DNA of 64,000 nt from Bryobacterales bacterium (lineage in GTDB: Bacteria; Acidobacteriota; Terriglobia; Bryobacterales; UBA6623). Below, piece after piece: positions 1 to 64,000 of the stretch. The notes beneath the pieces are model-generated. The model was not told the DNA's origin, made no database searches, and saw nothing but the letters and a program-made list of their open reading frames with translations. The translations under genes were made by a program, and so were the position numbers. Positions within the stretch are counted from its first letter, which is position 1. The number at the start of each line of letters is the position of its first letter. The stretch covers positions 14,971-78,970 of the forward strand of contig JAPPMB010000059.1 of NCBI GenBank assembly GCA_028819255.1, read 5' to 3'.

Positions 1-112
1 CCGGGGGGTTGGGGGCGGGGCGGGGGGGGTGCCCCCCCCCCCCCCCCCCGCGGGCCCCCCCCCCCCCCTCTTCCACCCCCCCCCCCCCCCGGCGGGCCCC
101 CCCCCCCCCCCC
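1..112. repeat. G-run/C-run low-complexity tract, probable artefact
   Basis: G-rich sequence in the first 30 bases is followed by about 80 bases that are almost only C. The translation is nearly pure proline, and no receptor-like sequence continues upstream through it. Such a G-run/C-run at a sequence end is typical of an assembly or sequencing artefact. The gene that follows is cut here. Confidence 0.7.
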
Positions 113-898
113 AACGCGAACTTCAGCCTGGCCGGCCGCTATGATCTGGCCGGCGGGTTCACGATTGCCGCAGGTGTCGGGCGTGTCGTCCGAACGGCCA
201 GCGCCCTGGAGCGGTATTCCGACCGCTTTCCGAGCACGCGGTTCCAGGTTGCCGCCGAGTTCATGGGAAACCCCGCCATCCGGCCGGAGTCCAGCCTGCA
301 GGGCGATCTCCAGATCGAGTGGCAGGCCGGGAAGTTCCGCTTGAACGCCGGCGGGTTTCTCCGCAGCATTGGGGACTACATCACGGTGATGCCGGGACTC
401 GGCCTGCAGAAGCGTCTCCCGCTCAGCCCTCCCGTGGTCTTCCGCTACGTCAACGGCGAGAGCGCGCTCTTCCGCGGATGGAATCTCGGCGTGCGCCGGA
501 CCGCTGACGCGTTTGAATTCCGCGTGCAGGCATCCAAGACCATCGCGGACGACCGAGAGCTGATGGAGCCGGTTCTCGGCATTGCACCGATGGAGATCGA
601 TTCGGCAGTGCGGTTCGTGGCTCCGGGGAGGCGCGTCTGGGCGGAGTACGGCATGAGGAACGTGTGGGACCAGCGGAGGGTCTCCGCCGCCCGCCTGGAA
701 ACAGCCTCGCCCGGATTCACGCTGCATGGATTTCGGTTCGGAGCCGACCTTTGGGACGGCGCAGCACTGCATTTCGGAATCGAGAATGCCGGAGACAAGT
801 ACTACTCCGAGCACCTAAACTCCCTGAATCCGTTTACCCGGCAGCGAATTCCCGAAATGGGCCGGGCTGTGACGGTCGGCTTCAGCACTATGTGGTAG
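113..898 (+). CDS. TonB-dependent receptor, C-terminal beta-barrel fragment
   Basis: The frame from position 113 to the stop at 898 encodes about 261 residues of alternating polar and aromatic strands, as in an outer-membrane barrel. It contains typical late-barrel phrases (NPAIRPE, GIENAGDKYYSEHL) and ends in a terminal strand closing with an aromatic residue (VTVGFSTMW). TonB-dependent receptors import scarce ligands such as siderophores or glycans across the outer membrane using TonB energy. The plug domain, TonB box and signal peptide are missing because the gene runs into the G/C tract on its left. The ligand cannot be predicted. The partial state is seen directly; the family call rests on barrel features and phrase similarity. 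Confidence 0.75.
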   Translation, partial: NANFSLAGRYDLAGGFTIAAGVGRVVRTASALERYSDRFPSTRFQVAAEFMGNPAIRPESSLQGDLQIEWQAGKFRLNAGGFLRSIGDYITVMPGLGLQKRLPLSPPVVFRYVNGESALFRGWNLGVRRTADAFEFRVQASKTIADDRELMEPVLGIAPMEIDSAVRFVAPGRRVWAEYGMRNVWDQRRVSAARLETASPGFTLHGFRFGADLWDGAALHFGIENAGDKYYSEHLNSLNPFTRQRIPEMGRAVTVGFSTMW

Positions 899-1211
899 GG
901 CAAGGGGCGGCGGTTCCGGACCTGCCGCCAGGCGGTCCGCAAGCTGGACGGAGGCGGCTGCTCGACGGCTGTCGAGTCGGAGTTGAGAACGGGTTGGGAC
1001 GCCCTTCAAGGAGCCTTGCAGTCCGGCCTGGTGCAGTTCGCCCCCCTCAAGTCTGCCTCGCGCAGGCCCCGACCAAATACCGGCCTCCTCAAGACATCGT
1101 CGTGCAGGTCGCATGCCGCTGCGACCACACCTGCCAACCAGCGGTTCGCGCGAATGGCGCAAGCCTTCCAGATTTGCGACATGCGGCGCAGCAATCCACT
1201 ACAGTGAGACT
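899..1211. other. Intergenic, no gene recognised
   Basis: No convincing coding frame, RNA gene or repeat is visible. Short open frames here have no family features. Confidence 0.5.
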
Positions 1212-1718
1212 GTGCGACGCGCAACCTTGGCATCTCTCACGCTCCTGGCCACCTTTGCCTGCTCAACCGGCGCCACCGCTCCGGAAGAACAGGAGGCTCT
1301 CGAGCAGGCTTTCGAAGAGTCGATGCGCGGCGCAGTGCTGGTCGGGAAGTTCACGATTTTCGGCGAGGCTGGCCGGTCGCAAGGTGCCGAGGGCGAGGGC
1401 CGGGAGATCCGGCTCCGTTCGGAAAGGTACGAGATCGAAAAGGCGGTCAAGCGGACAGGGGACCTCTGGACATTCCACGCCCGAATCCAGTTCGGCGACA
1501 AGGACGTGACTGTCCCGGTTCCGGTCAAGCTGTCCTGGGCCGGCGACACGCCGGTCGTGGGCGTGACGGACCTGGGGATTCCCGGGCTGGGAACCTATAC
1601 GGCGCGTGTCGTCTTCTATCGGGACTCCTACGCGGGAATGTGGTGGGGCGCCACTCACGGAGGCAACCTGTTCGGCACGATCGAGCGGCCGGAGGCAGAC
1701 CAGTCGAACCGCGAATAG
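1212..1718 (+). CDS. Hypothetical exported protein, possible lipoprotein
   Basis: I do not recognise this family. Starting at the GTG at 1212 gives 168 residues beginning VRRATLASLTLLATFAC, a short basic n-region and a hydrophobic stretch ending at Cys. That looks like a secretion signal with a weak lipobox (TFAC instead of the usual LxxC). The open frame extends upstream to 1113, but that part has no export features, so the internal start is preferred. The mature part is acidic at first, then alternates beta-like segments rich in Gly and Val, including a GTYTARVVFYRD stretch near the C-terminus. It may be a small periplasmic or outer-membrane-anchored beta protein. No operon partner is evident; the next gene is on the opposite strand. 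Confidence 0.5.
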   Translation: MRRATLASLTLLATFACSTGATAPEEQEALEQAFEESMRGAVLVGKFTIFGEAGRSQGAEGEGREIRLRSERYEIEKAVKRTGDLWTFHARIQFGDKDVTVPVPVKLSWAGDTPVVGVTDLGIPGLGTYTARVVFYRDSYAGMWWGATHGGNLFGTIERPEADQSNRE

Positions 1719-1856
1719 CCCGGCTCGCCTGCACCCGAAGAGCGACGGGCAAGATCCCGTTGAGCTCTCGCCGGAATCCCGGACGTCGTCGTAGGTGCGG
1801 CAGTCTTGTCACCCGCCCATGCAGCCCGGTCCTCCGCTTCGGCCCGGTCCCCGCCT

Positions 1857-2474
1857 CTATCGGAAGAGATCCAGCAGGGGAGCAATCAATGTCGCCGCAA
1901 ACAGCAGCAGCACCGCCGCCACCAGAACCATCCCCACCAGGAGCAGAATCACCCAGACCACGATCGCGGTGCTCGTAGGAACGCGCGCAAGGTCCCGGAT
2001 TGCAACGATCTGCAGAACAACCGAGTAAACGCCGCCCACAAACGTCCCGACGAACGGAACGATTCCGAGAGCCCCGGGTGCAGAGGCGAACAGCATCGCC
2101 CGGAGCCAGTGCGAGTACGGCGGCACGTCGTCCGTGAAGAGGAGCGCGATCAAGGAATAGGCCTTGGCCGCGATTGCGGTCATCCCGATGGCTACCGGGA
2201 CCACGATCGGAAGAAGCGGCAGGGCCAGGAGCGAGGCAACGGAATTAGCGACGGCGGCCACGGCGAGGCCCTGTTTCGTGCTCTCCGGATCCTTTCCGAT
2301 CTCTTCAGCGATGCCGGGTTCGAGCTTCAGCACTGCGACGACCCGATTCCACGTGCGCTGGATCCACGAGGTCTCGCCGGTCGCCGTGACCCGTGCCGGT
2401 TCTCCGATCCCGGCCCCTGGGTCCGCCCGCTCCCCTTCGCTGGCCACGCTGTCCTTGTCGTGCTCGTCAGTCAC
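1857..2474 (-). CDS. YIP1-family integral membrane protein
   Basis: 205 residues. An N-terminal cytosolic stretch of about 60 acidic or polar residues is followed by roughly five hydrophobic segments with short loops, filling residues 70-205 and rich in Ala, Leu, Val and Ile. The start of the membrane region (TWNRVVAVLKLEP, with a W..V...P pattern) and the SLLALPLLPIVVP and SAPGALGIVPFVGTFVGG segments are typical of Yip1-domain proteins, which are widespread, poorly characterised polytopic proteins in bacteria. It lies alone, convergent with the gene on its left and divergent from the sulfatase on its right. Role unknown; inner-membrane location is inferred from the helices. Confidence 0.65.
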   Translation of the reverse strand: MTDEHDKDSVASEGERADPGAGIGEPARVTATGETSWIQRTWNRVVAVLKLEPGIAEEIGKDPESTKQGLAVAAVANSVASLLALPLLPIVVPVAIGMTAIAAKAYSLIALLFTDDVPPYSHWLRAMLFASAPGALGIVPFVGTFVGGVYSVVLQIVAIRDLARVPTSTAIVVWVILLLVGMVLVAAVLLLFAATLIAPLLDLFR

Positions 2475-2732
2475 TGAAGCTCATTCCCCTCTGCCGCATG
2501 CCGCCTCGGTACGTCGCGGCTGCCCTGTGCGACGCATCATTCTCGCACGCCCGCCGCGTGCAGGGCCTCAAGCACATCCGGACTGCGATTCAGCGGACGG
2601 CGATGCAGGGGCGGCGCCTTGAGTGCGGCTGTCGTCCTCTGCCGGCGATCCCTTCGCGGCACGTGCCCGCGCCGCATCGCCGTGCGTCCTACGGATCGCC
2701 TGTTCCCGCCTGGTCGGCTATCCTACTCGTGC

Positions 2733-4211
2733 ATGACCCGACGGGAACTGATGTACGCAGCGATGGGGGCCGGCGCCACGGTTTCGGCCGCCGGCCAGGC
2801 GAGGCGGCCCAACATCCTCTTCGCCATCGCGGACGACTGGGGCTGGCCCCACGCCGGCGCATACGGCTGCACATGGGTCAGGACACCCGCATTCGACCGG
2901 ATCGCCGGCGAGGGCGTGCTGTTCGCAAACTGCTTCACGTCGAATCCGAAGTGCTCCCCCTGCCGGGCGAGCATCCTGACCGGCAGGAACACCTGGCAGC
3001 TTGAGGAAGCCGTGAACCACTTCGGCGTGTTTCCCGCGAAGTGGGCCGTCTTCCCGGACCTGCTCGAACAGGCCGGCTACCGCGTGGGCTACACCGGCAA
3101 GGGCTGGGGCCCCGGTGACCACAAGGCCGGCGGGTTCAAACGCAACCCCGCCGGGCCCGAATTCGCGAAGCACACCCTCAGGCCGGAGTTCCGGAGCATG
3201 TCCAACAAGGACTACGCCCGGAACTTCGAATACTTCCTGGAGGACCGGGACCCGGGCCAACCCTTCTGCTTCTGGTTCGGCACACACGAGCCCCACCGGG
3301 CATTCCAGGACGGAGCCGGCGCGCTCAGCGGCAAGCGCCACCAGGATGTGGACGTGCCGGCCTTCTATCCGGACGACGAGACCATCCGCCGCGATCTGGC
3401 GGACTACGCGGTCGAGTCGGAGTGGTTCGACACGCACCTGGGCCGGATTCTGGCCAAGCTGGAGGAGATCGGGGAGCTGGACAACACTCTGGTGATCGCC
3501 ACTTCGGACCACGGGATGCCCTTCCCGCGCGTCAAGGGACAGATCTACGAGTACGGATTCCACCTGCCGCTGGCCGTGCGCTGGGGCGCGGGCCGCCGAG
3601 GGCGCACCGTCGAGGACTTCGTCAACGTCCGGGACTTCGCGCCGACGATTCTTGAGCTCGCAGGGGTCAAGGCGCCGGACTCGATGACCGGCCGGAGCTT
3701 CACCGACATCCTGGAGTCCGATCAGGACGGCTGGATCGACTCCGCCCGGAACCGGATGCTCGTCGGCAAGGAGCGCCACGATCTCGGGAGGCCCAATGAC
3801 TGGGGCTATCCCGTGCGCGCGATCCGCACGCCCGAGTATCTCTACGTGCGCAACTACGAGCAGGACCGCTGGCCCGCGGGAAATCCGGAAACCGGCTACC
3901 GCAACTGCGACGCGAGCCCCACGAAGAGCCGGCTGGTGAGGAGCTTTGACAAGTACTACAGGATGTCGTTCGGCAAGCGCCCCCCAGAGGAGCTCTATCG
4001 CGTCGACCGAGATCCGGACTGCGTGGACGACCTCTCCGGCGACCCGTCCCATGCCGAGGCCAAGAAGGCGTTGCGCGCGGAGCTGCGGCAGAGGCTCGAG
4101 GACGACGGCGACCCGCGCGCTCTCGGCCAGGAGTGGGTCTTCGACACCTATCGGTACACGGGCTCCCGCCGGCACTCCTACTCGGCCTGGATGGAGCACA
4201 ACGCACCGTAG
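2733..4211 (+). CDS. Sulfatase, heparan N-sulfatase (SGSH)-like
   Basis: 492 residues from the ATG at 2733; the frame is open further upstream but there lacks family features. Formylglycine-dependent sulfatases hydrolyse sulfate esters or sulfamates on glycans. N-terminal metal-site Asp pair D34-D35 (LFAIADDWGW) and the maturation motif C74-S-P-C-R78 are present, so the C-x-P-x-R rule for formylglycine conversion is met. TSDHGMPFPR about halfway provides the later metal ligands. The layout and the HGMPFPR.K.QIYEYG region resemble the SGSH branch. The N-terminus (MTRREL then a hydrophobic run to AAG) resembles a Tat or Sec signal with twin Arg, so periplasmic action is likely. Substrate is not provable from sequence. 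A second, different sulfatase lies at 38081. Confidence 0.85.
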   Translation: MTRRELMYAAMGAGATVSAAGQARRPNILFAIADDWGWPHAGAYGCTWVRTPAFDRIAGEGVLFANCFTSNPKCSPCRASILTGRNTWQLEEAVNHFGVFPAKWAVFPDLLEQAGYRVGYTGKGWGPGDHKAGGFKRNPAGPEFAKHTLRPEFRSMSNKDYARNFEYFLEDRDPGQPFCFWFGTHEPHRAFQDGAGALSGKRHQDVDVPAFYPDDETIRRDLADYAVESEWFDTHLGRILAKLEEIGELDNTLVIATSDHGMPFPRVKGQIYEYGFHLPLAVRWGAGRRGRTVEDFVNVRDFAPTILELAGVKAPDSMTGRSFTDILESDQDGWIDSARNRMLVGKERHDLGRPNDWGYPVRAIRTPEYLYVRNYEQDRWPAGNPETGYRNCDASPTKSRLVRSFDKYYRMSFGKRPPEELYRVDRDPDCVDDLSGDPSHAEAKKALRAELRQRLEDDGDPRALGQEWVFDTYRYTGSRRHSYSAWMEHNAP

Positions 4212-4346
4212 GCCGGGATCCGTCCTATACTGGACGCGAGAGCCGGTTGGCGGCGTCTGTCGCCCCGGCGGGCGTTCTCAGCCCGTCTGCAGAGATTCCA
4301 ATCACGGATTCCGACGGCTTGATCCAGCGGATTTGAGAAGGTAGCG

Positions 4347-6425
4347 ATGAAGGTATACGCGGGAAGCGACGTGAGGAACGTCGGAATCGTAGGCCACGGC
4401 GATTCCGGAAAGACGACGTTGGCCTCGGCTCTGCTCTATACGTCCGGGGCGACGAATCGGCTCACGCGCGTCGACGACGGCAACACGATCACCGACCACG
4501 ACGACGAGGAGATCGCGAGGAAGGTGTCGATTTCCACGGCCGCGGCGGCCGCCGAGTGGGGCGGCGCGAAGATCAACCTGCTGGACACACCCGGCTACAA
4601 CACTTTCATCAGCGACGCAAAGGCGGCACTGATCGCCGCGGACACCGCGCTGGTCGTCGTGGACGGCGTGAACGGCATCGAAGTGCAGACGGAGAAGGCG
4701 TGGGGCTTCGCGTCCGAGTACGGCCTGCCGAAAGTCATCTTCGTCAACAAGATGCAAAAGGAGCGGGCTTCGGTAAACGCCGTGGTCGAACAGGCCAGCG
4801 AGGTCTTCGGAGTGACAGCAGTCCCCGTGCAGCTGCCGTTGGGGCGGGAGAAAGGATTCCGCGGGGTAGTCGACCTGCTGACGGGCAAGGCCTACGAGTA
4901 CGAACTGGACGGCAGCGGCAAGGGCGTCGAGGTGCCGGTGCCCGGCGACATGGAAGACGCGGTCGAGGAGGCTCGGATCGCGCTGATCGAGTCGGTTGCG
5001 GAGACCGACGAGGACCTCATGGAGCTCTACTTCGAGGAAGGCACGCTTCCGGAGGACAGTCTGGTCGCCGGTCTCAGGAAGGCCGTTTCCGAAGGAGAGG
5101 TGACTCCGCTGGTGTGCGGCTCCGCGCTTCACAACATGGCCATCGACCGCCTCCTCGATTTCCTGGTCTCCTCGACACCCTCCGCCATCGACCGCGGGGA
5201 ACTTCCGACAGAGTCCGGCGCGATTCGGATCGACGAGAACGGACACCTTGCCATGTACGTCTGGAAGACGAGTTCGGACGCATTCTCGGGGAGGGTCACC
5301 TATTTTCGCGTCGCATCCGGCGTCCTCGAGACCGATGCCCGCGTCTACAACCATTCCCGCAAGGGCCTGGAGAAGTTCGCGCGGGTGAGCGTCAGTCAGG
5401 GCAAGGCGCTGACGAACGTCGAGGCGATCCGTGCGGGGGACATCGGCGTCGTCGCCAAGCTGAAGGACACGGTCACGGGCGACAGCCTCGGACTCAAGGA
5501 GAAGGAGGTCCTCTTCCCGCAGGCCAGTCTGCCGAATCCCTCGATTTCCTACGCAATCCAGCCCAAGACGCGCCAGGACGAGGACCGTCTCAGCAGCGCC
5601 ATCGCCCGCGTGCTCGAGGAGGACCAGGCGCTGAACTTCTACCGGGACGCCCAGACCCAGGAGTTCCTGCTGGCCGGCAACGGCCAGCAGCACCTGGACG
5701 TCGTCTGCAGCAAGCTGCAGAACCGGTACAACGTGAATGTCGAGCTGCGGGCGCCGAAGGTCCCGTACCGGGAGACCATCCGCGGCACGGCCGATGTCCA
5801 CGGCCGCCACAAGAAGCAGACCGGCGGCCACGGCCAGTTCGGCGACTGCAAGATCCGAGTGGCCCCTCTTGATCGCGGGGCCGAATTCGAGTTCGTCGAC
5901 GAGATCTTCGGGGGCGCGATTCCCAAGACTTACATACCGGCGGTCGAGAAGGGGATCATCGAAGCCGCGGCGAGAGGGTACCTTGCCGGCTACCCGGTGG
6001 TCGACTTCAAGGTCACCCTCTATGACGGATCGCACCACGACGTCGACTCGTCCGAACTCGCGTTCAAGCTGGCAGGAAGCAAAGCTTTCAAGCTGGCGAT
6101 GGCGGAGGCGCGGCCTGCGCTCCTGGAACCGATCGCGAAAGTCGAGGTGGTCGCTCCAATCGAGTTCGCCGGAGACCTGATGGGGGACCTGAACAGCCGG
6201 CGCGGCAGGATTCAGGGGATGGACACAAGGGGCTCGACGCAGCTCATCCACGCGGACGTGCCAATGGCCGAGATGCTGACCTACGCGAACGACCTCACGT
6301 CCATGACGCAGGGCAGGGGCTCGTTCTCGATGCAGCAGGACCACTACGACTTCGTGCCGGTCCAGATCGCGGAGAAGATCATCCAAGTGGCCAGGCGCGG
6401 GCGCAGCGGCGAAGATGAATCCTAG
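4347..6425 (+). CDS. Elongation factor G-like translational GTPase (paralogue type)
   Basis: 692 residues, full length for EF-G. Domains: G domain (1-280), beta barrel II (about 295-380), then domains III, IV and V, with the domain IV loop region around GGHGQFGD. P-loop GHGDSGKTT at 16-24 and G3 DTPG at 80-83 are present. The G3 is followed by YNTF rather than the HVDF of canonical EF-G, which places the protein with the EF-G-like paralogues often found as second copies. The G4 motif, normally NKxD, reads N134-K-M-Q137, so the guanine-specifying Asp is replaced by Gln. The start ATG sits after AAGGTAG. The gene stands alone, not in a str operon with rpsL, rpsG and tuf, which also argues for a non-canonical EF-G. 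Acts in the cytosol on ribosomes; exact role unknown. Confidence 0.9.
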   Translation: MKVYAGSDVRNVGIVGHGDSGKTTLASALLYTSGATNRLTRVDDGNTITDHDDEEIARKVSISTAAAAAEWGGAKINLLDTPGYNTFISDAKAALIAADTALVVVDGVNGIEVQTEKAWGFASEYGLPKVIFVNKMQKERASVNAVVEQASEVFGVTAVPVQLPLGREKGFRGVVDLLTGKAYEYELDGSGKGVEVPVPGDMEDAVEEARIALIESVAETDEDLMELYFEEGTLPEDSLVAGLRKAVSEGEVTPLVCGSALHNMAIDRLLDFLVSSTPSAIDRGELPTESGAIRIDENGHLAMYVWKTSSDAFSGRVTYFRVASGVLETDARVYNHSRKGLEKFARVSVSQGKALTNVEAIRAGDIGVVAKLKDTVTGDSLGLKEKEVLFPQASLPNPSISYAIQPKTRQDEDRLSSAIARVLEEDQALNFYRDAQTQEFLLAGNGQQHLDVVCSKLQNRYNVNVELRAPKVPYRETIRGTADVHGRHKKQTGGHGQFGDCKIRVAPLDRGAEFEFVDEIFGGAIPKTYIPAVEKGIIEAAARGYLAGYPVVDFKVTLYDGSHHDVDSSELAFKLAGSKAFKLAMAEARPALLEPIAKVEVVAPIEFAGDLMGDLNSRRGRIQGMDTRGSTQLIHADVPMAEMLTYANDLTSMTQGRGSFSMQQDHYDFVPVQIAEKIIQVARRGRSGEDES

Positions 6426-6519
6426 CCGGCATTGGGCGACGGCGGCTCTTCGGCAAGCCGATCGCGGCTACCGACGCGGATGATGCAGCCGGTGTTCCCC
6501 TCGGTCCGGGGTGTCAGTG

Positions 6520-6666
6520 CGGGCCCCGGATTCCTTCGTAGAGAGTGTCAACCGCAATAGCGTGTTCCGCAACGAGGGCGACGGCAGACTCTCCGACGTG
6601 ACCCCTGTTGCCGGTCTCGTTGGCGTGGGTGTACGACATCATTTTGCCCCCCCGGTCAAATTGTGA
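6520..6666 (+). pseudogene. VCBS/FG-GAP repeat protein relic
   Basis: An open stretch ending at TGA 6664-6666 reads VFRNEGDGRLSDVTPVAGL, the classic repeat phrase of FG-GAP/VCBS proteins of the CRTAC1 type (FRNxGDGxFxDVTxxAGL). Only about one repeat remains, with no start codon or signal peptide, and the frame ends soon after in unrelated residues. It is a remnant of a secreted beta-propeller protein. Confidence 0.6.
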
Positions 6667-7283
6667 GGTCAGATGGCGTGAAATGGGCTGAGTTGCGAGA
6701 GCAGTCCGAGAGTGGACGGCCGTAGGGGCTCCAGGCAAGGTGCGGGAGGAAGGGGTTCAGTCGGAGGACAGATGCTGGTTTCCTCCGGTGCAGTGCAGTT
6801 CTACGAGGGTGTGGGACGCCGCTTCGGCGATCCACAGAAACGCGGACTGCGACGGGCAGCGCTTTGCGATGTTCCGGGATTCGGCCGCTGACCTGCCGGC
6901 CCGCCCACGCTGGCTCTGCCAGCGACTCGGAACGGGCTGCGGAAGCGGTGGTGCATCCCCGGTGGATGCGTGGGATGGGCCGCTCCGGTCCTGGACATCC
7001 TGGCGAAGCAGGGGGCGGGAAAACAGATCAGGGTGCGCCAGCCGAGCGTCTGGACGGCGCCACAGCTGCGCTGCAAACGCTGCCAGGGCTGCACCTTTTC
7101 GGAATCATGGGTCTCAATGGGAAAAACCATGCCCTCCGCCAGACCCAAACAATCCGCGAAGTCCATGCCGAGAATAACCGCGAATCAACACCAGGTCGCT
7201 AACTGAATCGTGACGCGGTAGCAGAAATGCACGATCGGAGCTGCGGAATCTAGGTTCAAACAAATCCAACCCGAAATGTAAGG
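6667..7283. other. No recognisable gene
   Basis: Several short open frames exist on both strands, but none shows family motifs, a good ribosome binding site or a sensible composition. The stretch looks like decayed sequence following the VCBS relic. Confidence 0.45.
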
Positions 7284-7312
7284 GTCGACGGAGCACTCGG
7301 AGGACCGTCGAC
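7284..7312 (-). terminator. Hairpin downstream of hicB
   Basis: Perfect 8-bp inverted repeat: GTCGACGG at 7284-7291 and CCGTCGAC at 7305-7312 with a 13-nt loop, about 95 bases past the hicB stop. No T-run follows on the minus strand, so terminator function is uncertain. Confidence 0.3.
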
Positions 7313-7405
7313 ACCTTGGTGCTTCGTATCACGCGTGCATCCGATGGGTGGTCGGGCTGCAAGAGCCGCCGCGCCGTCCACCGACTGTCATCGTTCGCGA
7401 GGTTG

Positions 7406-7795
7406 TCATCCTCCCATTTTTGCAATCCGTCGCGCCATCCATTCGACATATGCCGTTCGCGTCATCTTGCGTCGGCGCGCCTCTCCGTCGATGAATTCAG
7501 CAATGCCCTCATCCAGCGAGAGATTCGCACGAACGCTACGACCGGAAATCGGGATCATTGGGATCGAGACGAGCGTATGGCCGGATGGGACACGGACAGC
7601 CTCCATGGTGGACGGTGGCCTAGGGACAGGACCGTCTTTCTTGGCCTCGATGGCGCAGTCGCGGAGCGCCGCCTCGGCATGTGCCATGGCTTCTTCGATC
7701 GTCGAACCCATCGCGACTATCCCTGGCAAATCGGGAAACGTAACACCGTAGTCCCCCTTCTCACCATCAATCAGCGCTGGATACCTGTTCATCAT
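7406..7795 (-). CDS. hicB: HicB-family antitoxin
   Basis: About 129 residues from the ATG at 7795, chosen because GGAG at 7803-7806 lies 7 bases upstream; ATGs at 7801 and 7792 are alternatives. The N-terminal half is the HicB partial RNase-H-like fold: YPALIDGE, GDYGVTFPDLPG, then MGSTIEEAMAHAEAAL. The C-terminal half (VRANLSLDEGIAEFID..RRKMTRTAYVEWMAR) resembles a ribbon-helix-helix or Arc-like DNA-binding domain. HicB neutralises HicA and represses the operon. The start overlaps the end of the preceding hicA frame, the usual arrangement. Complete and apparently functional. Confidence 0.85.
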   Translation of the reverse strand: MMNRYPALIDGEKGDYGVTFPDLPGIVAMGSTIEEAMAHAEAALRDCAIEAKKDGPVPRPPSTMEAVRVPSGHTLVSIPMIPISGRSVRANLSLDEGIAEFIDGEARRRKMTRTAYVEWMARRIAKMGG

Positions 7796-8171
7796 CGTCA
7801 TTCTCCAACTCAAACCACTTAGATTTACTGGCGATCGAAGCGGCGACGCCCTTCGAAACGTATCGATGACGGGGCAACGTGATGATACCGCCAATTGTGG
7901 GGTGCCGGTAAATGTCGTGGCTCGCCCCATGGCGCGACAAGTACCAACCATCACGAATCAGCTTGCGTCTGATTCGCCGGGTCTCCGCCCCCCTTCGCTT
8001 CGGATCAGCGAAGACTCGCGAATCGCATCGGATCGTCCACCCGCCCAGCGAGTCGCGGTGCTCCAGAGTGCTGCTCGTCCAGTTCGACCAGTTCACCCCT
8101 CGGTCCAAGCGTGGATCCGAAACTGGATCATTCGAAGGAACCCTACGGGACTTCTCCCCGGTGCGTGACAC
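7767..8171 (-). CDS. hicA: HicA-family mRNA interferase toxin
   Basis: The HicA domain occupies the last 70-odd residues of this frame: RRIRRKLIRDGWYLSRH, then GASHDIYRHP with the expected catalytic His in a S-H-x-x-[YF] setting, then IITLPRHRYVSKGVAASI. HicA binds double-stranded RNA and cleaves mRNA. No ATG or GTG lies close to the domain, so the true start is unclear. The 5' 60 codons of the frame have no family resemblance and may not be translated, or the start region may be damaged. The end overlaps the start of hicB by about 30 bases, supporting co-translation. The pair lies at the left edge of the defence island. Confidence 0.7.
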   Translation of the reverse strand: MSRTGEKSRRVPSNDPVSDPRLDRGVNWSNWTSSTLEHRDSLGGWTIRCDSRVFADPKRRGAETRRIRRKLIRDGWYLSRHGASHDIYRHPTIGGIITLPRHRYVSKGVAASIASKSKWFELENDDDEQVSSAD

Positions 8172-8351
8172 AGTTTATACCCACCGGACCTCCGCCGGGC
8201 TGCCGTCTCAGAAAAGCCAAGATACGACATGCCATCTCTCCTGCCTTCGTTTACTGGCTCGCGGGAACTCCTTCTAGCATGCGCTGCAGCTGCGCCCTCA
8301 AAGCGCCATTCGCACGGGCTGGACCTGATTGCCCACTACACCTAGGCAACG

Positions 8352-9011
8352 ATGATTGACGACATCTCGCACGGAGCAGGGAACCTCAGCTGGCTTGGAC
8401 GCAGCACGGGCGTGCAGGACTGGTCCAACCTGTGCAACGAGCACTCGCTGCCGGCGCAGGATGTGCCGCAGTGGCTGGTCGTGACGTTCAACCATGAGTT
8501 GCCCGCCGGCCGCGGGAAGGCGGTCGGGTCCGACTGGAGTCTGGCGACGGACGGCGTGCTCGGTGGCTAAACGATCAGCAAATTTGCCAGCTTCCCGAGC
8601 GGCGTGCCACTTAATTTGAGGCAGCGGGGCGGTTCCATCTGGGACGCATCGCAGGGGCCGCACCTGATCGGGAACGCCGATCAGGGCGGCTCGGTCTACA
8701 ATCGCCTGACCTCGTGGTTCGACGAGAGTGCCTTCGAACGGGCGCTGACAGACGAACTGGGCGCGGCACCGGGCACGCTGAGCTACCGCGGGCCGGAAGC
8801 GACCAACGTGGCCTTCATGGTGTCAAATTTCTTCACGGTGGCGGAGGGCAAGCGCGCGCAGTTCCGTTTCGAACTCCAGAACGCAACCAACACGCCGACG
8901 TTCGGCACGCCAAACACGACTCTCGAGTCAGGGGGCTTCGGGCGCATCAACGGCTACCAGCACGACCGGGACGCACATTTCGTTCAAATCGGCTTGAGGC
9001 ACCTCTTCTAA
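8352..9011 (+). pseudogene. Oar-like TonB-dependent receptor, C-terminal relic with in-frame stop
   Basis: One frame reads the final ~220 residues of an Oar-type TonB receptor: ISHGAGNLSWLGRSTGVQDW, then VPQWLVVTFNHELPAGRGK, then after a stop SGVPLNL, FELQNATNTPTFGTPN and the terminal strand IGLRHLF. The in-frame TAA at 8568-8570 stands where the family has Trp (GGW-TIS), and TAG at 8343-8345 cuts the frame upstream. All of the plug and most of the barrel are gone. It is distinct in sequence from the intact receptor at 49276. Confidence 0.8.
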
Positions 9012-9150
9012 ACTGGTGCGGTGACGCCGGAGCAGGACTCTGCCCCGGCGCGAGGGACGGGGTGCCTTACGTCGCCCTGTCGGAAGTCTCGTCGAGCGGC
9101 GCTGAATTGAGGTACAAAGCCTTATTTGTGATCCCGCGCCAGGTAGCCAC

Positions 9151-12100
9151 ATGATCCGCACCGCCGCGGCAGACAACAACTCCATCCCCCGTCCCGGGAT
9201 GCTTGCCACAGTCCGCAACCGCCGTGGCACCGTGACCGCCGTCGACCCGTTTGACGGCGAAGCCGGTCGACTCCACATCGTTCACCTCGAATACCAAGAC
9301 GGCGTCTCTCCCTCCGCCGAGCGTCTCCTGTGGGAACTTGAACCATCGCGGGCACTTCTGGAGCCGACCGCCCTGCCCGACCCGTTCGACACCGATCCGA
9401 TGCCCGCAGCGGATTTCGACGCGCTCCTTCGCACTGCTCGCTGGACGGCACTCTCCCCCTACCTCGGTCTGCCCGGCACCGGCCGGGAAGAAGGCCACGA
9501 ACCCATCGCCAGTCCCTTCCACGGCGGCGTTCGCGTCGAAGACTTTCAACTTGTCCCACTCCTGAAAGCACTGCGAATGCCGCGAGTCAGCCTGCTCATT
9601 GCGGACGACGTTGGACTCGGCAAGACCATTGAGGCCGGACTGATCCTTACCGAACTGCTGCTCCGGCGCCGTATCCGCCGCGTCCTCGTCCTCGCCCCCG
9701 CTGCCCTGCGGGATCAGTGGAAGGAGGAACTGTGGGAGAAGTTCTCGCTTTCCTTTGAGGTCGTCGACCGCCGATCAACCGAGGCTCTCCGACGAAAGCT
9801 TGGCATCGACGCCAACCCGTGGCGATCTTTCAGCCGGATCATCGCCTCCTATCACTATCTGCGACAGCCGGACGTGCGGGAGCAGTTCCTGTCGGCATGC
9901 TCGGTGCCCGATGGATCGCCCCGGCTCCCGTGGGACCTGCTGATTGTGGATGAGTGCCACAACCTCATGCCGATGTCGGTCGGCGAGGACAGCCAGCTCT
10001 GTCAAACCCTCGGGCTCTTGGCCCCTCGGTTTGAGCACCGCCTCTTTCTCTCAGCCACGCCCCACAACGGACACACGCGCTCCTTCACCGGCCTGCTGGA
10101 GATGCTCGATCCAGTCCGCTTCAGCCGAACCCACGAGATGGGTCCCGCCATGCGCCGACGCGTCGAGGACGTAGTCATACGAAGGCTGAAGAGCGACATC
10201 AATGTTGGAAGCTCAGGACCCCGCTTCTGCACCCGGAAGCCGCCTCAAGCGTTGCCGCTCGCGGCCAACCCCAGAGAATCCGAGTTGTCAAACGCCTTTG
10301 ACGCGTTTCGCTCCTCGATCGGAAAGCTGGTCGCCGTGGGCACTCAAGGGCGCCGTCGTGCGGGCACCTTTGCGGTCGAGGTGCTCGGCAAGCGCCTTCT
10401 TTCCTGCCCGGCAGCATTCGTCGACTCCTGGTACCGAACCATGGAGGGGATGATTGAGGAGACCGCCTCGGAAACCGACATGAGGATGGCGGAACGAGTT
10501 CTCCGCCAAGAGACAGGAGATGACAGAGAGGCGCAGCAGCGTCAGGCGACCGCCGCCGCGATCGTGGGAGGCTGGCTCCAGAACTACAGCGAGGAAGTGA
10601 CGGCGGAGATCCGCCGGATCCAGCGGGTCGTCGCAAGTCTTGGATTCGTCCCGGACGGCCCACCCGTCACTGAGCAGGTGCCCACTGACGATGCGCGTTT
10701 CGACGCGCTGATTGGACTTATCGACGATCTACTGCTCCGAGACGGCAGATTCCGGCATGACGAGCGGCTGATCGTCTTCACCGAATACAAGACAACGCTG
10801 GACTACCTCGCCAATCGTCTACGGCAGAAATATCAAGAGCAACGGGTGCTGACTCTGTTCGGCGGAGGAGGCCCAGCGGGTATGGAGGTTACCGAGCGCG
10901 ACAGCGTCAAGGCCGCCTTCAACGATCCAGATGGCGAAGTGCGCATCCTGATCGCTACGGATGCCGCATCCGAAGGACTCAATCTCCATCGAACCGCCCG
11001 CTACCTGCTCCATTACGACTGCCCTTGGAACCCGTCGAGGATCGAACAGCGCAACGGTCGTCTCGACCGCTACGGGCAGGCTCGCGACGTGACCGTGCAT
11101 CACTTCGACAGCAGTGGCGATTCCGACATTTCCTTTCTGGGCCGCGTGATTCGAAAGGCGGACGACATCCGAGAGGACCTGGGTTCCGCCAATGAAGTCT
11201 TCGACCGTGCGGTGCGTCGCCGCTTGATTGACGGTGACGATGGCGGCCTCTTTCAGAACGCCCTGCGCCTTGGCGTCGAGAACGCACACGACATTCAGAT
11301 CAATGAGTTCGACCGATCGGTCACTTCGGAGAATGGTGCAGCAGGAACCGGTGATCGGGTCCGGGCGTTAGCATCTGCGATCGACTTGGACAGCGTCAAG
11401 ATGGCCTCGACTCTCGAGGCGGCGATGGCCATTTCTGCCCCACGCCCTCTGCTCGATGAGACCGGCGAGCCGGAGCTATACCGCCTCCGTCGTCCCAACA
11501 TGCCTGAATGGGAGAATGTGATTGACCGCTCTATTCGTCAGCATCAATCGAGCAGTGGCGATGCCCTTGGTCCAGTCCGAAAGATCGCTTTCGGTCCTGC
11601 CCCCTTCATAGAAAGCCTTGGTGACTTGAGTGTTTTCAAGACCCGCCCGGACGCCGTTCTCATGCATCTGGCGCACCCAATGATGAAGCGCGCTCTCGGG
11701 ATGCTGACCAGGCGCCGCTATCCAGGCGAAGGCGGTGTGTCCCGCTGGACGGTTCGGATTGGTGGCGTGCCTCCCGACGCCGAAGCGCTGATCCTGTTGA
11801 GTGTCGAGGAACTCGGAGTCAATGAACTCAGGGAGAGCTTTCACCACTGGGTGCGAATCGTCGGGTTTCCAGTCCGGAGTGGACGTATCGGGAGCCCGCT
11901 CATGAACATGTCGATTGACGATCTTGAATCCGGCTATGCGACGACGGAATCCGCCGACTTGGACCTCGCCCGTGACCTGCTCGCCGATTCGCATAGCAAC
12001 CTGCGGCGCTGGCTGCGCAGCTATCAAGACAAGCTCACGGACCTCTTGCATGGGCAGCTGAAGGCTGACGAGGCCGCGGCCCGAAAGCGCGAAGACCGAC

Positions 12101-12453
12101 GATACCGCCAGCGAGAGGGTGAAGTGTCGAGACTGATCGAGAATTCCACGGTACGCCGACTCGAGCGCGAAATCAGCGACCTCAAGGTGAAGCGCGAGCA
12201 AGGCCATCTGTTTGACGAGGCGAGGTCCCTCGACAAGGTCGACGGCTCCATTGAGGAGAAGAAAAAGGAAATCGAGCGCCGTCGCAGGCATTACACGGAG
12301 ATTCGAGACCAATTGGGCCGAGAACGGAGCCGCATTCTCGAACGCCTGCTCCCGGCCCGGTCCTCACTTGCGGGTGAGGCTCGAGTGTTTCCGGTGACGA
12401 CTGAGGTGCGGCTGCCCGAACCGGGAGAGGCAGGCGGAGGGCGGGGCCGATGA
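9151..12453 (+). CDS. SNF2-family helicase, DISARM DrmD-like
   Basis: 1100 residues. After an N-terminal region of about 130 residues comes a superfamily 2 core: motif I DDVGLGKT (152-159), Walker B DECH (267-270), motif III SATPHNG (301-307), C-terminal RecA lobe starting FTEYKTTLDYL (543) and motif VI QRNGRLDRYGQ (633-643). This is the SNF2/RapA pattern of double-stranded DNA translocases. The C-terminal third has a basic coiled-coil segment (about 970-1060). In class 1 DISARM a SNF2 helicase (DrmD) is encoded next to an adenine methylase (DrmMI). Here the stop overlaps the start of the methylase gene (ATGA, 12450-12453), implying translational coupling. A housekeeping RapA is unlikely given that coupling. 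Predicted to act on invading DNA in the cytosol. Confidence 0.8.
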   Translation: MIRTAAADNNSIPRPGMLATVRNRRGTVTAVDPFDGEAGRLHIVHLEYQDGVSPSAERLLWELEPSRALLEPTALPDPFDTDPMPAADFDALLRTARWTALSPYLGLPGTGREEGHEPIASPFHGGVRVEDFQLVPLLKALRMPRVSLLIADDVGLGKTIEAGLILTELLLRRRIRRVLVLAPAALRDQWKEELWEKFSLSFEVVDRRSTEALRRKLGIDANPWRSFSRIIASYHYLRQPDVREQFLSACSVPDGSPRLPWDLLIVDECHNLMPMSVGEDSQLCQTLGLLAPRFEHRLFLSATPHNGHTRSFTGLLEMLDPVRFSRTHEMGPAMRRRVEDVVIRRLKSDINVGSSGPRFCTRKPPQALPLAANPRESELSNAFDAFRSSIGKLVAVGTQGRRRAGTFAVEVLGKRLLSCPAAFVDSWYRTMEGMIEETASETDMRMAERVLRQETGDDREAQQRQATAAAIVGGWLQNYSEEVTAEIRRIQRVVASLGFVPDGPPVTEQVPTDDARFDALIGLIDDLLLRDGRFRHDERLIVFTEYKTTLDYLANRLRQKYQEQRVLTLFGGGGPAGMEVTERDSVKAAFNDPDGEVRILIATDAASEGLNLHRTARYLLHYDCPWNPSRIEQRNGRLDRYGQARDVTVHHFDSSGDSDISFLGRVIRKADDIREDLGSANEVFDRAVRRRLIDGDDGGLFQNALRLGVENAHDIQINEFDRSVTSENGAAGTGDRVRALASAIDLDSVKMASTLEAAMAISAPRPLLDETGEPELYRLRRPNMPEWENVIDRSIRQHQSSSGDALGPVRKIAFGPAPFIESLGDLSVFKTRPDAVLMHLAHPMMKRALGMLTRRRYPGEGGVSRWTVRIGGVPPDAEALILLSVEELGVNELRESFHHWVRIVGFPVRSGRIGSPLMNMSIDDLESGYATTESADLDLARDLLADSHSNLRRWLRSYQDKLTDLLHGQLKADEAAARKREDRRYRQREGEVSRLIENSTVRRLEREISDLKVKREQGHLFDEARSLDKVDGSIEEKKKEIERRRRHYTEIRDQLGRERSRILERLLPARSSLAGEARVFPVTTEVRLPEPGEAGGGRGR

Positions 12454-15400
12454 CCGCCAAGCCAAGCGAACCCATCCCGGGGTGGGACCAATTGCGCCAT
12501 GCCGGACTGCTGCTGGACGGCCAGCGGCTCCAATCCCTGGACGGATACGTGCCGGGAGCCCTGAACAAACACGTCGAGCAGCGGCTGCGCCGCCGGGCAG
12601 CGGCTCTGACGGGGGGTAGTGACGACCCCGGCAGAACATCGGCCATTTCCCACTTCGTGTCCTTTGTCCTTGAGGAAGTGTGTGGCTTTGGACGGATCTC
12701 GGGCAGCTGGCAACGAGGCAGCCAGGTCCCTCCGGCGCAAGGCAGGCGGGCGGTCACCGGGGAGACCGTCAAGCCCCGCCATCTCTGGAGTGGTTCGCAC
12801 GGCGCCTCGCTACCTGTCTTCATCGGCGAAGCGAAACGGATCGGAATCGGACGCGGCCGCAGGATCGTCAGCCAGGTCCTAGGCTGGCTCAGGGCAGAAA
12901 GCGAGCATCTCGCACTGGTCACCAACGGTCGGCAGTGGCGGTTGGTGTTTGCTGGTCTGGACTACGACGCTTCGTGTGAATGGGATACCGAACTCTGGTT
13001 CGAGGAAGGCGAGCTCGCGGACCAAGTCACGGCCATGAGAACCCTGCTGGGCCCGAAGATCTGGACACCCGGGAAGAAGGGTGCCTCGTCGCCGATTCTC
13101 CAGGCAATCCGTGAGACGCGAAAAGGGCAAGCCGACCTGTCCGAGGTGCTGGGCGAGCGGGTCCGGGAGGCTGTGGAGATTCTGGTGCAGAGCCACGGCG
13201 AAGCCTTGAGGAAGCTTGCCGCCGGTGATGACGAGGTTCCCGAGGCAGACATCTATCGCGCGGCATGCCGGATCACGATGCGCGCGGTTGTCATCCTGTT
13301 CGCGGAATCACGCGAACTGCTTCCTAGGGGCAATACCGTCTATGACGAGAGCTACGGCCTGAACGGTCTCTTCTCCCAGCTCGAACGCCGCGATGCGCGG
13401 GGAGAATCCATGAGCGAGGTCTTCGGGGCGTGGCCGCGCGTTCTTGCGCTCTTCCGCCTGGTGACCGATGGCTCGCACCACCCCGACCTTCCTGTGCATG
13501 CATACGGCGGCGAGCTCTTTGCGGCGGGACGTAGCGACTCCAAGGAAGGAGTCTCCCGAGCCCTCCAAGTTCTCGAGACGGCGTGCTTCGGCGGCAATGT
13601 TATCTCCGATCGAAGTGTCTACAAGATGCTGCACCTCCTGACCCGCACGCGGGCGAGGATACGGCAGGGTCGCGGGGGCATGTGGGTGACCGTTCCGGTG
13701 GATTTCTCCGACCTCTCCTCCGAATACATCGGCATCGTGTATGAAGGTCTCTTGGACTACGAACTCAGGACCGCACCAGACGGAGATCCGGTGGTCTTTC
13801 TCGCAGTTGGCGACCGCCCGGCGCTCCCGCTGTCTCGTCTGGAGGCGATGGACGACAAGGCGATTCGTGAACTGTTCAAGAAGCTCAAGAAGGACGCCTC
13901 CGAAGGCGGAGGGGGGGAGGACGACCGATCGGATGACATATTGGCGGTGGAAGGTAAGGGGCCTGTCACCGGGCCGACGACTTCAGAGGAGACCATTGAC
14001 GAACGCCGGACCGACCGGACACGCGCCGAGGGATGGGCGCGCCGTGCCGCCCAAGTAGCCAGGTTGGTTAGGAAGCCGCGAGGACGGATGACTCCAGAAC
14101 GCCGCCTTGCGTACAATCGGAAGGTCGGTGAGACCGCACGCAAGCTTGTCCACCAACTTGTGCTCCCGGGCGAGTGGTATCTGGTCCGCTGGGGCGGTAC
14201 TCGCAAAGGTTCGGGCAGCTACTACACACGACCCAGTCTGGCGGTGCCAACCGTGCAGCGTACGCTGCGTCCGCTGGCGTACGAACCCCCTGACGGTGTT
14301 CCTCCCAAAGATGCCAGGCACGCACCGGCTACCGATTGGAGTCCAAGGCTCCCGGAGGAAATCCTCTCCCTCAAGGCGTGCGACCCTGCGTGCGGCTCCG
14401 GCTCATTCGTGCTGGCTGCCCTTCGATTCCTGACTGAAGCACTGTACGAATCGCTGCAGCATCATGGTCGCATCGAATCCTACGGGGACCATTCACTCGT
14501 CTGGATGCTCGGAATCAAGGCGGGCGAGAACGACGATGGCGACAGGCTGAGCGACGAACAGATACCCTGTGCTCCTGACCATCCCGACTTCGAGTCTATC
14601 CTCAAGGCCCGCCTGCGACGCCATGTGGTTGAGCGATGCATCTACGCGGTCGACCTCGACCCTCTCGCGGTCGAGCTTTGCCGTCTCTCGCTATGGATCG
14701 AGACCATGGACCGAGATCTTCCGTTCGGGTTCCTGGACCACAAGATCAAGTGCGGCAACGCCCTGGTCGGTGCCTGGCTCGATCAATTCCAACACTATCC
14801 GGCGATTGCCTGGAAAAACCGCGAAGGGGGCGACAAGAACCATTCCAACGGGGTGCATTTCAAGAAGAACGCGCGTGGGGAGGCAATCAAGGCGTTTCAC
14901 ACAGACCGGCTAACGCCTGATATGAAGGAGTTCTTGGGAGGAAAGACATTATTTCACGAGGATCTGCTACAAACGGCTGTTACGGCGCATACTGAAGCGA
15001 TCAAAGTTCTAAACCATATGCACGAGCTGCCCATTCAAGATGCGACCGAGCGGGCGGATGTCTACCGCAACGACCTCCGTGGATCAGCGGAATGGAAGTC
15101 ATTGAGGAACGCTATGGACCTGTGGTGTGCCTGCTGGTTCTGGCCCGCAGACAAGATCGCTTACGCACCGCTACCGACTAGATTCGCGGATCCTCCGGAA
15201 AGAACAAGCGAGGTGGCAAAGGAGGTTGCTGCCCGCTACCGGTTCTACCATTGGGAACTGGAGTTTCCAGATGTGTTCCACAAAGAGGGAGCGGGGTTCG
15301 ATGCGATGCTTGGCAATCCACCGTGGGACATTGCCAAGCCCGCCTCAATGGAGTACTTTTCGAATATCGATCCCCTTTACCGGTCTTACGGCAAGCAGGA

Positions 15401-17816
15401 AGCTCTAGGCAAACAGAAAGAGTACTTTGGAGACGAGGCCGTGGAGCGGGCTTGGCTGGACTATTGCGCTGGCTTCCGTGCTCAGTCTAATTTTGTAGGA
15501 CGAACTCGGAATCCATTCGGGGACCCGGACAAGAGTGACAAGAGTCAGAACAGATTCAGCGTTGTAAGGGGTAAACGAAACGCGGACTTCCATCAACGAT
15601 GGCGAGCCGCTCGAAGACGCTCGCACGGTTTCGCAGACACGCAACACCCGTTCCGTCACCAAGGATCGGCTGACCTGAATCTCTACAAGCTATTCCTCGA
15701 GACAGCGCACGCGCTGGCTAAGACGGGCGGCCGGATCGGGTTCCTTGTTCCCTCTGGGCTCTATTCCGACAACGGAACGAAGGCTCTGCGGATGCTGTTC
15801 CTCAGAGGCTGTCGCTGGGAGTGGCTATTCGGTATCGAAAACCGTGCAAAGATATTTCCAATCGATAGCCGTGCAAAGTTTAACCCCATCATTATCAAGA
15901 AGGGAGGGTCAACTCAAGCAATTCAGACCGCCTTCATGCGCAGAGATGTGGAAGATTGGGAGTGCGCTGAGGAATTGGCCATTCCCTACACTCGTGCGCA
16001 GCTGGAGCAGTTCAGCCCCAAAAGCCGCGCCATCCTTGAGATTCAGTCCGGGCGTGACCTGAAGATTTTGGAAAAAATCTACGCTAATTCCGTGCTGCTT
16101 GGCGAAAACGGGTGCGAAGGGTGGGAGATCCAGTACGCTCGCGAGTTCGATATGACCAACGACTCGCAGCTATTTCCACCCCGCCCGAAGTGGGAGGCGA
16201 AGGGCTACCGTCCCGATGAGTACAGTCGTTGGCTCAAGGGTGATTGGCATCCGATCGAAGACCTATGGACTGAATTGGAAGTCGATCCTGAAAAGCCGGT
16301 GCCCGCGGAGCTCGAACTGGAGGACTGGCTGTTCGACACGAGTGCTGGCCCTGAGCGTCGCGACGCGGAAGCAAAGTATGTGCATGGTCATTTGCTCAAG
16401 CCGGGGGATGTGGCACGGACCGACTGGGCCGTTCGATGTGCACAGCCGCCGTATGACCAGCTGCCGGTTCCGCGCGTGGCGATTCCGCCTGGAATCATTC
16501 TATCGCGGGACGGGACAGAGTGGATTTGGTTTGAGGAGATTCGGGATGTGGCGTTACCGCTTTACGAAGGTCGGATGGTCGGCCAGTTCGACTTCAGTGA
16601 GAAGGAGTGGGTGCGTGGAAAAGGACGGGGGGCAATCTGGAAAGCTATCCCATGGGAATGGAAGGAAATCAGACCACAGTTCCTCATGGGGCTTCACGAG
16701 TACATTGAGCAGAGCGAATTCCTCTGGCGGCCAAAGGTCGTACATATGAACATAGGATCGGCGACGAACACTCGGACAGCCATTGGATCCCTAGTTGCTG
16801 GCATTCCTGCAGGCCACTCCGCACCGATCTTGAGGCTAATAGATGTTCGTCACACGCTGACTTTGACTGCTCTCTTTAATTCGTTCGTGTTCGATTTTGT
16901 CACTCGACGCAGGGTAACGGGGCTACATCTGGACTATCATATCCTCGAACAGAATCCTTTAATGTCCCTCAGAAATACCGTGATTCGATCTGGTATTATA
17001 TCGGAGGCTTCACGAGCACTCTGTTTGTCTCCAAGATGTCTAGCTCCATTGGTCTTGGAATCTCAGAGGGCAGGAGTCAACTTGGACTGGGGAGGTCTAA
17101 TGACTGCCATAACTAATGCAGAGAGAATACGGATTCGAGCTATTCTAGATGCCATTGTATTCGTCATGTTTGGACTGGATTACTACGACCTACAGCGGGT
17201 TCTTGAGGGTTGTGACTCACCCGCTGCGGGTATGGTAGTTAGGAGTTTGAATCCAAAGGGGTTTTGGCGTTTGGATCGCCAGCGTGATCCCGAGTTGCGG
17301 CAAACCATCCTGACACTGGTAGCATTTCGTGACCTTGAATCGAAGATCAATGCTGCGAATGGCATCCGTGCCAAGGGTATCCAGGATTTCTTTGCTCAGA
17401 ATGAAGGGAAGGGCTGGCTTCTTCCTGAATCGCTATGCCTCTCTGACTACGGCTTGGGCCGTGACGAACGGGCTCGCCAGTACCAGCCTGTGGCAAGCAG
17501 GCTTGGCCCTCGATTCTACGACTGGCAACTTACCCAGGCCGGGAGAGAGTTGTGGCATGAGTGGCACCTTCATGCCCGCAATCTCCTAGGTCCAGTGGAG
17601 CACACCTGCTGCCTAGCACCCTCTGCAGGCTCTATCCGGAGTACTTGGCCTGTAGAATATGCGCCGATCACCGCAGAGAAGCATTCTAAGTGGTCGTTTC
17701 GCGGCAGGCACACTAACAAGCATCAAGAACCTAAACGGGAGCACATCTCTCCACGGTCGGCTGCCGTTGCGCAGATGGAACTACCGATCCTGCAGCAGGG
17801 CAACCTGTTTGAATAG
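12450..17816 (+). CDS. Large N6-adenine DNA methyltransferase, DrmMI/Eco57I-like, possible N-terminal nuclease fold
   Basis: 1788 residues, translationally coupled to the upstream helicase. SAM motif I DPACGSGSF (645-653) and catalytic motif IV NPPWD (956-960) identify an N6-adenine methylase of the Eco57I/PglX/DrmMI group. AVDLDPLAVELCRLSLW, between motifs I and IV, matches the adenine-MTase motif II region. The N-terminal 200 residues carry a PD-(D/E)XK-like trace: GEAKRIG with E127-x-K129, followed by TNGRQWRLV, as in type I or IIG restriction N-termini. The C-terminal 600 residues would hold target recognition. The protein is longer than typical single-chain methylases. Base composition becomes visibly more AT-rich after about 15,300, so the 3' half may have a different history. 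In DISARM the methylase marks self DNA; whether this one also restricts is inference. Confidence 0.8.
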   Translation: MTAKPSEPIPGWDQLRHAGLLLDGQRLQSLDGYVPGALNKHVEQRLRRRAAALTGGSDDPGRTSAISHFVSFVLEEVCGFGRISGSWQRGSQVPPAQGRRAVTGETVKPRHLWSGSHGASLPVFIGEAKRIGIGRGRRIVSQVLGWLRAESEHLALVTNGRQWRLVFAGLDYDASCEWDTELWFEEGELADQVTAMRTLLGPKIWTPGKKGASSPILQAIRETRKGQADLSEVLGERVREAVEILVQSHGEALRKLAAGDDEVPEADIYRAACRITMRAVVILFAESRELLPRGNTVYDESYGLNGLFSQLERRDARGESMSEVFGAWPRVLALFRLVTDGSHHPDLPVHAYGGELFAAGRSDSKEGVSRALQVLETACFGGNVISDRSVYKMLHLLTRTRARIRQGRGGMWVTVPVDFSDLSSEYIGIVYEGLLDYELRTAPDGDPVVFLAVGDRPALPLSRLEAMDDKAIRELFKKLKKDASEGGGGEDDRSDDILAVEGKGPVTGPTTSEETIDERRTDRTRAEGWARRAAQVARLVRKPRGRMTPERRLAYNRKVGETARKLVHQLVLPGEWYLVRWGGTRKGSGSYYTRPSLAVPTVQRTLRPLAYEPPDGVPPKDARHAPATDWSPRLPEEILSLKACDPACGSGSFVLAALRFLTEALYESLQHHGRIESYGDHSLVWMLGIKAGENDDGDRLSDEQIPCAPDHPDFESILKARLRRHVVERCIYAVDLDPLAVELCRLSLWIETMDRDLPFGFLDHKIKCGNALVGAWLDQFQHYPAIAWKNREGGDKNHSNGVHFKKNARGEAIKAFHTDRLTPDMKEFLGGKTLFHEDLLQTAVTAHTEAIKVLNHMHELPIQDATERADVYRNDLRGSAEWKSLRNAMDLWCACWFWPADKIAYAPLPTRFADPPERTSEVAKEVAARYRFYHWELEFPDVFHKEGAGFDAMLGNPPWDIAKPASMEYFSNIDPLYRSYGKQEALGKQKEYFGDEAVERAWLDYCAGFRAQSNFVGRTRNPFGDPDKSDKSQNRFSVVRGKRNADFHQRWRAARRRSHGFADTQHPFRHQGSADLNLYKLFLETAHALAKTGGRIGFLVPSGLYSDNGTKALRMLFLRGCRWEWLFGIENRAKIFPIDSRAKFNPIIIKKGGSTQAIQTAFMRRDVEDWECAEELAIPYTRAQLEQFSPKSRAILEIQSGRDLKILEKIYANSVLLGENGCEGWEIQYAREFDMTNDSQLFPPRPKWEAKGYRPDEYSRWLKGDWHPIEDLWTELEVDPEKPVPAELELEDWLFDTSAGPERRDAEAKYVHGHLLKPGDVARTDWAVRCAQPPYDQLPVPRVAIPPGIILSRDGTEWIWFEEIRDVALPLYEGRMVGQFDFSEKEWVRGKGRGAIWKAIPWEWKEIRPQFLMGLHEYIEQSEFLWRPKVVHMNIGSATNTRTAIGSLVAGIPAGHSAPILRLIDVRHTLTLTALFNSFVFDFVTRRRVTGLHLDYHILEQNPLMSLRNTVIRSGIISEASRALCLSPRCLAPLVLESQRAGVNLDWGGLMTAITNAERIRIRAILDAIVFVMFGLDYYDLQRVLEGCDSPAAGMVVRSLNPKGFWRLDRQRDPELRQTILTLVAFRDLESKINAANGIRAKGIQDFFAQNEGKGWLLPESLCLSDYGLGRDERARQYQPVASRLGPRFYDWQLTQAGRELWHEWHLHARNLLGPVEHTCCLAPSAGSIRSTWPVEYAPITAEKHSKWSFRGRHTNKHQEPKREHISPRSAAVAQMELPILQQGNLFE

Positions 17817-17942
17817 AAGGCCGACCTCAATTCGGAGGCGCTGCCGAGAATCTGAGGCATCTCTGGATTGACTGCAATCGCTCGACGGACTCTACAGAAC
17901 TACATCTGAATAGCGGATGGTCTTCTCGTAGAACAGGGAGAA

Positions 17943-18698
17943 TCATGCCACAGAGCGAGGCTGGGCTTTGTGACGGCGCCTCGCATGGACCAACCGCCTC
18001 CTCCCATTCCGGTGATGCAGTCGCTTGGGCAACCGAGGGATGCTGGGATCACCCTGCCTCTGAAGGTATGCCAGCAGTTGGAGATCAGCCTGTACGAGCT
18101 CTGGGTCAACGATCTGCCGCAGGGCCATAAGGAGGGATCGGTGACAGTTGCGAAGTTTGATTCTACTTCCGCAAGGACAGGGCTCATGTCCTTTGGGATG
18201 TGTCTTTCGAGCCAAAAGCAGCATGAAGTCGACGATTGAGGTGTGGTTCACCGAGCCCAATGGGGAAAGGAAGTCTTCGAATGCTTCAAAGACGCCTCTT
18301 GCTCCGTGAGACCTCTCGTGGCTAAATGGCCAGTGGCCGTGGCTTTGGTAGTAGGCTTGTGCTACGAGGTATGGTCGAACCAGCGTAGTCAGGAAGTCTG
18401 TAAGATCCGACCTAGGTGGCCAGTGCATCCTGTATTCGGAGGTAACACATAGGCAGGCGAGGCCGTTACGGCACACATGCCGATCAATTTCCCACGGGAT
18501 CTCGCGCTGGTTACACCAGAGCTTGGGGATTCCGCAAGGGTAGTTTCCTGGGATCTCCAAGTTGATGGTGAATCCGAGCCCAGGTTCAATCCACATTATC
18601 CCTGTGACCCTCGCAGGGACTCGCGCCGTATCTAGCGTTAGTGTTGGAAAAGTCTCGGAGAGATGATCTCGCTCTCTTGACGCTGGCATTTGTTTCAT
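17943..18698 (-). CDS. CBASS E2-like conjugating protein with SEC-C motif
   Basis: 251 residues, last gene of the CBASS operon, 6 bases after the CD-NTase gene. Residues 1-145 look like a bacterial E2 (UBC) domain: GFTINLEIPGNYPCGIPKL (the UBC beta-strand and P-rich segment), then H74-V-C-R-N-G-L-A-C82-L, matching the E2 pattern H-x-x-x-x-G-x-x-C-L with C82 as likely catalytic Cys. No E1 or JAB gene is present, which matches the short form of type II CBASS in which only an E2-like protein accompanies the cyclase. A SEC-C zinc motif follows (CPCGSRIKLRNCH, C174, C176, C185, H186). The tail is strongly basic. Family knowledge suggests it activates the cyclase by covalent conjugation; the SEC-C addition is unusual. 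Confidence 0.7.
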   Translation of the reverse strand: MKQMPASRERDHLSETFPTLTLDTARVPARVTGIMWIEPGLGFTINLEIPGNYPCGIPKLWCNQREIPWEIDRHVCRNGLACLCVTSEYRMHWPPRSDLTDFLTTLVRPYLVAQAYYQSHGHWPFSHERSHGARGVFEAFEDFLSPLGSVNHTSIVDFMLLLARKTHPKGHEPCPCGSRIKLRNCHRSLLMALRQIVDPELVQADLQLLAYLQRQGDPSIPRLPKRLHHRNGRRRLVHARRRHKAQPRSVA

Positions 18699-18704
18699 TT
18701 CGAA

Positions 18705-19727
18705 TCATCCAATCTCTTCGTATCCCTTGCTTGCATAGGGTTTTGGGGCTGAGATCAGCGCTGCGATCCTCGCTTTGCTACTGGTCTTCTCTTTTTTCTC
18801 TGCCTCAGCAATTCTCTTGTCGAAGAAATTGGTGTGAAACACTTTTTTCCATGCCTTGAGGGCCTTGGAGCGTGTACAGTTTGGCAGGTCGAGTTCCGCG
18901 AGATCGTCGACAGCTCTCTCAAGAAGTTTGCAGAGATTCCGACTTTGGTGTTCGTTTTCAGCGTCAATAATCCACTCACCCACTACAACGGGATGTCTTA
19001 CATAAGGATTAATGCCGAGGAGATCTAGAATCCGCTTCGCAATTTGAAGGAATTCGATGTCGAGCCTATCATCGCCCATATCATAGCACTCTTTTACCAA
19101 GGTCGTGATTACGAACCCACTCGGAAGAGAGTATGATGGCCGGTTCTTGCAGAAGCTCTTCAGTAAACGAATCAACTCACGTGAATGCCTCCGCTCACTA
19201 GACCTGTTTCGGTCTAACCAATTCTTGAACCAGTCATTCACACCATTTGGGTCTGACTTCTTCCAGTCAGAACTTGCAAGCTCATACCAAACCTCGCCGG
19301 ACCAGTCTTCTCGTTGACGGTAGACTGGGATATCGACATGAGGTCCGTCATTGTAGAATACGCGGACACAGTTAGTCTTCACCTCAGGGGGCGAAACGAA
19401 GGCATCGCTATGAACCGCAGCACAGACCATCTTCCGCACGTCGAGAGCAGACCTCTCCGCGCCCCTCGGCCCTTTCAGCGTTGCAGCGTCGAAGACCACG
19501 CCGTCGTCAATGTCATACGCGTTGTTTGGCTCTTGAGTGACCGTTCGCATCGCGTAGGAACCTTGAGAGACTGACCCAATCGGTGAGGGTCCTCTTCGTT
19601 TCTCAAGACCGCTTCGCAGTCGCTTCCGGTTGCTGTCACGCCGGTCCTTTAGCGTTCCTCGTTGAATAGAGGTCAGAGCTACCTCTTCACGATGGTAGGC
19701 CCGGATGTCCTTGTCACAATTCTTCAT
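18705..19727 (-). CDS. CBASS CD-NTase (DncV/cGAS-like nucleotidyltransferase)
   Basis: 340 residues from the ATG at 19727, which overlaps the end of the phospholipase gene by 14 bases; the open frame extends upstream but without family features. The nucleotidyltransferase signature G51-S-V-S-Q-G-S-Y is followed by catalytic acids D72-I-D74 (YDIDDGVVF), with a third acid at D132 in PHVDIPVY. The C-terminal helical half includes the RELIRLLKSFCKNR segment of the oligonucleotide-synthase fold. These enzymes make cyclic oligonucleotides when phage infection is sensed, and those activate an effector. The chain ends in Glu-Glu-Ile-Gly, and a terminal Gly is the feature used for E1/E2-dependent conjugation of CD-NTases in type II CBASS, consistent with the E2 gene next door. 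The signal molecule is not known. Confidence 0.85.
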   Translation of the reverse strand: MKNCDKDIRAYHREEVALTSIQRGTLKDRRDSNRKRLRSGLEKRRGPSPIGSVSQGSYAMRTVTQEPNNAYDIDDGVVFDAATLKGPRGAERSALDVRKMVCAAVHSDAFVSPPEVKTNCVRVFYNDGPHVDIPVYRQREDWSGEVWYELASSDWKKSDPNGVNDWFKNWLDRNRSSERRHSRELIRLLKSFCKNRPSYSLPSGFVITTLVKECYDMGDDRLDIEFLQIAKRILDLLGINPYVRHPVVVGEWIIDAENEHQSRNLCKLLERAVDDLAELDLPNCTRSKALKAWKKVFHTNFFDKRIAEAEKKEKTSSKARIAALISAPKPYASKGYEEIG

Positions 19728-20847
19728 TTCGATTCCCTTCCATTCTGATTGTATCTGAGTGATTGATCTCCGGCATCGTCTCGAAGATCTGGGATAGTAC
19801 TTCGCCACGACAGTCGCCCGATAGTTGGCACCATCGGAAAGTCTTTTGGCCGTCCTCGTTTCCCAACTGCTTCATGAGGTCACGCGCCTCCTTCGACGCC
19901 GAATCGAGTCGGAGGACGTGGGCCTGCTCCGCTGAAGGCATCGATTCCTCACAGCGCAAAATGTGGACCCGCTTGTCGAGACGCTTCAGTTCGTCCGCGA
20001 GAAGCGTAACCGCGAAGTGGGTGGCCGACACTTGTGCGTTCATGGCCAACTCCAAAGGAAGGACGCCGCCATGCCACGCGATAATGCCGCGGTCGAGCTC
20101 CGCTGGAAGTCGAGACCCGGTTGGCGGAGAACAGGTGCCCACCGACATGACTATGATCGGCTGCTCCGGAACTGAGAGGGCGAGGCCCTCGATGACACCC
20201 AGTAGCATCGGATTGTTTGCCCACAAGCCACCATCGGCATAGGCATGGCCGGTCAGACCATCTGCTGTGATAGACGCCAAGGGAAGATAGATCGGAGCAG
20301 CACTGCTCGCGAGACAGGCGTCGGCCAGAGTTAGGTCGTTATCCCGGTGCTTGTTCTCGAGGTGCGGTGTCTTGAACACTCTTGGCTTGTGGCGAAGGAA
20401 CGAGGTCGCCGATATGCACAGTCCGATGCGGCGCTGTACGTAGACTTCGCCGAGTGTCAGATTCCCAAAGATCTCTCGGAGTTCAGAGTTCAGTGCGGTG
20501 TTGGGATTCCCGGCGCGGCCGAGGTGCCGGACTACCCAGCGATAGAACCGAGCTCTGTCCCGAAACTTCAGCGACCGGTCGTAGGGTGGCATCGAATCTC
20601 TGAAGATCCGAGGTCCCGCCTCGTCGTAGAGCCGGATGACACGGTTTGGTCGGATCCCCGCTACGATGGCCGCCGCTAGGATCGCACCTGTGCTCGTTCC
20701 AACTACGAGATCGAAGCCCTTCCCGATGTCCAGGTGGTCCGACGCTCTGGATTGGGCGAAGCGGCTTGCAAGTGTGTTCAGGACGGTCGCACTGTACAGG
20801 CCGCGCATTCCGCCGCCGTCCAAGGCCAGGACTCGAATCGGGTCCAC
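19714..20847 (-). CDS. capV: CBASS effector, patatin-like phospholipase CapV
   Basis: 377 residues. Patatin catalytic elements are complete: oxyanion loop GGGMRG (11-16), nucleophile elbow G50-T-S52-T-G and catalytic Asp in D205-G-G. The arrangement with a CD-NTase directly downstream is that of CapV effectors, which are switched on by the cyclic nucleotide (3',3'-cGAMP in characterised cases) and degrade the inner membrane of the infected cell. The C-terminal 70 residues extend beyond the patatin core. Overlap with the cyclase start suggests coupled translation. About 80 bases separate it from the upstream protease gene, enough for a weak internal promoter. Confidence 0.9.
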   Translation of the reverse strand: MDPIRVLALDGGGMRGLYSATVLNTLASRFAQSRASDHLDIGKGFDLVVGTSTGAILAAAIVAGIRPNRVIRLYDEAGPRIFRDSMPPYDRSLKFRDRARFYRWVVRHLGRAGNPNTALNSELREIFGNLTLGEVYVQRRIGLCISATSFLRHKPRVFKTPHLENKHRDNDLTLADACLASSAAPIYLPLASITADGLTGHAYADGGLWANNPMLLGVIEGLALSVPEQPIIVMSVGTCSPPTGSRLPAELDRGIIAWHGGVLPLELAMNAQVSATHFAVTLLADELKRLDKRVHILRCEESMPSAEQAHVLRLDSASKEARDLMKQLGNEDGQKTFRWCQLSGDCRGEVLSQIFETMPEINHSDTIRMEGNRNEEL

Positions 20848-20928
20848 AAGCTAATGTTAGCATACGGAAGCTTACAGTTCAGCGCGGAAGACTCTGTCGC
20901 GCCGCTTGGAAGGCATCGTCTGGGGGCG

Positions 20929-21627
20929 TCAGAGCGAACGTTGCTCTCCCGGTGGGAAGATTGACTTGAGCCGAATCTTCGCGACCACAGAGTTCACGTC
21001 GAACGCCGTCACCAAGCGCCGAGCCGCCTGATCCCGCTTGGAATCTGGCAATCTGGGCAGACCGAGTAATCCCGAAGCGACCATGAGCGGTTCAACGCAG
21101 GCCTCGACGAGTCCTCGCGGCAGCAACAGCCCACCAATGGCTTGGTTCGCCTGCCATTCCCACCACTTCCCGTCATAGCCTCGGGAATGGTTGGCGAAGT
21201 CTTCCTTGCGGCACATAATCATTCGACGCTTGTAGTCGAAGCTGCCGTCAAGCAACGGATGGGCCCCGAATCCTTCACTGAACAGCTGCGCGTGGAGCAG
21301 GCCGTGGCCAGCCTCGTGAGCCAACGTGGACCGAACTCGACGTTCGCCAACCCGACCATCGCTGAAGAGCGATCTCGCCGCGCCTACGAGTTCGACACTG
21401 CCACCGGAATCGAAGACGGCAAGACCCAAGACGTCAGGCTTAAGGTCCTCATATGCTATTTGGCAGCCAAGAAACTTCTCGACGAACAGTTCGATCTCAA
21501 TCGCCTTCGGAGTAGATGGCAGACATCCGACCGACTCCAAGGCATCCAAACAGATGCCGTCGATCTCGCCTACGGCGAAGTAGAGTCGGCGGCCGAATGG
21601 CCCTCCGAGTGTTGTCTTCTCTGTCAT
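20929..21627 (-). CDS. ImmA/IrrE-family metallopeptidase, probable CapP-like CBASS activator
   Basis: 232 residues. The zinc-protease helix H104-E-A-G-H108 sits in RSTLAHEAGHGLLHAQLF, typical of the IrrE/ImmA (DUF955) family. Its ATG overlaps the stop of the upstream HTH gene by four bases, and it precedes capV on the same strand. Known CBASS loci can carry CapH (HTH repressor) and CapP (ImmA-like protease); CapP cleaves CapH on DNA damage and relieves repression. Domain content and coupling fit that pair well. The remaining zinc ligand is not certain by eye, though the acidic segment after KWWEWQANQAIGGLLLP, typical of the family, is present. Confidence 0.75.
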   Translation of the reverse strand: MTEKTTLGGPFGRRLYFAVGEIDGICLDALESVGCLPSTPKAIEIELFVEKFLGCQIAYEDLKPDVLGLAVFDSGGSVELVGAARSLFSDGRVGERRVRSTLAHEAGHGLLHAQLFSEGFGAHPLLDGSFDYKRRMIMCRKEDFANHSRGYDGKWWEWQANQAIGGLLLPRGLVEACVEPLMVASGLLGLPRLPDSKRDQAARRLVTAFDVNSVVAKIRLKSIFPPGEQRSL

Positions 21628-21992
21628 GGGGTCTCTTGCTCCGGATCCGCGTCAGTGAGCCTGCTCACCAGTTCTTCCGGCGTCAGTCCCTTCTCGATCT
21701 GTTCAGCCGTCGTCCGGAACGCCACGCCCCAGCGCGGGTTGGTCTGGGATAGGTGCTTGAGTGTCGACAGCGATTCTCGGAAGTCGTACCTGCGAAGGTC
21801 GCTTGCGTCGACTTCGAGTTCAGTTGCGATGGCTTGGAGGACTCCGGGCGACGGGAACCGATGCCCCAATTCAACATCAGATATGAATGGTGCTGATTTT
21901 CCGACCTTCATCGCAAGTTGTCGTAGCGAGAGGTTCTTCTCCAGTCGCAGCTCTCGAATCCTCTGACCCAATGTCTTGGCCTCCATTTCCAA
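21624..21992 (-). CDS. XRE-family HTH regulator, probable CapH-like CBASS repressor
   Basis: 122 residues. The N-terminal 65 residues form an XRE/Cro-type helix-turn-helix: LGQRIRELRLEKNLSLRQLA, then VGKSAPFISDVELGHRFPSP, with the ISDVELG recognition segment. The rest is helical and acidic and could dimerise or contact the protease. It heads the CBASS operon and overlaps the protease gene (ATGA at 21624-21627), as in CapH-CapP modules. Likely autorepressor of the operon. A palindrome 88 bases upstream of its start (22080-22093) is a candidate binding site. ATG at 21986 is an alternative start. Confidence 0.75.
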   Translation of the reverse strand: MEMEAKTLGQRIRELRLEKNLSLRQLAMKVGKSAPFISDVELGHRFPSPGVLQAIATELEVDASDLRRYDFRESLSTLKHLSQTNPRWGVAFRTTAEQIEKGLTPEELVSRLTDADPEQETP

Positions 21993-22222
21993 TCGCCCCC
22001 TATCTGTGGTTGGATGGTATCGAAGGTTCGCCAGCCGGCTCGGTCTGGAAGGTCGTCAGTGCTGCCCTACCGAGCCCAAGACCTCAAGAGGTCGATCATG
22101 TTTGCACTTGCCATGTCTCCAAACTCACGTTGTCAGTCTAGCGCGCATCAGCCGACTGTGAGATTCGAGATGAAGTCGACCAACAGTCTCCGTACCACAC
22201 CAGCTACCGTCTCCCTCAACAC
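21993..22222. promoter_or_regulatory. Divergent intergenic region between CBASS regulator and DUF1998 helicase
   Basis: 230 bases separate the divergent starts and must hold promoters for both directions. No confident -10/-35 pair can be picked by eye. A perfect 6-2-6 palindrome lies inside and is listed separately. Confidence 0.5.
22080..22093. promoter_or_regulatory. Palindrome, candidate operator
   Basis: GACCTC-AA-GAGGTC, perfect 6-bp arms with a 2-base spacer, in the middle of the divergent promoter region. The size suits a Cro-like dimer. Assignment to the adjacent HTH protein is inference. Confidence 0.35.
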
Positions 22223-25200
22223 ATGGCCCTGAATCCCGTCGTCTACATCGAGAAGGTCACGAAGAGCTTCCTCCGTTACCAGCTCACCGCCTACCCCTTC
22301 TCCGATCCCCACCTCTTCGCGCAGATGCGCGATCTCCTTTCCCTTGACCACACTCGAGCGTCTCCCCTCCTCCGAGGCCCGTACGTAAGCCTCTCCCGCC
22401 CCTTCCGGGCCGGTGCTCCCATCCAGCAGATGGTCAGCGAAGGCATCATTCACCCCCACCTGGCGTCCAGGGTCCCGTCAAGCATCACCCATTTCTACAG
22501 CCATCAGGAGCGCGCACTCCGGGCAATCGGCGAGGGCCGCACGACGCTGATCTCTACCGGCACCGGTTCGGGGAAGACCGAGTGCTTCCTCTATCCGGTT
22601 GTCAGCCAGTGCCTGAGACTCCAGGACGAGTCTGCGGCACCCGGGATCAGCGCTGTCGTCGTCTACCCGATGAACGCATTGGCCGAGGACCAGCTCATGC
22701 GGCTCCGCGGGCTGCTGGCAGGCACGGGAGTACCCTTCGGCATCTATATCGGGAAGACTCCGGAGCGGGAAGTCGACGTGGCCGGTGCCCGCCTCCGTCC
22801 AGGCTCGTCGCGTGCGGATTACCTGGCTCGGCTTGAGAGAGCCCGACGGGACGGCACCGGCGAGACCGTTCACCCGGAAGAAGAGGTCTGCTCGCGCCAA
22901 GCTATGCGGTCACCTGGAGGGCAGCCCCGAATCCTTCTCACCAACGTCAAGCAGCTTGAACTGCTTCTCACAAGACAGAAGGACATCGAACTGTTCTCGG
23001 GAGCGCGCCTCGACTACTTGGTCTTCGACGAAGCCCACACCTTCAGCGGTGCAATGGGGGCCGAGACGGCCTGCCTGATCCGCCGTTTGAGATCGTTCTG
23101 CAACATCGCTCCCGGGCATGCCAGATGCATCGCCACCTCGGCGACCATCGTCGACCGAAACGATCCGGATGCGGCCCGCAACTTCGCGGCGAGGTTCTTC
23201 GGCGTTGCGGCCGACGAGGTTGTGACGGTTGGGGAAGACTACGAGAGCGAGACTTGGGCCGAGCCGCGAGTGGTCCCGCCAACGCCGAACGGGGATCCTT
23301 CGAAGATATTGGAAACGTGCGTCGAGGCCGTGGAAGACGAAGACAACTTTGGCTCCGCGGTCGAAGGGGCGTATCGCTTGCTGTCAGGCCGGACCCTGCA
23401 CACTCAGGGCGCGAACGGATGGTCCGCCGCCCTCCACGCCGCGCTCTCCCGCAACGAGTTGGTCTTCCGTCTCAACGACGAACTCTCCGGGCCACGCCCG
23501 CTTGATGAGCTTCCCGACGCTCTCAAGAAGCACGTTGGGCGGCCCGTCACCGAAGCCGAGATTCTCGCTTGGCTGACCCTCGGTGCGGCCGCACGGCACG
23601 ATGAACGCCCGCTGTTGCGGCCCGTTGTCCACGGATTCGTTCGTGGGATCGGGGGAGCGGTAGTGTCATTTCCGGAGCACCACCAAGGCGCGAAACTTTG
23701 GCTCGCCGCAAAGGACGACACCGGCCTCATCGAGTCCGAGCAACATTACGCACACCTTCGGGTCATGACATGCACCGTTTGTGGACAGCACTACTACATC
23801 GCTTTCCTCAAGGATTTCTCGTACACGGGCAAGCAACCTGGAGGCGGGGAGGCCAGCCAGGATGGCGCGTACTGGGAACCCCTCGACGAAGCGAACGGTG
23901 GCAGGCGATTGGTATTGATTGATCATCTGATCGGCCAAGCCGATTCCGACAGCAACCCGGCGTCTACGCGCACTGCGTCCCTCCACTTCTGCCGTCGCTG
24001 CGCCGCCGCCCATCCCAAGCGGGTGGACCGGTGTCGCTCTTGTGGCCACGCCGGTGTCACGGTAGATCTTCACGTGGTCCGGCAGAGCCGCGAGAAGCCT
24101 GGCAAGTTGACTAGCTGTCTGTCTTGCGGTTCCACCGGCCACCGGGTGCTGGGACGCTACCGGGAGCCGGCACGGCCAGTGCGGGCGGTGCCAGTCGCGG
24201 ATGTCCACGTCCTGACCCAGGACATGGTGCATCACGCGGCTCGGCCGCGACTGCTCGTGTTCTGTGACAACCGCCAGGACGCGGCGTTTCAGGCAGGCTG
24301 GATGAAGGATCACGCCCGCCGCTTTCGTCTCCGGGCGCTCATGTCGGAGGGCATTCTGGCGAATCCGGGAACCTCGGTAGGAGACCTGACGGGCTACCTC
24401 GAGGAGCGTATGGAGGAAGACGAGGCTCTGTCCCGGGCACTCATTCCGGAGGTCTGGCAGGTGGCCCGACGTGAGGGCTCTGCCTCCCGCCACATGCGAG
24501 AACGCCGAAAGTACCTCCGCGTTCAGGTACTGCGGGAGGTCACCCTCTCTTCACGGCAGGCGCTCGGTCTGGAGCCCTGGGGCAGGATGAGTGTGCAGTA
24601 CGACGGGCTCTCCTCTTCGCTTCCTTGGGTCCAGGAAAACGCTCTCCGGTTGGGCATCCCAGCCGACCGCCTGCGGGATGGAGTGGCAAGCGTCCTCGAC
24701 TACTTTCGCCGCCGAGGAGCGCTACTCGACCCTGAGTATAAGGTCTTCACGAAGTACTGGGGCGAGGGCTCACTTGAAGTGCAGCAAGGCTTCATCCCCA
24801 GCTTTATCAGGCCGCTGGGATTGAAGTTGCGGCGGGAACCGGACGAGGAAGGCAAGTGGGTCATGCAATGGCTCAGCAGCTCCGGTGACACGACGATGCG
24901 CCAGATTGCCAGGAAGTGGGGCGAGCCTTCCGACTCGATTGCTCCGTTTCTGGATGGCTTCTACGCATTCCTGGTTCGGCAGAACCTCCTCAAGCCGGTG
25001 CGCCTGCTTGGAGCACGGGGCAGAGCTCTGCCGAACCTTGAGGGCGTGCATCAGGTCAATGGGGACGCCCTCAGGCTCCACCCGAACACACGCCTCGCAC
25101 GCTGTAGAAGGTGTCGCCGCACGATCACTCGCGAAGTTCCGAAGGGCCGTTGCCCCGCTTGGCGCTGCAGCGGCAAACTCGAATGGATCCGCGAGAACCC

Positions 25201-27685
25201 GGACAACTACAACCTTCAGCTCCTCGATGGGGCGTACGCGATGCTTCGCCCCGAAGAGCACACGGCCATGGTCCCCAACGACCACCGCGAGCGCCTCGAG
25301 AACTGGTTCAAGGGTGATTCCAACGCCGTCAACTGCCTCGTCTGCACACCGACACTCGAACTTGGGATCGACATCGGCCGTCTCGATTCGGTCCTGATGC
25401 GCAACGTTCCGCCGCTCCCTGCGAACTATTGGCAGCGAGCAGGGAGGGCAGGACGCCGCCACCGGATGGCGGTCAATATGACCTATTGCCGCCCGGTCTC
25501 ACATGACCGCGCCTACTTCGTGGAGCCCCCGAAGCTGCTCGGTGGGCGGATCGACCCTCCGGCCTTCAATCTCCGAAACGAGGTCATGGTTGCCAAGCAC
25601 GTCCACGCGACGGTTATTGGCTCGCTGCACCGTCTCGGCCGTGATTCCCGGCGGCCGAAGTCCGAACGGCAATTGGTACGTGGGGTTCTCGACACATGCC
25701 TTCCCGGGAAGGTCACACCGTACCTGTTCGACGGAGAGTATGTGCGACAGCAACCGTTCGATTTTGCCCAGCTGCGGGATCTTATTCGCCAGCATGGGCC
25801 GTATCTGGTGGACAACGTGGGCTCAGTCTTCGATCAGGGCTGGCCAGAGGCCGATTCGGACGTTGTGACGCCTGGAGCGCTTCGCAAGCATGTCGATCAC
25901 TTTGTGGATGAACTCGAAGAGGTGGTGGCACGACTGCGTCGGCGCCTGCGATGGGCAATGGCGCAGATCGCGCGGCTGAATAGCGTGCTTGCAAGCCGCG
26001 GGACACTGAGCAAGGAGGACGAGGCGCTTTTCAGGCGATGTAGGCGGCTCGTCAGCCGGCTGAAGGGCGAGGCATCCGGGCGCAGCCGTGCGGAGGGCCA
26101 CGATTCCTCGATCACGTTCAGTGTCTTGGCGGCAGAGGGATTTCTGCCTGGCTATGGACTGGAAACCGGTTACGTAATCGCATGGGCGGAAATCCCCTAC
26201 TGGGTTGAGGGTGGGATGGACTTCGTCCTTCCGAGACCTCCGGCGACGGCGTTGCGCGAGTATGTGCCGGGCAACCTCATCTATGCCAACGGGCACCGCT
26301 TCGCTGCCCGCCGATTCCACCGGGATCCGAGCGAAGAACACGTCGATATGCCCGTGTTCGAAGTATCCGCCGAGCATCAGGCAGTCAAGGAGACGACCGC
26401 CGGTGTGTCGTCATCGCTTGGGGGTAAGATCCTTCGTGCGATGGCGGTCTGCGACGTCGACCTTGTCCATGTCTCTCACATCTCGGACGACGAGGACCTG
26501 CGCTTCCAGCTCGGAGTTGCCGTATTCGGCGTGGAGCTTGGCCAGCACAGCGGAGGTAAAGCCTTCCGATGGGGTGGCCAGTCCCTGCTCATGAGGCGAG
26601 GCGTGCGAATACGTCTTGTCAACGTTGGTGTTTCAGAGGCTATCAAGAGCGGAATCGGCCTTGGGTTTCCGGTTTGCACCATTTGCGGACAGAGTGTCTC
26701 GTCCCTGTCATCGGAAGCCCAGCGTGAGAAATTCCGCGAATCCCACCAGACGCGCTGCGGTCGCAACCCGGATCCGGTTGGATTCTACGCTGACATCGCG
26801 GCCGATGCGCTGTCGCTCCCCGGATGCACGAGCGCGACTCAAGCCTACAGTGTCCTCGAGGCTCTTCGGATAGGCGCGACAGGAATCTTGGACATGCACA
26901 TGGAAGATCTTCAGATCCTTGTGATTGGCGAGATCGGAAACGAGGCGGTAAATGGGCTGCTTTGGGATCCCATGCCTGGAGGCTCGGGCCTTCTGGAGCG
27001 TCTGTACGAACGGTTCGCCGAGGTCATTGAGGCTGCCCGGGACGTAGTGACAGCCTGCCCTGGCGCCTGTGAGTCGTCCTGTGTCGACTGCCTGCAAACC
27101 TTCCGCAACTCGTACTACCACAATCGGCTCAACCGAAGGATCGCCCTCGATACACTCAAGAAATGTGGCCATCAACTGGCGTTTCAGCACGAAGTCTCTC
27201 CGCAGCTACCGGCTTCTCTGCAATCCGATTACGCAGTGCCAGTCAACTTGGCGGAAACGAAGCTTCGCCATCTGCTGATCGCAGCTGGATTCGGGGAAGG
27301 GGTCCGTGGACACCAGATCCATCTGGGCGGTGCCCTCGGCACCACAACTCCAGACGTGATCTACCGTGACCCGGACGACGATTACTGCAGAGGGGTGTGC
27401 ATCTATCTTGACGGCATGAGCAGACACATCCACGGGAACCCGAAAACAGCCCAGAGGGACCGGGCAATCCGCACATGGCTGAAGGGCAGCGACTACGAAG
27501 TTCTGGAGATCCCTGCCAACGAGCTTGACGACCAAGACGCTATGGCGCGGCACTTTCGTCGTCTGGCGATGTATCTCGGCCAAAGACGGAAGGCGCGGAG
27601 GTTGGCCAGAGACAAGAGTTGGTTCACAAATCCCGAGTCATCGGGAATTCGCACCTTGCCCCGTGGCTCCCAAATCTCAGACTGA
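22223..27685 (+). CDS. Giant DEAD/H helicase with DUF1998 and Vsr-like C-terminal domain (DrmA/DrmB- or DruE-like)
   Basis: 1820 residues. Motif I TGTGSGKTE lies near 112-120, Walker B DEAH near 268-271, then SAT near 304. Motifs IV-VI are far downstream: TPTLELGIDIG (about 1040) and QRAGRAGRR (about 1072). Between the lobes lie several zinc-type Cys clusters (CTVCGQ, CRRCAAAHP..CRSCG, CLSCGS, CRRCRRT). DUF1998 is marked by C-P-G-A-C-E-S-S-C-V-D-C-L near 1612-1624. The last ~120 residues (AETKLRHLLIAAGF ... TPDVIY ... IYLDG ... RDRAIRTWLKGSDYEVLEI) resemble Vsr/DUF559 endonuclease-like domains seen on DruE-type helicases. DISARM splits helicase and DUF1998 into DrmA and DrmB, whereas Druantia DruE keeps them in one huge chain. 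It lies beyond the inserted CBASS operon, on the same strand as the methylase. Predicted to unwind or translocate on foreign DNA. Confidence 0.8.
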   Translation: MALNPVVYIEKVTKSFLRYQLTAYPFSDPHLFAQMRDLLSLDHTRASPLLRGPYVSLSRPFRAGAPIQQMVSEGIIHPHLASRVPSSITHFYSHQERALRAIGEGRTTLISTGTGSGKTECFLYPVVSQCLRLQDESAAPGISAVVVYPMNALAEDQLMRLRGLLAGTGVPFGIYIGKTPEREVDVAGARLRPGSSRADYLARLERARRDGTGETVHPEEEVCSRQAMRSPGGQPRILLTNVKQLELLLTRQKDIELFSGARLDYLVFDEAHTFSGAMGAETACLIRRLRSFCNIAPGHARCIATSATIVDRNDPDAARNFAARFFGVAADEVVTVGEDYESETWAEPRVVPPTPNGDPSKILETCVEAVEDEDNFGSAVEGAYRLLSGRTLHTQGANGWSAALHAALSRNELVFRLNDELSGPRPLDELPDALKKHVGRPVTEAEILAWLTLGAAARHDERPLLRPVVHGFVRGIGGAVVSFPEHHQGAKLWLAAKDDTGLIESEQHYAHLRVMTCTVCGQHYYIAFLKDFSYTGKQPGGGEASQDGAYWEPLDEANGGRRLVLIDHLIGQADSDSNPASTRTASLHFCRRCAAAHPKRVDRCRSCGHAGVTVDLHVVRQSREKPGKLTSCLSCGSTGHRVLGRYREPARPVRAVPVADVHVLTQDMVHHAARPRLLVFCDNRQDAAFQAGWMKDHARRFRLRALMSEGILANPGTSVGDLTGYLEERMEEDEALSRALIPEVWQVARREGSASRHMRERRKYLRVQVLREVTLSSRQALGLEPWGRMSVQYDGLSSSLPWVQENALRLGIPADRLRDGVASVLDYFRRRGALLDPEYKVFTKYWGEGSLEVQQGFIPSFIRPLGLKLRREPDEEGKWVMQWLSSSGDTTMRQIARKWGEPSDSIAPFLDGFYAFLVRQNLLKPVRLLGARGRALPNLEGVHQVNGDALRLHPNTRLARCRRCRRTITREVPKGRCPAWRCSGKLEWIRENPDNYNLQLLDGAYAMLRPEEHTAMVPNDHRERLENWFKGDSNAVNCLVCTPTLELGIDIGRLDSVLMRNVPPLPANYWQRAGRAGRRHRMAVNMTYCRPVSHDRAYFVEPPKLLGGRIDPPAFNLRNEVMVAKHVHATVIGSLHRLGRDSRRPKSERQLVRGVLDTCLPGKVTPYLFDGEYVRQQPFDFAQLRDLIRQHGPYLVDNVGSVFDQGWPEADSDVVTPGALRKHVDHFVDELEEVVARLRRRLRWAMAQIARLNSVLASRGTLSKEDEALFRRCRRLVSRLKGEASGRSRAEGHDSSITFSVLAAEGFLPGYGLETGYVIAWAEIPYWVEGGMDFVLPRPPATALREYVPGNLIYANGHRFAARRFHRDPSEEHVDMPVFEVSAEHQAVKETTAGVSSSLGGKILRAMAVCDVDLVHVSHISDDEDLRFQLGVAVFGVELGQHSGGKAFRWGGQSLLMRRGVRIRLVNVGVSEAIKSGIGLGFPVCTICGQSVSSLSSEAQREKFRESHQTRCGRNPDPVGFYADIAADALSLPGCTSATQAYSVLEALRIGATGILDMHMEDLQILVIGEIGNEAVNGLLWDPMPGGSGLLERLYERFAEVIEAARDVVTACPGACESSCVDCLQTFRNSYYHNRLNRRIALDTLKKCGHQLAFQHEVSPQLPASLQSDYAVPVNLAETKLRHLLIAAGFGEGVRGHQIHLGGALGTTTPDVIYRDPDDDYCRGVCIYLDGMSRHIHGNPKTAQRDRAIRTWLKGSDYEVLEIPANELDDQDAMARHFRRLAMYLGQRRKARRLARDKSWFTNPESSGIRTLPRGSQISD

Positions 27686-28057
27686 CGATGCCGACTCATC
27701 CAAATTCCTACCTGTGCCGCTGGTCCTGCCGAAGCTGTCTGGAGGTAGTCTTGGAGTTCCGGCCAGCCTCGGCCTGATCCATCGATCTGCCCGTGCATCC
27801 TGCCGCGGCTGCATGGACCTCCAGCACGGTCCCCGGAAGCTTCCCCACTCCGAGTCCAATTCAAGATTCGGGCCAACGGGCTGGAGGTTGGTCATGATGT
27901 GCCGACGACCTATCCCGGGCATGCCGTGGACCGATGCTTGGCCTTCTGTGTATCGGTGGAGACTGAAAGCATGACTTCGGAGACCCAACCCAATTGTCCA
28001 CAACCTTTGCGCCGCTGTCACAGTTCCGCGGAGGGGAGAGTATCCCTGCCAGGTCAT
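27686..28057. other. No gene recognised downstream of the large helicase
   Basis: Open frames occur on both strands but have no motifs. The right end carries the 3' flank shared with the AAA-ATPase/PDDEXK copies (around 28,002-28,057). Confidence 0.4.
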
Positions 28058-28150
28058 GCCCACTCCTCGTCGAACGCAACGATGTTCTTTTCGCCGCGCC
28101 TGAACTCTAGGCCGACCAAGTGGATCGGGAGTCCACGGCCACAGCCTGCA
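28058..28150 (-). pseudogene. C-terminal relic of AAA-ATPase-like/PDDEXK gene
   Basis: The minus strand reads GRGLPIHLVGLEFRRGEKNI and on to the stop, closely matching the last ~30 residues of the intact protein at 34522-36069 (GRGLPMHLIGVEFSREEKNI). Nothing upstream of this tail remains. The bases just past the stop also match those past the intact copy, so a block including the 3' flank was duplicated and then lost its 5' part. Confidence 0.75.
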
Positions 28151-28166
28151 CTTTGACCTTGAGTGC

Positions 28167-28205
28167 ACGCCCAAGAATAACCTTGCCATCTCTATTCTTG
28201 GGCGT
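28167..28205. repeat. 13-bp perfect inverted repeat
   Basis: ACGCCCAAGAATA (28167-28179) and TATTCTTGGGCGT (28193-28205) are exact reverse complements around a 13-base loop. It sits next to the ATPase relic and no T-run follows on either side. It could be a transcription-stop hairpin or a scar of a mobile element. Confidence 0.6.
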
Positions 28206-28447
28206 CGCTATGATCCTCGCACACGGAACCGGATTGGCCCGAAAGGCGGCCGACTGCCTCCTCGGAGCACGGGACACCGTGCGGAAGCCGCGAGAAGGTG
28301 TCGAGGTCCTCCACTGAGCCCCGCTTGTTGGCCGCCATGGCCCATACGCTGGCGTTCGAGCACAAGTACACCTCCGGCGTAACCGCGCTGGACCCCGCGA
28401 CAGGCGGCCGGTGGTGGCTATGGGAGGGATGAATGCCCATAACTTGA

Positions 28448-28858
28448 AGCGCGGGCGACCTGACCGAGCAGCTGTGGCGACGGATCGAGAACGAGTGCAG
28501 AGAGATCGAGGAGTTGACCAAGATCGAATTTGAACCGCTCGGCGAGAACTCGCGAGCCGCCGCGAGTAATGCTCTGCGTACCGTCGAGCGTGATACGGAG
28601 GAAGCCGCCATGCGGATGCGTGCGCTGTTGCCGATGGCTTGGCTCGGTATTTTCGGCGGACGCGGGGTGACGATGAGTTTGTTGTGGAAGCGGATCGAGA
28701 TGGGCGTCGAACTCAACTTCGACATCGAAGGGGCACTCGATGAGCCCTTGTCTCCCAATTGGCGAGGATGCGTTCGCCACAACCTTCCCGTCGGGCGACG
28801 GCCGAGGTTGCTGGTCCCTGCGATCGACCGCCCATTACAGCAGTACCGTAGCGACTAA
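28448..28858 (+). pseudogene. Truncated frame with coiled coil and membrane helix
   Basis: The open frame begins after TGA 28445-28447 and has no ATG in its first part. It starts DLTEQLWRRIENECREIEEL, a charged helical segment, continues with a Glu/Arg-rich heptad-like region, then a hydrophobic helix (LLPMAWLGIFGGRGVTMSLLW). This looks like real coding sequence that has lost its start. The end overlaps the tail of the convergent RecD-like gene, so the last 40 residues are doubtful. A role in plasmid mobilisation is possible from the helix-plus-membrane layout, but I cannot name the family. Confidence 0.3.
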
Positions 28859-31800
28859 GTCGGCAATCTGCTTGGCGTCGATGCCACCACCCTCATCGTC
28901 TCGCGTGGTGATCAGTGTCCCGGCGTCACCGCCGCCTTCCTCATGCGGAATAATGTCGGCAGCACGATACGCGGCTAGCTTACGCTCCCAGCGGTCCGCG
29001 TAGTCTGGGTTGTGCAATAGGCCGAGGTGTTCCCAGTAGTATCGTTCACCTGTGTCGTCGTCTATGATCGTAAAGTCCGGGTAGCGCGTATGGTTGTTGG
29101 GCAACCGGAGCGGTGCCTCGTACTGGTAACGGTCGACTCCTTGAGCGAGAAGTTCATTGGCAATGATGACCTCGGATTTCGACCGCACGAGATCGCCACG
29201 CTTGGTCCGATGGATTAGTCCGTCCTCTAGGAAATGCTCCCTCCCGTCAACCTCGACCAAGATCGGGCTGGGCGGGCCGAAGAGATTTGTCACCCTGCGT
29301 GCGATGTCGGAGTATCTCTCGCTAGAGTAGCGACGTAGGTCACGTACATTGCCTTGATGCAGGACGACGACGCGTTCCTTCTGCCGTGTGAGTGCCGTAT
29401 ACAGCAGCTCGCGGGATAGGAGCCAGCACGGATTCGGTAACACGACGAACGTTGTCCCGAACTCGCTTCCCTGCGTCTTGTGGACGGTAAGAGCGTACGC
29501 CAGTTCTAGGGGCGGTCCCTCCTCTCCATTGAACTCCCCCGTATGGAAATTGTAGGCGTGGCCAGGCTGAGAGGTGAACTCCACTTCGAGCCGCGGAAAC
29601 AGTCTTTTCTGCTTCCAGCTCCTGTAATTGCCGACGACGAGCCCTACGTCACCGTTCGCAACATACGACTGGCGCTTGGGGTAAACGGTTCGTTGAGTAC
29701 TGTTCTTCAGGTTAATGACTTTATCCCCGTATATAATCCCTTGTGGCCCGAGCGGAGGGTGTACCTTGCGTCGTCCCCTATAGGCGGACATTGCGCTTGT
29801 CATCCATTTACTTCGAAAAGACTGCTGGACGACACGGTTTAGGACGCCCACACCGTGTTCGGCTCCTCGCACCGGAGAAATAATCTGCCATCGTTCAGCC
29901 TTCAGATCGTGATCTTTCCGGCTACGCCTAAAGTAGGTCCTTCCTTTGTACATCGTCGCGCCGAGCCCGCGTTCGAAGCCCAGTTCGTCGTCCAAACCAC
30001 CGAGACCGAGCTCCCTAGCGATGAGCGAGAGCAAGCGCCTGTGGAGGTCTTCGCCATCGCTCCATGACTCGAAGCCGATCTCTGCCGCCTCCTCAGTTTC
30101 GAGTCGGTCCCAAATCTCGTCAGCGGCCGGATCCGCAGTGCCGCCGAACCAATTGGCCAACAGCAGGTCGGCTCGTGTCGTTCCTTTCTGGCGGCGTGGG
30201 ATCGTGAGTTCGGCATAGCCCCGCCCTACCCGCGGGAAGTGGTGCTCGAGGCCCTCGGGTGCTAGTTCTCGGACAATATCGACGAAGGGGCGCCCGGATC
30301 CAATGGGCGGAAGCTGACGAGGATCACCGACCAGAACGAGACGGTCAACGCCACTCAGACCGTCGAGCAGAGCAGCGAGTTGCTCTTCGGTGAGCATTGA
30401 ACACTCGTCGACGATGACCGTCCGGTAGTTGCCGCACCGGTCTGTGCTGCCGGTAACGCTGTAACGACCGGTGGCCGGAACGTATCGCCTGCCATACCGC
30501 ATCAGGAACTGCGCGACCGTGAGCCCTCCTGCCACCTTGGTCTTAGTTTCAAGCTGCACGCGTGCCTTTCCGGTGGGAGCCAGCAGCAGGACGCCACTGG
30601 ACGAGACGCCGGTAAGTCCGCAGAGCATTTTGAGGAGCGTGGTCTTCCCGGTCCCGGCTGCACCGACCAGCACGGAGAGCCTCGACGCGAAGAGCTCGGC
30701 GAGCGCGGCCGCTTTCTCAGTGCGCGCATGTTCCTCGATTGCGCGGTCGGTCCAGTCCGGCGGCAGCGCCTCAAGGGATTCGTCGACGACCGAGCGGAAG
30801 TCGTGTGTACTCTTGTGGCGCCGACTCCTGGGACCCAGCCGCTTTTTGACCGTCCTGCGAATAAGCCGAGCTGTGACCGTGAATCGTCGAAGCTGGTATC
30901 CAAGGCTACCGTCGGCCATCTCGACGGAATCGACAACCGGACATAGGGAATCACCAGCGCCAGCAATCACTTCTGGTCCAACCGGGCAGTCGGTCTCCAA
31001 CGGCATCTTGTCGATCGTGGCCTTCAGCCAGTTGCGAGGCAAGAGCGTGTGTCCCTGCTCGGCACCATGCTCGAGCGCCGCAACCAACAGCGCTCGCACC
31101 CGGCGGGGGTCGACCTTGTCTTCAAGCCGAGAGCGTTCGGGCATCGGATGTGCCTCCAGAATGACCCGGTCGGGTAGCATGCCGCGGTCGATTGTCATCA
31201 CCGAGATGGGATCGCGGGACAGACGATCGAGTTCGTAGAGTAGGTATGGATTTGAAATCAGGCCCGCGTCGTCAACGTCTTCCCGTCGCAGATCAGGATT
31301 GAAGAATCGGATAGCTTGGTTGGTCTCGATCGAGAAGCGGCTGAGAAGCTTCAGCACTTCCTTACGTTCTGGAGTCATCGCGAGCCAAGCACCAGCGAAG
31401 CCTTGGCCGATGAGCCCCTTGGCAGAGCGTGTAGCTGTGTGAGGCGCTCGCATCACCTCCTCGAACGCGGGCCACGGATCGATAGTGCGGTCGCCCCTTG
31501 CCGCCGAGCACTGCTCGGCGAGTTCGTAAGCCACCAAATTGCCTCCGTCACCAAGAAGCGCGCTAAGGGCGGAGCCGAAGCCGGGAAAGGGACCCCGCAA
31601 ACGCCACAGCCGGTTGAGTTGCTGGTCGAGCCAAGCCCTCGCACGTCTCCAGCGGCCAGGCAGCAATGTTTCGATGCGGTCCAAGGCCCGCATACAGTTG
31701 AGCACCGCTACGATCGCGTGGTCGTGCGATACGTGCTCCGATGCGTACGAGAAACTCCAGAATGCATCATCCGGGGCAAAGGCGAGGAACTGCTCGGGGT

Positions 31801-32650
31801 CTAGCCCCTCTTCGACTGCGAGGTCAGATAACTCCTGGTAGGGGAAAAGGAACCCTTCCTCAGAGCCTGGACGGATCGAGTGCTCAACGTTCCGTTCCCA
31901 GAGCACACTTCTGTGGCGCGGGTTGGACCTTGAGTACTGGTATTCGACGTGGTCGTCAACGCCCCGTACTAGGCCGACACCGACGATGACTCGACCACTA
32001 GATGCCGATAGCGGTGTGTCCTTTGCATAGAAAAAACACAGGGATTGGTCTGGATGAACGGCACTGAAGAAGGTGTCCAGCATGACGAGCTGGTTTGCGC
32101 GTTCTTGGATCCAGACAGTGTCGAATCCCAAGTCAGGCTCACGATCCGGTTGAAAACCAAGGTTGTAGCGCTCTACAAAGTTCTGCCCGTCCTCCCTGAG
32201 CATCCAGCGGAATGGAACGCAGGCCGCGCTATACGGTCGCATTGTGTAGCGCGTCGGAAGGAAATGGCCGTGCCAATGGGAGTCTTGATTTGCGTAGGGA
32301 TGCTGCTTGGTGACGGTGATTGGGAACGGTGCCATGAAATTCGCACGCTCAGCCATACACGCTGGTAGCTGATCAGGCGACAGGTCGGCCAGAGACTCGC
32401 CAGCCACTGCTGCTTCGGCACTGTCATCCTTTGCGTCGGCGATCCGGTGAAGAGCACGGCAGGCTATATTGCTCACCGGTCTATTGCAAACGACCCCAGC
32501 CCAGCTGGCATCGTGCCATGGAACGCGGATTGATAAGTGCTGTACCGGTAGCCGGCGAGCTCCTGCGATCATGAGCACCCCCTCGGTGATTGCGTTGTTG
32601 AGGGGCGGAGCATCTCCCAAGCGGACACTCCCATCGCCCCCCGTCTTCAT
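28835..32650 (-). CDS. RecD-like superfamily 1 helicase with C-terminal nuclease-like domain
   Basis: 1271 residues. The N-terminal ~600 residues are a conserved-looking region of unknown function that opens with SIRVPWHDASWAGVVCNRPV, a WHD..W.G.VC..P pattern. The helicase follows: Walker A VGAAGTGKTTLL near 660, Walker B VDECSML, VGDPRQLPPI, and the UvrD_C_2-type motifs ALTVHKTQGSEF and YTALTRQKE, as in RecD2/ExoV alpha. The C-terminal ~110 residues (SKSEVIIANELL, RYPDFTI, YYWEHLGLL) resemble a PD-(D/E)XK fold with Glu, PD and E-H-L-G in place of E-x-K. ATG at 32572 is an alternative start close to the conserved N-terminus. It faces the DUF1998 helicase. Likely part of the defence island, probably processing DNA ends; partner genes are not proven. 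Confidence 0.75.
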   Translation of the reverse strand: MKTGGDGSVRLGDAPPLNNAITEGVLMIAGARRLPVQHLSIRVPWHDASWAGVVCNRPVSNIACRALHRIADAKDDSAEAAVAGESLADLSPDQLPACMAERANFMAPFPITVTKQHPYANQDSHWHGHFLPTRYTMRPYSAACVPFRWMLREDGQNFVERYNLGFQPDREPDLGFDTVWIQERANQLVMLDTFFSAVHPDQSLCFFYAKDTPLSASSGRVIVGVGLVRGVDDHVEYQYSRSNPRHRSVLWERNVEHSIRPGSEEGFLFPYQELSDLAVEEGLDPEQFLAFAPDDAFWSFSYASEHVSHDHAIVAVLNCMRALDRIETLLPGRWRRARAWLDQQLNRLWRLRGPFPGFGSALSALLGDGGNLVAYELAEQCSAARGDRTIDPWPAFEEVMRAPHTATRSAKGLIGQGFAGAWLAMTPERKEVLKLLSRFSIETNQAIRFFNPDLRREDVDDAGLISNPYLLYELDRLSRDPISVMTIDRGMLPDRVILEAHPMPERSRLEDKVDPRRVRALLVAALEHGAEQGHTLLPRNWLKATIDKMPLETDCPVGPEVIAGAGDSLCPVVDSVEMADGSLGYQLRRFTVTARLIRRTVKKRLGPRSRRHKSTHDFRSVVDESLEALPPDWTDRAIEEHARTEKAAALAELFASRLSVLVGAAGTGKTTLLKMLCGLTGVSSSGVLLLAPTGKARVQLETKTKVAGGLTVAQFLMRYGRRYVPATGRYSVTGSTDRCGNYRTVIVDECSMLTEEQLAALLDGLSGVDRLVLVGDPRQLPPIGSGRPFVDIVRELAPEGLEHHFPRVGRGYAELTIPRRQKGTTRADLLLANWFGGTADPAADEIWDRLETEEAAEIGFESWSDGEDLHRRLLSLIARELGLGGLDDELGFERGLGATMYKGRTYFRRSRKDHDLKAERWQIISPVRGAEHGVGVLNRVVQQSFRSKWMTSAMSAYRGRRKVHPPLGPQGIIYGDKVINLKNSTQRTVYPKRQSYVANGDVGLVVGNYRSWKQKRLFPRLEVEFTSQPGHAYNFHTGEFNGEEGPPLELAYALTVHKTQGSEFGTTFVVLPNPCWLLSRELLYTALTRQKERVVVLHQGNVRDLRRYSSERYSDIARRVTNLFGPPSPILVEVDGREHFLEDGLIHRTKRGDLVRSKSEVIIANELLAQGVDRYQYEAPLRLPNNHTRYPDFTIIDDDTGERYYWEHLGLLHNPDYADRWERKLAAYRAADIIPHEEGGGDAGTLITTRDDEGGGIDAKQIADLVATVLL

Positions 32651-33207
32651 GAGTTATCGTAACTCTCCCGAGATGGTTGCGGTCCCGCACCGGACCGTCC
32701 ATTCGACCTCACCGCGGGTGCTAGCCTACGGCCACATCCGCCTTCAACGCCAGCCCGGAGCCCGCGAACCGCTTCCCCATCACGGTCGATCGAGAACCCC
32801 TCTTGTGGCCTGTCATTGGTCCGCGCCCAACTCGATCGCGAGTTCGCCTCGGTCGAGGAAACCATTCTCACGGGAACGACCGGCTGACACCAATCATTAC
32901 TCGGACCCGAGACGTGACCTCTCGAGGTCGATGAGGCATCGTTCCTCTTGATACGGAAGTCCTTGGTCTTGCCATCTCTTCAAGGCCAGTGCTCCGGGGT
33001 GGGCGTCCGTGTCCTATGGAGGCCCGTCTGTGACCTACTTCGCCTACCCCGACGAGTTCGGCCACGGCGGTCGCTACGCACGCCGCGAAGATCCCGAACA
33101 CGACGACAGTCCGGTGTCTCGTCCGGCGGACTTCGTCCCCGAGGCAAATGCCCACAGCCCTTGCGCCGCTCACACAGTTCCCCAGCGCAGAGAGCATCCT
33201 CGCCAAA
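32651..33207. other. No intact gene recognised
   Basis: Short frames on both strands (for example a plus-strand frame from 33009) show no family features. The right part includes the 3' flank of the decayed ATPase copy that follows. Confidence 0.4.
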
Positions 33208-33680
33208 TCATGCCCGCTCTGCGTCGGACGCGACGATCTTCCTCTCAGCGCGCCTGAACTCCACGCCGATCAAGCGGATCGGGAGTCCACGGCCACGGCA
33301 CCTGTGCACGAAGCGCCTTGCATTCAGCTGTGCCATCGACGTCCCATTTCTCGCCGGCTCGACCACCTTAAACTCGAACAGATGCATCTGGCGATTGAAG
33401 CGCGCCGTCATGTCCAGACGACTACGGCTGCTGCTGTCCTCCAGCGTCACATCCAGGCCCCCAGCACCGAGAAATCGGCACAGAACCGGCGGGCATAGTA
33501 GCCCTCGTAACGGGCGATGTCGTTCTTTCGATGCGAGTCGTGTGGAACGCTTGCAAGCAAGGACTCGAGCGCCCGCAGCCCGCCGAAATTGTTGGCACGC
33601 AGCAGCGCGTAGGATTCAATCTCGTGTATGCACTGCTGCGACGCTTCTGGGGCCTGTCCCGCATCGACGTTCATGGATCC
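33208..33680 (-). pseudogene. Frameshifted C-terminal part of AAA-ATPase-like/PDDEXK gene
   Basis: Two minus-strand frames, joined by a shift near 33,447-33,450, align with the last ~155 residues of the intact gene at 34522. First ASQQCIHEIESYALLRANNF and RKNDIARYEGYYARRF, then EDSSSRSRLDMTARFNRQMH and LFEFKVV, ending GRGLPIRLIGVEFRRAERKI. The nuclease residues (D, and E-x-K in FEFK) are still readable. The whole ATPase half is missing. It lies about 840 bases from the intact paralogue, with higBA in between. Confidence 0.8.
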
Positions 33681-33790
33681 GAAGCCCTGAACGCTCCGTC
33701 CACAGGCTTCCAACCAGCCGGCCGCGGATCTTCTCGCGGGCTCGCCGCTCGGGCGTCAGCGGCACGAGGACATGTTACTGGTTGCGGGTG

Positions 33791-34096
33791 TCAAGCCGCG
33801 ACGAACCGCTCGACCGCGATCTCCCCGGCGCGGCTGCGGACCTGCCAGAGATCGTAGGCCATCTGCATCCCCAGCCACGTCTCGGGAGTAGAGCCGAACG
33901 CCTTCGACAGCCGGATGGCCATCTCCACCGAGATTCCCGCGCGACCGTTCAACAACTCTAAGAGAGCCTGCCGGGTTACGCCCAGCCCTTGGGCAGCCCG
34001 GGTCACGGTCAATCCAAGGGGATCGAGGCACCGCCGCTTCACGATGCTGCCCGGATGCGGCGGATTGTGCATGACCATTGTCCGTCCTCCCCTCAT
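33791..34096 (-). CDS. higA: HigA-family antitoxin
   Basis: 101 residues. The NPPHPGSIVKRRCLDPLGLTVT opening region and the HTH (AAQGLGVTRQALLELLNGRA, then ISVEMAIRLSKAFGSTPETWLGMQ) are hallmark HigA/VapI features. The start ATG at 34096 overlaps the higB stop (ATGA); ATG at 34078 or 34072 would remove a short non-conserved N-terminus. HigA binds and inactivates HigB and represses the operon. Toxin-first gene order is typical for higBA. Confidence 0.9.
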   Translation of the reverse strand: MRGGRTMVMHNPPHPGSIVKRRCLDPLGLTVTRAAQGLGVTRQALLELLNGRAGISVEMAIRLSKAFGSTPETWLGMQMAYDLWQVRSRAGEIAVERFVAA

Positions 34097-34374
34097 TGAT
34101 AGTCCAAGCAGTCTACATCGACCGCTGCGCTGTCCTCAAACCGGAACGTCACCCGCCAGTTGCCCGACACCGACACTGTGTAGTGCCCCTTCAGCCGCCC
34201 TTTGAGCACATGTAGACGGAACCCGGGCAGGTTCATCCCCTCCGGCCCCGAACTGTGGTCGAGTGCCGCCAGGATGTCCCGAAGCTTGCCGACGTGCTCC
34301 AGCGCGACCCGCCGCGCCGTCCTGCCCTCGTAGAGCGCCCTCAGGCCCCGGTGGCGGAACGATGCGATCATCAA
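34093..34374 (-). CDS. higB: HigB-family mRNA interferase toxin
   Basis: 93 residues, RelE superfamily. Conserved blocks are seen: FRHRGLRALYEGR near the start, LRDILAALDHSSGPEGMNLP in the middle, then FRLHVLKGRLKGHYTVSVSGNWR and VTFRFE at the end of the fold. Ribosome-dependent mRNA cleavage is the known activity of this family. The gene precedes and overlaps higA. It is apparently intact, inserted between an intact and a decayed copy of the AAA-ATPase/PDDEXK gene. Confidence 0.9.
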   Translation of the reverse strand: MMIASFRHRGLRALYEGRTARRVALEHVGKLRDILAALDHSSGPEGMNLPGFRLHVLKGRLKGHYTVSVSGNWRVTFRFEDSAAVDVDCLDYQ

Positions 34375-34521
34375 CCAATCCTAGGTTGTCGCACCCGCTG
34401 GTCCGACGCTTGGAGTTGGGAGTGTCGGCGACTGCGGAGAACATGCTTTCAGGCCCGAGCAAGTGTCCATAACCCTTGCCCTTCTACCATGGTCCTCCGG
34501 CGCGGAGAGCGTCTCCCAAGG

Positions 34522-36069
34522 TCATGCCCGCTCCACGTCGAACGCGACGATGTTCTTCTCCTCGCGACTGAACTCCACTCCGATCAGGTGCATCGGGAGT
34601 CCACGGCCACGGTACTTGCCCGCGTAGTCCTTTGCTCTCAGCTGCGCCATCGCCGTCCCTCTTCGCGCCAGCTCGACCACCTTGAACTCGAACAGATACA
34701 TCTGGCAATTGAAGCGCACCGCCATGTCCAGACGACCTCGGATGCTGCTGTCCTCCACCGTCACATCCAGACCCAGCGCCGCAAACTGGGCGTAGAACAC
34801 GCTGGCGTAGTAGCCCTCGTAGCGGGCGATATCGTTCTTTCGGTGCCAGTCGTGTGGAATGCTTGCGAAGAAGGACTCGAACAGCGTCCGTAACCCGCCG
34901 AAATCGTTGGCGCGAAGCAACGCGTAGAGTTCAATCTCGCGCGTCCCCTGCTGCGACGCTTTCGGGGTCATGGCCTGCAGCAGGCGCTCGTTCAGGCTCT
35001 GGCGAACCTCACGGTTCGGATAGCCAAGCCGGTAGAGCGTCTTGCCGCCGAGGTCTTCCGTGCCGGTGATGGTGAGGTAGCCGGTCTGGAACAGCAGCGC
35101 CTCGGTTGCAATTTCTCCCACGTCGAACGACGACAACAGGTCGCCGCTGGCAATCATGGCGTCGAGGTCGACGCCGCTAACTTGTCTCGCCAGAAGCGTG
35201 TCAACCAGGAACGTGGGTGTGCCGGTTTCAAACCACCAGGCACCGAACTCGCGTCGGTCAAACAGCAGAAGGATGTCAAACGGGTTGTAGACGCTCTCTG
35301 CGCCCCGCCAGTTGTACCCGTTGTACCAGGCACGGATCTTGTCCCGGTCAAGGCCGTACTGTTCCGCCGCGAAGACTGTGTCGAGGTCAGTGTCCGTGTA
35401 GCCGCAGACGGCGGCGTATCGCGGATCCAGCGTGATGTCGGCCAGATTGTTGAGGCCTGAGAACAGGCTCACCTTGGAAAACTTGGTGACCCCGGCGAGG
35501 AACGCAAACCGGACATGCGCGTCGCAGTCCTTGACCATGCCGTAGAGTCCGCGCAGGAAGTCGCGATTGGCACGAGCCACCTCTGGAACTTCGAGCGCAT
35601 CCAGGATCGGCTTGTCGTACTCGTCAACCAGGACCACGACACGCTGTCCAGTGCGCTCGTGAAGCGACCTGATCACGGAGCGAAAACGTGCGGAAGGAGC
35701 AACGGAGTGCGGGAGGATCGACGCGTCTCTCTCCACCGTCTCCAACTGGTGCGCCACCTCCTCCTCAAGGTCACCATCCCTCCGGAATATGCCACCGCCG
35801 AAACTCAGGACCAGGACTGGATAGCGAACGGACCAGTCCCAATCATCATGGATCGCCAGCCCGCGAAATAGAGCTTCGTTGCCCTCGAAAAGCTCCTTCA
35901 GAGTGTTCAGGAGGAGGCTCTTGCCAAAGCGTCGGGGGCGCGAGAGGAAGTAGTGTGTTCCTCGGTCGATCAGCCGTTGGAGGTAGGCGGTCTTGTCGAC
36001 GTAGTAGTAGTCTTCCTCTCGGATCTTCCGAAATGTCTGGATGCCGATCGGCAGCCTCCGTCCGGTCAT
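34522..36069 (-). CDS. AAA-ATPase-like protein with PD-(D/E)XK nuclease domain
   Basis: 515 residues, matching the AAA-ATPase_like plus PDDEXK_9 architecture. The N-terminal block IGIQTFRKIREEDYYYVDKT is diagnostic, then P-loop R46-R-F-G-K-S51, Walker B VVLVDEYDKPILDALE, and the AFLAGVTKFSKVSLFSGLNNL segment. The C-terminal nuclease core has D448 (RLDMAV) and E461-F-K463 (FEFKVV). These proteins are common, often multi-copy, and suspected to be selfish or defence-linked; no biochemical role is established. Two decayed relatives lie nearby on the same strand (28058 and 33208), so this family has expanded and decayed locally. Confidence 0.85.
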   Translation of the reverse strand: MTGRRLPIGIQTFRKIREEDYYYVDKTAYLQRLIDRGTHYFLSRPRRFGKSLLLNTLKELFEGNEALFRGLAIHDDWDWSVRYPVLVLSFGGGIFRRDGDLEEEVAHQLETVERDASILPHSVAPSARFRSVIRSLHERTGQRVVVLVDEYDKPILDALEVPEVARANRDFLRGLYGMVKDCDAHVRFAFLAGVTKFSKVSLFSGLNNLADITLDPRYAAVCGYTDTDLDTVFAAEQYGLDRDKIRAWYNGYNWRGAESVYNPFDILLLFDRREFGAWWFETGTPTFLVDTLLARQVSGVDLDAMIASGDLLSSFDVGEIATEALLFQTGYLTITGTEDLGGKTLYRLGYPNREVRQSLNERLLQAMTPKASQQGTREIELYALLRANDFGGLRTLFESFFASIPHDWHRKNDIARYEGYYASVFYAQFAALGLDVTVEDSSIRGRLDMAVRFNCQMYLFEFKVVELARRGTAMAQLRAKDYAGKYRGRGLPMHLIGVEFSREEKNIVAFDVERA

Positions 36070-36461
36070 CGCCGGACCCTACCGGATGATCCGGCAGCCG
36101 GGGAAGGCCGCACGACCGCACCGGTTCGCGCGGACGGGAGGCCTTGGTCCGGTCTGGATCGCCGCAACGTACAAATTAGCCGCCCTGCGAATCCAATCCA
36201 ACACTCGGATCTGTTACCAAGACGCCTAGCAGTAGTCTACAGGGCAGTGGGGCGGCAGGATGGTGGCCCCAGACAGGGAGTCTTGCGCCTGTGATCGCTG
36301 AGTCGCCCCCACGACTCCACTCCCCTGACACATGGATACCACTCGGGAGAGCTAGGCTTGCCCTTCCGGCCTAGCACTGGTCGCGCCATGAAGACTGAGG
36401 AGGCTCCTTGGAAGCTCGAATCGACCTGCCCAAGAATTGGCACGTGATTGCGCACACGGGC
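36070..36461. other. No gene recognised
   Basis: About 390 bases forming the right boundary of the defence island. I see no coding frame with family features and no clear repeat. Confidence 0.45.
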
Positions 36462-37202
36462 CTACTGGTCAAGAAGGTAGGCGCCTCGAGTCGACCCTCG
36501 CTCGAACGCAACGACCCGGAGGCCCTCCTCGAACGCGATCCGGAACTGTCCGCGGACCCTGTTCTGGATCCGGATGGCCTCCGGACGCGCCACCTCCCCA
36601 ATTCGGGACGGCACCTCGATGCGCATCGCAAAGTGCTTCTGCGTAGACCGCCGGCCTGCCTTCCGCTCGGCGACGGCCCGGCTCTTCAGATGCCAGGCAG
36701 CTACCAGCCGGTCGGTCGGCAGCGATCCGTGCAGCTTGCTGGAGGTGATGCCGTAGAAGTTGGGGATGTAGGCCTCAATTGCGGTTCCGAGCTTCTCGAT
36801 GTTGAAGTAGGCGTTGCGCGCCTGGAGCGGGTCGAACGTCCACTCGATCCGGTCGAGTCCAGCTGCGAGCGCCTCGTCTCGCTGACGCAGTTTGAGCCTG
36901 AGCCCAATGCCAAGGTTGTGGAAACCCGGATCCACGCCCGCCATGTGGCTGTGCCAGTACGCTTGGAGGTCCGGCTTGAACGCCGCGAAGGCGAGCGTGT
37001 AGCCCACGAGCTCCCCGTGCAGGAATGCGCCGAGGGACGAGCCCCCGATGCGGCTGAACACCCCGAACAGCCGGGACGCCACCATGTCGCTGGGGTCGAA
37101 GCCCCATATCAGCTCCTGCAGCCTCAGCGTCGCCTCGAACTCGTCGAGTGTTTCCAGGCGGCGGATCTCCAGGGCGCTCAGGCCTGCTTGGCTCTCTGCC
37201 AT
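36462..37202 (-). CDS. GNAT-superfamily acetyltransferase (COG3375-type)
   Basis: 246 residues. RRLETLDEFEATLRLQELIWG at the start, then LGAFLHGELVGYTLAF, HSHMAGVDPGFHNLGIGLRL (the acetyl-CoA loop, with N-L-G-I-G in place of Q/R-x-x-G-x-G/A), and IEWTFDPLQARNAYFNIEKL are the conserved blocks of the large predicted GNAT proteins. The small molecule or protein acetylated is unknown. The 5' end overlaps the mazG 3' end by 25 bases, so the two are probably co-transcribed, mazG first. Confidence 0.8.
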   Translation of the reverse strand: MAESQAGLSALEIRRLETLDEFEATLRLQELIWGFDPSDMVASRLFGVFSRIGGSSLGAFLHGELVGYTLAFAAFKPDLQAYWHSHMAGVDPGFHNLGIGLRLKLRQRDEALAAGLDRIEWTFDPLQARNAYFNIEKLGTAIEAYIPNFYGITSSKLHGSLPTDRLVAAWHLKSRAVAERKAGRRSTQKHFAMRIEVPSRIGEVARPEAIRIQNRVRGQFRIAFEEGLRVVAFERGSTRGAYLLDQ

Positions 37203-37969
37203 AGCGACTCCAGCTCGTCCATGTCACAGTCTTCAAACACCCGGCCGACCGCGGCAAGTTCGCGCTCCATCGTTCCTATGCGCTTCCGGAACTTTGCGTT
37301 TGCGCGGCGGAGCGCCAGCTCGGGGTCCACGCCTGCGACGCGAGCCACATTGACTGCCATGAACAGCAGGTCGCCGACCTCGTCTTCCACGAGATCCCGG
37401 TCCCCGGACTGCCATGCCTCGCTGACCTCCAGGAACTCTTCCTCGACCTTGGCCCCCAGGTCATCGAATCCCTCCCAGTCGAAGCCGGCTCCAGCCGCCT
37501 TCTTGCCGACTTGGCTGGCCTCCAGAAGGGCCGGCTGGTTGCGAGGCACGCCGTCGAGCATTCCCGATCCCGCGGGCTTTTCCTGCGCCTTGATCTCCTC
37601 CCATCGGGCGGAGACATCGACTGCGGTCCGAAGCGACTCGGATTCAAACACATGCGGATGGCGACGCACCAGCTTGTCGTTGATGCAGCGGAGCACCCGC
37701 TCGATGTCGAAGAGGCCCTCGCTGCTGGCGATCTCCGCCTGAAAGACCACTTGCAGCTGGAGATCTCCGAGCTCTTCGGCCAGGGCCTCCCAATCTTCCC
37801 GCTCGATGGCGTCAAGCACCTCGTAGGTCTCCTCCACGACATAGGGTCGCAGGCTGGAGAGGGTTTGCTCGCGGTCCCACGGGCAGCCATCGTCGGACCG
37901 CAGCTTGCGCATGATCCCCACCAGCCTTGAGAATTCCTGCGCGGCCTCACCCATGAGCGACTCCCTCAT
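37178..37969 (-). CDS. mazG: Nucleoside triphosphate pyrophosphohydrolase MazG
   Basis: 263 residues from the ATG at 37969 (another at 37954; the open frame reaches 38038). Tandem MazG domains: the first with LRSDDGCPWDREQT and the metal-binding EETYEVLDAI and EELGDLQLQVVF, the second with KVEEEFLEVSEA and EDEVGDLLFMAVN. Both keep the E-x-x-E...E-x-x-D helices. MazG hydrolyses NTPs and dNTPs to monophosphate and pyrophosphate, cleansing the pool of damaged nucleotides and affecting ppGpp in some bacteria. Length matches E. coli MazG (263 aa). Confidence 0.95.
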   Translation of the reverse strand: MRESLMGEAAQEFSRLVGIMRKLRSDDGCPWDREQTLSSLRPYVVEETYEVLDAIEREDWEALAEELGDLQLQVVFQAEIASSEGLFDIERVLRCINDKLVRRHPHVFESESLRTAVDVSARWEEIKAQEKPAGSGMLDGVPRNQPALLEASQVGKKAAGAGFDWEGFDDLGAKVEEEFLEVSEAWQSGDRDLVEDEVGDLLFMAVNVARVAGVDPELALRRANAKFRKRIGTMERELAAVGRVFEDCDMDELESLWQRAKQA

Positions 37970-38080
37970 CGTAGCGGCAGCGACCATCTCCGGGGCCGGA
38001 CTCCTGGAGGCGCCTTTCGGATGCGTCCCGAAGGCCATTCTGCCGAGTGGTTCTGTGGTACGTTAATCCTCGATTTCGCC

Positions 38081-39574
38081 ATGACCTTCCGTATTCGAGC
38101 GCTCTGTGCGACGGGCCTGGTGGCCGTGCTTCTGGGGGCGTGCTCGGCCGATGCGCCAAGGCCCATGCCCAACATTCTGTTCATCGCCATTGACGACCTC
38201 AACGACTGGGTCGGCCCCCTCGACGGGCATCCCCAGGTGCGAACGCCCCACATGGACCGGCTTGCCGCCGCAGGCACCACGTTCTACAACGCTCATACGC
38301 AGGCGCCGCTCTGCAATCCGTCCCGGACGAGCCTGCTAATTGGTCGCCGCCCCTCCAGCACGGGGATCTACGGCCTCGCTCCATGGTTCAGGGAGGTCGA
38401 GACCCTGAAGGACATCGAGTCCCTGCCTCAGTTCTTCGCCCGGCACGGTTACGCCACTTACTCCACGGGAAAGATCTATCACGGCAGGTACGGACGGGCC
38501 GACGGCGACACGGAGTTCCACTTCCTGGGACCGCGGGCGGGTGTCCGGGTGCGTCCGGAGCAGAAGATGGTCGAGACGCCGCAGGACCATCCCCTCATGG
38601 ACTGGGGCACCTTCCCTCACAAGGACGAGGACAAGGGCGACTGGGCGGTCGCGAGCTGGGCCGTGGAGCAGCTCGAGGGTCCGCTCAGCGGACCTCAGGA
38701 GAAGCCGTTCTTCCTGGCGGCGGGCTTCTTCCTTCCGCACGTGCCCTGTTACGTTACCCAGCAGTGGTACGACATGTACCCGAAGGACGCGGTCCAGTTG
38801 CCGGAGATCCGCCGGGACGACCGCGAGGACACACCGCGCTTCAGCTGGTACTTGCACTGGAAGCTCCCCGAGCCGCGTCTGAAATTCATCGAGGAAGCCG
38901 ACGAGTGGCACAACCTCGTCGCCTCCTACCTCGCGTCCATCACGTTCGTGGACAGCCAGGTCGGGAGACTGCTTGACGCCCTCGATGCGAGCGGTCACGC
39001 CGACAACACGGTGATCGTCCTGTGGTCGGACCACGGATGGCACCTGGGCGAGAAGCTCATCACCGGCAAGAACACGCTCTGGGACCGCTCCGCGCGGGTT
39101 CCCCTGATCTTTGCCGGCCCGGGCATCTCGGAAGGCACCCGCGTCACCAGCCCGGCCGAACTGCTCGACATCTACCCGACGCTTGCCGAGCTCGCGGGCC
39201 TGCCGGCCGCCGAAGGGCTCGAGGGACACAGCCTGGTGCCCCAGCTTGAGGATGCCGACGCCCCCCGTGAATGGCCCGCGATCACAACTCACAACGCAGG
39301 GAATCATGGAGTCCGCTCCGAGAAATGGCGCTACATCGTCTACGCCGACGGCAGCGAGGAGCTCTACGACATGGAGAAGGACCCGCAGGAATTCGACAAT
39401 CTGGCCGGCGACCCGCAATTCGGGGACGTGATTGCCGAACACCGGAAGTTCCTGCCCGACTCCGATCTCCCGCCCGCTCCCGGCAGCCGGGCGCGTGTGC
39501 TGATCTACGACGGCGGCCGCGTGAACTGGGAGGGCGAGGACGTCGGCGGGGACGATCCGATCCCCGAACTCTGA
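38081..39574 (+). CDS. Sulfatase lipoprotein, iduronate-2-sulfatase-like
   Basis: 497 residues from the ATG at 38081. The signal LVAVLLGAC has a good lipobox with Cys21, so the enzyme is probably membrane-anchored facing the periplasm or outside. The metal-site pair D38-D39 lies in FIAIDDLNDW, the formylglycine motif is C78-N-P-S-R82, and VIVLWSDHGWHLGEK supplies the later metal ligands. The LNDWVGPLDGHPQVRTPHMD start and the length are typical of iduronate-2-sulfatase-like S1 sulfatases. It begins divergently from mazG and is followed 21 bases later by kdsB. Confidence 0.9.
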   Translation: MTFRIRALCATGLVAVLLGACSADAPRPMPNILFIAIDDLNDWVGPLDGHPQVRTPHMDRLAAAGTTFYNAHTQAPLCNPSRTSLLIGRRPSSTGIYGLAPWFREVETLKDIESLPQFFARHGYATYSTGKIYHGRYGRADGDTEFHFLGPRAGVRVRPEQKMVETPQDHPLMDWGTFPHKDEDKGDWAVASWAVEQLEGPLSGPQEKPFFLAAGFFLPHVPCYVTQQWYDMYPKDAVQLPEIRRDDREDTPRFSWYLHWKLPEPRLKFIEEADEWHNLVASYLASITFVDSQVGRLLDALDASGHADNTVIVLWSDHGWHLGEKLITGKNTLWDRSARVPLIFAGPGISEGTRVTSPAELLDIYPTLAELAGLPAAEGLEGHSLVPQLEDADAPREWPAITTHNAGNHGVRSEKWRYIVYADGSEELYDMEKDPQEFDNLAGDPQFGDVIAEHRKFLPDSDLPPAPGSRARVLIYDGGRVNWEGEDVGGDDPIPEL

Positions 39575-39595
39575 CCTGAGTCAGAATGAAGAGCG

Positions 39596-40342
39596 TTGCC
39601 TGACTCGGTTCTCGGGGTGATCCCCGCCCGCTACGGTTCCCGTCGCTTCGAGGGCAAGCCGCTCGCCATGCTGTGCGGCAAGCCTCTCATCCAGCACGTC
39701 TACGAGCGAGCCTCCGGGTGCGAGCTCTTCCGCCGGCTGGTCGTCGCGACCGACAGCGGGCGCATCCGGACGGCGGTCGAGGGCTTCGGCGGCGTTGCTT
39801 TGATGACCTCCACAGATCACCTCTCCGGGACGGACCGGGTCGCCGAGGTGGCCGCCGGCGACGATTCCGCGATCGTCGTGAACGTGCAGGGCGACGAGCC
39901 CTTTGTCAACGCCACCGTGCTGGAGCAGGTGATCCGGCCGCTTCTCGACCCCGAAGGCCCGCCGATGTCGACCCTCCGCAAGCGGATTCTCGATCCGGCC
40001 CTGCTGGACGACCCGAATGTTGTCAAGGTGGTCACGGGCCGCGACGGCGACGCCATCTACTTCTCCCGGAGTCCGATACCGTATCCGGGCCGCTGTGTTC
40101 CGCACAGCGCCTGGGAGCATATCGGGATCTACGCCTACCGGAGGGAGTTCCTGCTCGCCTTCAGCCGGATGCGGCCCACCGAGCTCGAGGGAGTCGAGGG
40201 GCTCGAGCAGCTGCGCGCCCTGGAGCACGGGCACCGGATCGCGGCCGTCCCCACGGAGGACCACGTCGGTCTGAGCGTGGACACGCCGGACGACCTCGAG
40301 CGCGCCCGCATTATGCTTGTGAACGCGGAGGCTCGATGCTGA
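39596..40342 (+). CDS. kdsB: 3-deoxy-manno-octulosonate cytidylyltransferase
   Basis: 248 residues. Activates Kdo with CTP to CMP-Kdo for lipid A-Kdo synthesis, in the cytosol. VIPARYGSRRFEGKPL (nucleotide-binding loop), ATDSGRIRTAVEGFG, STDHLSGTDRVAEV, VNVQGDEPFV and YFSRSPIPY are all family landmarks, and the length is normal. The start is TTG at 39596; the nearby ATG at 39586 is out of frame. Presence of KdsB shows a Gram-negative LPS-type envelope. The gene lies between a sulfatase and the cytochrome cluster without other Kdo genes. Confidence 0.95.
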   Translation: MPDSVLGVIPARYGSRRFEGKPLAMLCGKPLIQHVYERASGCELFRRLVVATDSGRIRTAVEGFGGVALMTSTDHLSGTDRVAEVAAGDDSAIVVNVQGDEPFVNATVLEQVIRPLLDPEGPPMSTLRKRILDPALLDDPNVVKVVTGRDGDAIYFSRSPIPYPGRCVPHSAWEHIGIYAYRREFLLAFSRMRPTELEGVEGLEQLRALEHGHRIAAVPTEDHVGLSVDTPDDLERARIMLVNAEARC

Positions 40343-40451
40343 CGGGGAGCTTCCGCCCGGATTGCGATACCGCGTTCGGGATTCTCTACAATAGGAGTTC
40401 GGCAACGGCGTCCCATGCTCCCCGGGACGCCCGCGACTTCGGGGGATAGGA

Positions 40452-41021
40452 ATGTCCGACAACAAGGCTGCGGGATCGGCCCGTGCTTCGCTCATAGACC
40501 GCATCAAGGAGAGCGTCAGGTCCGAGGGCACCGACCAGGAGACCCGGATCAGGTCGCGTCGCCGCCTGATCGGCCTGCTCACTGGCGGGTTTCTGACGGC
40601 GAACTTTCTGATGTTCCTGCGGTTCTTCTTTCCGCGCACCATCTTTGAGCCGCGAACGCAGTTCCCGATCGGGCTGCCCGCCGACTTCCCGATCGGCGTG
40701 GACACGCGGTTTCAGAAGAGCAAGCGCATCTGGGTCGTTCGAACCACCGACCGTCTGTTCGTGATCTACGCCAGCTGCACCCATCTGGGCTGCACGCCCG
40801 ACTGGAAGCTCAGCGAGGCGAAGTTCAAGTGCCCCTGCCACGGCAGCGGCTACGATCCGGAGGGCCGCAACTACGAGGGGCCTGCGCCCCGTCCGCTGGA
40901 CAGGGCGTACGTCGAGGTCGACCCCCAGGGCCGCATCATCGTGGACACCAGCGTGCTCTTCCGCGAGGAGAAGGGGCAGCCCACCCAGTTCGACAACCAG
41001 GGCAGCTACATCCAGGTGTGA
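40452..41021 (+). CDS. Rieske iron-sulfur protein of a cytochrome bc-type complex
   Basis: 189 residues. An N-terminal SRRRLIG before a hydrophobic helix (38-60) looks like a Tat-type signal anchor. The [2Fe-2S] ligands are complete: C109-T-H111-L-G-C114 and C127-P-C129-H130-G-S. The subunit takes electrons from quinol at the Qo site and passes them to a cytochrome c. GGGGGATAGG precedes the ATG at 40452. First gene of a cluster Rieske, cytochrome b (two chains), octaheme cytochrome c, cupredoxin lipoprotein. Confidence 0.95.
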   Translation: MSDNKAAGSARASLIDRIKESVRSEGTDQETRIRSRRRLIGLLTGGFLTANFLMFLRFFFPRTIFEPRTQFPIGLPADFPIGVDTRFQKSKRIWVVRTTDRLFVIYASCTHLGCTPDWKLSEAKFKCPCHGSGYDPEGRNYEGPAPRPLDRAYVEVDPQGRIIVDTSVLFREEKGQPTQFDNQGSYIQV

Positions 41022-41042
41022 GGTCGGGAGGTACGAAACAGC

Positions 41043-41975
41043 ATGGCTGACACACAGGGCGCCGACGCCAAGACCAAAGCGGCGCAGCCTGCTTCCAACG
41101 GCAACGGAACGCGCAAGCTGCTGGGCGTCACGGTCGATCCGACCGAGATCAAGCGCAAGGCCGAGATGGACCTGAAGGCCATCCAGGAGCCGACCAAGAC
41201 CGACGTCTACAAGTCGATCTTCCGCGTCAGGCACGACCAGACTTCGCGCAGCCGCACGCTGGGCGTGCTGAGCAACGTCTTCCTGCACCTGCACCCCGCG
41301 AGGGTCAACCGCGACGCGGTCCGCTACTCCTTCACGTGGGGCATGGGCGGCATCAGCTTCTACCTCTTCTGGGTGCTCACATGGACCGGCGTCCTGCTGA
41401 TGTTCTACTACCACCCCACGAAGGTCCAGGCGTTCCGCGACATCCTCTACCTTGAGCACGACGTGCCGTTCGGCAAGCTCCTGCGCAACATGCACCGCTG
41501 GGCCGCCCATGCCATGGTTCTCACGGTGCAGCTGCACATGTTCCGGGTGTTCCTGACCGGCTCCTACAAGAAGCCGCGGCAGTTCAACTGGTCCGTGGGC
41601 GTCATCCTTCTGGTGCTTACGCTGCTGCTCTCGTTCACCGGCTACCTGCTCCCGGACGACCAGCTCGGCTTCTGGGCGGTCACGGTCGGGACGAACATGG
41701 CGCGGGCCACGCCCATCCTGGGCCACGAGGGTCCGTTCGGGCCGCAGCTCGGCATGACGCCCTTCAACGACGTGCGTTTCGCGCTGCTGGGCGGCTCGAT
41801 CGTCGATGCCAACGCCCTGCTGCGGGCCTACATATGGCACTGCATCGCGATTCCGGGCTTCGCAGCGACGTTCATGATCGTCCACTTCTGGCGCGTCAGG
41901 AAGGACGGCGGGATCTCGGGCCCGTCCCGGATCATGCTCGAGAGCGAGATCAAGAAGCCCCGCGTCGGCAGGTAG
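41043..41975 (+). CDS. Cytochrome b, N-terminal (b6-like) subunit
   Basis: 310 residues with four main membrane helices after a ~90-residue soluble N-terminus. Bis-His ligands for two b hemes are readable: H151-R-W...H165 (14 apart) and IWH...IVHFW (15 apart), the spacing seen in cytochrome b6 rather than mitochondrial cytochrome b. KDGGISGP near the C-terminus is the usual end of the b6-type chain. It works with the next gene as a split cytochrome b, transferring electrons across the membrane in the Q cycle. The gene is 21 bases after the Rieske gene. Confidence 0.93.
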   Translation: MADTQGADAKTKAAQPASNGNGTRKLLGVTVDPTEIKRKAEMDLKAIQEPTKTDVYKSIFRVRHDQTSRSRTLGVLSNVFLHLHPARVNRDAVRYSFTWGMGGISFYLFWVLTWTGVLLMFYYHPTKVQAFRDILYLEHDVPFGKLLRNMHRWAAHAMVLTVQLHMFRVFLTGSYKKPRQFNWSVGVILLVLTLLLSFTGYLLPDDQLGFWAVTVGTNMARATPILGHEGPFGPQLGMTPFNDVRFALLGGSIVDANALLRAYIWHCIAIPGFAATFMIVHFWRVRKDGGISGPSRIMLESEIKKPRVGR

Positions 41976-42002
41976 GCGGGCCGCACTTCAGGAGTCAGCA
42001 TC

Positions 42003-42938
42003 ATGGATTGGCATCAGCTCTGGACGATCGTCTCCCTCCCCGACAACATCCCCATCGTCGGGATGCTCTTCATCATTCCGTTCTTCACCTGGTACGGACT
42101 GAGGCAGGCCTTCGCCAACGACCGGCTCGCCGAGCGGCTGGAAGGCGACAAGGCCATGGCGAGGACGCACCACCGCAAGGCGGAGCCGTTCCAGAAGGGC
42201 TGGACGCGGGAGGTAGCCGTGTGGCCCTACCTGCTGCGGATGGAGTTCCTCGCCGCGATCATCGTCACGTTCATCCTGATGGTGTGGTCCATCACGCTCG
42301 ACGCGCCGCTCGAGGAGCCGGCCAATCCGTCGCTGACGATGAATCCCTCCAAGGCGCCGTGGTACTTCCTCGGGCTGCAGGAGATGCTGGTCTACTTCGA
42401 TCCCTGGATCGCCGGCGTCGTGATGCCCACGCTGATCATCATCGGCCTCATCGTGATCCCCTACATCGACGAGAACCCCTTGGGCAACGGCTACTACACC
42501 TACAGGCAGAGGCGCTTCGCGATCTGGACGTTCATCTTCGGCTTCATCATCCTGTGGTGCTCGATGATCGTGATCGGAACGCTGATCCGCGGTCCGGGGT
42601 GGATGTGGTTCTGGCCCGGCATGACCTGGGACCACAACCGGCTCATCTTCGAGATCAATCGCGACCTCCACGAGATCGTGGGCATCACCTCCCAGCCCTG
42701 GATCGGCATCTTCGGGGGCCTCGTGGTGGGCGGCTTCATGACGGTGGCCGGATACCTGTGCCACCGGATCATCACGGCGACCGAGTTCTCGCGCAAGATC
42801 CTCGACCGCATGACGCTGCTGCAGTACGCCATCCTCCAGGGGCTGCTGATCGTCATGCTCGCGCTGCCGGTGAAGATCGCGGCGCGCCTCCTCTTCCGCA
42901 TCAAGTACGTCTGGGTCACGCCTTGGTTCAACGTGTAG
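42003..42938 (+). CDS. Cytochrome b, C-terminal (subunit IV-like) chain, extended
   Basis: 311 residues, longer than the ~160-residue b6f subunit IV. The NPSKAPWYFLGLQEMLVYFD block corresponds to the Qo-site region; the usual PEWY is replaced here by APWY, a form seen in other bacterial bc complexes. Further helices (PTLIIIGLIVIPYID, IFGFIILWCSMIVIGTLI, a second membrane domain to the end) suggest six to seven spans. The gene is 27 bases after the b6-like gene. It supplies the quinol-oxidation side of the split cytochrome b. Confidence 0.85.
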   Translation: MDWHQLWTIVSLPDNIPIVGMLFIIPFFTWYGLRQAFANDRLAERLEGDKAMARTHHRKAEPFQKGWTREVAVWPYLLRMEFLAAIIVTFILMVWSITLDAPLEEPANPSLTMNPSKAPWYFLGLQEMLVYFDPWIAGVVMPTLIIIGLIVIPYIDENPLGNGYYTYRQRRFAIWTFIFGFIILWCSMIVIGTLIRGPGWMWFWPGMTWDHNRLIFEINRDLHEIVGITSQPWIGIFGGLVVGGFMTVAGYLCHRIITATEFSRKILDRMTLLQYAILQGLLIVMLALPVKIAARLLFRIKYVWVTPWFNV

Positions 42939-42979
42939 CCGCGCATGCCTGGACAGACGAGTAGCATCTAGGAATTCTC

Positions 42980-45976
42980 ATGGCAGAAGACAAGAAGGTT
43001 CAGCCGGATCCGATCACCACCAAGTCGTACAGCGTGCACCTGCTCGTGTCGATGCTGCTGCTGATGGCGTCGCTCGTGTGGGCCGTCTACGACGAGGTCG
43101 AGGTCATGCGTCCGTACAAGGACTACCAGGCCCGATTCCGCGCCTACTACCAGGGATTCCTGATGAATCTCCGGCCCGAGCAGGCGGCCAAGGAGGAGGC
43201 CATCCGGAACTCGGCCGAGTACCAGGCGCTCAACGCCGAGCTCAACGCGGCCGAAGGCGTCGTGCTGGACCGGATCGCCGATCTCGACAAGCGGACCGGC
43301 CGGGGGGTGATCCCCCGGATGACGGCGGCGCGCAACGCATTCCAGGTCCTGCGCAGCGAAATCGACGCCCTGCGCTACCAGGTCGAGGTGTCCGGCGACG
43401 AGGACGACAAGGCGAGCATTCGCGAAGACATTGACGCGATTCGCGCGCGGGTCGTCGAGGTCGAGCTTCCCCTGGCGGACGGTTCCGGGGGAACCGAGGA
43501 ACTCGAGCTGCGGTACGGGCAGCTGGAGGCGGAGTTCCTCGGCATGCAGGAGGCCCGCGCCTCCCTGCAGGCCGAGCGCCTCGAGGCGCTGGAGGAGGCC
43601 AACCGGATCCGCGCCGAGCGCGACGCGCTGATGTCCGACCGCCTGGTCGGACTGGGCGCGACCCAGATCGACGGCCTCATTGCCACGATGCGGGACTTCG
43701 ACATCGGGATCAAGCAGATCCACCTGATGGACATCGACCTCGTCGACCGGTGCGAATCCTGCCACCTAGGCATCCGCCAGCCGGTGGAGATCGGGCCGAC
43801 CGACCTGATCTACCCGGTCTTCCAGAGCCATCCGCGGCCCGAGCTCCTGGCGGTCCACGACCCCGAGAGGTTCGGGTGCTCGTCCTGCCACAACGGAAAC
43901 GGACGGGCCACGCGCAACGTGACCAAGGGCCACGGCCGCCACAAGTTCTGGCTCTGGCCGATGTTCTACCGGGAAAACTTCGAGGCGGGCTGCCACCAGT
44001 GCCATTCCAGGGAGGTCGTGACGCCTGGCGGCGAGACGCTCAACCAGGGCCGCGAGCTCTACATGAACAAGGGCTGCTGGGGCTGCCACCGCTTCGAGGG
44101 CTTCGACTCCGAGTCCGAGGAGCTGACCGCGGTCCGCCAGCAGATCCGCAACCTTTCCTCGGACCGGGACGCGAACGCCAAGGAGATGCGCGTCAGGCTC
44201 GACCTGGGGGACACCTCCGCCGACGCGTCCGCGGCCCGCATGCACTACGCGCGCGCCGAGGAGCTCCGGCTGACCAACACCCGCGTCGATGCGGAGCTGC
44301 ACAACCTCGCGGTCGAGGAGGAGAACCTGGCCCGGGAGGTGAAGAAGTTCGGCCCCAGCCTGAAGGAGATCAGGCTCAAGGACCGCAAGGAGTGGATTCC
44401 GGTCTGGATCAAGGACCCGCACGAGTTCCGTCCCGGGTCCAAGATGCCGGCCTTCCGCCTGCTGGACGAGGAGGTCCGGCAGATCTCGGCCTATCTGTGG
44501 CAGAACGCCCTGAACGGCCAGCTCGTCCAGCACCCGCGGGGCAGCGCGGACCGCGGCAAGGAGCTTTTCGAGACGCGCGGCTGCATGGGCTGCCACTCCA
44601 TCGGCGAGGGCGCCGACCAGGTCGGCGGGGACTTCGCCGCCAACCTGAGCCGGGTCGGCGACAAGATGAACTACGACTACATGGTCCGCTGGATCCACGA
44701 TCCGTCGGAAGTCACCCCGGATCCGGACGTGCCCGACGCGTTGCGTCCCCGGCCGATCATGCCGAGCCTGCGGCTGACGATCGGCGAGGCGCGCGACATC
44801 GCCACGTACCTGAGCGACCAGGGCACGGGCGAGGAGTTTCCGGCAGCGGACTACATGGACGACCCCGCAATGGCCGCGGCCGGCCAGGATGTGATCCGGC
44901 ACTACGGCTGCGCCGGGTGTCACGAGATCTCGGGCCTCGAGGAGGAAGGCCGCATCGGGACCGACCTCACGTTCGAGGGCAGCAAGCCCCTGGAGCGCCT
45001 GGACTTTGCCCTGAAGACCCACGAGGCGGAGCTGGACGGCTGGTACAGCCACAAGGGCTTTTTCGAGCGCAAGCTCGAGAACCCGGCCGTGTTCGACGAG
45101 GGCAAGGAGAGGGAGCACCTCGAGCGCCTGCGCATGCCGAACTTCAACTTCAACGAGTCCGAGATCGATGCGCTGACGACGTTTCTGCTGGGAGCGGTCG
45201 AGTCGACGTTCCCCGAGCAGTACCGCTACGAGCCGGAGGACGAGCGGGCGGACGTCCAGGAGGGCTGGTGGATCCTGACGCGGCACAACTGCACGGGCTG
45301 CCACCAGATTCGTCCCGGCAACGAGTCGGCGTTCATGTCGATTCCGCGATACACGGACGATCCGGACTGGGCCGAGCAGTTCCCGCCGCAGCTGTACACG
45401 GAGGGCGCCCGCGTGCAGCCCGACTGGCTGACGGAGTTCCTGCGCAACCCGGCGCTCAGCGAGACGGACGTCAATCGCAACGGCGTGCGCAGCTACCTAC
45501 ACGCCCGGATGCCGACGTTCTACTTCTCGGACCGCCAGCTCTCCAAGATCACGAGGTTCTTCATGGCCCGCGACTCGCAGCCGGTGCCGTACATGCCCGA
45601 GGACATGGCTCCGCTGACTCCGTCCGAGCGGGCCATCGGCCGCCAGCTGTTCATCAGCGACGCCGCGCCCTGCCTGAACTGCCACATGACCGGCATTCCG
45701 TCCCAGGACGTCGACGCCACGGCGCCGAACTTCCTCATCGCCGCGGAGCGGCTCAAGCCGAACTGGACCTACCGCTGGATGCTGGAGCCTGCCTCGATCG
45801 CCCCCGGAACGGCGATGCCGTCCGAGCTCTTCGCCCGGGACGCCGGCCGCTGGATCTTCCAGGGCGACATTCCGACCGCGGCCCGCAACTACGCCGGCGA
45901 CCACGCCGACCTGATCACGCGCTACATGTTCCAGATGGACAGCACGGAGCTGAGTCGGCTGCAAGCCCTACAATGA
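42980..45976 (+). CDS. Membrane-anchored octaheme cytochrome c
   Basis: 998 residues. One membrane helix near the N-terminus (SVHLLVSMLLLMASLVWAVYD, about 16-36), then a coiled-coil-like region to about 250, then eight CxxCH heme c sites at about 258, 300, 338, 366, 535, 644, 771 and 898. The first four are tightly packed; the later four sit in separate ~120-residue domains, each like a mono-heme cytochrome c. It follows the cytochrome b genes, so it should replace cytochrome c1 and carry electrons from the Rieske protein to periplasmic or extracellular acceptors. The terminal stop overlaps an ATG of the following frame. Confidence 0.93.
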   Translation: MAEDKKVQPDPITTKSYSVHLLVSMLLLMASLVWAVYDEVEVMRPYKDYQARFRAYYQGFLMNLRPEQAAKEEAIRNSAEYQALNAELNAAEGVVLDRIADLDKRTGRGVIPRMTAARNAFQVLRSEIDALRYQVEVSGDEDDKASIREDIDAIRARVVEVELPLADGSGGTEELELRYGQLEAEFLGMQEARASLQAERLEALEEANRIRAERDALMSDRLVGLGATQIDGLIATMRDFDIGIKQIHLMDIDLVDRCESCHLGIRQPVEIGPTDLIYPVFQSHPRPELLAVHDPERFGCSSCHNGNGRATRNVTKGHGRHKFWLWPMFYRENFEAGCHQCHSREVVTPGGETLNQGRELYMNKGCWGCHRFEGFDSESEELTAVRQQIRNLSSDRDANAKEMRVRLDLGDTSADASAARMHYARAEELRLTNTRVDAELHNLAVEEENLAREVKKFGPSLKEIRLKDRKEWIPVWIKDPHEFRPGSKMPAFRLLDEEVRQISAYLWQNALNGQLVQHPRGSADRGKELFETRGCMGCHSIGEGADQVGGDFAANLSRVGDKMNYDYMVRWIHDPSEVTPDPDVPDALRPRPIMPSLRLTIGEARDIATYLSDQGTGEEFPAADYMDDPAMAAAGQDVIRHYGCAGCHEISGLEEEGRIGTDLTFEGSKPLERLDFALKTHEAELDGWYSHKGFFERKLENPAVFDEGKEREHLERLRMPNFNFNESEIDALTTFLLGAVESTFPEQYRYEPEDERADVQEGWWILTRHNCTGCHQIRPGNESAFMSIPRYTDDPDWAEQFPPQLYTEGARVQPDWLTEFLRNPALSETDVNRNGVRSYLHARMPTFYFSDRQLSKITRFFMARDSQPVPYMPEDMAPLTPSERAIGRQLFISDAAPCLNCHMTGIPSQDVDATAPNFLIAAERLKPNWTYRWMLEPASIAPGTAMPSELFARDAGRWIFQGDIPTAARNYAGDHADLITRYMFQMDSTELSRLQALQ

Positions 45977-46008
45977 AGCAAGACTGCGCTTTTTCGGAGG
46001 TGAACTGC

Positions 46009-46815
46009 GTGCTCAACCGTAATCTTCCTGCCATCCTCTGCGCTTCGGCGCTCCTGCTGGCCGCAGCCTGCGGCGGCGACGACTACTTCGACCAGTACGA
46101 TGCCAAGGCCCGCGGCAGCGGCGGGTCCGGAGAAGATGCGGCCGCCTCGGCCGGCGTGATGACGACCGTCGATCCGGCCACGGCCGCCACCGTCACCGGC
46201 ATGGTCTCGTTTTCGGGGGAAATCCCGAGATTCCCGCCCATCAACATGAGTGCCGAGCCCGACTGCGTCCAGCTGCACGGCGGCAGGGTCCCCTCGGACC
46301 GCGTGCTCGTGAACGACGGAATGCTCCAGGACGCCCTGATCTGGGTTTCCAAGGGCCTGGAGGGCAAGCGCTTTCCGGTCCGGACGGACGTGGTGAACCT
46401 TGACCAGGACGGCTGCATCTACAAGCCCCACGTCGTGGCGGTGCAGGCGGGCCAGGCGCTCAACATCACCAACTCGGATCCGACCACCCACAACGTGCAT
46501 CCGCTGCCGAGGGAGAACAGGGAGTGGAACAAGTCGCAGACTTCCGGCGCGGCGGCGATCGACTATGCGTTCCCGAGGCCCGAGATGAAGATCGCGGTGA
46601 AGTGCAACATCCATCCGTGGATGCAGGCGTACGTCCATGTCCTAGAGCATCCGTACTTCGCAGTGACCGACGCCAACGGCGCCTTCGAGATCGGCAATCT
46701 GCCTCCGGGAACGTACACGCTCCAGGCCGTGCACGAACGGCTCGGGGAGCAGGAGATGGAATTCACGGTCGGCGCCAGCGAGAGCACGAAGGTCAGCTTC
46801 GCCTTCACTGGCTGA
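46009..46815 (+). CDS. Cupredoxin-like lipoprotein of the cytochrome cluster
   Basis: 268 residues. GTG at 46009 is preferred because GGAGG (45996-46000) lies 8 bases upstream and the protein then begins with a signal ending ASALLLAAAC (Cys21, lipoprotein-like). An in-frame ATG at 45973 overlaps the cytochrome stop. The body contains GQALNITNSDPTTHNVHPL and KCNIHPWMQAYVHVLEHPYF, which provide Cys/His/Met-type copper ligand candidates of the plastocyanin fold, then a carboxypeptidase-regulatory-like tail (GAFEIGNLPPGTYTLQA). Likely an outer-leaflet or periplasmic electron carrier or copper protein linked to the bc complex. Confidence 0.75.
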   Translation: MLNRNLPAILCASALLLAAACGGDDYFDQYDAKARGSGGSGEDAAASAGVMTTVDPATAATVTGMVSFSGEIPRFPPINMSAEPDCVQLHGGRVPSDRVLVNDGMLQDALIWVSKGLEGKRFPVRTDVVNLDQDGCIYKPHVVAVQAGQALNITNSDPTTHNVHPLPRENREWNKSQTSGAAAIDYAFPRPEMKIAVKCNIHPWMQAYVHVLEHPYFAVTDANGAFEIGNLPPGTYTLQAVHERLGEQEMEFTVGASESTKVSFAFTG

Positions 46816-46852
46816 CCGCCCTCCGGCCGCGTTCCCCTTGCGGCACACGCGC

Positions 46853-47758
46853 ATGAACGGCAATCCGCAGACGAGCGCGCCCACCTCGCAGCTCACCGGC
46901 ATGGCAGCTGCGATGTCGGACTACTACGCGCTGGCGAAGCCCTCGATCGTCTGGCTGATCCTGATGTCGGCGGTCATGGGCTGCTATCTGGCCGCCGACG
47001 GCTCACTGTTGTCGTTGCCGGTGCTGCATGCCCTTCTCGCCACGGCGCTGCTGGCCGCGGGGACCGGCGCCCTCAACCAGTGGTCGGAGCGGGACGTGGA
47101 CGCCCGGATGCGCCGCACGGTCTCGAGACCGATACCGGCCGGCAGGATCCAGCCGCGGGCCGCTCTGCTGTATGCAGGGGGCCTGACTCTGGCCGGTCTG
47201 GCCTACCTGCTCGTGGGCGTGAACGCGCTGTGCTTCGCCCTGGGCGCATGCACGGTCCTGACCTACAACTTTCTCTACACCCCCCTCAAGACGAGGACCT
47301 GGTGGTCCACGGCGGTCGGCGCGTTTCCCGGCGCCGTGCCGCCGCTGATGGGCTGGGCGGCGGTCCGGGACAGCGTGGCGCTCGAGGTCTGGGTTCTGTA
47401 CGGAATCCTGTTTCTGTGGCAGTTCCCTCATTTCTACGCGATCGCGTGGATGTACCGCGAAGACTACGGCCGCGCGGGGATTCGCATGCTCCCGGTCATC
47501 GAGGCAACCGGCAGGGCGACAGGCCGGCAGATCGTCGCCAGCGCCGCACTGCTGATTCCGGTCGCGATGGCTCCGGCGTGGCTGGGGATGGTGGAGCCGT
47601 GGTACGCGGTTCCCGCTTTCCTTCTTGGGACGGCGTACCTGGTTTGCGGGATCAGGCTTGCGAGGGACCGTAGGGCTGCGAGCGCGAAGGAGCTTCTGAA
47701 GGCTTCGGTCCTGTACCTGCCCGTGCTCTATCTCTTCCTTCTCTTGGCAAAGCCCTGA
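46853..47758 (+). CDS. ctaB: Protoheme IX farnesyltransferase (heme O synthase)
   Basis: 301 residues from the ATG at 46853 (a TTG at 46838 is also in frame). UbiA-family polytopic membrane enzyme that adds a farnesyl group to heme B to make heme O for terminal oxidases. NQWSERDVDARMRRTVSRP carries the N-x-x-x-[DE]xxxD prenyl-diphosphate motif and YREDYGRAGIRMLP the second conserved loop; about nine helices. It follows the cytochrome cluster, but no oxidase subunit genes are in the window. Confidence 0.93.
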   Translation: MNGNPQTSAPTSQLTGMAAAMSDYYALAKPSIVWLILMSAVMGCYLAADGSLLSLPVLHALLATALLAAGTGALNQWSERDVDARMRRTVSRPIPAGRIQPRAALLYAGGLTLAGLAYLLVGVNALCFALGACTVLTYNFLYTPLKTRTWWSTAVGAFPGAVPPLMGWAAVRDSVALEVWVLYGILFLWQFPHFYAIAWMYREDYGRAGIRMLPVIEATGRATGRQIVASAALLIPVAMAPAWLGMVEPWYAVPAFLLGTAYLVCGIRLARDRRAASAKELLKASVLYLPVLYLFLLLAKP

Positions 47759-48083
47759 GAGCCCGCAGCCCGGGTCGCCGGCATCGTCCGCGATTCCAGG
47801 CTCGGGCTTCCCGGGCCGGCGAAAGCGGAGGCTGAACCGTCACGAGTCCCACGGGGCTTCGCGGTCAGGCCGCCGAGTCCGCAGAAACAGCCCGATCCTG
47901 GGAGGCGAGGGTTTGCGCCTCGGCACAGCTCAAACGGCCTCCCGGAAGAAGCTGCCAGCCTGATCGGACCGGATGTTCCCAGGCCTCCGGGAGCGGCTTT
48001 GAGTCCCGCGAGCCAGTCTGGGCACGCCAGTGCACTGGCCGCGGTCCAGACGGCCGACAGCGCCGAGGGGCCTGAAGGACCGG
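47759..48083. other. No gene recognised
   Basis: GC-rich convergent intergenic region between heme O synthase and the alpha/beta hydrolase. CCCGGG-containing imperfect repeats are visible but no clear terminator. Confidence 0.45.
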
Positions 48084-49091
48084 CTAGCCGGTCTTGCCTG
48101 CCGTCGGCTCAGACGTCTCCCGCAGGATGCCCGGTCGGGCCTCCGATCGAACCTGTTCCACGACGCGACGAATTGCTTCCACCACCAGTTCCGGCCGATC
48201 ATGCTGGACGTAATGGCCGGCGTTCTCGGCGATCTGCCAGTCGCTGGTCTCGGAGAGTCCAGCCAGCTCCTCCTGCATCTCGTACCAGGATTCGGCGCGT
48301 CTGCGTCCTTCTGTCAGGACGATCAGCGGTCTGCGTCCAAGATCCGCGGGTTCGGCGGCGGCTTCTCGAAAACTCTCGCGAAGCCCAGCCACTTCCGTCG
48401 CCACCGTTCGCAGTGAGCGTGTCGTCTTCATCACTCTGTTCTCCGCGACCAGCACCGACTCGTTGCGGGATTCGGGACTTCCGGCAGGCACGGGAAACAG
48501 GAGTCGCGGAACGCCGGTCGGCGCCAGAAAGCCCACTGTCCGTCCGAAGGCGTTTGCGGTCTCCAGGCTCTTCGTCTGGGAGAGCCGGTCGGGATGGGAC
48601 GAATCGACGAGAACCATGCCTGCCACTTCATCCACGAACCGTGCGGCGTAGAGCTGTACGATCAGGCCGCCGAACGAATGGCCCACGAGAACGTAGGGCG
48701 GATCGATGGCGGCATTCCGGAGCAGAAGCCTCAGTTCCCCAACGATGTTGCCGGCGGTCCGCGGCGGGACCGCGGTTTCGCTCCACGCGTACCCGGCCCT
48801 GTCGTAGGCGCAGACTCTCGCGAATTCCGCGATGCCTCCGGTCACGGACGCCCACGTGAGGGAACTGCCGGGCAGGCCGGCCTCGAGGATGACGGCAGGG
48901 TTCCCTGCTCCCTCGCAGACCAGATGAAGTCCGTGCCCGCCAACATCGATGAGTCTCCCGGGAGCGACCGCATTGCTCAACGTGTGTTGCGAAAGAGCCC
49001 ACTGCACTACCGTGCCCACTGCGAGTGTCAGGACCAGCGTCGCCGCCAGCCAAAGACCGATTCGAGTCAGAAGCCTCTTCATCGAAGCCAT
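48084..49091 (-). CDS. Alpha/beta-hydrolase, exported or membrane-anchored
   Basis: 335 residues from the ATG at 49091 (the open frame continues upstream without features). A hydrophobic N-terminal helix (LLTRIGLWLAATLVLTLAVG) probably anchors or exports it. ILEAGLPGSS corresponds to the oxyanion loop, VCAYDRAGYAWSE to the strand before the elbow, and VLVGHSFGGLIVQLYA contains the nucleophile Ser in G-H-S-F-G-G. The catalytic His is plausibly in NAGHYVQHDRPELV near the C-terminus. Substrate unknown; similar proteins are annotated as esterases or haloalkane dehalogenase-like. Confidence 0.85.
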   Translation of the reverse strand: MASMKRLLTRIGLWLAATLVLTLAVGTVVQWALSQHTLSNAVAPGRLIDVGGHGLHLVCEGAGNPAVILEAGLPGSSLTWASVTGGIAEFARVCAYDRAGYAWSETAVPPRTAGNIVGELRLLLRNAAIDPPYVLVGHSFGGLIVQLYAARFVDEVAGMVLVDSSHPDRLSQTKSLETANAFGRTVGFLAPTGVPRLLFPVPAGSPESRNESVLVAENRVMKTTRSLRTVATEVAGLRESFREAAAEPADLGRRPLIVLTEGRRRAESWYEMQEELAGLSETSDWQIAENAGHYVQHDRPELVVEAIRRVVEQVRSEARPGILRETSEPTAGKTG

Positions 49092-49275
49092 AGACACTCC
49101 CGCCAGACGATTGGTTTCCCGGCCAGGGAAGATCGGGTTCCGGGCATCGACGGTATTCTCCTGCGACAGCCTGGTGGAAGTCGCTCCTTGACTCGAAACG
49201 AAATGGGGTCGTACGATTGGCACAGCGGGAGTTTTTGCGCCCCGCGTTGAGTTGGCTAGGGGGACGACGACACTC

Positions 49276-52200
49276 ATGAGGACTGCTGCGCTTGCCGTGC
49301 TAACGGCGCTTATATTAGCCATGGCCGCCATCCCGGCTGCCGCCCAGACACAGACCAGGCTCACGGGCACGGTCTACGACGACACCGGCTCCGTGATTCC
49401 CGGAGCCCGGATCACGATCTTGAACGTCAACACCGGCGTGAGCCAGGAAGCGGAAACCAACGCGTCGGGAAGCTACAACTTCCCGTTTGTTTCCGCAGGC
49501 CAGTACGAGCTGATCTGCGAGTTCGAGGGGTTCAAGACATACAGCCAGTCTGGCATCGTTCTGGAGACCGGCTCGGTTCGAGGCGTCGACATCCAAATGC
49601 AGCTGGGAGACGTGACCGAGACCATCGAGGTCGAGGCGGCGGCGCCGCTCCTCGAGACCGAGAGCTCGACGGTCGGACAGTTCATCGAGCGCGACACGGT
49701 CTTCAACATGCCGCTTGCGAGCCGTCGCAGCGCCTCTCTGGTGCGCCTGCTCGGAAATGTCACGTACCGGAATGAAGGCGGCGCGGAGGCCCTCCCGTTC
49801 TTTTCCATGGCCGGCGGCCGGTCCCGCAACCAGATGTGGACCCTCGACGGAACGGTCATCCAGAACATGTCCCTCGGCATCGCCCAGCTCGGCCTGAACC
49901 CGCCCGCCGAGTCCCTGCAGGAATTCAAGGCGGAGCAGAGCAACTACTCGGCTGAGTTCGGGCGGGCCGGCGGCGGATTCATCGTCATGACCACCCGTTC
50001 GGGAACGAACAACTTCCACGGCGCCGTCTACGAGTTCTTCCGCAACCAGGCGATTGACACGAGGACGTTCTTCGCACCGGGGAAGGCGCCGCTCCGCTAC
50101 AACATCTTCGGTGGCTCCGCCGGCGGTCCGATCGCAAAGAACAAGTCATTCTACTTCGTCAATTACGAGGGTGGCCGGCGCCGCAACGGCGTCACTTACT
50201 CAAGCGACGATGTTCCGCACCTGCCCGAGGTCGGGGGCGACTTCTCGAATCGGGCCGGCCTTACGCTCCGCGATCCGCTCTCCGACGGCGGCGTTTTCGA
50301 AAACAACATCATTCCCCAGAGCCGGATCGATCCGCTCGGACGCCAGATCGCGGGCTGGTATCCGGCTCCAAACCAGCCTGGCTCGCTTTCGGCGGCCCCC
50401 GCGAACAACTTCGTGAACAACGCGTCGAACGCCCTGACGCAGGACTTCGTCACAGTCAAGGTGGACCACAACTTCAGCGCCAACGACCGCATGTACGGTC
50501 GATTCCAGTACTCGCGAAACCCGTCGGTTGTCGCCAGCGTCTTTCCGAACGAGTTTGCGGATCCGAGGGCCGGGACCCGGGACAACGAGCACACCAACGC
50601 CACCGGGGCCTGGATTCACCATTTCTCGCCCACGCTGATCCAGGACGTCCGCATCAACTGGGGCCGCCGCCTGCACATCAATCGCTCCGCCGGGCGGTAT
50701 TCGGGCAAGAACGGCGAACTCGGCATTCCGGGAGTGAACGCGGAAGCCTCGCCAACCGTGACCGTGAACGGCCTGACCAATCTGGGCGCCGGCAACCACG
50801 AGAGGATCCAGACACCGATCGAGACTTGGCAGTTCGTCGACACTTACACCTGGATCCGCGGAAACCACCAGGTCAGGTTTGGCGGCGAGTGGCGTTTTGC
50901 CATGAACGTGGACGACTTCAACCGCTCCACCGGAGGACGGTTCGGCTTCGGCAACCGGGCCACGGGAGTCGGGCTCGCGGAACTGCTGCTCGGCCATGTC
51001 GGCGGCGGGCAACTCATCGACGCCGACATCCTGGAGAGCCGCACCGACTTCTACGGCTTTTTCGTCCAAGACGACTGGAGGGTCACTCCCACGTTCACGC
51101 TGAACCTCGGTCTTCGCTGGGAACTCGACACGCCGCGGTGGGAACGGCAGGACAACCGCCAGAGCGGCTTCGACCCCAACGTGATCAATCCCGTGTGCGA
51201 CTGCCCCGGCGTGGTCACCTTCTCGGGGCGTGACGGACGCAGCAAGTACGCTCATGACTTCGACGCCAACAACTTCGGCCCCCGATTCGGCTTCGCCTGG
51301 GAGGCGGCCCGGGGCTTCGTGGTCCGTGGCGGCTACGGCATCAACTACAACGGCATGTATGCGCGCGCCGTGCCATTCACACTGTTCAACGGCTTCAGCC
51401 TGAGCGGATCTTTCAATTCGGCAGACGGAGGCTTCACCAGGGCGTTCCGGCTGAGTGACGGCATGCCCAACGTTCCGCGCGAGGAGCTGACGCCCGCGTT
51501 CGGCGCTGTCGAGATCGGTCAAAGACCGCGTCTGGCGCCTGACTTCTTCCAGCAGAGCCAGCACAACGGCATGCACCAGCAATGGAACCTCGGCGTGCAG
51601 AGGGAGCTGCCGGGCAACCTGCTGGCCGAGATCAGCTACATCGGCAATGTAGGCCACAATCTCGGAGGTGCGAACGTCAACATCAACATGATTCCGCTCG
51701 TCGGCGGCCGCGGTCCTGACCGGCAGTCGCAGACGGCGAGGCCCTTCCCGCAGTTCAACGCGGTGTGGCACGAGAGCCCGCCGTGGGGCAACTCCGCCTA
51801 CCACTCGATGAACATCAAGGCCGAGAAGCGCTACTCGGGCGGGATGAACTTCCTGATGAACTACACGTGGTCGAAGTTCATCGACGATGTCGAGGCCGCC
51901 ACCGAACTTGGGGGCGAGCAGGGAAATGGCTACACGCACATAGCGTTGCGGCACCTCGACAAGGCACTTTCGGGCAACGACGTCCGCCATCGCTTCATCG
52001 GCAGCATGGTCTACGAACTGCCTTTCGGAGAGGGTCGTCCCATAGCCTTCGACAGCGCAGCCCTGGACGCCATCGCGGGCGGATGGGGCATTGGTCTGAT
52101 TGCGGAGTTCCGAAGCGGCGTGCCGTTCGGGGTCATCGAGAACACCAACAGATCCAATACCTATGCTCACGTGCAGCGGCCGAACATCTTGGGCCCAGTC

Positions 52201-52536
52201 TCGGTGCTTTCGAACTGGCGCGACAATGTTCGGGCCAGCAACTACTTCGACCCCTCACTCTTCGAAGCGCCCGGTCCCGGCGGCGTCGGGACAAGCCCGC
52301 GGAACATCTGCTGCGGCCCGGGCTTCAACGGGTTCGACCTTTCGGTGCACAAGTGGTTCTCGTTCACGGAAAGGCACCGCCTGCAGCTTCGCGGAGACTT
52401 CTACAACCTCTTCAACCGGGCGGCGTTCTCGAATCCGGAACTGCGACGCGGCCGGGGAGCCTTCGGACGGATCGGCAGGGTCCTGGTCGGCTCGAATGGG
52501 CGGCTGGCCCAGATTTCGCTCCGGTTCGAGTTCTAG
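49276..52536 (+). CDS. Oar-like TonB-dependent receptor with carboxypeptidase-regulatory domain
   Basis: 1086 residues from the ATG at 49276. Signal peptide ending AAIPAAAQ, then a carboxypeptidase-regulatory-like beta domain (RLTGTVYDDTGSVIPGARIT ... SGSYNFPFVSAGQYEL), a plug domain (VEAAAPLLETESSTVGQFIE to GFIVMTTRSGTNNFHGAVYE) and a large barrel ending ISLRFEF with terminal Phe. This architecture, typical of Acidobacteriota and Myxococcota, lacks a clear TonB box. Such receptors are thought to take up oligosaccharides, peptides or protein fragments. It diverges from the hydrolase upstream, and a hairpin follows its stop. Confidence 0.92.
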   Translation: MRTAALAVLTALILAMAAIPAAAQTQTRLTGTVYDDTGSVIPGARITILNVNTGVSQEAETNASGSYNFPFVSAGQYELICEFEGFKTYSQSGIVLETGSVRGVDIQMQLGDVTETIEVEAAAPLLETESSTVGQFIERDTVFNMPLASRRSASLVRLLGNVTYRNEGGAEALPFFSMAGGRSRNQMWTLDGTVIQNMSLGIAQLGLNPPAESLQEFKAEQSNYSAEFGRAGGGFIVMTTRSGTNNFHGAVYEFFRNQAIDTRTFFAPGKAPLRYNIFGGSAGGPIAKNKSFYFVNYEGGRRRNGVTYSSDDVPHLPEVGGDFSNRAGLTLRDPLSDGGVFENNIIPQSRIDPLGRQIAGWYPAPNQPGSLSAAPANNFVNNASNALTQDFVTVKVDHNFSANDRMYGRFQYSRNPSVVASVFPNEFADPRAGTRDNEHTNATGAWIHHFSPTLIQDVRINWGRRLHINRSAGRYSGKNGELGIPGVNAEASPTVTVNGLTNLGAGNHERIQTPIETWQFVDTYTWIRGNHQVRFGGEWRFAMNVDDFNRSTGGRFGFGNRATGVGLAELLLGHVGGGQLIDADILESRTDFYGFFVQDDWRVTPTFTLNLGLRWELDTPRWERQDNRQSGFDPNVINPVCDCPGVVTFSGRDGRSKYAHDFDANNFGPRFGFAWEAARGFVVRGGYGINYNGMYARAVPFTLFNGFSLSGSFNSADGGFTRAFRLSDGMPNVPREELTPAFGAVEIGQRPRLAPDFFQQSQHNGMHQQWNLGVQRELPGNLLAEISYIGNVGHNLGGANVNINMIPLVGGRGPDRQSQTARPFPQFNAVWHESPPWGNSAYHSMNIKAEKRYSGGMNFLMNYTWSKFIDDVEAATELGGEQGNGYTHIALRHLDKALSGNDVRHRFIGSMVYELPFGEGRPIAFDSAALDAIAGGWGIGLIAEFRSGVPFGVIENTNRSNTYAHVQRPNILGPVSVLSNWRDNVRASNYFDPSLFEAPGPGGVGTSPRNICCGPGFNGFDLSVHKWFSFTERHRLQLRGDFYNLFNRAAFSNPELRRGRGAFGRIGRVLVGSNGRLAQISLRFEF

Positions 52537-52548
52537 GGACTTGACGGG

Positions 52549-52590
52549 CGGCGGCGACTAGCGGCCGCCCGGCCCATCCCGTCGCCGCCG
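52549..52590. terminator. Bidirectional hairpin terminator
   Basis: CGGCGGCGAC (52549-52558) pairs perfectly with GTCGCCGCCG (52581-52590), with a loop that holds its own GCGGCCGC palindrome. It sits exactly between the convergent stops of the TonB receptor (52536) and the macro-domain gene (52597). There is no T-run, common in GC-rich genomes. Confidence 0.6.
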
Positions 52591-52596
52591 AGGCAG

Positions 52597-53169
52597 TCAG
52601 CGAAACTGCGGAACGATTGCGAGCGCTGCCAGCGTGAACGCCTCGAAGGTGCGGTCCCCAAAGAGAACGAAAGCAACGCAAGTCACGTTCCGTGGCCCGG
52701 CGGCGAGACTCTGGGCCGTGGCCGTGACTGCAACTCTCGCGGCCTCCGCCAGCGGGTAGCCGTAGACTCCCGTGCTGATCGCCGGGAGCGTCACGGTCTG
52801 CGCTCCCAGTTCGTCGGCGAGGGTGAGGCACTTCCGATAGCACGAATCCAGGGCTTCGGGCTCGCCGCTCCTGCCGTCGCGGTACCGGGGACCCACGGCG
52901 TGCAGGACCCATCTGGCAGGCAGGCGGCCTGCGCCCGTCACGACAGCGTCCCCGGCCGGACATCGCCCGATGCGCGCGCGAATCTCATCGAGCTCGCGCA
53001 TGATCGACCGGCCGCCGGCGCGGTGAATGGCGCCATCCACTCCACCGCCGCCGCGAAGCTGAGAGTTCGCGGCGTTGCCGATCGCGTCAGCCGACACCTT
53101 GGTGATGTCACCGGTCTGAAGCTTGAGCTTCCGGCTTCCTATTGTGATTTCGAACTTCGTCTTCATCAT
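52597..53169 (-). CDS. Macro-domain protein (ADP-ribose binding or hydrolase)
   Basis: 190 residues, a single macro domain: GDITKVSADAIGNAANSQL with the conserved N-A-A-N, GGGGVDGAIHRAGG (the phosphate loop), GDAVVTGAGRL, WVLHAVGPRY and LPAISTGVYGYPL (the diphosphate loop G-V-Y-G-Y-P). These features match MacroD/YmdB-type O-acetyl-ADP-ribose or mono-ADP-ribose hydrolases. Cytosolic. A short N-terminal extension precedes the domain. Stands alone. Confidence 0.92.
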   Translation of the reverse strand: MMKTKFEITIGSRKLKLQTGDITKVSADAIGNAANSQLRGGGGVDGAIHRAGGRSIMRELDEIRARIGRCPAGDAVVTGAGRLPARWVLHAVGPRYRDGRSGEPEALDSCYRKCLTLADELGAQTVTLPAISTGVYGYPLAEAARVAVTATAQSLAAGPRNVTCVAFVLFGDRTFEAFTLAALAIVPQFR

Positions 53170-53762
53170 CGGTTGTTCCCCCTCCTATTCGTCAGCGCCA
53201 TTCCGATTGAAACACGACGATCGCGGCTGTCCGCCCCGGCCGCATGAAGCCCCGGGCCCCGAAGTTGTGCCGGGACGCCCGTCGTGGCGAGCGGGCAGAG
53301 GTCAAGGTCGGCAGTTTCAGCCTTGAAGCAAAGACGACTCGGCGGCTTCGGAATCCGACCGAAGGGATTGCCCGCAGCTTGCAGGGAACTGCCCCTGAAA
53401 CACCTGCGCCGCTCCCAACTGCTCCGGTCGTGCGTTGGGGTGAGGAGCCGGTGCAGGCGGGCCGCCAGACACGCGGGAGTCTGCCTGCGTCAAAGGGTCA
53501 TCCGCACCGGGCCGATTGCGAGTGCGAGCGGGCGGGGGTGGCGGCGGTGGACCCCAAGTGGCGCGCTTGCTCTCCGGTCGGTTGTCGAAGGAAGGTCTTG
53601 TCTGGCTCGGCGCTGAAGGCGGGCGGCGGTCCTCTCGCAGCAAGAGAAGAGAGCCGCCGCAGGTTGGGTCTCGTCAGCCGGAGCCGAGACCTCGAAGAGA
53701 CCGGAGGAATCGCAGATTCGGATTCTTCCATCCTCCGCCGTTGTTGGTCGGCGGTCGGCGCG
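53170..53762. other. No gene recognised
   Basis: About 590 bases with overlapping open frames on both strands but no family motifs; Arg/Pro/Ser-rich translations typical of non-coding GC-rich DNA. Confidence 0.5.
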
Positions 53763-55364
53763 CTAGAGCCCCCAAACCGTGATTGGCGGGCTGCCCGGCT
53801 GGGGGGCCTTCCTGAACGCGCGCTCTTCCCACGACCGCCCCTCTCGCATGTCAAAGACCAGCAGGTGCCCCGACTCGGCGCCGCAGCGGTCCATGCACCA
53901 GGCCGTCTGCTCTCGTCCCTTGCGGATCACACTCCTCAGGCTGGACCCTTTCCTCAGCACCTTGCATTCTATGACATGCTTGTTCGCATGGGATGGAAGC
54001 GTCTCCCCGGGCGCCGGCCATTCCACAAGCAGGTCCGTCCGTCCGCGGGCGACGGCATACTCGCGCGTGATGCGCCCGCCGCTGTTGATCACGCGCTGCA
54101 TGTAGGCGTGCAGCACAAGCTGGGGCCCGGCTTCCCGGTGTCCGTAGCGGGCTACCCACGATTCGGAATGCTCACGGAAGTACCCTTGGAATGCGCGAAT
54201 CAGCTTCTGGATGTCCAAGCTCCCGTCCTCGTTGACATACCAGCTGGGTGACACGAGGCTCTCGAGCTCGGTTTCCTGGACTGCGGTCAGTTCCCGCGGG
54301 ATGACCTCGGCATAGATCGGGTTGGCCATGCGAACCTCGCCCTCGCCCGCCACCAGCCCGAGATCCCGGACGTATTCCAGGTCGCGGAGCGAGTAGCTGC
54401 CACTAAGGGATCCTCCGAGCATGGGCAGGATCACACGCCTCACGCGTTCCCCGCGCAGCTGGTTGGCAAGCTGGTCGAGATGGGTGTCCCGGTCTCGGAC
54501 GAGAGTCTCCCTGGCCCGATCGATCGCAGCGGTCCCGATCGGCTTGCTGCGGTCCCGTCCCGCATTGTCGTTGAAGCAGGCCTGGAGAGCCAATGCGTTG
54601 ACCAGCCAAGGCTGGCCAGCCGTCAGTTCCCAGATTCTCTCCACCGCGCCCCCCTCGAACTGTTGGCCGGTCTCGGTAGTGTGCTGGCCGAGCAGCGCTC
54701 GCATCTCTTCCTCGGTGAAGTCCGCGAGCCGCAGCGACTTGGCCTTGATGTTGAATGCACTGCCCCCGGCGACATCCGTGCCCTGTGAACTCGAATGGAT
54801 GCGGTAGTCGCGAATGTCGCGCACACCGCACAGGATCACGCTTTGCGGGAATCCGTCCGGCCTCTCGACATAGCCGGCGCGGAGCTGTCTCAGCACGGAT
54901 ATGAGGGAGTCCCCTTCCAAGCTGTCGATTTCGTCGATCAGCAGAACCAAGGGCTTCTCCCGTGCCCTGGCCCAGCGCTTCAAGGTCACATTGAACGCAC
55001 CATGGCCGCCATGCTCGGCCAGCACCTGTAGTCGCGTGTCCCGGACAAAGGGGTCGTGCAGCGTCTCCTCCGCGTTTTCTGCGATCTGGCCCAGGAGTAC
55101 CCGCATGGCCTCTGGCACGTCCTCCCGCGCAGTCTGGCCGACCTCGAACTTGACGTACACGCAACCGTACTGGCCGGTGACGTTGAGTGTGTCGGCGAGG
55201 GCCCTGAGGATCGAGGTCTTGCCAGTCTGGCGGGGGGCATGGAGGATGAAGTACCGCATGTCCTCGATAAGCTCGAGAACTTCTTCCAGATTGATCCGGC
55301 TGAGGGGTGGGATGCAGTAATGGCGCCGGGGCAGCATCGGGCCCTCGGTGTTGAATTTGCGCAC
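53763..55364 (-). CDS. AAA-type ATPase with C-terminal PD-(D/E)XK-like domain
   Basis: 533 residues. HYCIPPLSRINLEEVLELIE, then Walker A HAPRQTGKTS (42-51) and Walker B LLIDEID (141-147), is the pattern of the STAND-like or ORC-like AAA ATPases with a winged-helix region (TAGQPWLVNALALQACF). The C-terminal domain has RTDLLVEW (D444) and HVIECKV (E466-C-K468), a PD-(D/E)XK nuclease-like core. It is unrelated in N-terminal sequence to the ATPase at 34522 but shares the ATPase-plus-nuclease plan. Whether it is defence-related is not known. ATG codon 10 is an alternative start. Confidence 0.75.
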   Translation of the reverse strand: MRKFNTEGPMLPRRHYCIPPLSRINLEEVLELIEDMRYFILHAPRQTGKTSILRALADTLNVTGQYGCVYVKFEVGQTAREDVPEAMRVLLGQIAENAEETLHDPFVRDTRLQVLAEHGGHGAFNVTLKRWARAREKPLVLLIDEIDSLEGDSLISVLRQLRAGYVERPDGFPQSVILCGVRDIRDYRIHSSSQGTDVAGGSAFNIKAKSLRLADFTEEEMRALLGQHTTETGQQFEGGAVERIWELTAGQPWLVNALALQACFNDNAGRDRSKPIGTAAIDRARETLVRDRDTHLDQLANQLRGERVRRVILPMLGGSLSGSYSLRDLEYVRDLGLVAGEGEVRMANPIYAEVIPRELTAVQETELESLVSPSWYVNEDGSLDIQKLIRAFQGYFREHSESWVARYGHREAGPQLVLHAYMQRVINSGGRITREYAVARGRTDLLVEWPAPGETLPSHANKHVIECKVLRKGSSLRSVIRKGREQTAWCMDRCGAESGHLLVFDMREGRSWEERAFRKAPQPGSPPITVWGL

Positions 55365-55851
55365 GAACGCTTGAGTATTGCACGCGACCCACCGGGGCCT
55401 TGTCCAATCGGTGCGTCATCCTGCCAACGGAGAATCGGTCACCGGTCCCGGCGTTGCCGACGTGCGCCGCTGTTCATGGAATACCTCCCGGCATGCTCCC
55501 CTGCCACTGTTGCCAATAGGGGAGGGGCTCGCAGCGACTGCTCGGCCATGTCGGCATGAGCAAGTGTGGGCACGGCGCCGGAGCGCTGACGTGGCCGTTG
55601 GGCCCTGCGTCGCTCCAGAACCGTATTCCAGAGCAGCCCAACTCGGCACTCTCGCATATGGGAAGCCCCGGGCGTCATGAAGGCGTCACATGTCGACGAC
55701 CCGTCGGGGACCCCGGCCAGAGAGCCTGATGGCCGCAAGTTCCTTGAGGTGCGGGGCAGACGGGTGCCCTGTTCCGCCGGCGCGGCGTTCCAAGAGAGCG
55801 CCGAGTCGATCCGGGCTTGCTGTCCTGCAAAGCGTTGCTGCGCGGTCTGCC
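55365..55851. other. No gene recognised
   Basis: Nearly 500 bases upstream of the ATPase with no convincing frame. The ATPase promoter must lie here, but no motif is clear. Confidence 0.4.
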
Positions 55852-56208
55852 ATGCTTTCGGTGATGGCGGCTAGCTGGAAGCAGACTCTAGCGGCGATTT
55901 CGGCGGTGACCGGAGCAACGATGGCGCTTGCGACATTCATGGGGGGAGTGGAGAAGCGCTTAGGAGAGCGGATTGATCGAGTGGATACGGGGATTGGTCG
56001 AGTTAAGACGCGGATCGATGCGCGACTGGATGAGGTGAGCGACCGGCTGATCAGACTCGAAGGCGCTGTGCTGCCGGTGAAGGACCATCGGGGCGCTCAG
56101 GGCGGAGTGAAGAATAGCCTTTCCTTCCTGTGCGGAGTTCGGGCATGGCGCCTTGCGGAACGAGGTTCCGTGGGAGGGGACGGCCAGCGCACTGGTGGGT
56201 TTGGCTGA
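55852..56208 (+). CDS. Small hypothetical protein with membrane segment and coiled coil
   Basis: 118 residues from the ATG at 55852 (or 55864). A short hydrophobic segment (TLAAISAVTGATMALATFMG) is followed by a charged helical repeat (KRLGERIDRVDTGIGRVKTR, then IDARLDEVSDRLIRLE), like phage or membrane-associated coiled-coil proteins. After residue ~75 the composition becomes unstructured and may be out of frame. No family name can be given. Confidence 0.35.
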   Translation: MLSVMAASWKQTLAAISAVTGATMALATFMGGVEKRLGERIDRVDTGIGRVKTRIDARLDEVSDRLIRLEGAVLPVKDHRGAQGGVKNSLSFLCGVRAWRLAERGSVGGDGQRTGGFG

Positions 56209-56885
56209 TGACGCGGGCCGGTCGCCGGATGTTCCTTTGGCGGCCTGCATGCCAAGTGCTGCTATGACCGGTCCGTCGTGCGGCTGGGCGGAATGCGAAT
56301 CGCGACGAAAGTGGCTCGCCGACAAGCGCAAATGAGGGGCATGCAACAGCTTACGCCCCAGGAGAGGCGGCCGCCCGGCCAGGCCCCGGTGAATGTCTCG
56401 CGAGGCTTGACGGCATGGTTCCGTCGGGCCAGTGTCTTGTTTCGGCCCGGGCGTAGGCCGGACGCTGGCGCTTGCTGATCTTGATGCCCTTCGGAGAGTT
56501 CCTTTGCAACCCGGACCACGGCGGCCCAACCGCTGTGCATCTGCGCGAAAGCACCCTACTGCCCAATGGAGGAACTTGCCTCTAGCCCACAAATCTGTGG
56601 GAAAGGCCTATCTGCATATCCGAAGTGCGGACTTGGATGCAAGCTCGGGCTAACCCAAGTCCAAATGTTGTAGCGACGTGGGTGCCTCATTGGAGTCGAT
56701 CTCTGGTTCCACGCCTTGTGGAGCCGCCCGGCGCGGCCCCGAGGTCAGCTTCCCTGCGGGCCGAGCCAGCGGCCCGGGCCGCTCAGGCGGGTGAGCGGCA
56801 AGCGCGGACACAACTGGAACGCGCCTCCTAGCCAGACCGGAATCCATGTCCGGCTGTGGGTCTGTTGACCCCCATCATCTACGCC
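56209..56885. other. No gene recognised
   Basis: About 680 bases with only short overlapping frames lacking motifs. Possibly degraded sequence. Confidence 0.45.
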
Positions 56886-57731
56886 TCAGTTGGATTCGTC
56901 CCCGGTGGCAACATCCTCCATCTCTTCAGCCGGCTGCTGCAGTACGGCCTTGGCTCCGTCTCGGATCAGGCTACCTTCGGATGGGCCCTGAAAGAACATG
57001 AATCCTTCTCTGTCGCGCCATGCCAGGGGACCGGCCAGGATCTTGCCTGCCTTGAGCGTCTCGACCTTGATCTTCTCGATCAGTGCCATGTAGCGTGGGT
57101 CGTCGCGCGCCCAGCCCGTGAAGCTGCCGATGTCGCCGCTTGCCGCGAAGACGACGTCGACACCGTCGATGGCAGCGACCTTGTCGACGATGTCGACGCC
57201 GGCTGGGGACTCGATCATCACGATCACCATGATGTTGTCGTTCGCCAGTGCGCGGTAGTTCGGGCCCCACAAGCGTCCGTACTGCCCCCCGCCTTGGCTG
57301 CGCTTGCCCCGGGGCGGGAACTTCGCATAGGTGACTCCGTCCTCGGCTTCCTGGACGCTGTCCACCATCGGCACGACGATTCCCAGTGCGCCGATGTCGG
57401 TGGCCTTCTGGATGTCGCCCTCGGTCGGCGTCGGCACGCGGATGAACGGGATGGCAGGGGCATCGCGGCAGGCCCAGATCATCTTGGCGACCTGGTCGTA
57501 GGTCAGCGGGCTGTGCTGCATCTCGATCCACGTGAAGTCGAAGCCGGCGTTCGCCATCGAGCAGTAGACGTTGGGGTCCGAGGTGTTGATGGTCCCGCCA
57601 ATCACCTGCTTGCCTTCGGCGAGCTTCTGCTTCACGGTGTTGAACATCCGTTTCTCCTCGCCGGAGGAGAGGCCGGCTGTCAGCAGCGCCAGAGGAAGGA
57701 GGCTGCAGCGAATGAGTTTGCTGATTTGCAT
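56886..57731 (-). CDS. HpcH/HpaI-family aldolase
   Basis: 281 residues from the upstream ATG (57731), which encodes a signal-like start (LIRCSLLPLALLTAGLSSG). An in-frame ATG at 57647 has GAGGAG 6 bases upstream and would give a 253-residue cytosolic enzyme, the usual family size. Core motifs: GFDFTWIEMQHSPLTYDQ, FIRVPTPTEGDIQKATDIGA (catalytic Arg and metal region), GIVVPMVDS and MIESPAGVDIVDKVAAIDGV. The family performs metal-dependent aldol cleavage of 2-keto-3-deoxy dicarboxylates or citryl-type compounds. Substrate unknown. Which start is used decides whether it is periplasmic. Confidence 0.85.
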   Translation of the reverse strand: MQISKLIRCSLLPLALLTAGLSSGEEKRMFNTVKQKLAEGKQVIGGTINTSDPNVYCSMANAGFDFTWIEMQHSPLTYDQVAKMIWACRDAPAIPFIRVPTPTEGDIQKATDIGALGIVVPMVDSVQEAEDGVTYAKFPPRGKRSQGGGQYGRLWGPNYRALANDNIMVIVMIESPAGVDIVDKVAAIDGVDVVFAASGDIGSFTGWARDDPRYMALIEKIKVETLKAGKILAGPLAWRDREGFMFFQGPSEGSLIRDGAKAVLQQPAEEMEDVATGDESN

Positions 57732-58224
57732 TTTGGCTCCGTGTTCGTCGCGAGAAATCCGCGTTCGCGACCGGCAACAGTATACACACCTGACCGGGCC
57801 GTTCCGAGTTACGGGCCCGGATTGGTCCGCCGATCTGCCGGGGAGTTCGGAGCATGGGCGGACTCGCTACTCCCGTGTTAAGTCGGCCAGGTGGAATACC
57901 CAGACGCGATTCTGGGAATCGACATCGACTTCCGTTGCCTGGCCAAGCGTGTGTCCCTCGGGCAGCGCCGGCCAGCCACGCACCACCTGATATCCGACCC
58001 TGCCCTCCGCTGCCCGTTCGCTCGACGGGGCGGCCCTTCACACAGGCGAGCACTGCCCGCAGGCAAGTGGCCGTTCACATCGCCAGTTTCCGCATGGCTG
58101 CAGCCCTCCGATTGGTTCTTGGCGGCAGGCCGGCGGAGCGATGCCGTTGGAACCAGGCCGCAACGAGCGTCAGGTCCGCTCTCCGGGGAGCCCGGCCGTG
58201 CCGGTCCAGGATCCGCCTGTTCGC
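57732..58224. other. No gene recognised
   Basis: About 490 bases between the aldolase start and the purF end, with overlapping GC-rich frames and no motifs. Confidence 0.45.
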
Positions 58225-59727
58225 CTAACCGGCCTGGAGCACCCGCCAGGCGAACCGGTCTTCCGTTGCATTCTTCAACCGGTGGTCGCTGACGAACTGG
58301 TCGATCTGAACGAGTTCGGTGGGGTACTCGGCCGTGTAGCAGGAGTAGCAGTAGTCGCCCGCGATGTCCCGGACGGCCTGCTTCAGTCCCTCGAGCGAGA
58401 GATAGGCCAGAGAGTCGGCCCCCGTATGCTGCCGGATCTCCTCCACTGACATCCGGTTCGCGATCAGGTCGTCCCGGTCCGGCGTGTCAACCCCGTAGTA
58501 GCAGGATCCGATCGTGGGAGGGCAGGAGATCCTCAGATGCACTTCGCGTGCGCCGGCGTCGCGCATGATCCCTACGATCTTGCGGCTGGTCGTTCCCCGC
58601 ACCAGCGAGTCGTCCACCAGCACAACGCGCTTGCCTGCCACGATCTGCCGGATGGGATTGAGCTTGAGCTTGACTCCGAAGTTGCGGATCGACTGTTTCG
58701 GCTCGATGAACGTGCGCCCGACGTAGTGGTTGCGTATCAGGCCGAGGCTGAACGGGATGCCCGAGCGGTTCGAGTATCCGATCGCGGCTGCGTTGCCCGA
58801 GTCCGGAACCGGAATGACGCAATCCCCATCCACGGGGCTCTCCTCGGCAAGCCGCCGACCCAGGGCCTCCCTGGATTCCTGCACCGGCCGGCCAAAAACG
58901 ATCGAGTCAGGGCGCGAGAAATACACATGCTCGAAGACGCACTGCGAGCGGGAGATGGACGGGGCGAATTGCTGGCGCCTGACTCCCTCGTCGCTCACCA
59001 CCACAATCTCGCCCGGCCTGACGTCATCCACATAGCGTGCGCCGATCAGGTCAAACGCGCAGGTCTCGGAGGCGAAGACATGGACCTCCCGCCCCTTGTG
59101 GTGCATCGTGCCGTAGGCGAGGGGCCGGAACCCGCGCTGGTCCCGGGCGACGATGATCTGGTCCCGGCCGAGCACGGCCAGCGAGTAGGCTCCCTCCAGC
59201 CGCAGCAGCGACTCGCGCAACGCGTGGCGCAGTGTAGGCTCGCGGGACCGCGCCATGAGGTGGGGAATGACCTCGGTGTCGCTGGTGGCTTGGAAGATCG
59301 ATCCCGACATCTCGATCTCGTGCCTGAGCAGGTGGCCGTTGGTCAGGTTCCCGTTGTGCGCCACGGCGAGGGCGCCCTTGTTGCATTCCACGTAGAAGGG
59401 CTGGGCGTTCAGGGAGTTCACGTCCCCCGCCGTCGAGTAGCGGGTGTGGCCGATCGCCATGTGCCCACTGAGCTGCTGAAGGTCTGTCTCGCTGAAGACC
59501 TCGTTGACGAGCCCCATGCCCTTGCGGGTGAAGACTGAGACTCCGTTGCTCGAGCAGATGCCGGCGCTCTCCTGGCCGCGGTGCTGCAGCGCGTAGAGCG
59601 CGAGATAGGCCAGGTTCGCTGCTTCGGGATGGCCGAAGATGGCGCAGACGCCACATTCCTCCCGGAACCGGTCTTGGGGGTCGATCTCGACCCACCCTGC
59701 GCCGTCTGGCTCGGCCTCGTTGGTCAT
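58225..59727 (-). CDS. purF: Amidophosphoribosyltransferase
   Basis: 500 residues from the ATG at 59727, which overlaps the purL stop (TGATG). First committed step of purine synthesis: PRPP plus glutamine gives phosphoribosylamine. The Ntn nucleophile C25 follows a 24-residue propeptide (REECGVCAIFGH). GHTRYSTAGDVNSLNAQPF is the glutamine-binding block and VLVDDSLVRGTTSRKIV the PRPP loop. CVFEHVYF, SCPPTIGSCYYG and DYCYSCYTAE provide Cys for the [4Fe-4S] cluster of the B. subtilis type. Last gene of purQ-purL-purF. Confidence 0.97.
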   Translation of the reverse strand: MTNEAEPDGAGWVEIDPQDRFREECGVCAIFGHPEAANLAYLALYALQHRGQESAGICSSNGVSVFTRKGMGLVNEVFSETDLQQLSGHMAIGHTRYSTAGDVNSLNAQPFYVECNKGALAVAHNGNLTNGHLLRHEIEMSGSIFQATSDTEVIPHLMARSREPTLRHALRESLLRLEGAYSLAVLGRDQIIVARDQRGFRPLAYGTMHHKGREVHVFASETCAFDLIGARYVDDVRPGEIVVVSDEGVRRQQFAPSISRSQCVFEHVYFSRPDSIVFGRPVQESREALGRRLAEESPVDGDCVIPVPDSGNAAAIGYSNRSGIPFSLGLIRNHYVGRTFIEPKQSIRNFGVKLKLNPIRQIVAGKRVVLVDDSLVRGTTSRKIVGIMRDAGAREVHLRISCPPTIGSCYYGVDTPDRDDLIANRMSVEEIRQHTGADSLAYLSLEGLKQAVRDIAGDYCYSCYTAEYPTELVQIDQFVSDHRLKNATEDRFAWRVLQAG

Positions 59728-61976
59728 CAGGGTTCCACCAGCCGTTCGAAGGCAGTATCCCACGTATCGTACAGCCGATCGACGGAGGCCTCGAACAACA
59801 AGGCTCCGTTGAACCGAACGGACAGCGCCGATTTCTGGGTTTGGCCGATCACCGCCGCCTCAACGCCGGTGCCGGCCGCGATGCGGACGGTTTCCTCGAT
59901 GTCAGCTGCAGCCACCGAAATCAGCACCCGGGAGGGCGCTTCGTGAAACAGTGTCTCACGAGCGCCAAGCGTGGTCTGAAGCTCGACCCCGGCGCCAATC
60001 CGCTCGGGACTGAAGCAGCACTCGGCCAAGGCCACTGCCAGTCCTCCGCTGCCGAGATCGTGGGCCGAGCTCGCCAGCCCCCGGTTAACGATCCTGCGGG
60101 TGGCTTCCTGGACCGCCGCCTCGTAGTCCGCATCCAGCGCCGGAGGCAGACCCCAAGTCCGCCCCAGCACCGTCTTTGCGTACTGGCTGGATCCGAACCG
60201 CTGGACGAGCCTGTCGCCTGAGCCGGGAAGGATGCCGCCCAGGAGGACCAGCGTGTCGCCGGCCCGACGGAAGCTCGGCCCCACCGGGGCCTCGACATGA
60301 TCCAGTGTGCCGACGATGCCCAGAACGGGCGAGGGATAGACGCCGTCGCCGAGCGTTTCGTTGTATAGGCTCACGTTGCCGCCAGTGATCGGCGTGTCGA
60401 AGTGCCGGCATGCATCACCCAGCCCCTCGATCGCTTCCACAAGCTGCGCCATGACCTCCGGCCGTTCCGGATTGCCGAAGTTGAGGTTGTTGGTGGCTGC
60501 GATGGGCTCGGCGCCAACCGTCGAGAGGTTCCTACAGCACTCCGCGACCATGAGCCAGGTTCCCTGCCTGGGGTCGAGGACGCAGTACCGGGAATTGCCG
60601 TCCAGCGACATCGCGAGCGACACGCCTGCTTCCTTGATCCGGATCACCGCTGCGTCGCTGCCGGGCCCTGCCGTGGTGTTGGTTCGGACCTGGTAGTCGT
60701 ACTGCTCCCAGATCCAGCGCTTGGAACACAGGTCCGCGGAGGCCAGCAGGGACTCGAGCGCGGCCAGCAGCTCCGGACCGCCGGTGTCGGGCAGGCTGGG
60801 GGCATCCAGCGGGGCCGTCCGGAGCGGAGCCGTTCGAGGACGGTCGTAGAGGGGCGCGTCGTCACTCAGGAAAGTGTTCTCGAGTTCAGCAACCACCTCG
60901 CCGTGATGCCTGACGCGCAGGCGGCCGTCCCCCGTCACGGCCCCGATCTCGACGGCATCGAGGCCCCATTTGGCGAAGACGCCGACCACTTCGCTCTCGC
61001 GTCCGCGCTCGGCCACGAGAAGCATGCGCTCCTGGGATTCGGACAGCATGATCTCCTCCGGGGTCATGCCGTGCTCTCGCTGGGGGACCAGGTCCAGTTC
61101 GATCTCGATTCCGACGCCGCCGCGATCTCCCATCTCGGCAGTCGAGCAGGTCAGGCCTGCGGCACCCATGTCTTGGATGCCCAGAATCGCGCCTGTCCTC
61201 ATCGCCTCGATGCAGGCCTCCAGCAGCAGTTTTTCCAGAAACGGGTCCCCGACCTGCACGTTCGGTCGCTTGGCCTCGGAGTCCTCGTCGAATTCGGCGG
61301 AAGCCATGGAGGCTCCCTGGATGCCGTCGCGTCCGGTCTTGGCGCCTACGTAGATGACGGGGTTTCCGACGCCTTTCGCGGCCCCGAGAAAGATCGAGTC
61401 CCGTCGGAACACGCCCAGCGCGAACACGTTGATGAGGGGGTTTGCGCTGAAGCAGGGCTCAAAGGTGCATTCGCCGCCGATGGTCGGCACGCCGATGCAG
61501 TTTCCGTAGTGTGCGATGCCCTCGACGACGCCACGGATCACGCGGCGGTTCACGGCTCCGGCCTCCGGGTCGTCCGGCGGGCCGAAACGCAGCGCGTCGA
61601 GCACTGCGACCGGGCGAGCGCCCATCGTGAAGATGTCGCGCAAAATGCCGCCCACTCCGGTGGCCGCGCCCTGGAACGGCTCAATGAAGCTCGGATGGTT
61701 GTGGGACTCGATCTTGAAGGCCGCCGCCCACCCTCCGCCGATGTCCACGATGCCGGCGTTCTCGCCGGGGCCCACGAGAATCCGCTTTCCGCGGGTCGGA
61801 AGCTTCTTCAGATGCAGTCGCGAACTCTTGTAGGAGCAGTGTTCGCTCCACATCACGCCGACGATGCTTAGTTCCGTCAGCGTCGGAATCCGGCCCAGTC
61901 TCTCAAGGACCCGCTGGTACTCCTGTCGGGTCAGCCCCTGCTCGGCGGCGAAGCGTTCGGCAACCTCAGGCTGCAT
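59727..61976 (-). CDS. purL: Phosphoribosylformylglycinamidine synthase subunit PurL
   Basis: 749 residues, the small PurL form working with PurQ and PurS. Converts FGAR, ATP and ammonia to FGAM. Conserved blocks: [88 protein letters not shown]. The 5' end overlaps purQ by 11 bases and the 3' end overlaps purF, showing an operon in the order purQ-purL-purF. Confidence 0.97.
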
Positions 61977-62655
61977 GAAGTGCTCTTGCGGCCTCCGCTG
62001 CGGCGATCATCGAATGAAAGACGGCGGAGCCATCGGAGGAGCCGACGGCCGGGTCGCACGCCCTTTCGGGATGGGGCATCATCCCCAACACGTTCCGGCC
62101 TACGCCGAGAACTCCAGCGATTTCACGGCGGGAGCCGTTTGGATTCTCGCCGTGGTAGCGAAAGGCGATGCGGTCTTCCGCCTCGAGGCGGTCCAGCGTC
62201 GCGTCATCCGCGATATAGCACCCCTCTCCATGCGCGATCGGGATTCTCAGCGGCCGGTCGGTCCTGCAATTGGAAGTGAACGGCGAATTCGAGGTTCCGG
62301 GCACCACGTCCACGGTCCGACAGATGAACCGCAGGCCCCTGTTGCGGATGAGGGCTCCCTCCAGAAGACCCGTCTCGCACAGGATCTGGAAGCCGTTGCA
62401 GACCCCGATTACCAACCCGCCCATGCGGGCGAAGTTGCGTACGGAGCGGATAACCGGGGAGAAGCGGGCGATGGCACCGCAGCGCAGATAGTCTCCGTAG
62501 GAAAACCCGCCGGGAAGGAAGACCGCGTCCACGTCTCCCAGATCCTCCGACTCGTGCCAGATCTCGGTTACGCTCTGGCCGAGGTTGCCGGACAGCGCGT
62601 ACACCGCGTCATGGTCACAGTTTGACCCGGGGAATATGACGACGCCAAACTTCAT
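61966..62655 (-). CDS. purQ: Phosphoribosylformylglycinamidine synthase subunit PurQ
   Basis: 229 residues, class I glutamine amidotransferase supplying ammonia to PurL. Nucleophile C86 in GVCNGFQIL, His/Glu in MMPHPERA, and [10 protein letters not shown] plus [20 protein letters not shown] are diagnostic. It is first in the operon; the small purS gene, usually directly upstream in this type of system, is not visible in the ~1 kb before it. It overlaps purL. Confidence 0.97.
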
Positions 62656-63445
62656 CGCGGGCGGGAGGATGGGAAGCGCCTCGCTAGCATCCGTATTCTA
62701 CCATCGCCGACCCGAATTGCCTCGTCGTCAGCGCCGTTCACCGGCGTCGACTTCAGGATGCTGTCAGTACAGCGATTCCAAGTCTGGGATTGGGGTATTT
62801 GCCGACATCGTAGCTCGCGCGGAAGGCGACCAGATTCAAGGCGACCTGTTGGTCATGCTCCAGCGGTGAGCACGGCCGTAGGGGCAAGTTCTCTGCTGGC
62901 CTGCCGGGCGCTGCAATCCGCTGTTTCGAGCGGTTTCTGCTCCAGGAAATACGCGTTTTGTTCTCGATCCTCCGGCATGACGTGCATGTAGCCGTTGCCG
63001 ACCGCCTTTCGCGACCCGTATTCACACAACGTCCGGGTGCGCCCGATCCAGGGTACGCAGAAACACCGTCAACCGAATCGACTCGTCGGCGGCACCACCG
63101 TCTCTCTGGGAGGGCTCTGCGCCAGGTCGCGACGGAGGGGGAGCCCGGATTGGGCTGCCGGGCTGGCAGCCGGCCGCCCTCAAGCTCGGAGCGAGGGATC
63201 GCTTGCTCGGCTAGTCCCGCAGCGGAAGCAGCGGTGCCTGCACCTCGTGATCCGGAACTCGCGTCTTGGGATCCTAGTGCGCGGAAGGTCCCAGCCTCGC
63301 CTCGCGGGTGCCCGACCCGAGCCTGCGCCGACTGTCGGGCAACGTGTCCACGGCACACGCATTCAGCAACTGCGCTCCCTGTTCGAGTTCCTCGTCAGCG
63401 TGCCCGGCTGCCGCCATTCGGATAATAGTACGTGTCTTGAGCACC
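62656..63445. other. No intact gene recognised; upstream region of pur genes
   Basis: About 790 bases. The pur promoter should lie in the first 100 or so. I see no purS-like frame and no convincing coding sequence beyond; a degenerate frame may feed into the broken genes at the right end. Confidence 0.4.
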
Positions 63446-63666
63446 TACCCATATATGTCGCCAGAAGTGCGGCAGGTGCCACAATATAATGTAGGCAATA
63501 CGTACGACCGCATCGATGCGCCAGTGATCGAGCTTGAAGAAGCGGCAAAGGAGAGATCCAGGACGTCGTGGCTCGGACTGCCGGCGGGTGGTTGTTCGAG
63601 ACTAATTGGAGTTGCGTAGGATCAGAATGCTTGACTTTCGCGAGTTCGGCGCTGGACCGGGAATAG
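63446..63666 (+). pseudogene. Frameshifted C-terminal gene fragment, possible restriction-modification component
   Basis: The plus strand reads YPYMSPEVRQVPQYNVGNTY then DRIDAPVIELEEAAKER; a one-base shift near 63,554 opens QDVVARTAGGWLFETNWSC then VGSECLTFASSALDRE before TAG at 63664-63666. Both parts look like protein, and together they form one C-terminus. The fragment overlaps the next frame by 40 bases. I cannot name the family with confidence. Confidence 0.35.
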
Positions 63667-64000
63667 TGCGTGCTGCCCTTGGCCGGTTGCATCGATTCTT
63701 CGCGGGCAAGCCTTTGACTAGACCTGAGTCTGTCTCGAAGCGTTGGTTCGATTGTTGGTGATCTGCTTGAACAGGCACCCAGACGACAAGCAAATTCTTC
63801 CGGAACCAACGTATCAGGGGCAGTCTTACAACACCTCGTCGGCGCCCAATTGGAATTGGTGCTTGGCAAAGGAGAGATCTCCCGCCGCAAATTCACAGGC
63901 GAAGTTGCCAACGACAGCGTTTCGACAGCTGAGAGTCCCACCGGGAGGATTGGCGACTTCTGCATACGCAATGCTGCACTTCACGTGACCATCGCTCCAA
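63627..64000 (+). pseudogene. Frameshifted, partial DUF4928-like protein
   Basis: ATG at 63627 opens MLDFREFGAGPGIVRAALGR then LHRFFAGKPLTRPESVSKRW, ending at a TGA near 63,759. A frame shift near 63,750 restores DLLEQAPRRQANSSGTNVSG, AVLQHLVGAQLELVLGKGEI and SPTGRIGDF..LHVTIAP to the window end. The second part resembles my memory of DUF4928 proteins, which accompany cytosine methylases in restriction-modification loci. The gene runs off the window. Confidence 0.4.

Follow-up and report, generated by a model that had tools for sequence, protein, structure and literature searches.

ARMADA is an anti-phage system defined in a preprint (Bell et al., 2025; PMC12458937), the main text of which describes a BrxHII-like ArmA, a PglX-like ArmB and a YprA-like ArmC with a Vsr domain predicted to be active. 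According to the same text, all four genes of an Escherichia coli Type II system are required for protection, which is abolished when the ArmB NPPW motif carries the substitution N971A, and many archaea and cyanobacteria have Type I systems in the order A-B-C.

Type IIG and IIL enzymes such as DrdV, BpuSI and MmeI carry a PD-(D/E)XK-like lobe ahead of a gamma-type N6-adenine methylase, an arrangement shared with the ArmB protein described here. DISARM has split DrmA and DrmB genes and a PLD protein. BREX PglX/BrxX resembles ArmB in being a restriction-type methylase that would lack nuclease activity within a multi-gene defence system, but its N terminus, as described in excerpts of PMC11341690, is a helical bundle with no nuclease domain, unlike that of ArmB. 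No mention of a nuclease-like lobe in either ArmB or DrmMI was found in the literature searched, the main text of PMC12458937 included and its supplements aside. The ARMADA system is already published; added here are an apparently inactive lobe in ArmB and a nested CBASS cargo.

Gene context of the large methylase

The window, a stretch of 64,000 nt of Bryobacterales DNA, contains a gene for an ArmB-type N6-adenine methylase (12450..17816, forward strand) with an ATG start and a single open frame of 1788 aa. As in PglX-like adenine methylases, the SAM and NPPW motifs are intact (ACGSGS at residue 647 and NPPW at residue 956), and the Pfam match is Eco57I methylase. No relevant match was returned by a PDB sequence search with the entire protein, and no relatives were found in the viral contigs searched.

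Directly upstream, on the same strand, lies a DrmD-type, BrxHII/RapA-like SNF2 helicase, the putative ArmA (9151..12453; 646.8 bits against NCBIfam DISARM_DrmD, cut-off 610). Downstream, a forward-strand gene of 1820 aa (22223..27685) encodes a DruE/YprA-like helicase with Pfam DEAD, Helicase_C and MZB (DUF1998) domains and a predicted C-terminal Vsr-type nuclease, and is the putative ArmC; its best PADLOC model is DruE, at 336.9 bits against 49.4 bits for DrmA. On this gene content the methylase is assigned as the putative ArmB of an ARMADA system, in the order ArmA-ArmB-[CBASS cargo]-ArmC. The gene set, the A-B-C order, the PglX-like methylase with NPPW and the YprA-like helicase with its C-terminal Vsr-type nuclease are all held in common with ARMADA as set out in the preprint's main text, but here a CBASS cassette separates ArmB from ArmC. 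ArmD, a GajB-like helicase with a RelE-like N terminus, was not recognised among the ORFs listed up to 46000, and the locus is for this reason classed as putatively Type I-like. The next large gene past ArmC (28835-32650, reverse strand, 1271 aa) is RecD-like and scores 1498 bits against PDC-S68, a candidate defence family.

It is very unlikely that the locus is instead an ordinary class 1 DISARM with the methylase as DrmMI. The upstream helicase, which exceeds the NCBIfam cut-off, is of the DrmD type that marks class 1, and the PADLOC DrmMI model also matches the methylase (418.8 bits, residues 40-963). However, the third gene fits DruE and not DrmA, and in place of separate DrmA and DrmB (DUF1998) genes the helicase, the MZB domain and the Vsr-like C terminus lie in one chain, as in ARMADA. 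A separate DrmMI gene is, moreover, present elsewhere in the source genome (1290.7 bits with PADLOC). That gene (contig C89 of genome G000, locus L121) has the same N-terminal lobe, and the source genome may hold DISARM besides ARMADA.

The neighbourhood is recurrent. An ArmA homologue lies upstream of ArmB in 77 of 80 related loci; the remaining three have little upstream sequence, their match starting at locus base 2, 40 or 207. An ArmC homologue is found downstream in 34 of the 73 loci that have the ArmB C terminus, with the gap estimated at roughly -0.2 to 5.9 kb; in 18 of the 34 it is near zero to 0.6 kb. A further 21 loci show no ArmC over the 2-6 kb available beyond ArmB, and the 18 others end too soon.

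The CBASS cassette between ArmB and ArmC (17943-21992) lies on the reverse strand and comprises an E2-like gene (17943-18698), a CD-NTase (18705-19808), a patatin-like effector (19714-20847) and CapP- and CapH-like genes (20929-21992). Among the relatives, other defence-type genes follow ArmB, up to ArmC where this is seen: NsnB/NsnC, GmrSD_N, PDC-S68, dynamin with SNF2, and DUF5131 (L036:17046-19447, L060:5451-7708, L067:12501-16130, L090:15616-20723 and L044:9622-10443). The PDC-S68 family, matched past ArmC in the window, sits between ArmB and ArmC in L067.

Fold and catalytic positions of the ArmB N-terminal lobe

An earlier note on this DNA had drawn attention to GEAKRIG and TNGRQWRLV near the N terminus of the methylase (nt 12822-12960, ArmB residues 125-170), proposing a PD-(D/E)XK-like fold as in type I and IIG enzymes. 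Both motifs are present: the first residue of GEAKRIG is 126 (nt 12825), with E127 at 12828-12830 and K129 at 12834-12836, and that of TNGRQW is 158 (nt 12921).

The lobe that holds them (residues 1-216; 12450..13097, forward strand) was modelled with AlphaFold2 from an alignment of residues 1-216 of the window protein with 70 relatives, drawn from the 80 related loci by removal of rows more than 92% alike and of L072, L077 and L084. The model (mean pLDDT 95.4, pTM 0.91) contains, in order, a helix (62-77), strands 85-89, 111-115 and 120-125, a helix (135-149) and strands 154-158, 162-168 and 173-179, an order that is read as the PD-(D/E)XK plan. The top three Foldseek matches were DrdV (probability 0.99, E 4.9e-3), TT1808 and an HsdR fragment, with no match passing E 0.001. 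VIA-align matched the lobe to DrdV (Z 9.5, 138 residues, rmsd 3.5), BpuSI (Z 8.8, 144 residues, rmsd 3.8) and HsdR 3h1t (Z 8.1, 120 residues, rmsd 3.2). These Z values alone would not settle the fold, because mitoribosomal chains also match at Z 7.3-8.4, near the nuclease values. The predicted assignment is carried by the topology, by the run of nuclease families among the matches and by a link to DrmMI (see below).

Pfam and NCBIfam recognised no family in ArmB residues 1-270, and a profile of the lobe found nothing relevant among PDB sequences at E<=10. Across the 71 rows of the modelling alignment Pfam gave only weak stray matches, including MmeI_N in three rows (0.059 at best) and, in one row (0.026), an inactive-REase family. 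The expectation of a PD-(D/E)XK-like fold is borne out by the model and the structural matches, and ArmB would in this respect resemble a type IIG enzyme, with an N-terminal PD-(D/E)XK fold.

The catalytic residues are a different matter. They were followed in an alignment of 89 sequences (the window protein, nine from the genome search and 79 of the 80 related loci, L084 being left out as its N terminus is cut off), in which near-identical rows recur across collections (e.g. L007/L039 and L008/L055), so that the counts are not independent. The earlier note had named the lack of an acidic residue ahead of E127 as fatal to its reading, and for cutting this applies: Arg110 (12777..12779, forward strand) stands at the position of the Asp, since the hhalign alignment to DrmMI puts KPR on RPD. 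The equivalence of this and the other positions to the catalytic residues of DrdV and BpuSI was judged only from strand order and sequence alignment. P109 is invariant, and position 110 is R in 64 sequences, S, N, A, Q or K in most others and acidic in one (L088).

Nor does E127-A-K129 (12828..12836, forward strand) behave as an active site. In the model it lies in a loop past strand 120-125 by DSSP, in a stretch (F124 to G132) that is 9-22 residues long across the 89 sequences. Three of the 89 have both E127 and K129; an acid at 127 with K129 occurs in 12, against the 17.5 expected from independent columns (38 x 41 / 89). The closest relatives lack E-x-K and read FIDDTARIG and FIADAERIG at that place. 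The triplet alone proves nothing, since 43.6% of the sequences obtained by shuffling residues 1-250 at constant composition contain at least one bare E-x-K. Chance does not explain the fold around it or the family-wide conservation of T158 (87/89), N159 (88/89), G160 (84/89), R148 and R164, though it would suffice for the E-x-K. R148 and R164 are invariant, as are W113, F124, G132 and G134.

ArmB might still be imagined as an active type IIG-like enzyme that both marks and cuts, with a shifted site made of E127-A-K129 and another acid, E105 or E75; this is extremely improbable. In its favour are the resemblance of the fold to DrdV and BpuSI, the presence of the triplet itself, the conservation of E75 (70/89) and E105 (79/89), and the best PADLOC model for the protein, REase_MTase_IIG (1352.8 bits). 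One ArmB relative, L088, has D110, D127 and K129 together. Against it, E127 and K129 are rarely paired, the acid-lysine pair falls below expectation, the triplet is missing from the closest relatives and its loop varies in length; and E105 aligns with the E in ETLRPD of DrmMI proteins, where it coexists with their own Asp and hence is no replacement for it. An active nuclease in ArmB was rejected on these grounds of conservation. The sequence from L088, a Phycisphaerales MAG, is the sole possible full set in the 89, and may be chance or a remnant.

The possibility raised by the earlier note that the methylase might cut DNA is not supported, with Arg110 at the Asp position and E127/K129 unconserved in a variable loop past the third strand, whereas its alternative, a dead nuclease fold, fits a lobe with PD-(D/E)XK-like topology and no catalytic triad. 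ArmB has neither the conserved catalytic Asp nor an (D/E)-x-K on the strand that would be expected of a type IIG enzyme, and it differs from DrdV, BpuSI and MmeI also in having two helicase genes as partners where those enzymes act alone. The PADLOC name REase_MTase_IIG appears unsupported for the family given the missing triad. We consider it highly probable that the N-terminal lobe of ArmB is a type IIG-like PD-(D/E)XK fold without the triad; from this loss it follows that ArmB, as an ARMADA subunit, would mark DNA and not cut it.

Relationship to DrmMI

ArmB and the DrmMI protein of DISARM share a homologous N-terminal lobe, a methylase and a DrmD partner. Comparison of the two N-terminal profiles with hhalign gave 97.8%, E 1.3e-12, over 195 columns, with KPRHLW laid on RPDLVL. 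Many DrmMI rows keep the Asp that ArmB does not: it is retained in 8 of the 16 rows located automatically from 20 tried, a count in which L017, L019, L020 and L024 were not located and L117 was mislocated (its RPD lies after the spot found). A [DE]xK is nearby in three of the 16, in each case off the strand by eye (before it in L118 and L120, past it in L116). Some DrmMI proteins exceed the Pfam MmeI_N cut-off.

A set of 15 MmeI_N-type rows, used as a positive control, has D-x9-E-Q-(K/R) aligned throughout, the last residue being K in 14 of them. The ArmB lobe had no hhalign match to these 15 rows, a narrow set (Neff 1.7). From the residues kept and lost, we infer an order running from an intact type IIL/IIG nuclease through DrmMI, with Asp often kept and E-x-K gone, to ArmB, in which both are gone.

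Roles of the lobe and of ArmC

After the strand that would have borne E-x-K comes a conserved basic stretch, residues 129-145 (GIGRGRR; 12834..12884, forward strand), which is a candidate dock for DNA or a partner. Its mean net charge over the family, +4.27, is the highest of any 17-residue window of the lobe; R or K occupies positions 135, 137 and 138 in 84, 85 and 84 of the 89 sequences, and G132 and G134 never vary. The simplest reading is that it suggests a putative docking role. Where the earlier note had offered DNA binding as the use of a dead fold, the dead fold stands, and binding is a candidate function to which this conserved basic stretch points. The lobe could also be imagined as no more than a remnant of structure that separates the N terminus from the methylase core, an inert spacer with no docking role, and the loss of the catalytic residues and the indirect, sequence-derived case for docking lend this some credit; but the six invariant residues (W113, F124, G132, G134, R148 and R164) and the basic GRGRR are kept beyond what a spacer needs, and such a spacer seems unlikely. 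In BrxHII and BREX-related helicases, too, a degenerate PD-(D/E)XK fold is retained in a defence protein, and this inactive REase domain has been proposed as a sensor in excerpts of PMC12839542; there it sits on a helicase, in ArmB on a methylase.

A more plausible cutter is found in the third gene. The C terminus of ArmC (residues ~1675-1787; 27245..27583, forward strand) contains a Vsr-like domain with TPD (1709), YLDG (1728) and HIHG (1735), and all 17 aligned ArmC sequences agree in the D of TPD (D1711), in Y-L-D-G (with D1730) and in the closing H-G. In a middling model (pLDDT 75.9), Foldseek with this region gave no match below E 0.001, and it was a second look with VIA-align that matched I-Bth0305I (Z 11.4, 97 residues) and Vsr (Z 8.2, 109 residues). 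The invariant motif, the Vsr fold match and the statement in the main text of PMC12458937 together make this domain the best candidate effector, and a plausible, putative cutter.

The predicted fold, the family-wide loss of the triad, the gene context, the intact methylase motifs and the intact Vsr-type motif of ArmC are directly supported, and a mechanism can be proposed around them. The lobe of ArmB would descend from an active nuclease and would now act as a basic module that docks DNA or a partner and so places ArmB with the helicases. Methylation by ArmB would spare the host, and the Vsr-like domain of ArmC, driven by the helicase, would cut or disable unmodified phage DNA. More tentatively, and less likely than not, the ArmB/DrmMI lobe may have turned from cutter to reader: the basic loop beside the dead site would dock DNA or ArmA/ArmC, site recognition by ArmB would license or block the Vsr domain of ArmC, and the ArmB-ArmC junction would also serve as a niche into which other defence cassettes insert.

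The absence of the triad corrects a misleading label, that of type IIG restriction enzyme given to the ArmB family by the best PADLOC model, and the place to look for the cutter shifts from the methylase to the neighbouring helicase. A possible evolutionary path also emerges, in which restriction enzymes would have become subunits of helicase-based defence by losing nuclease activity while keeping the lobe.
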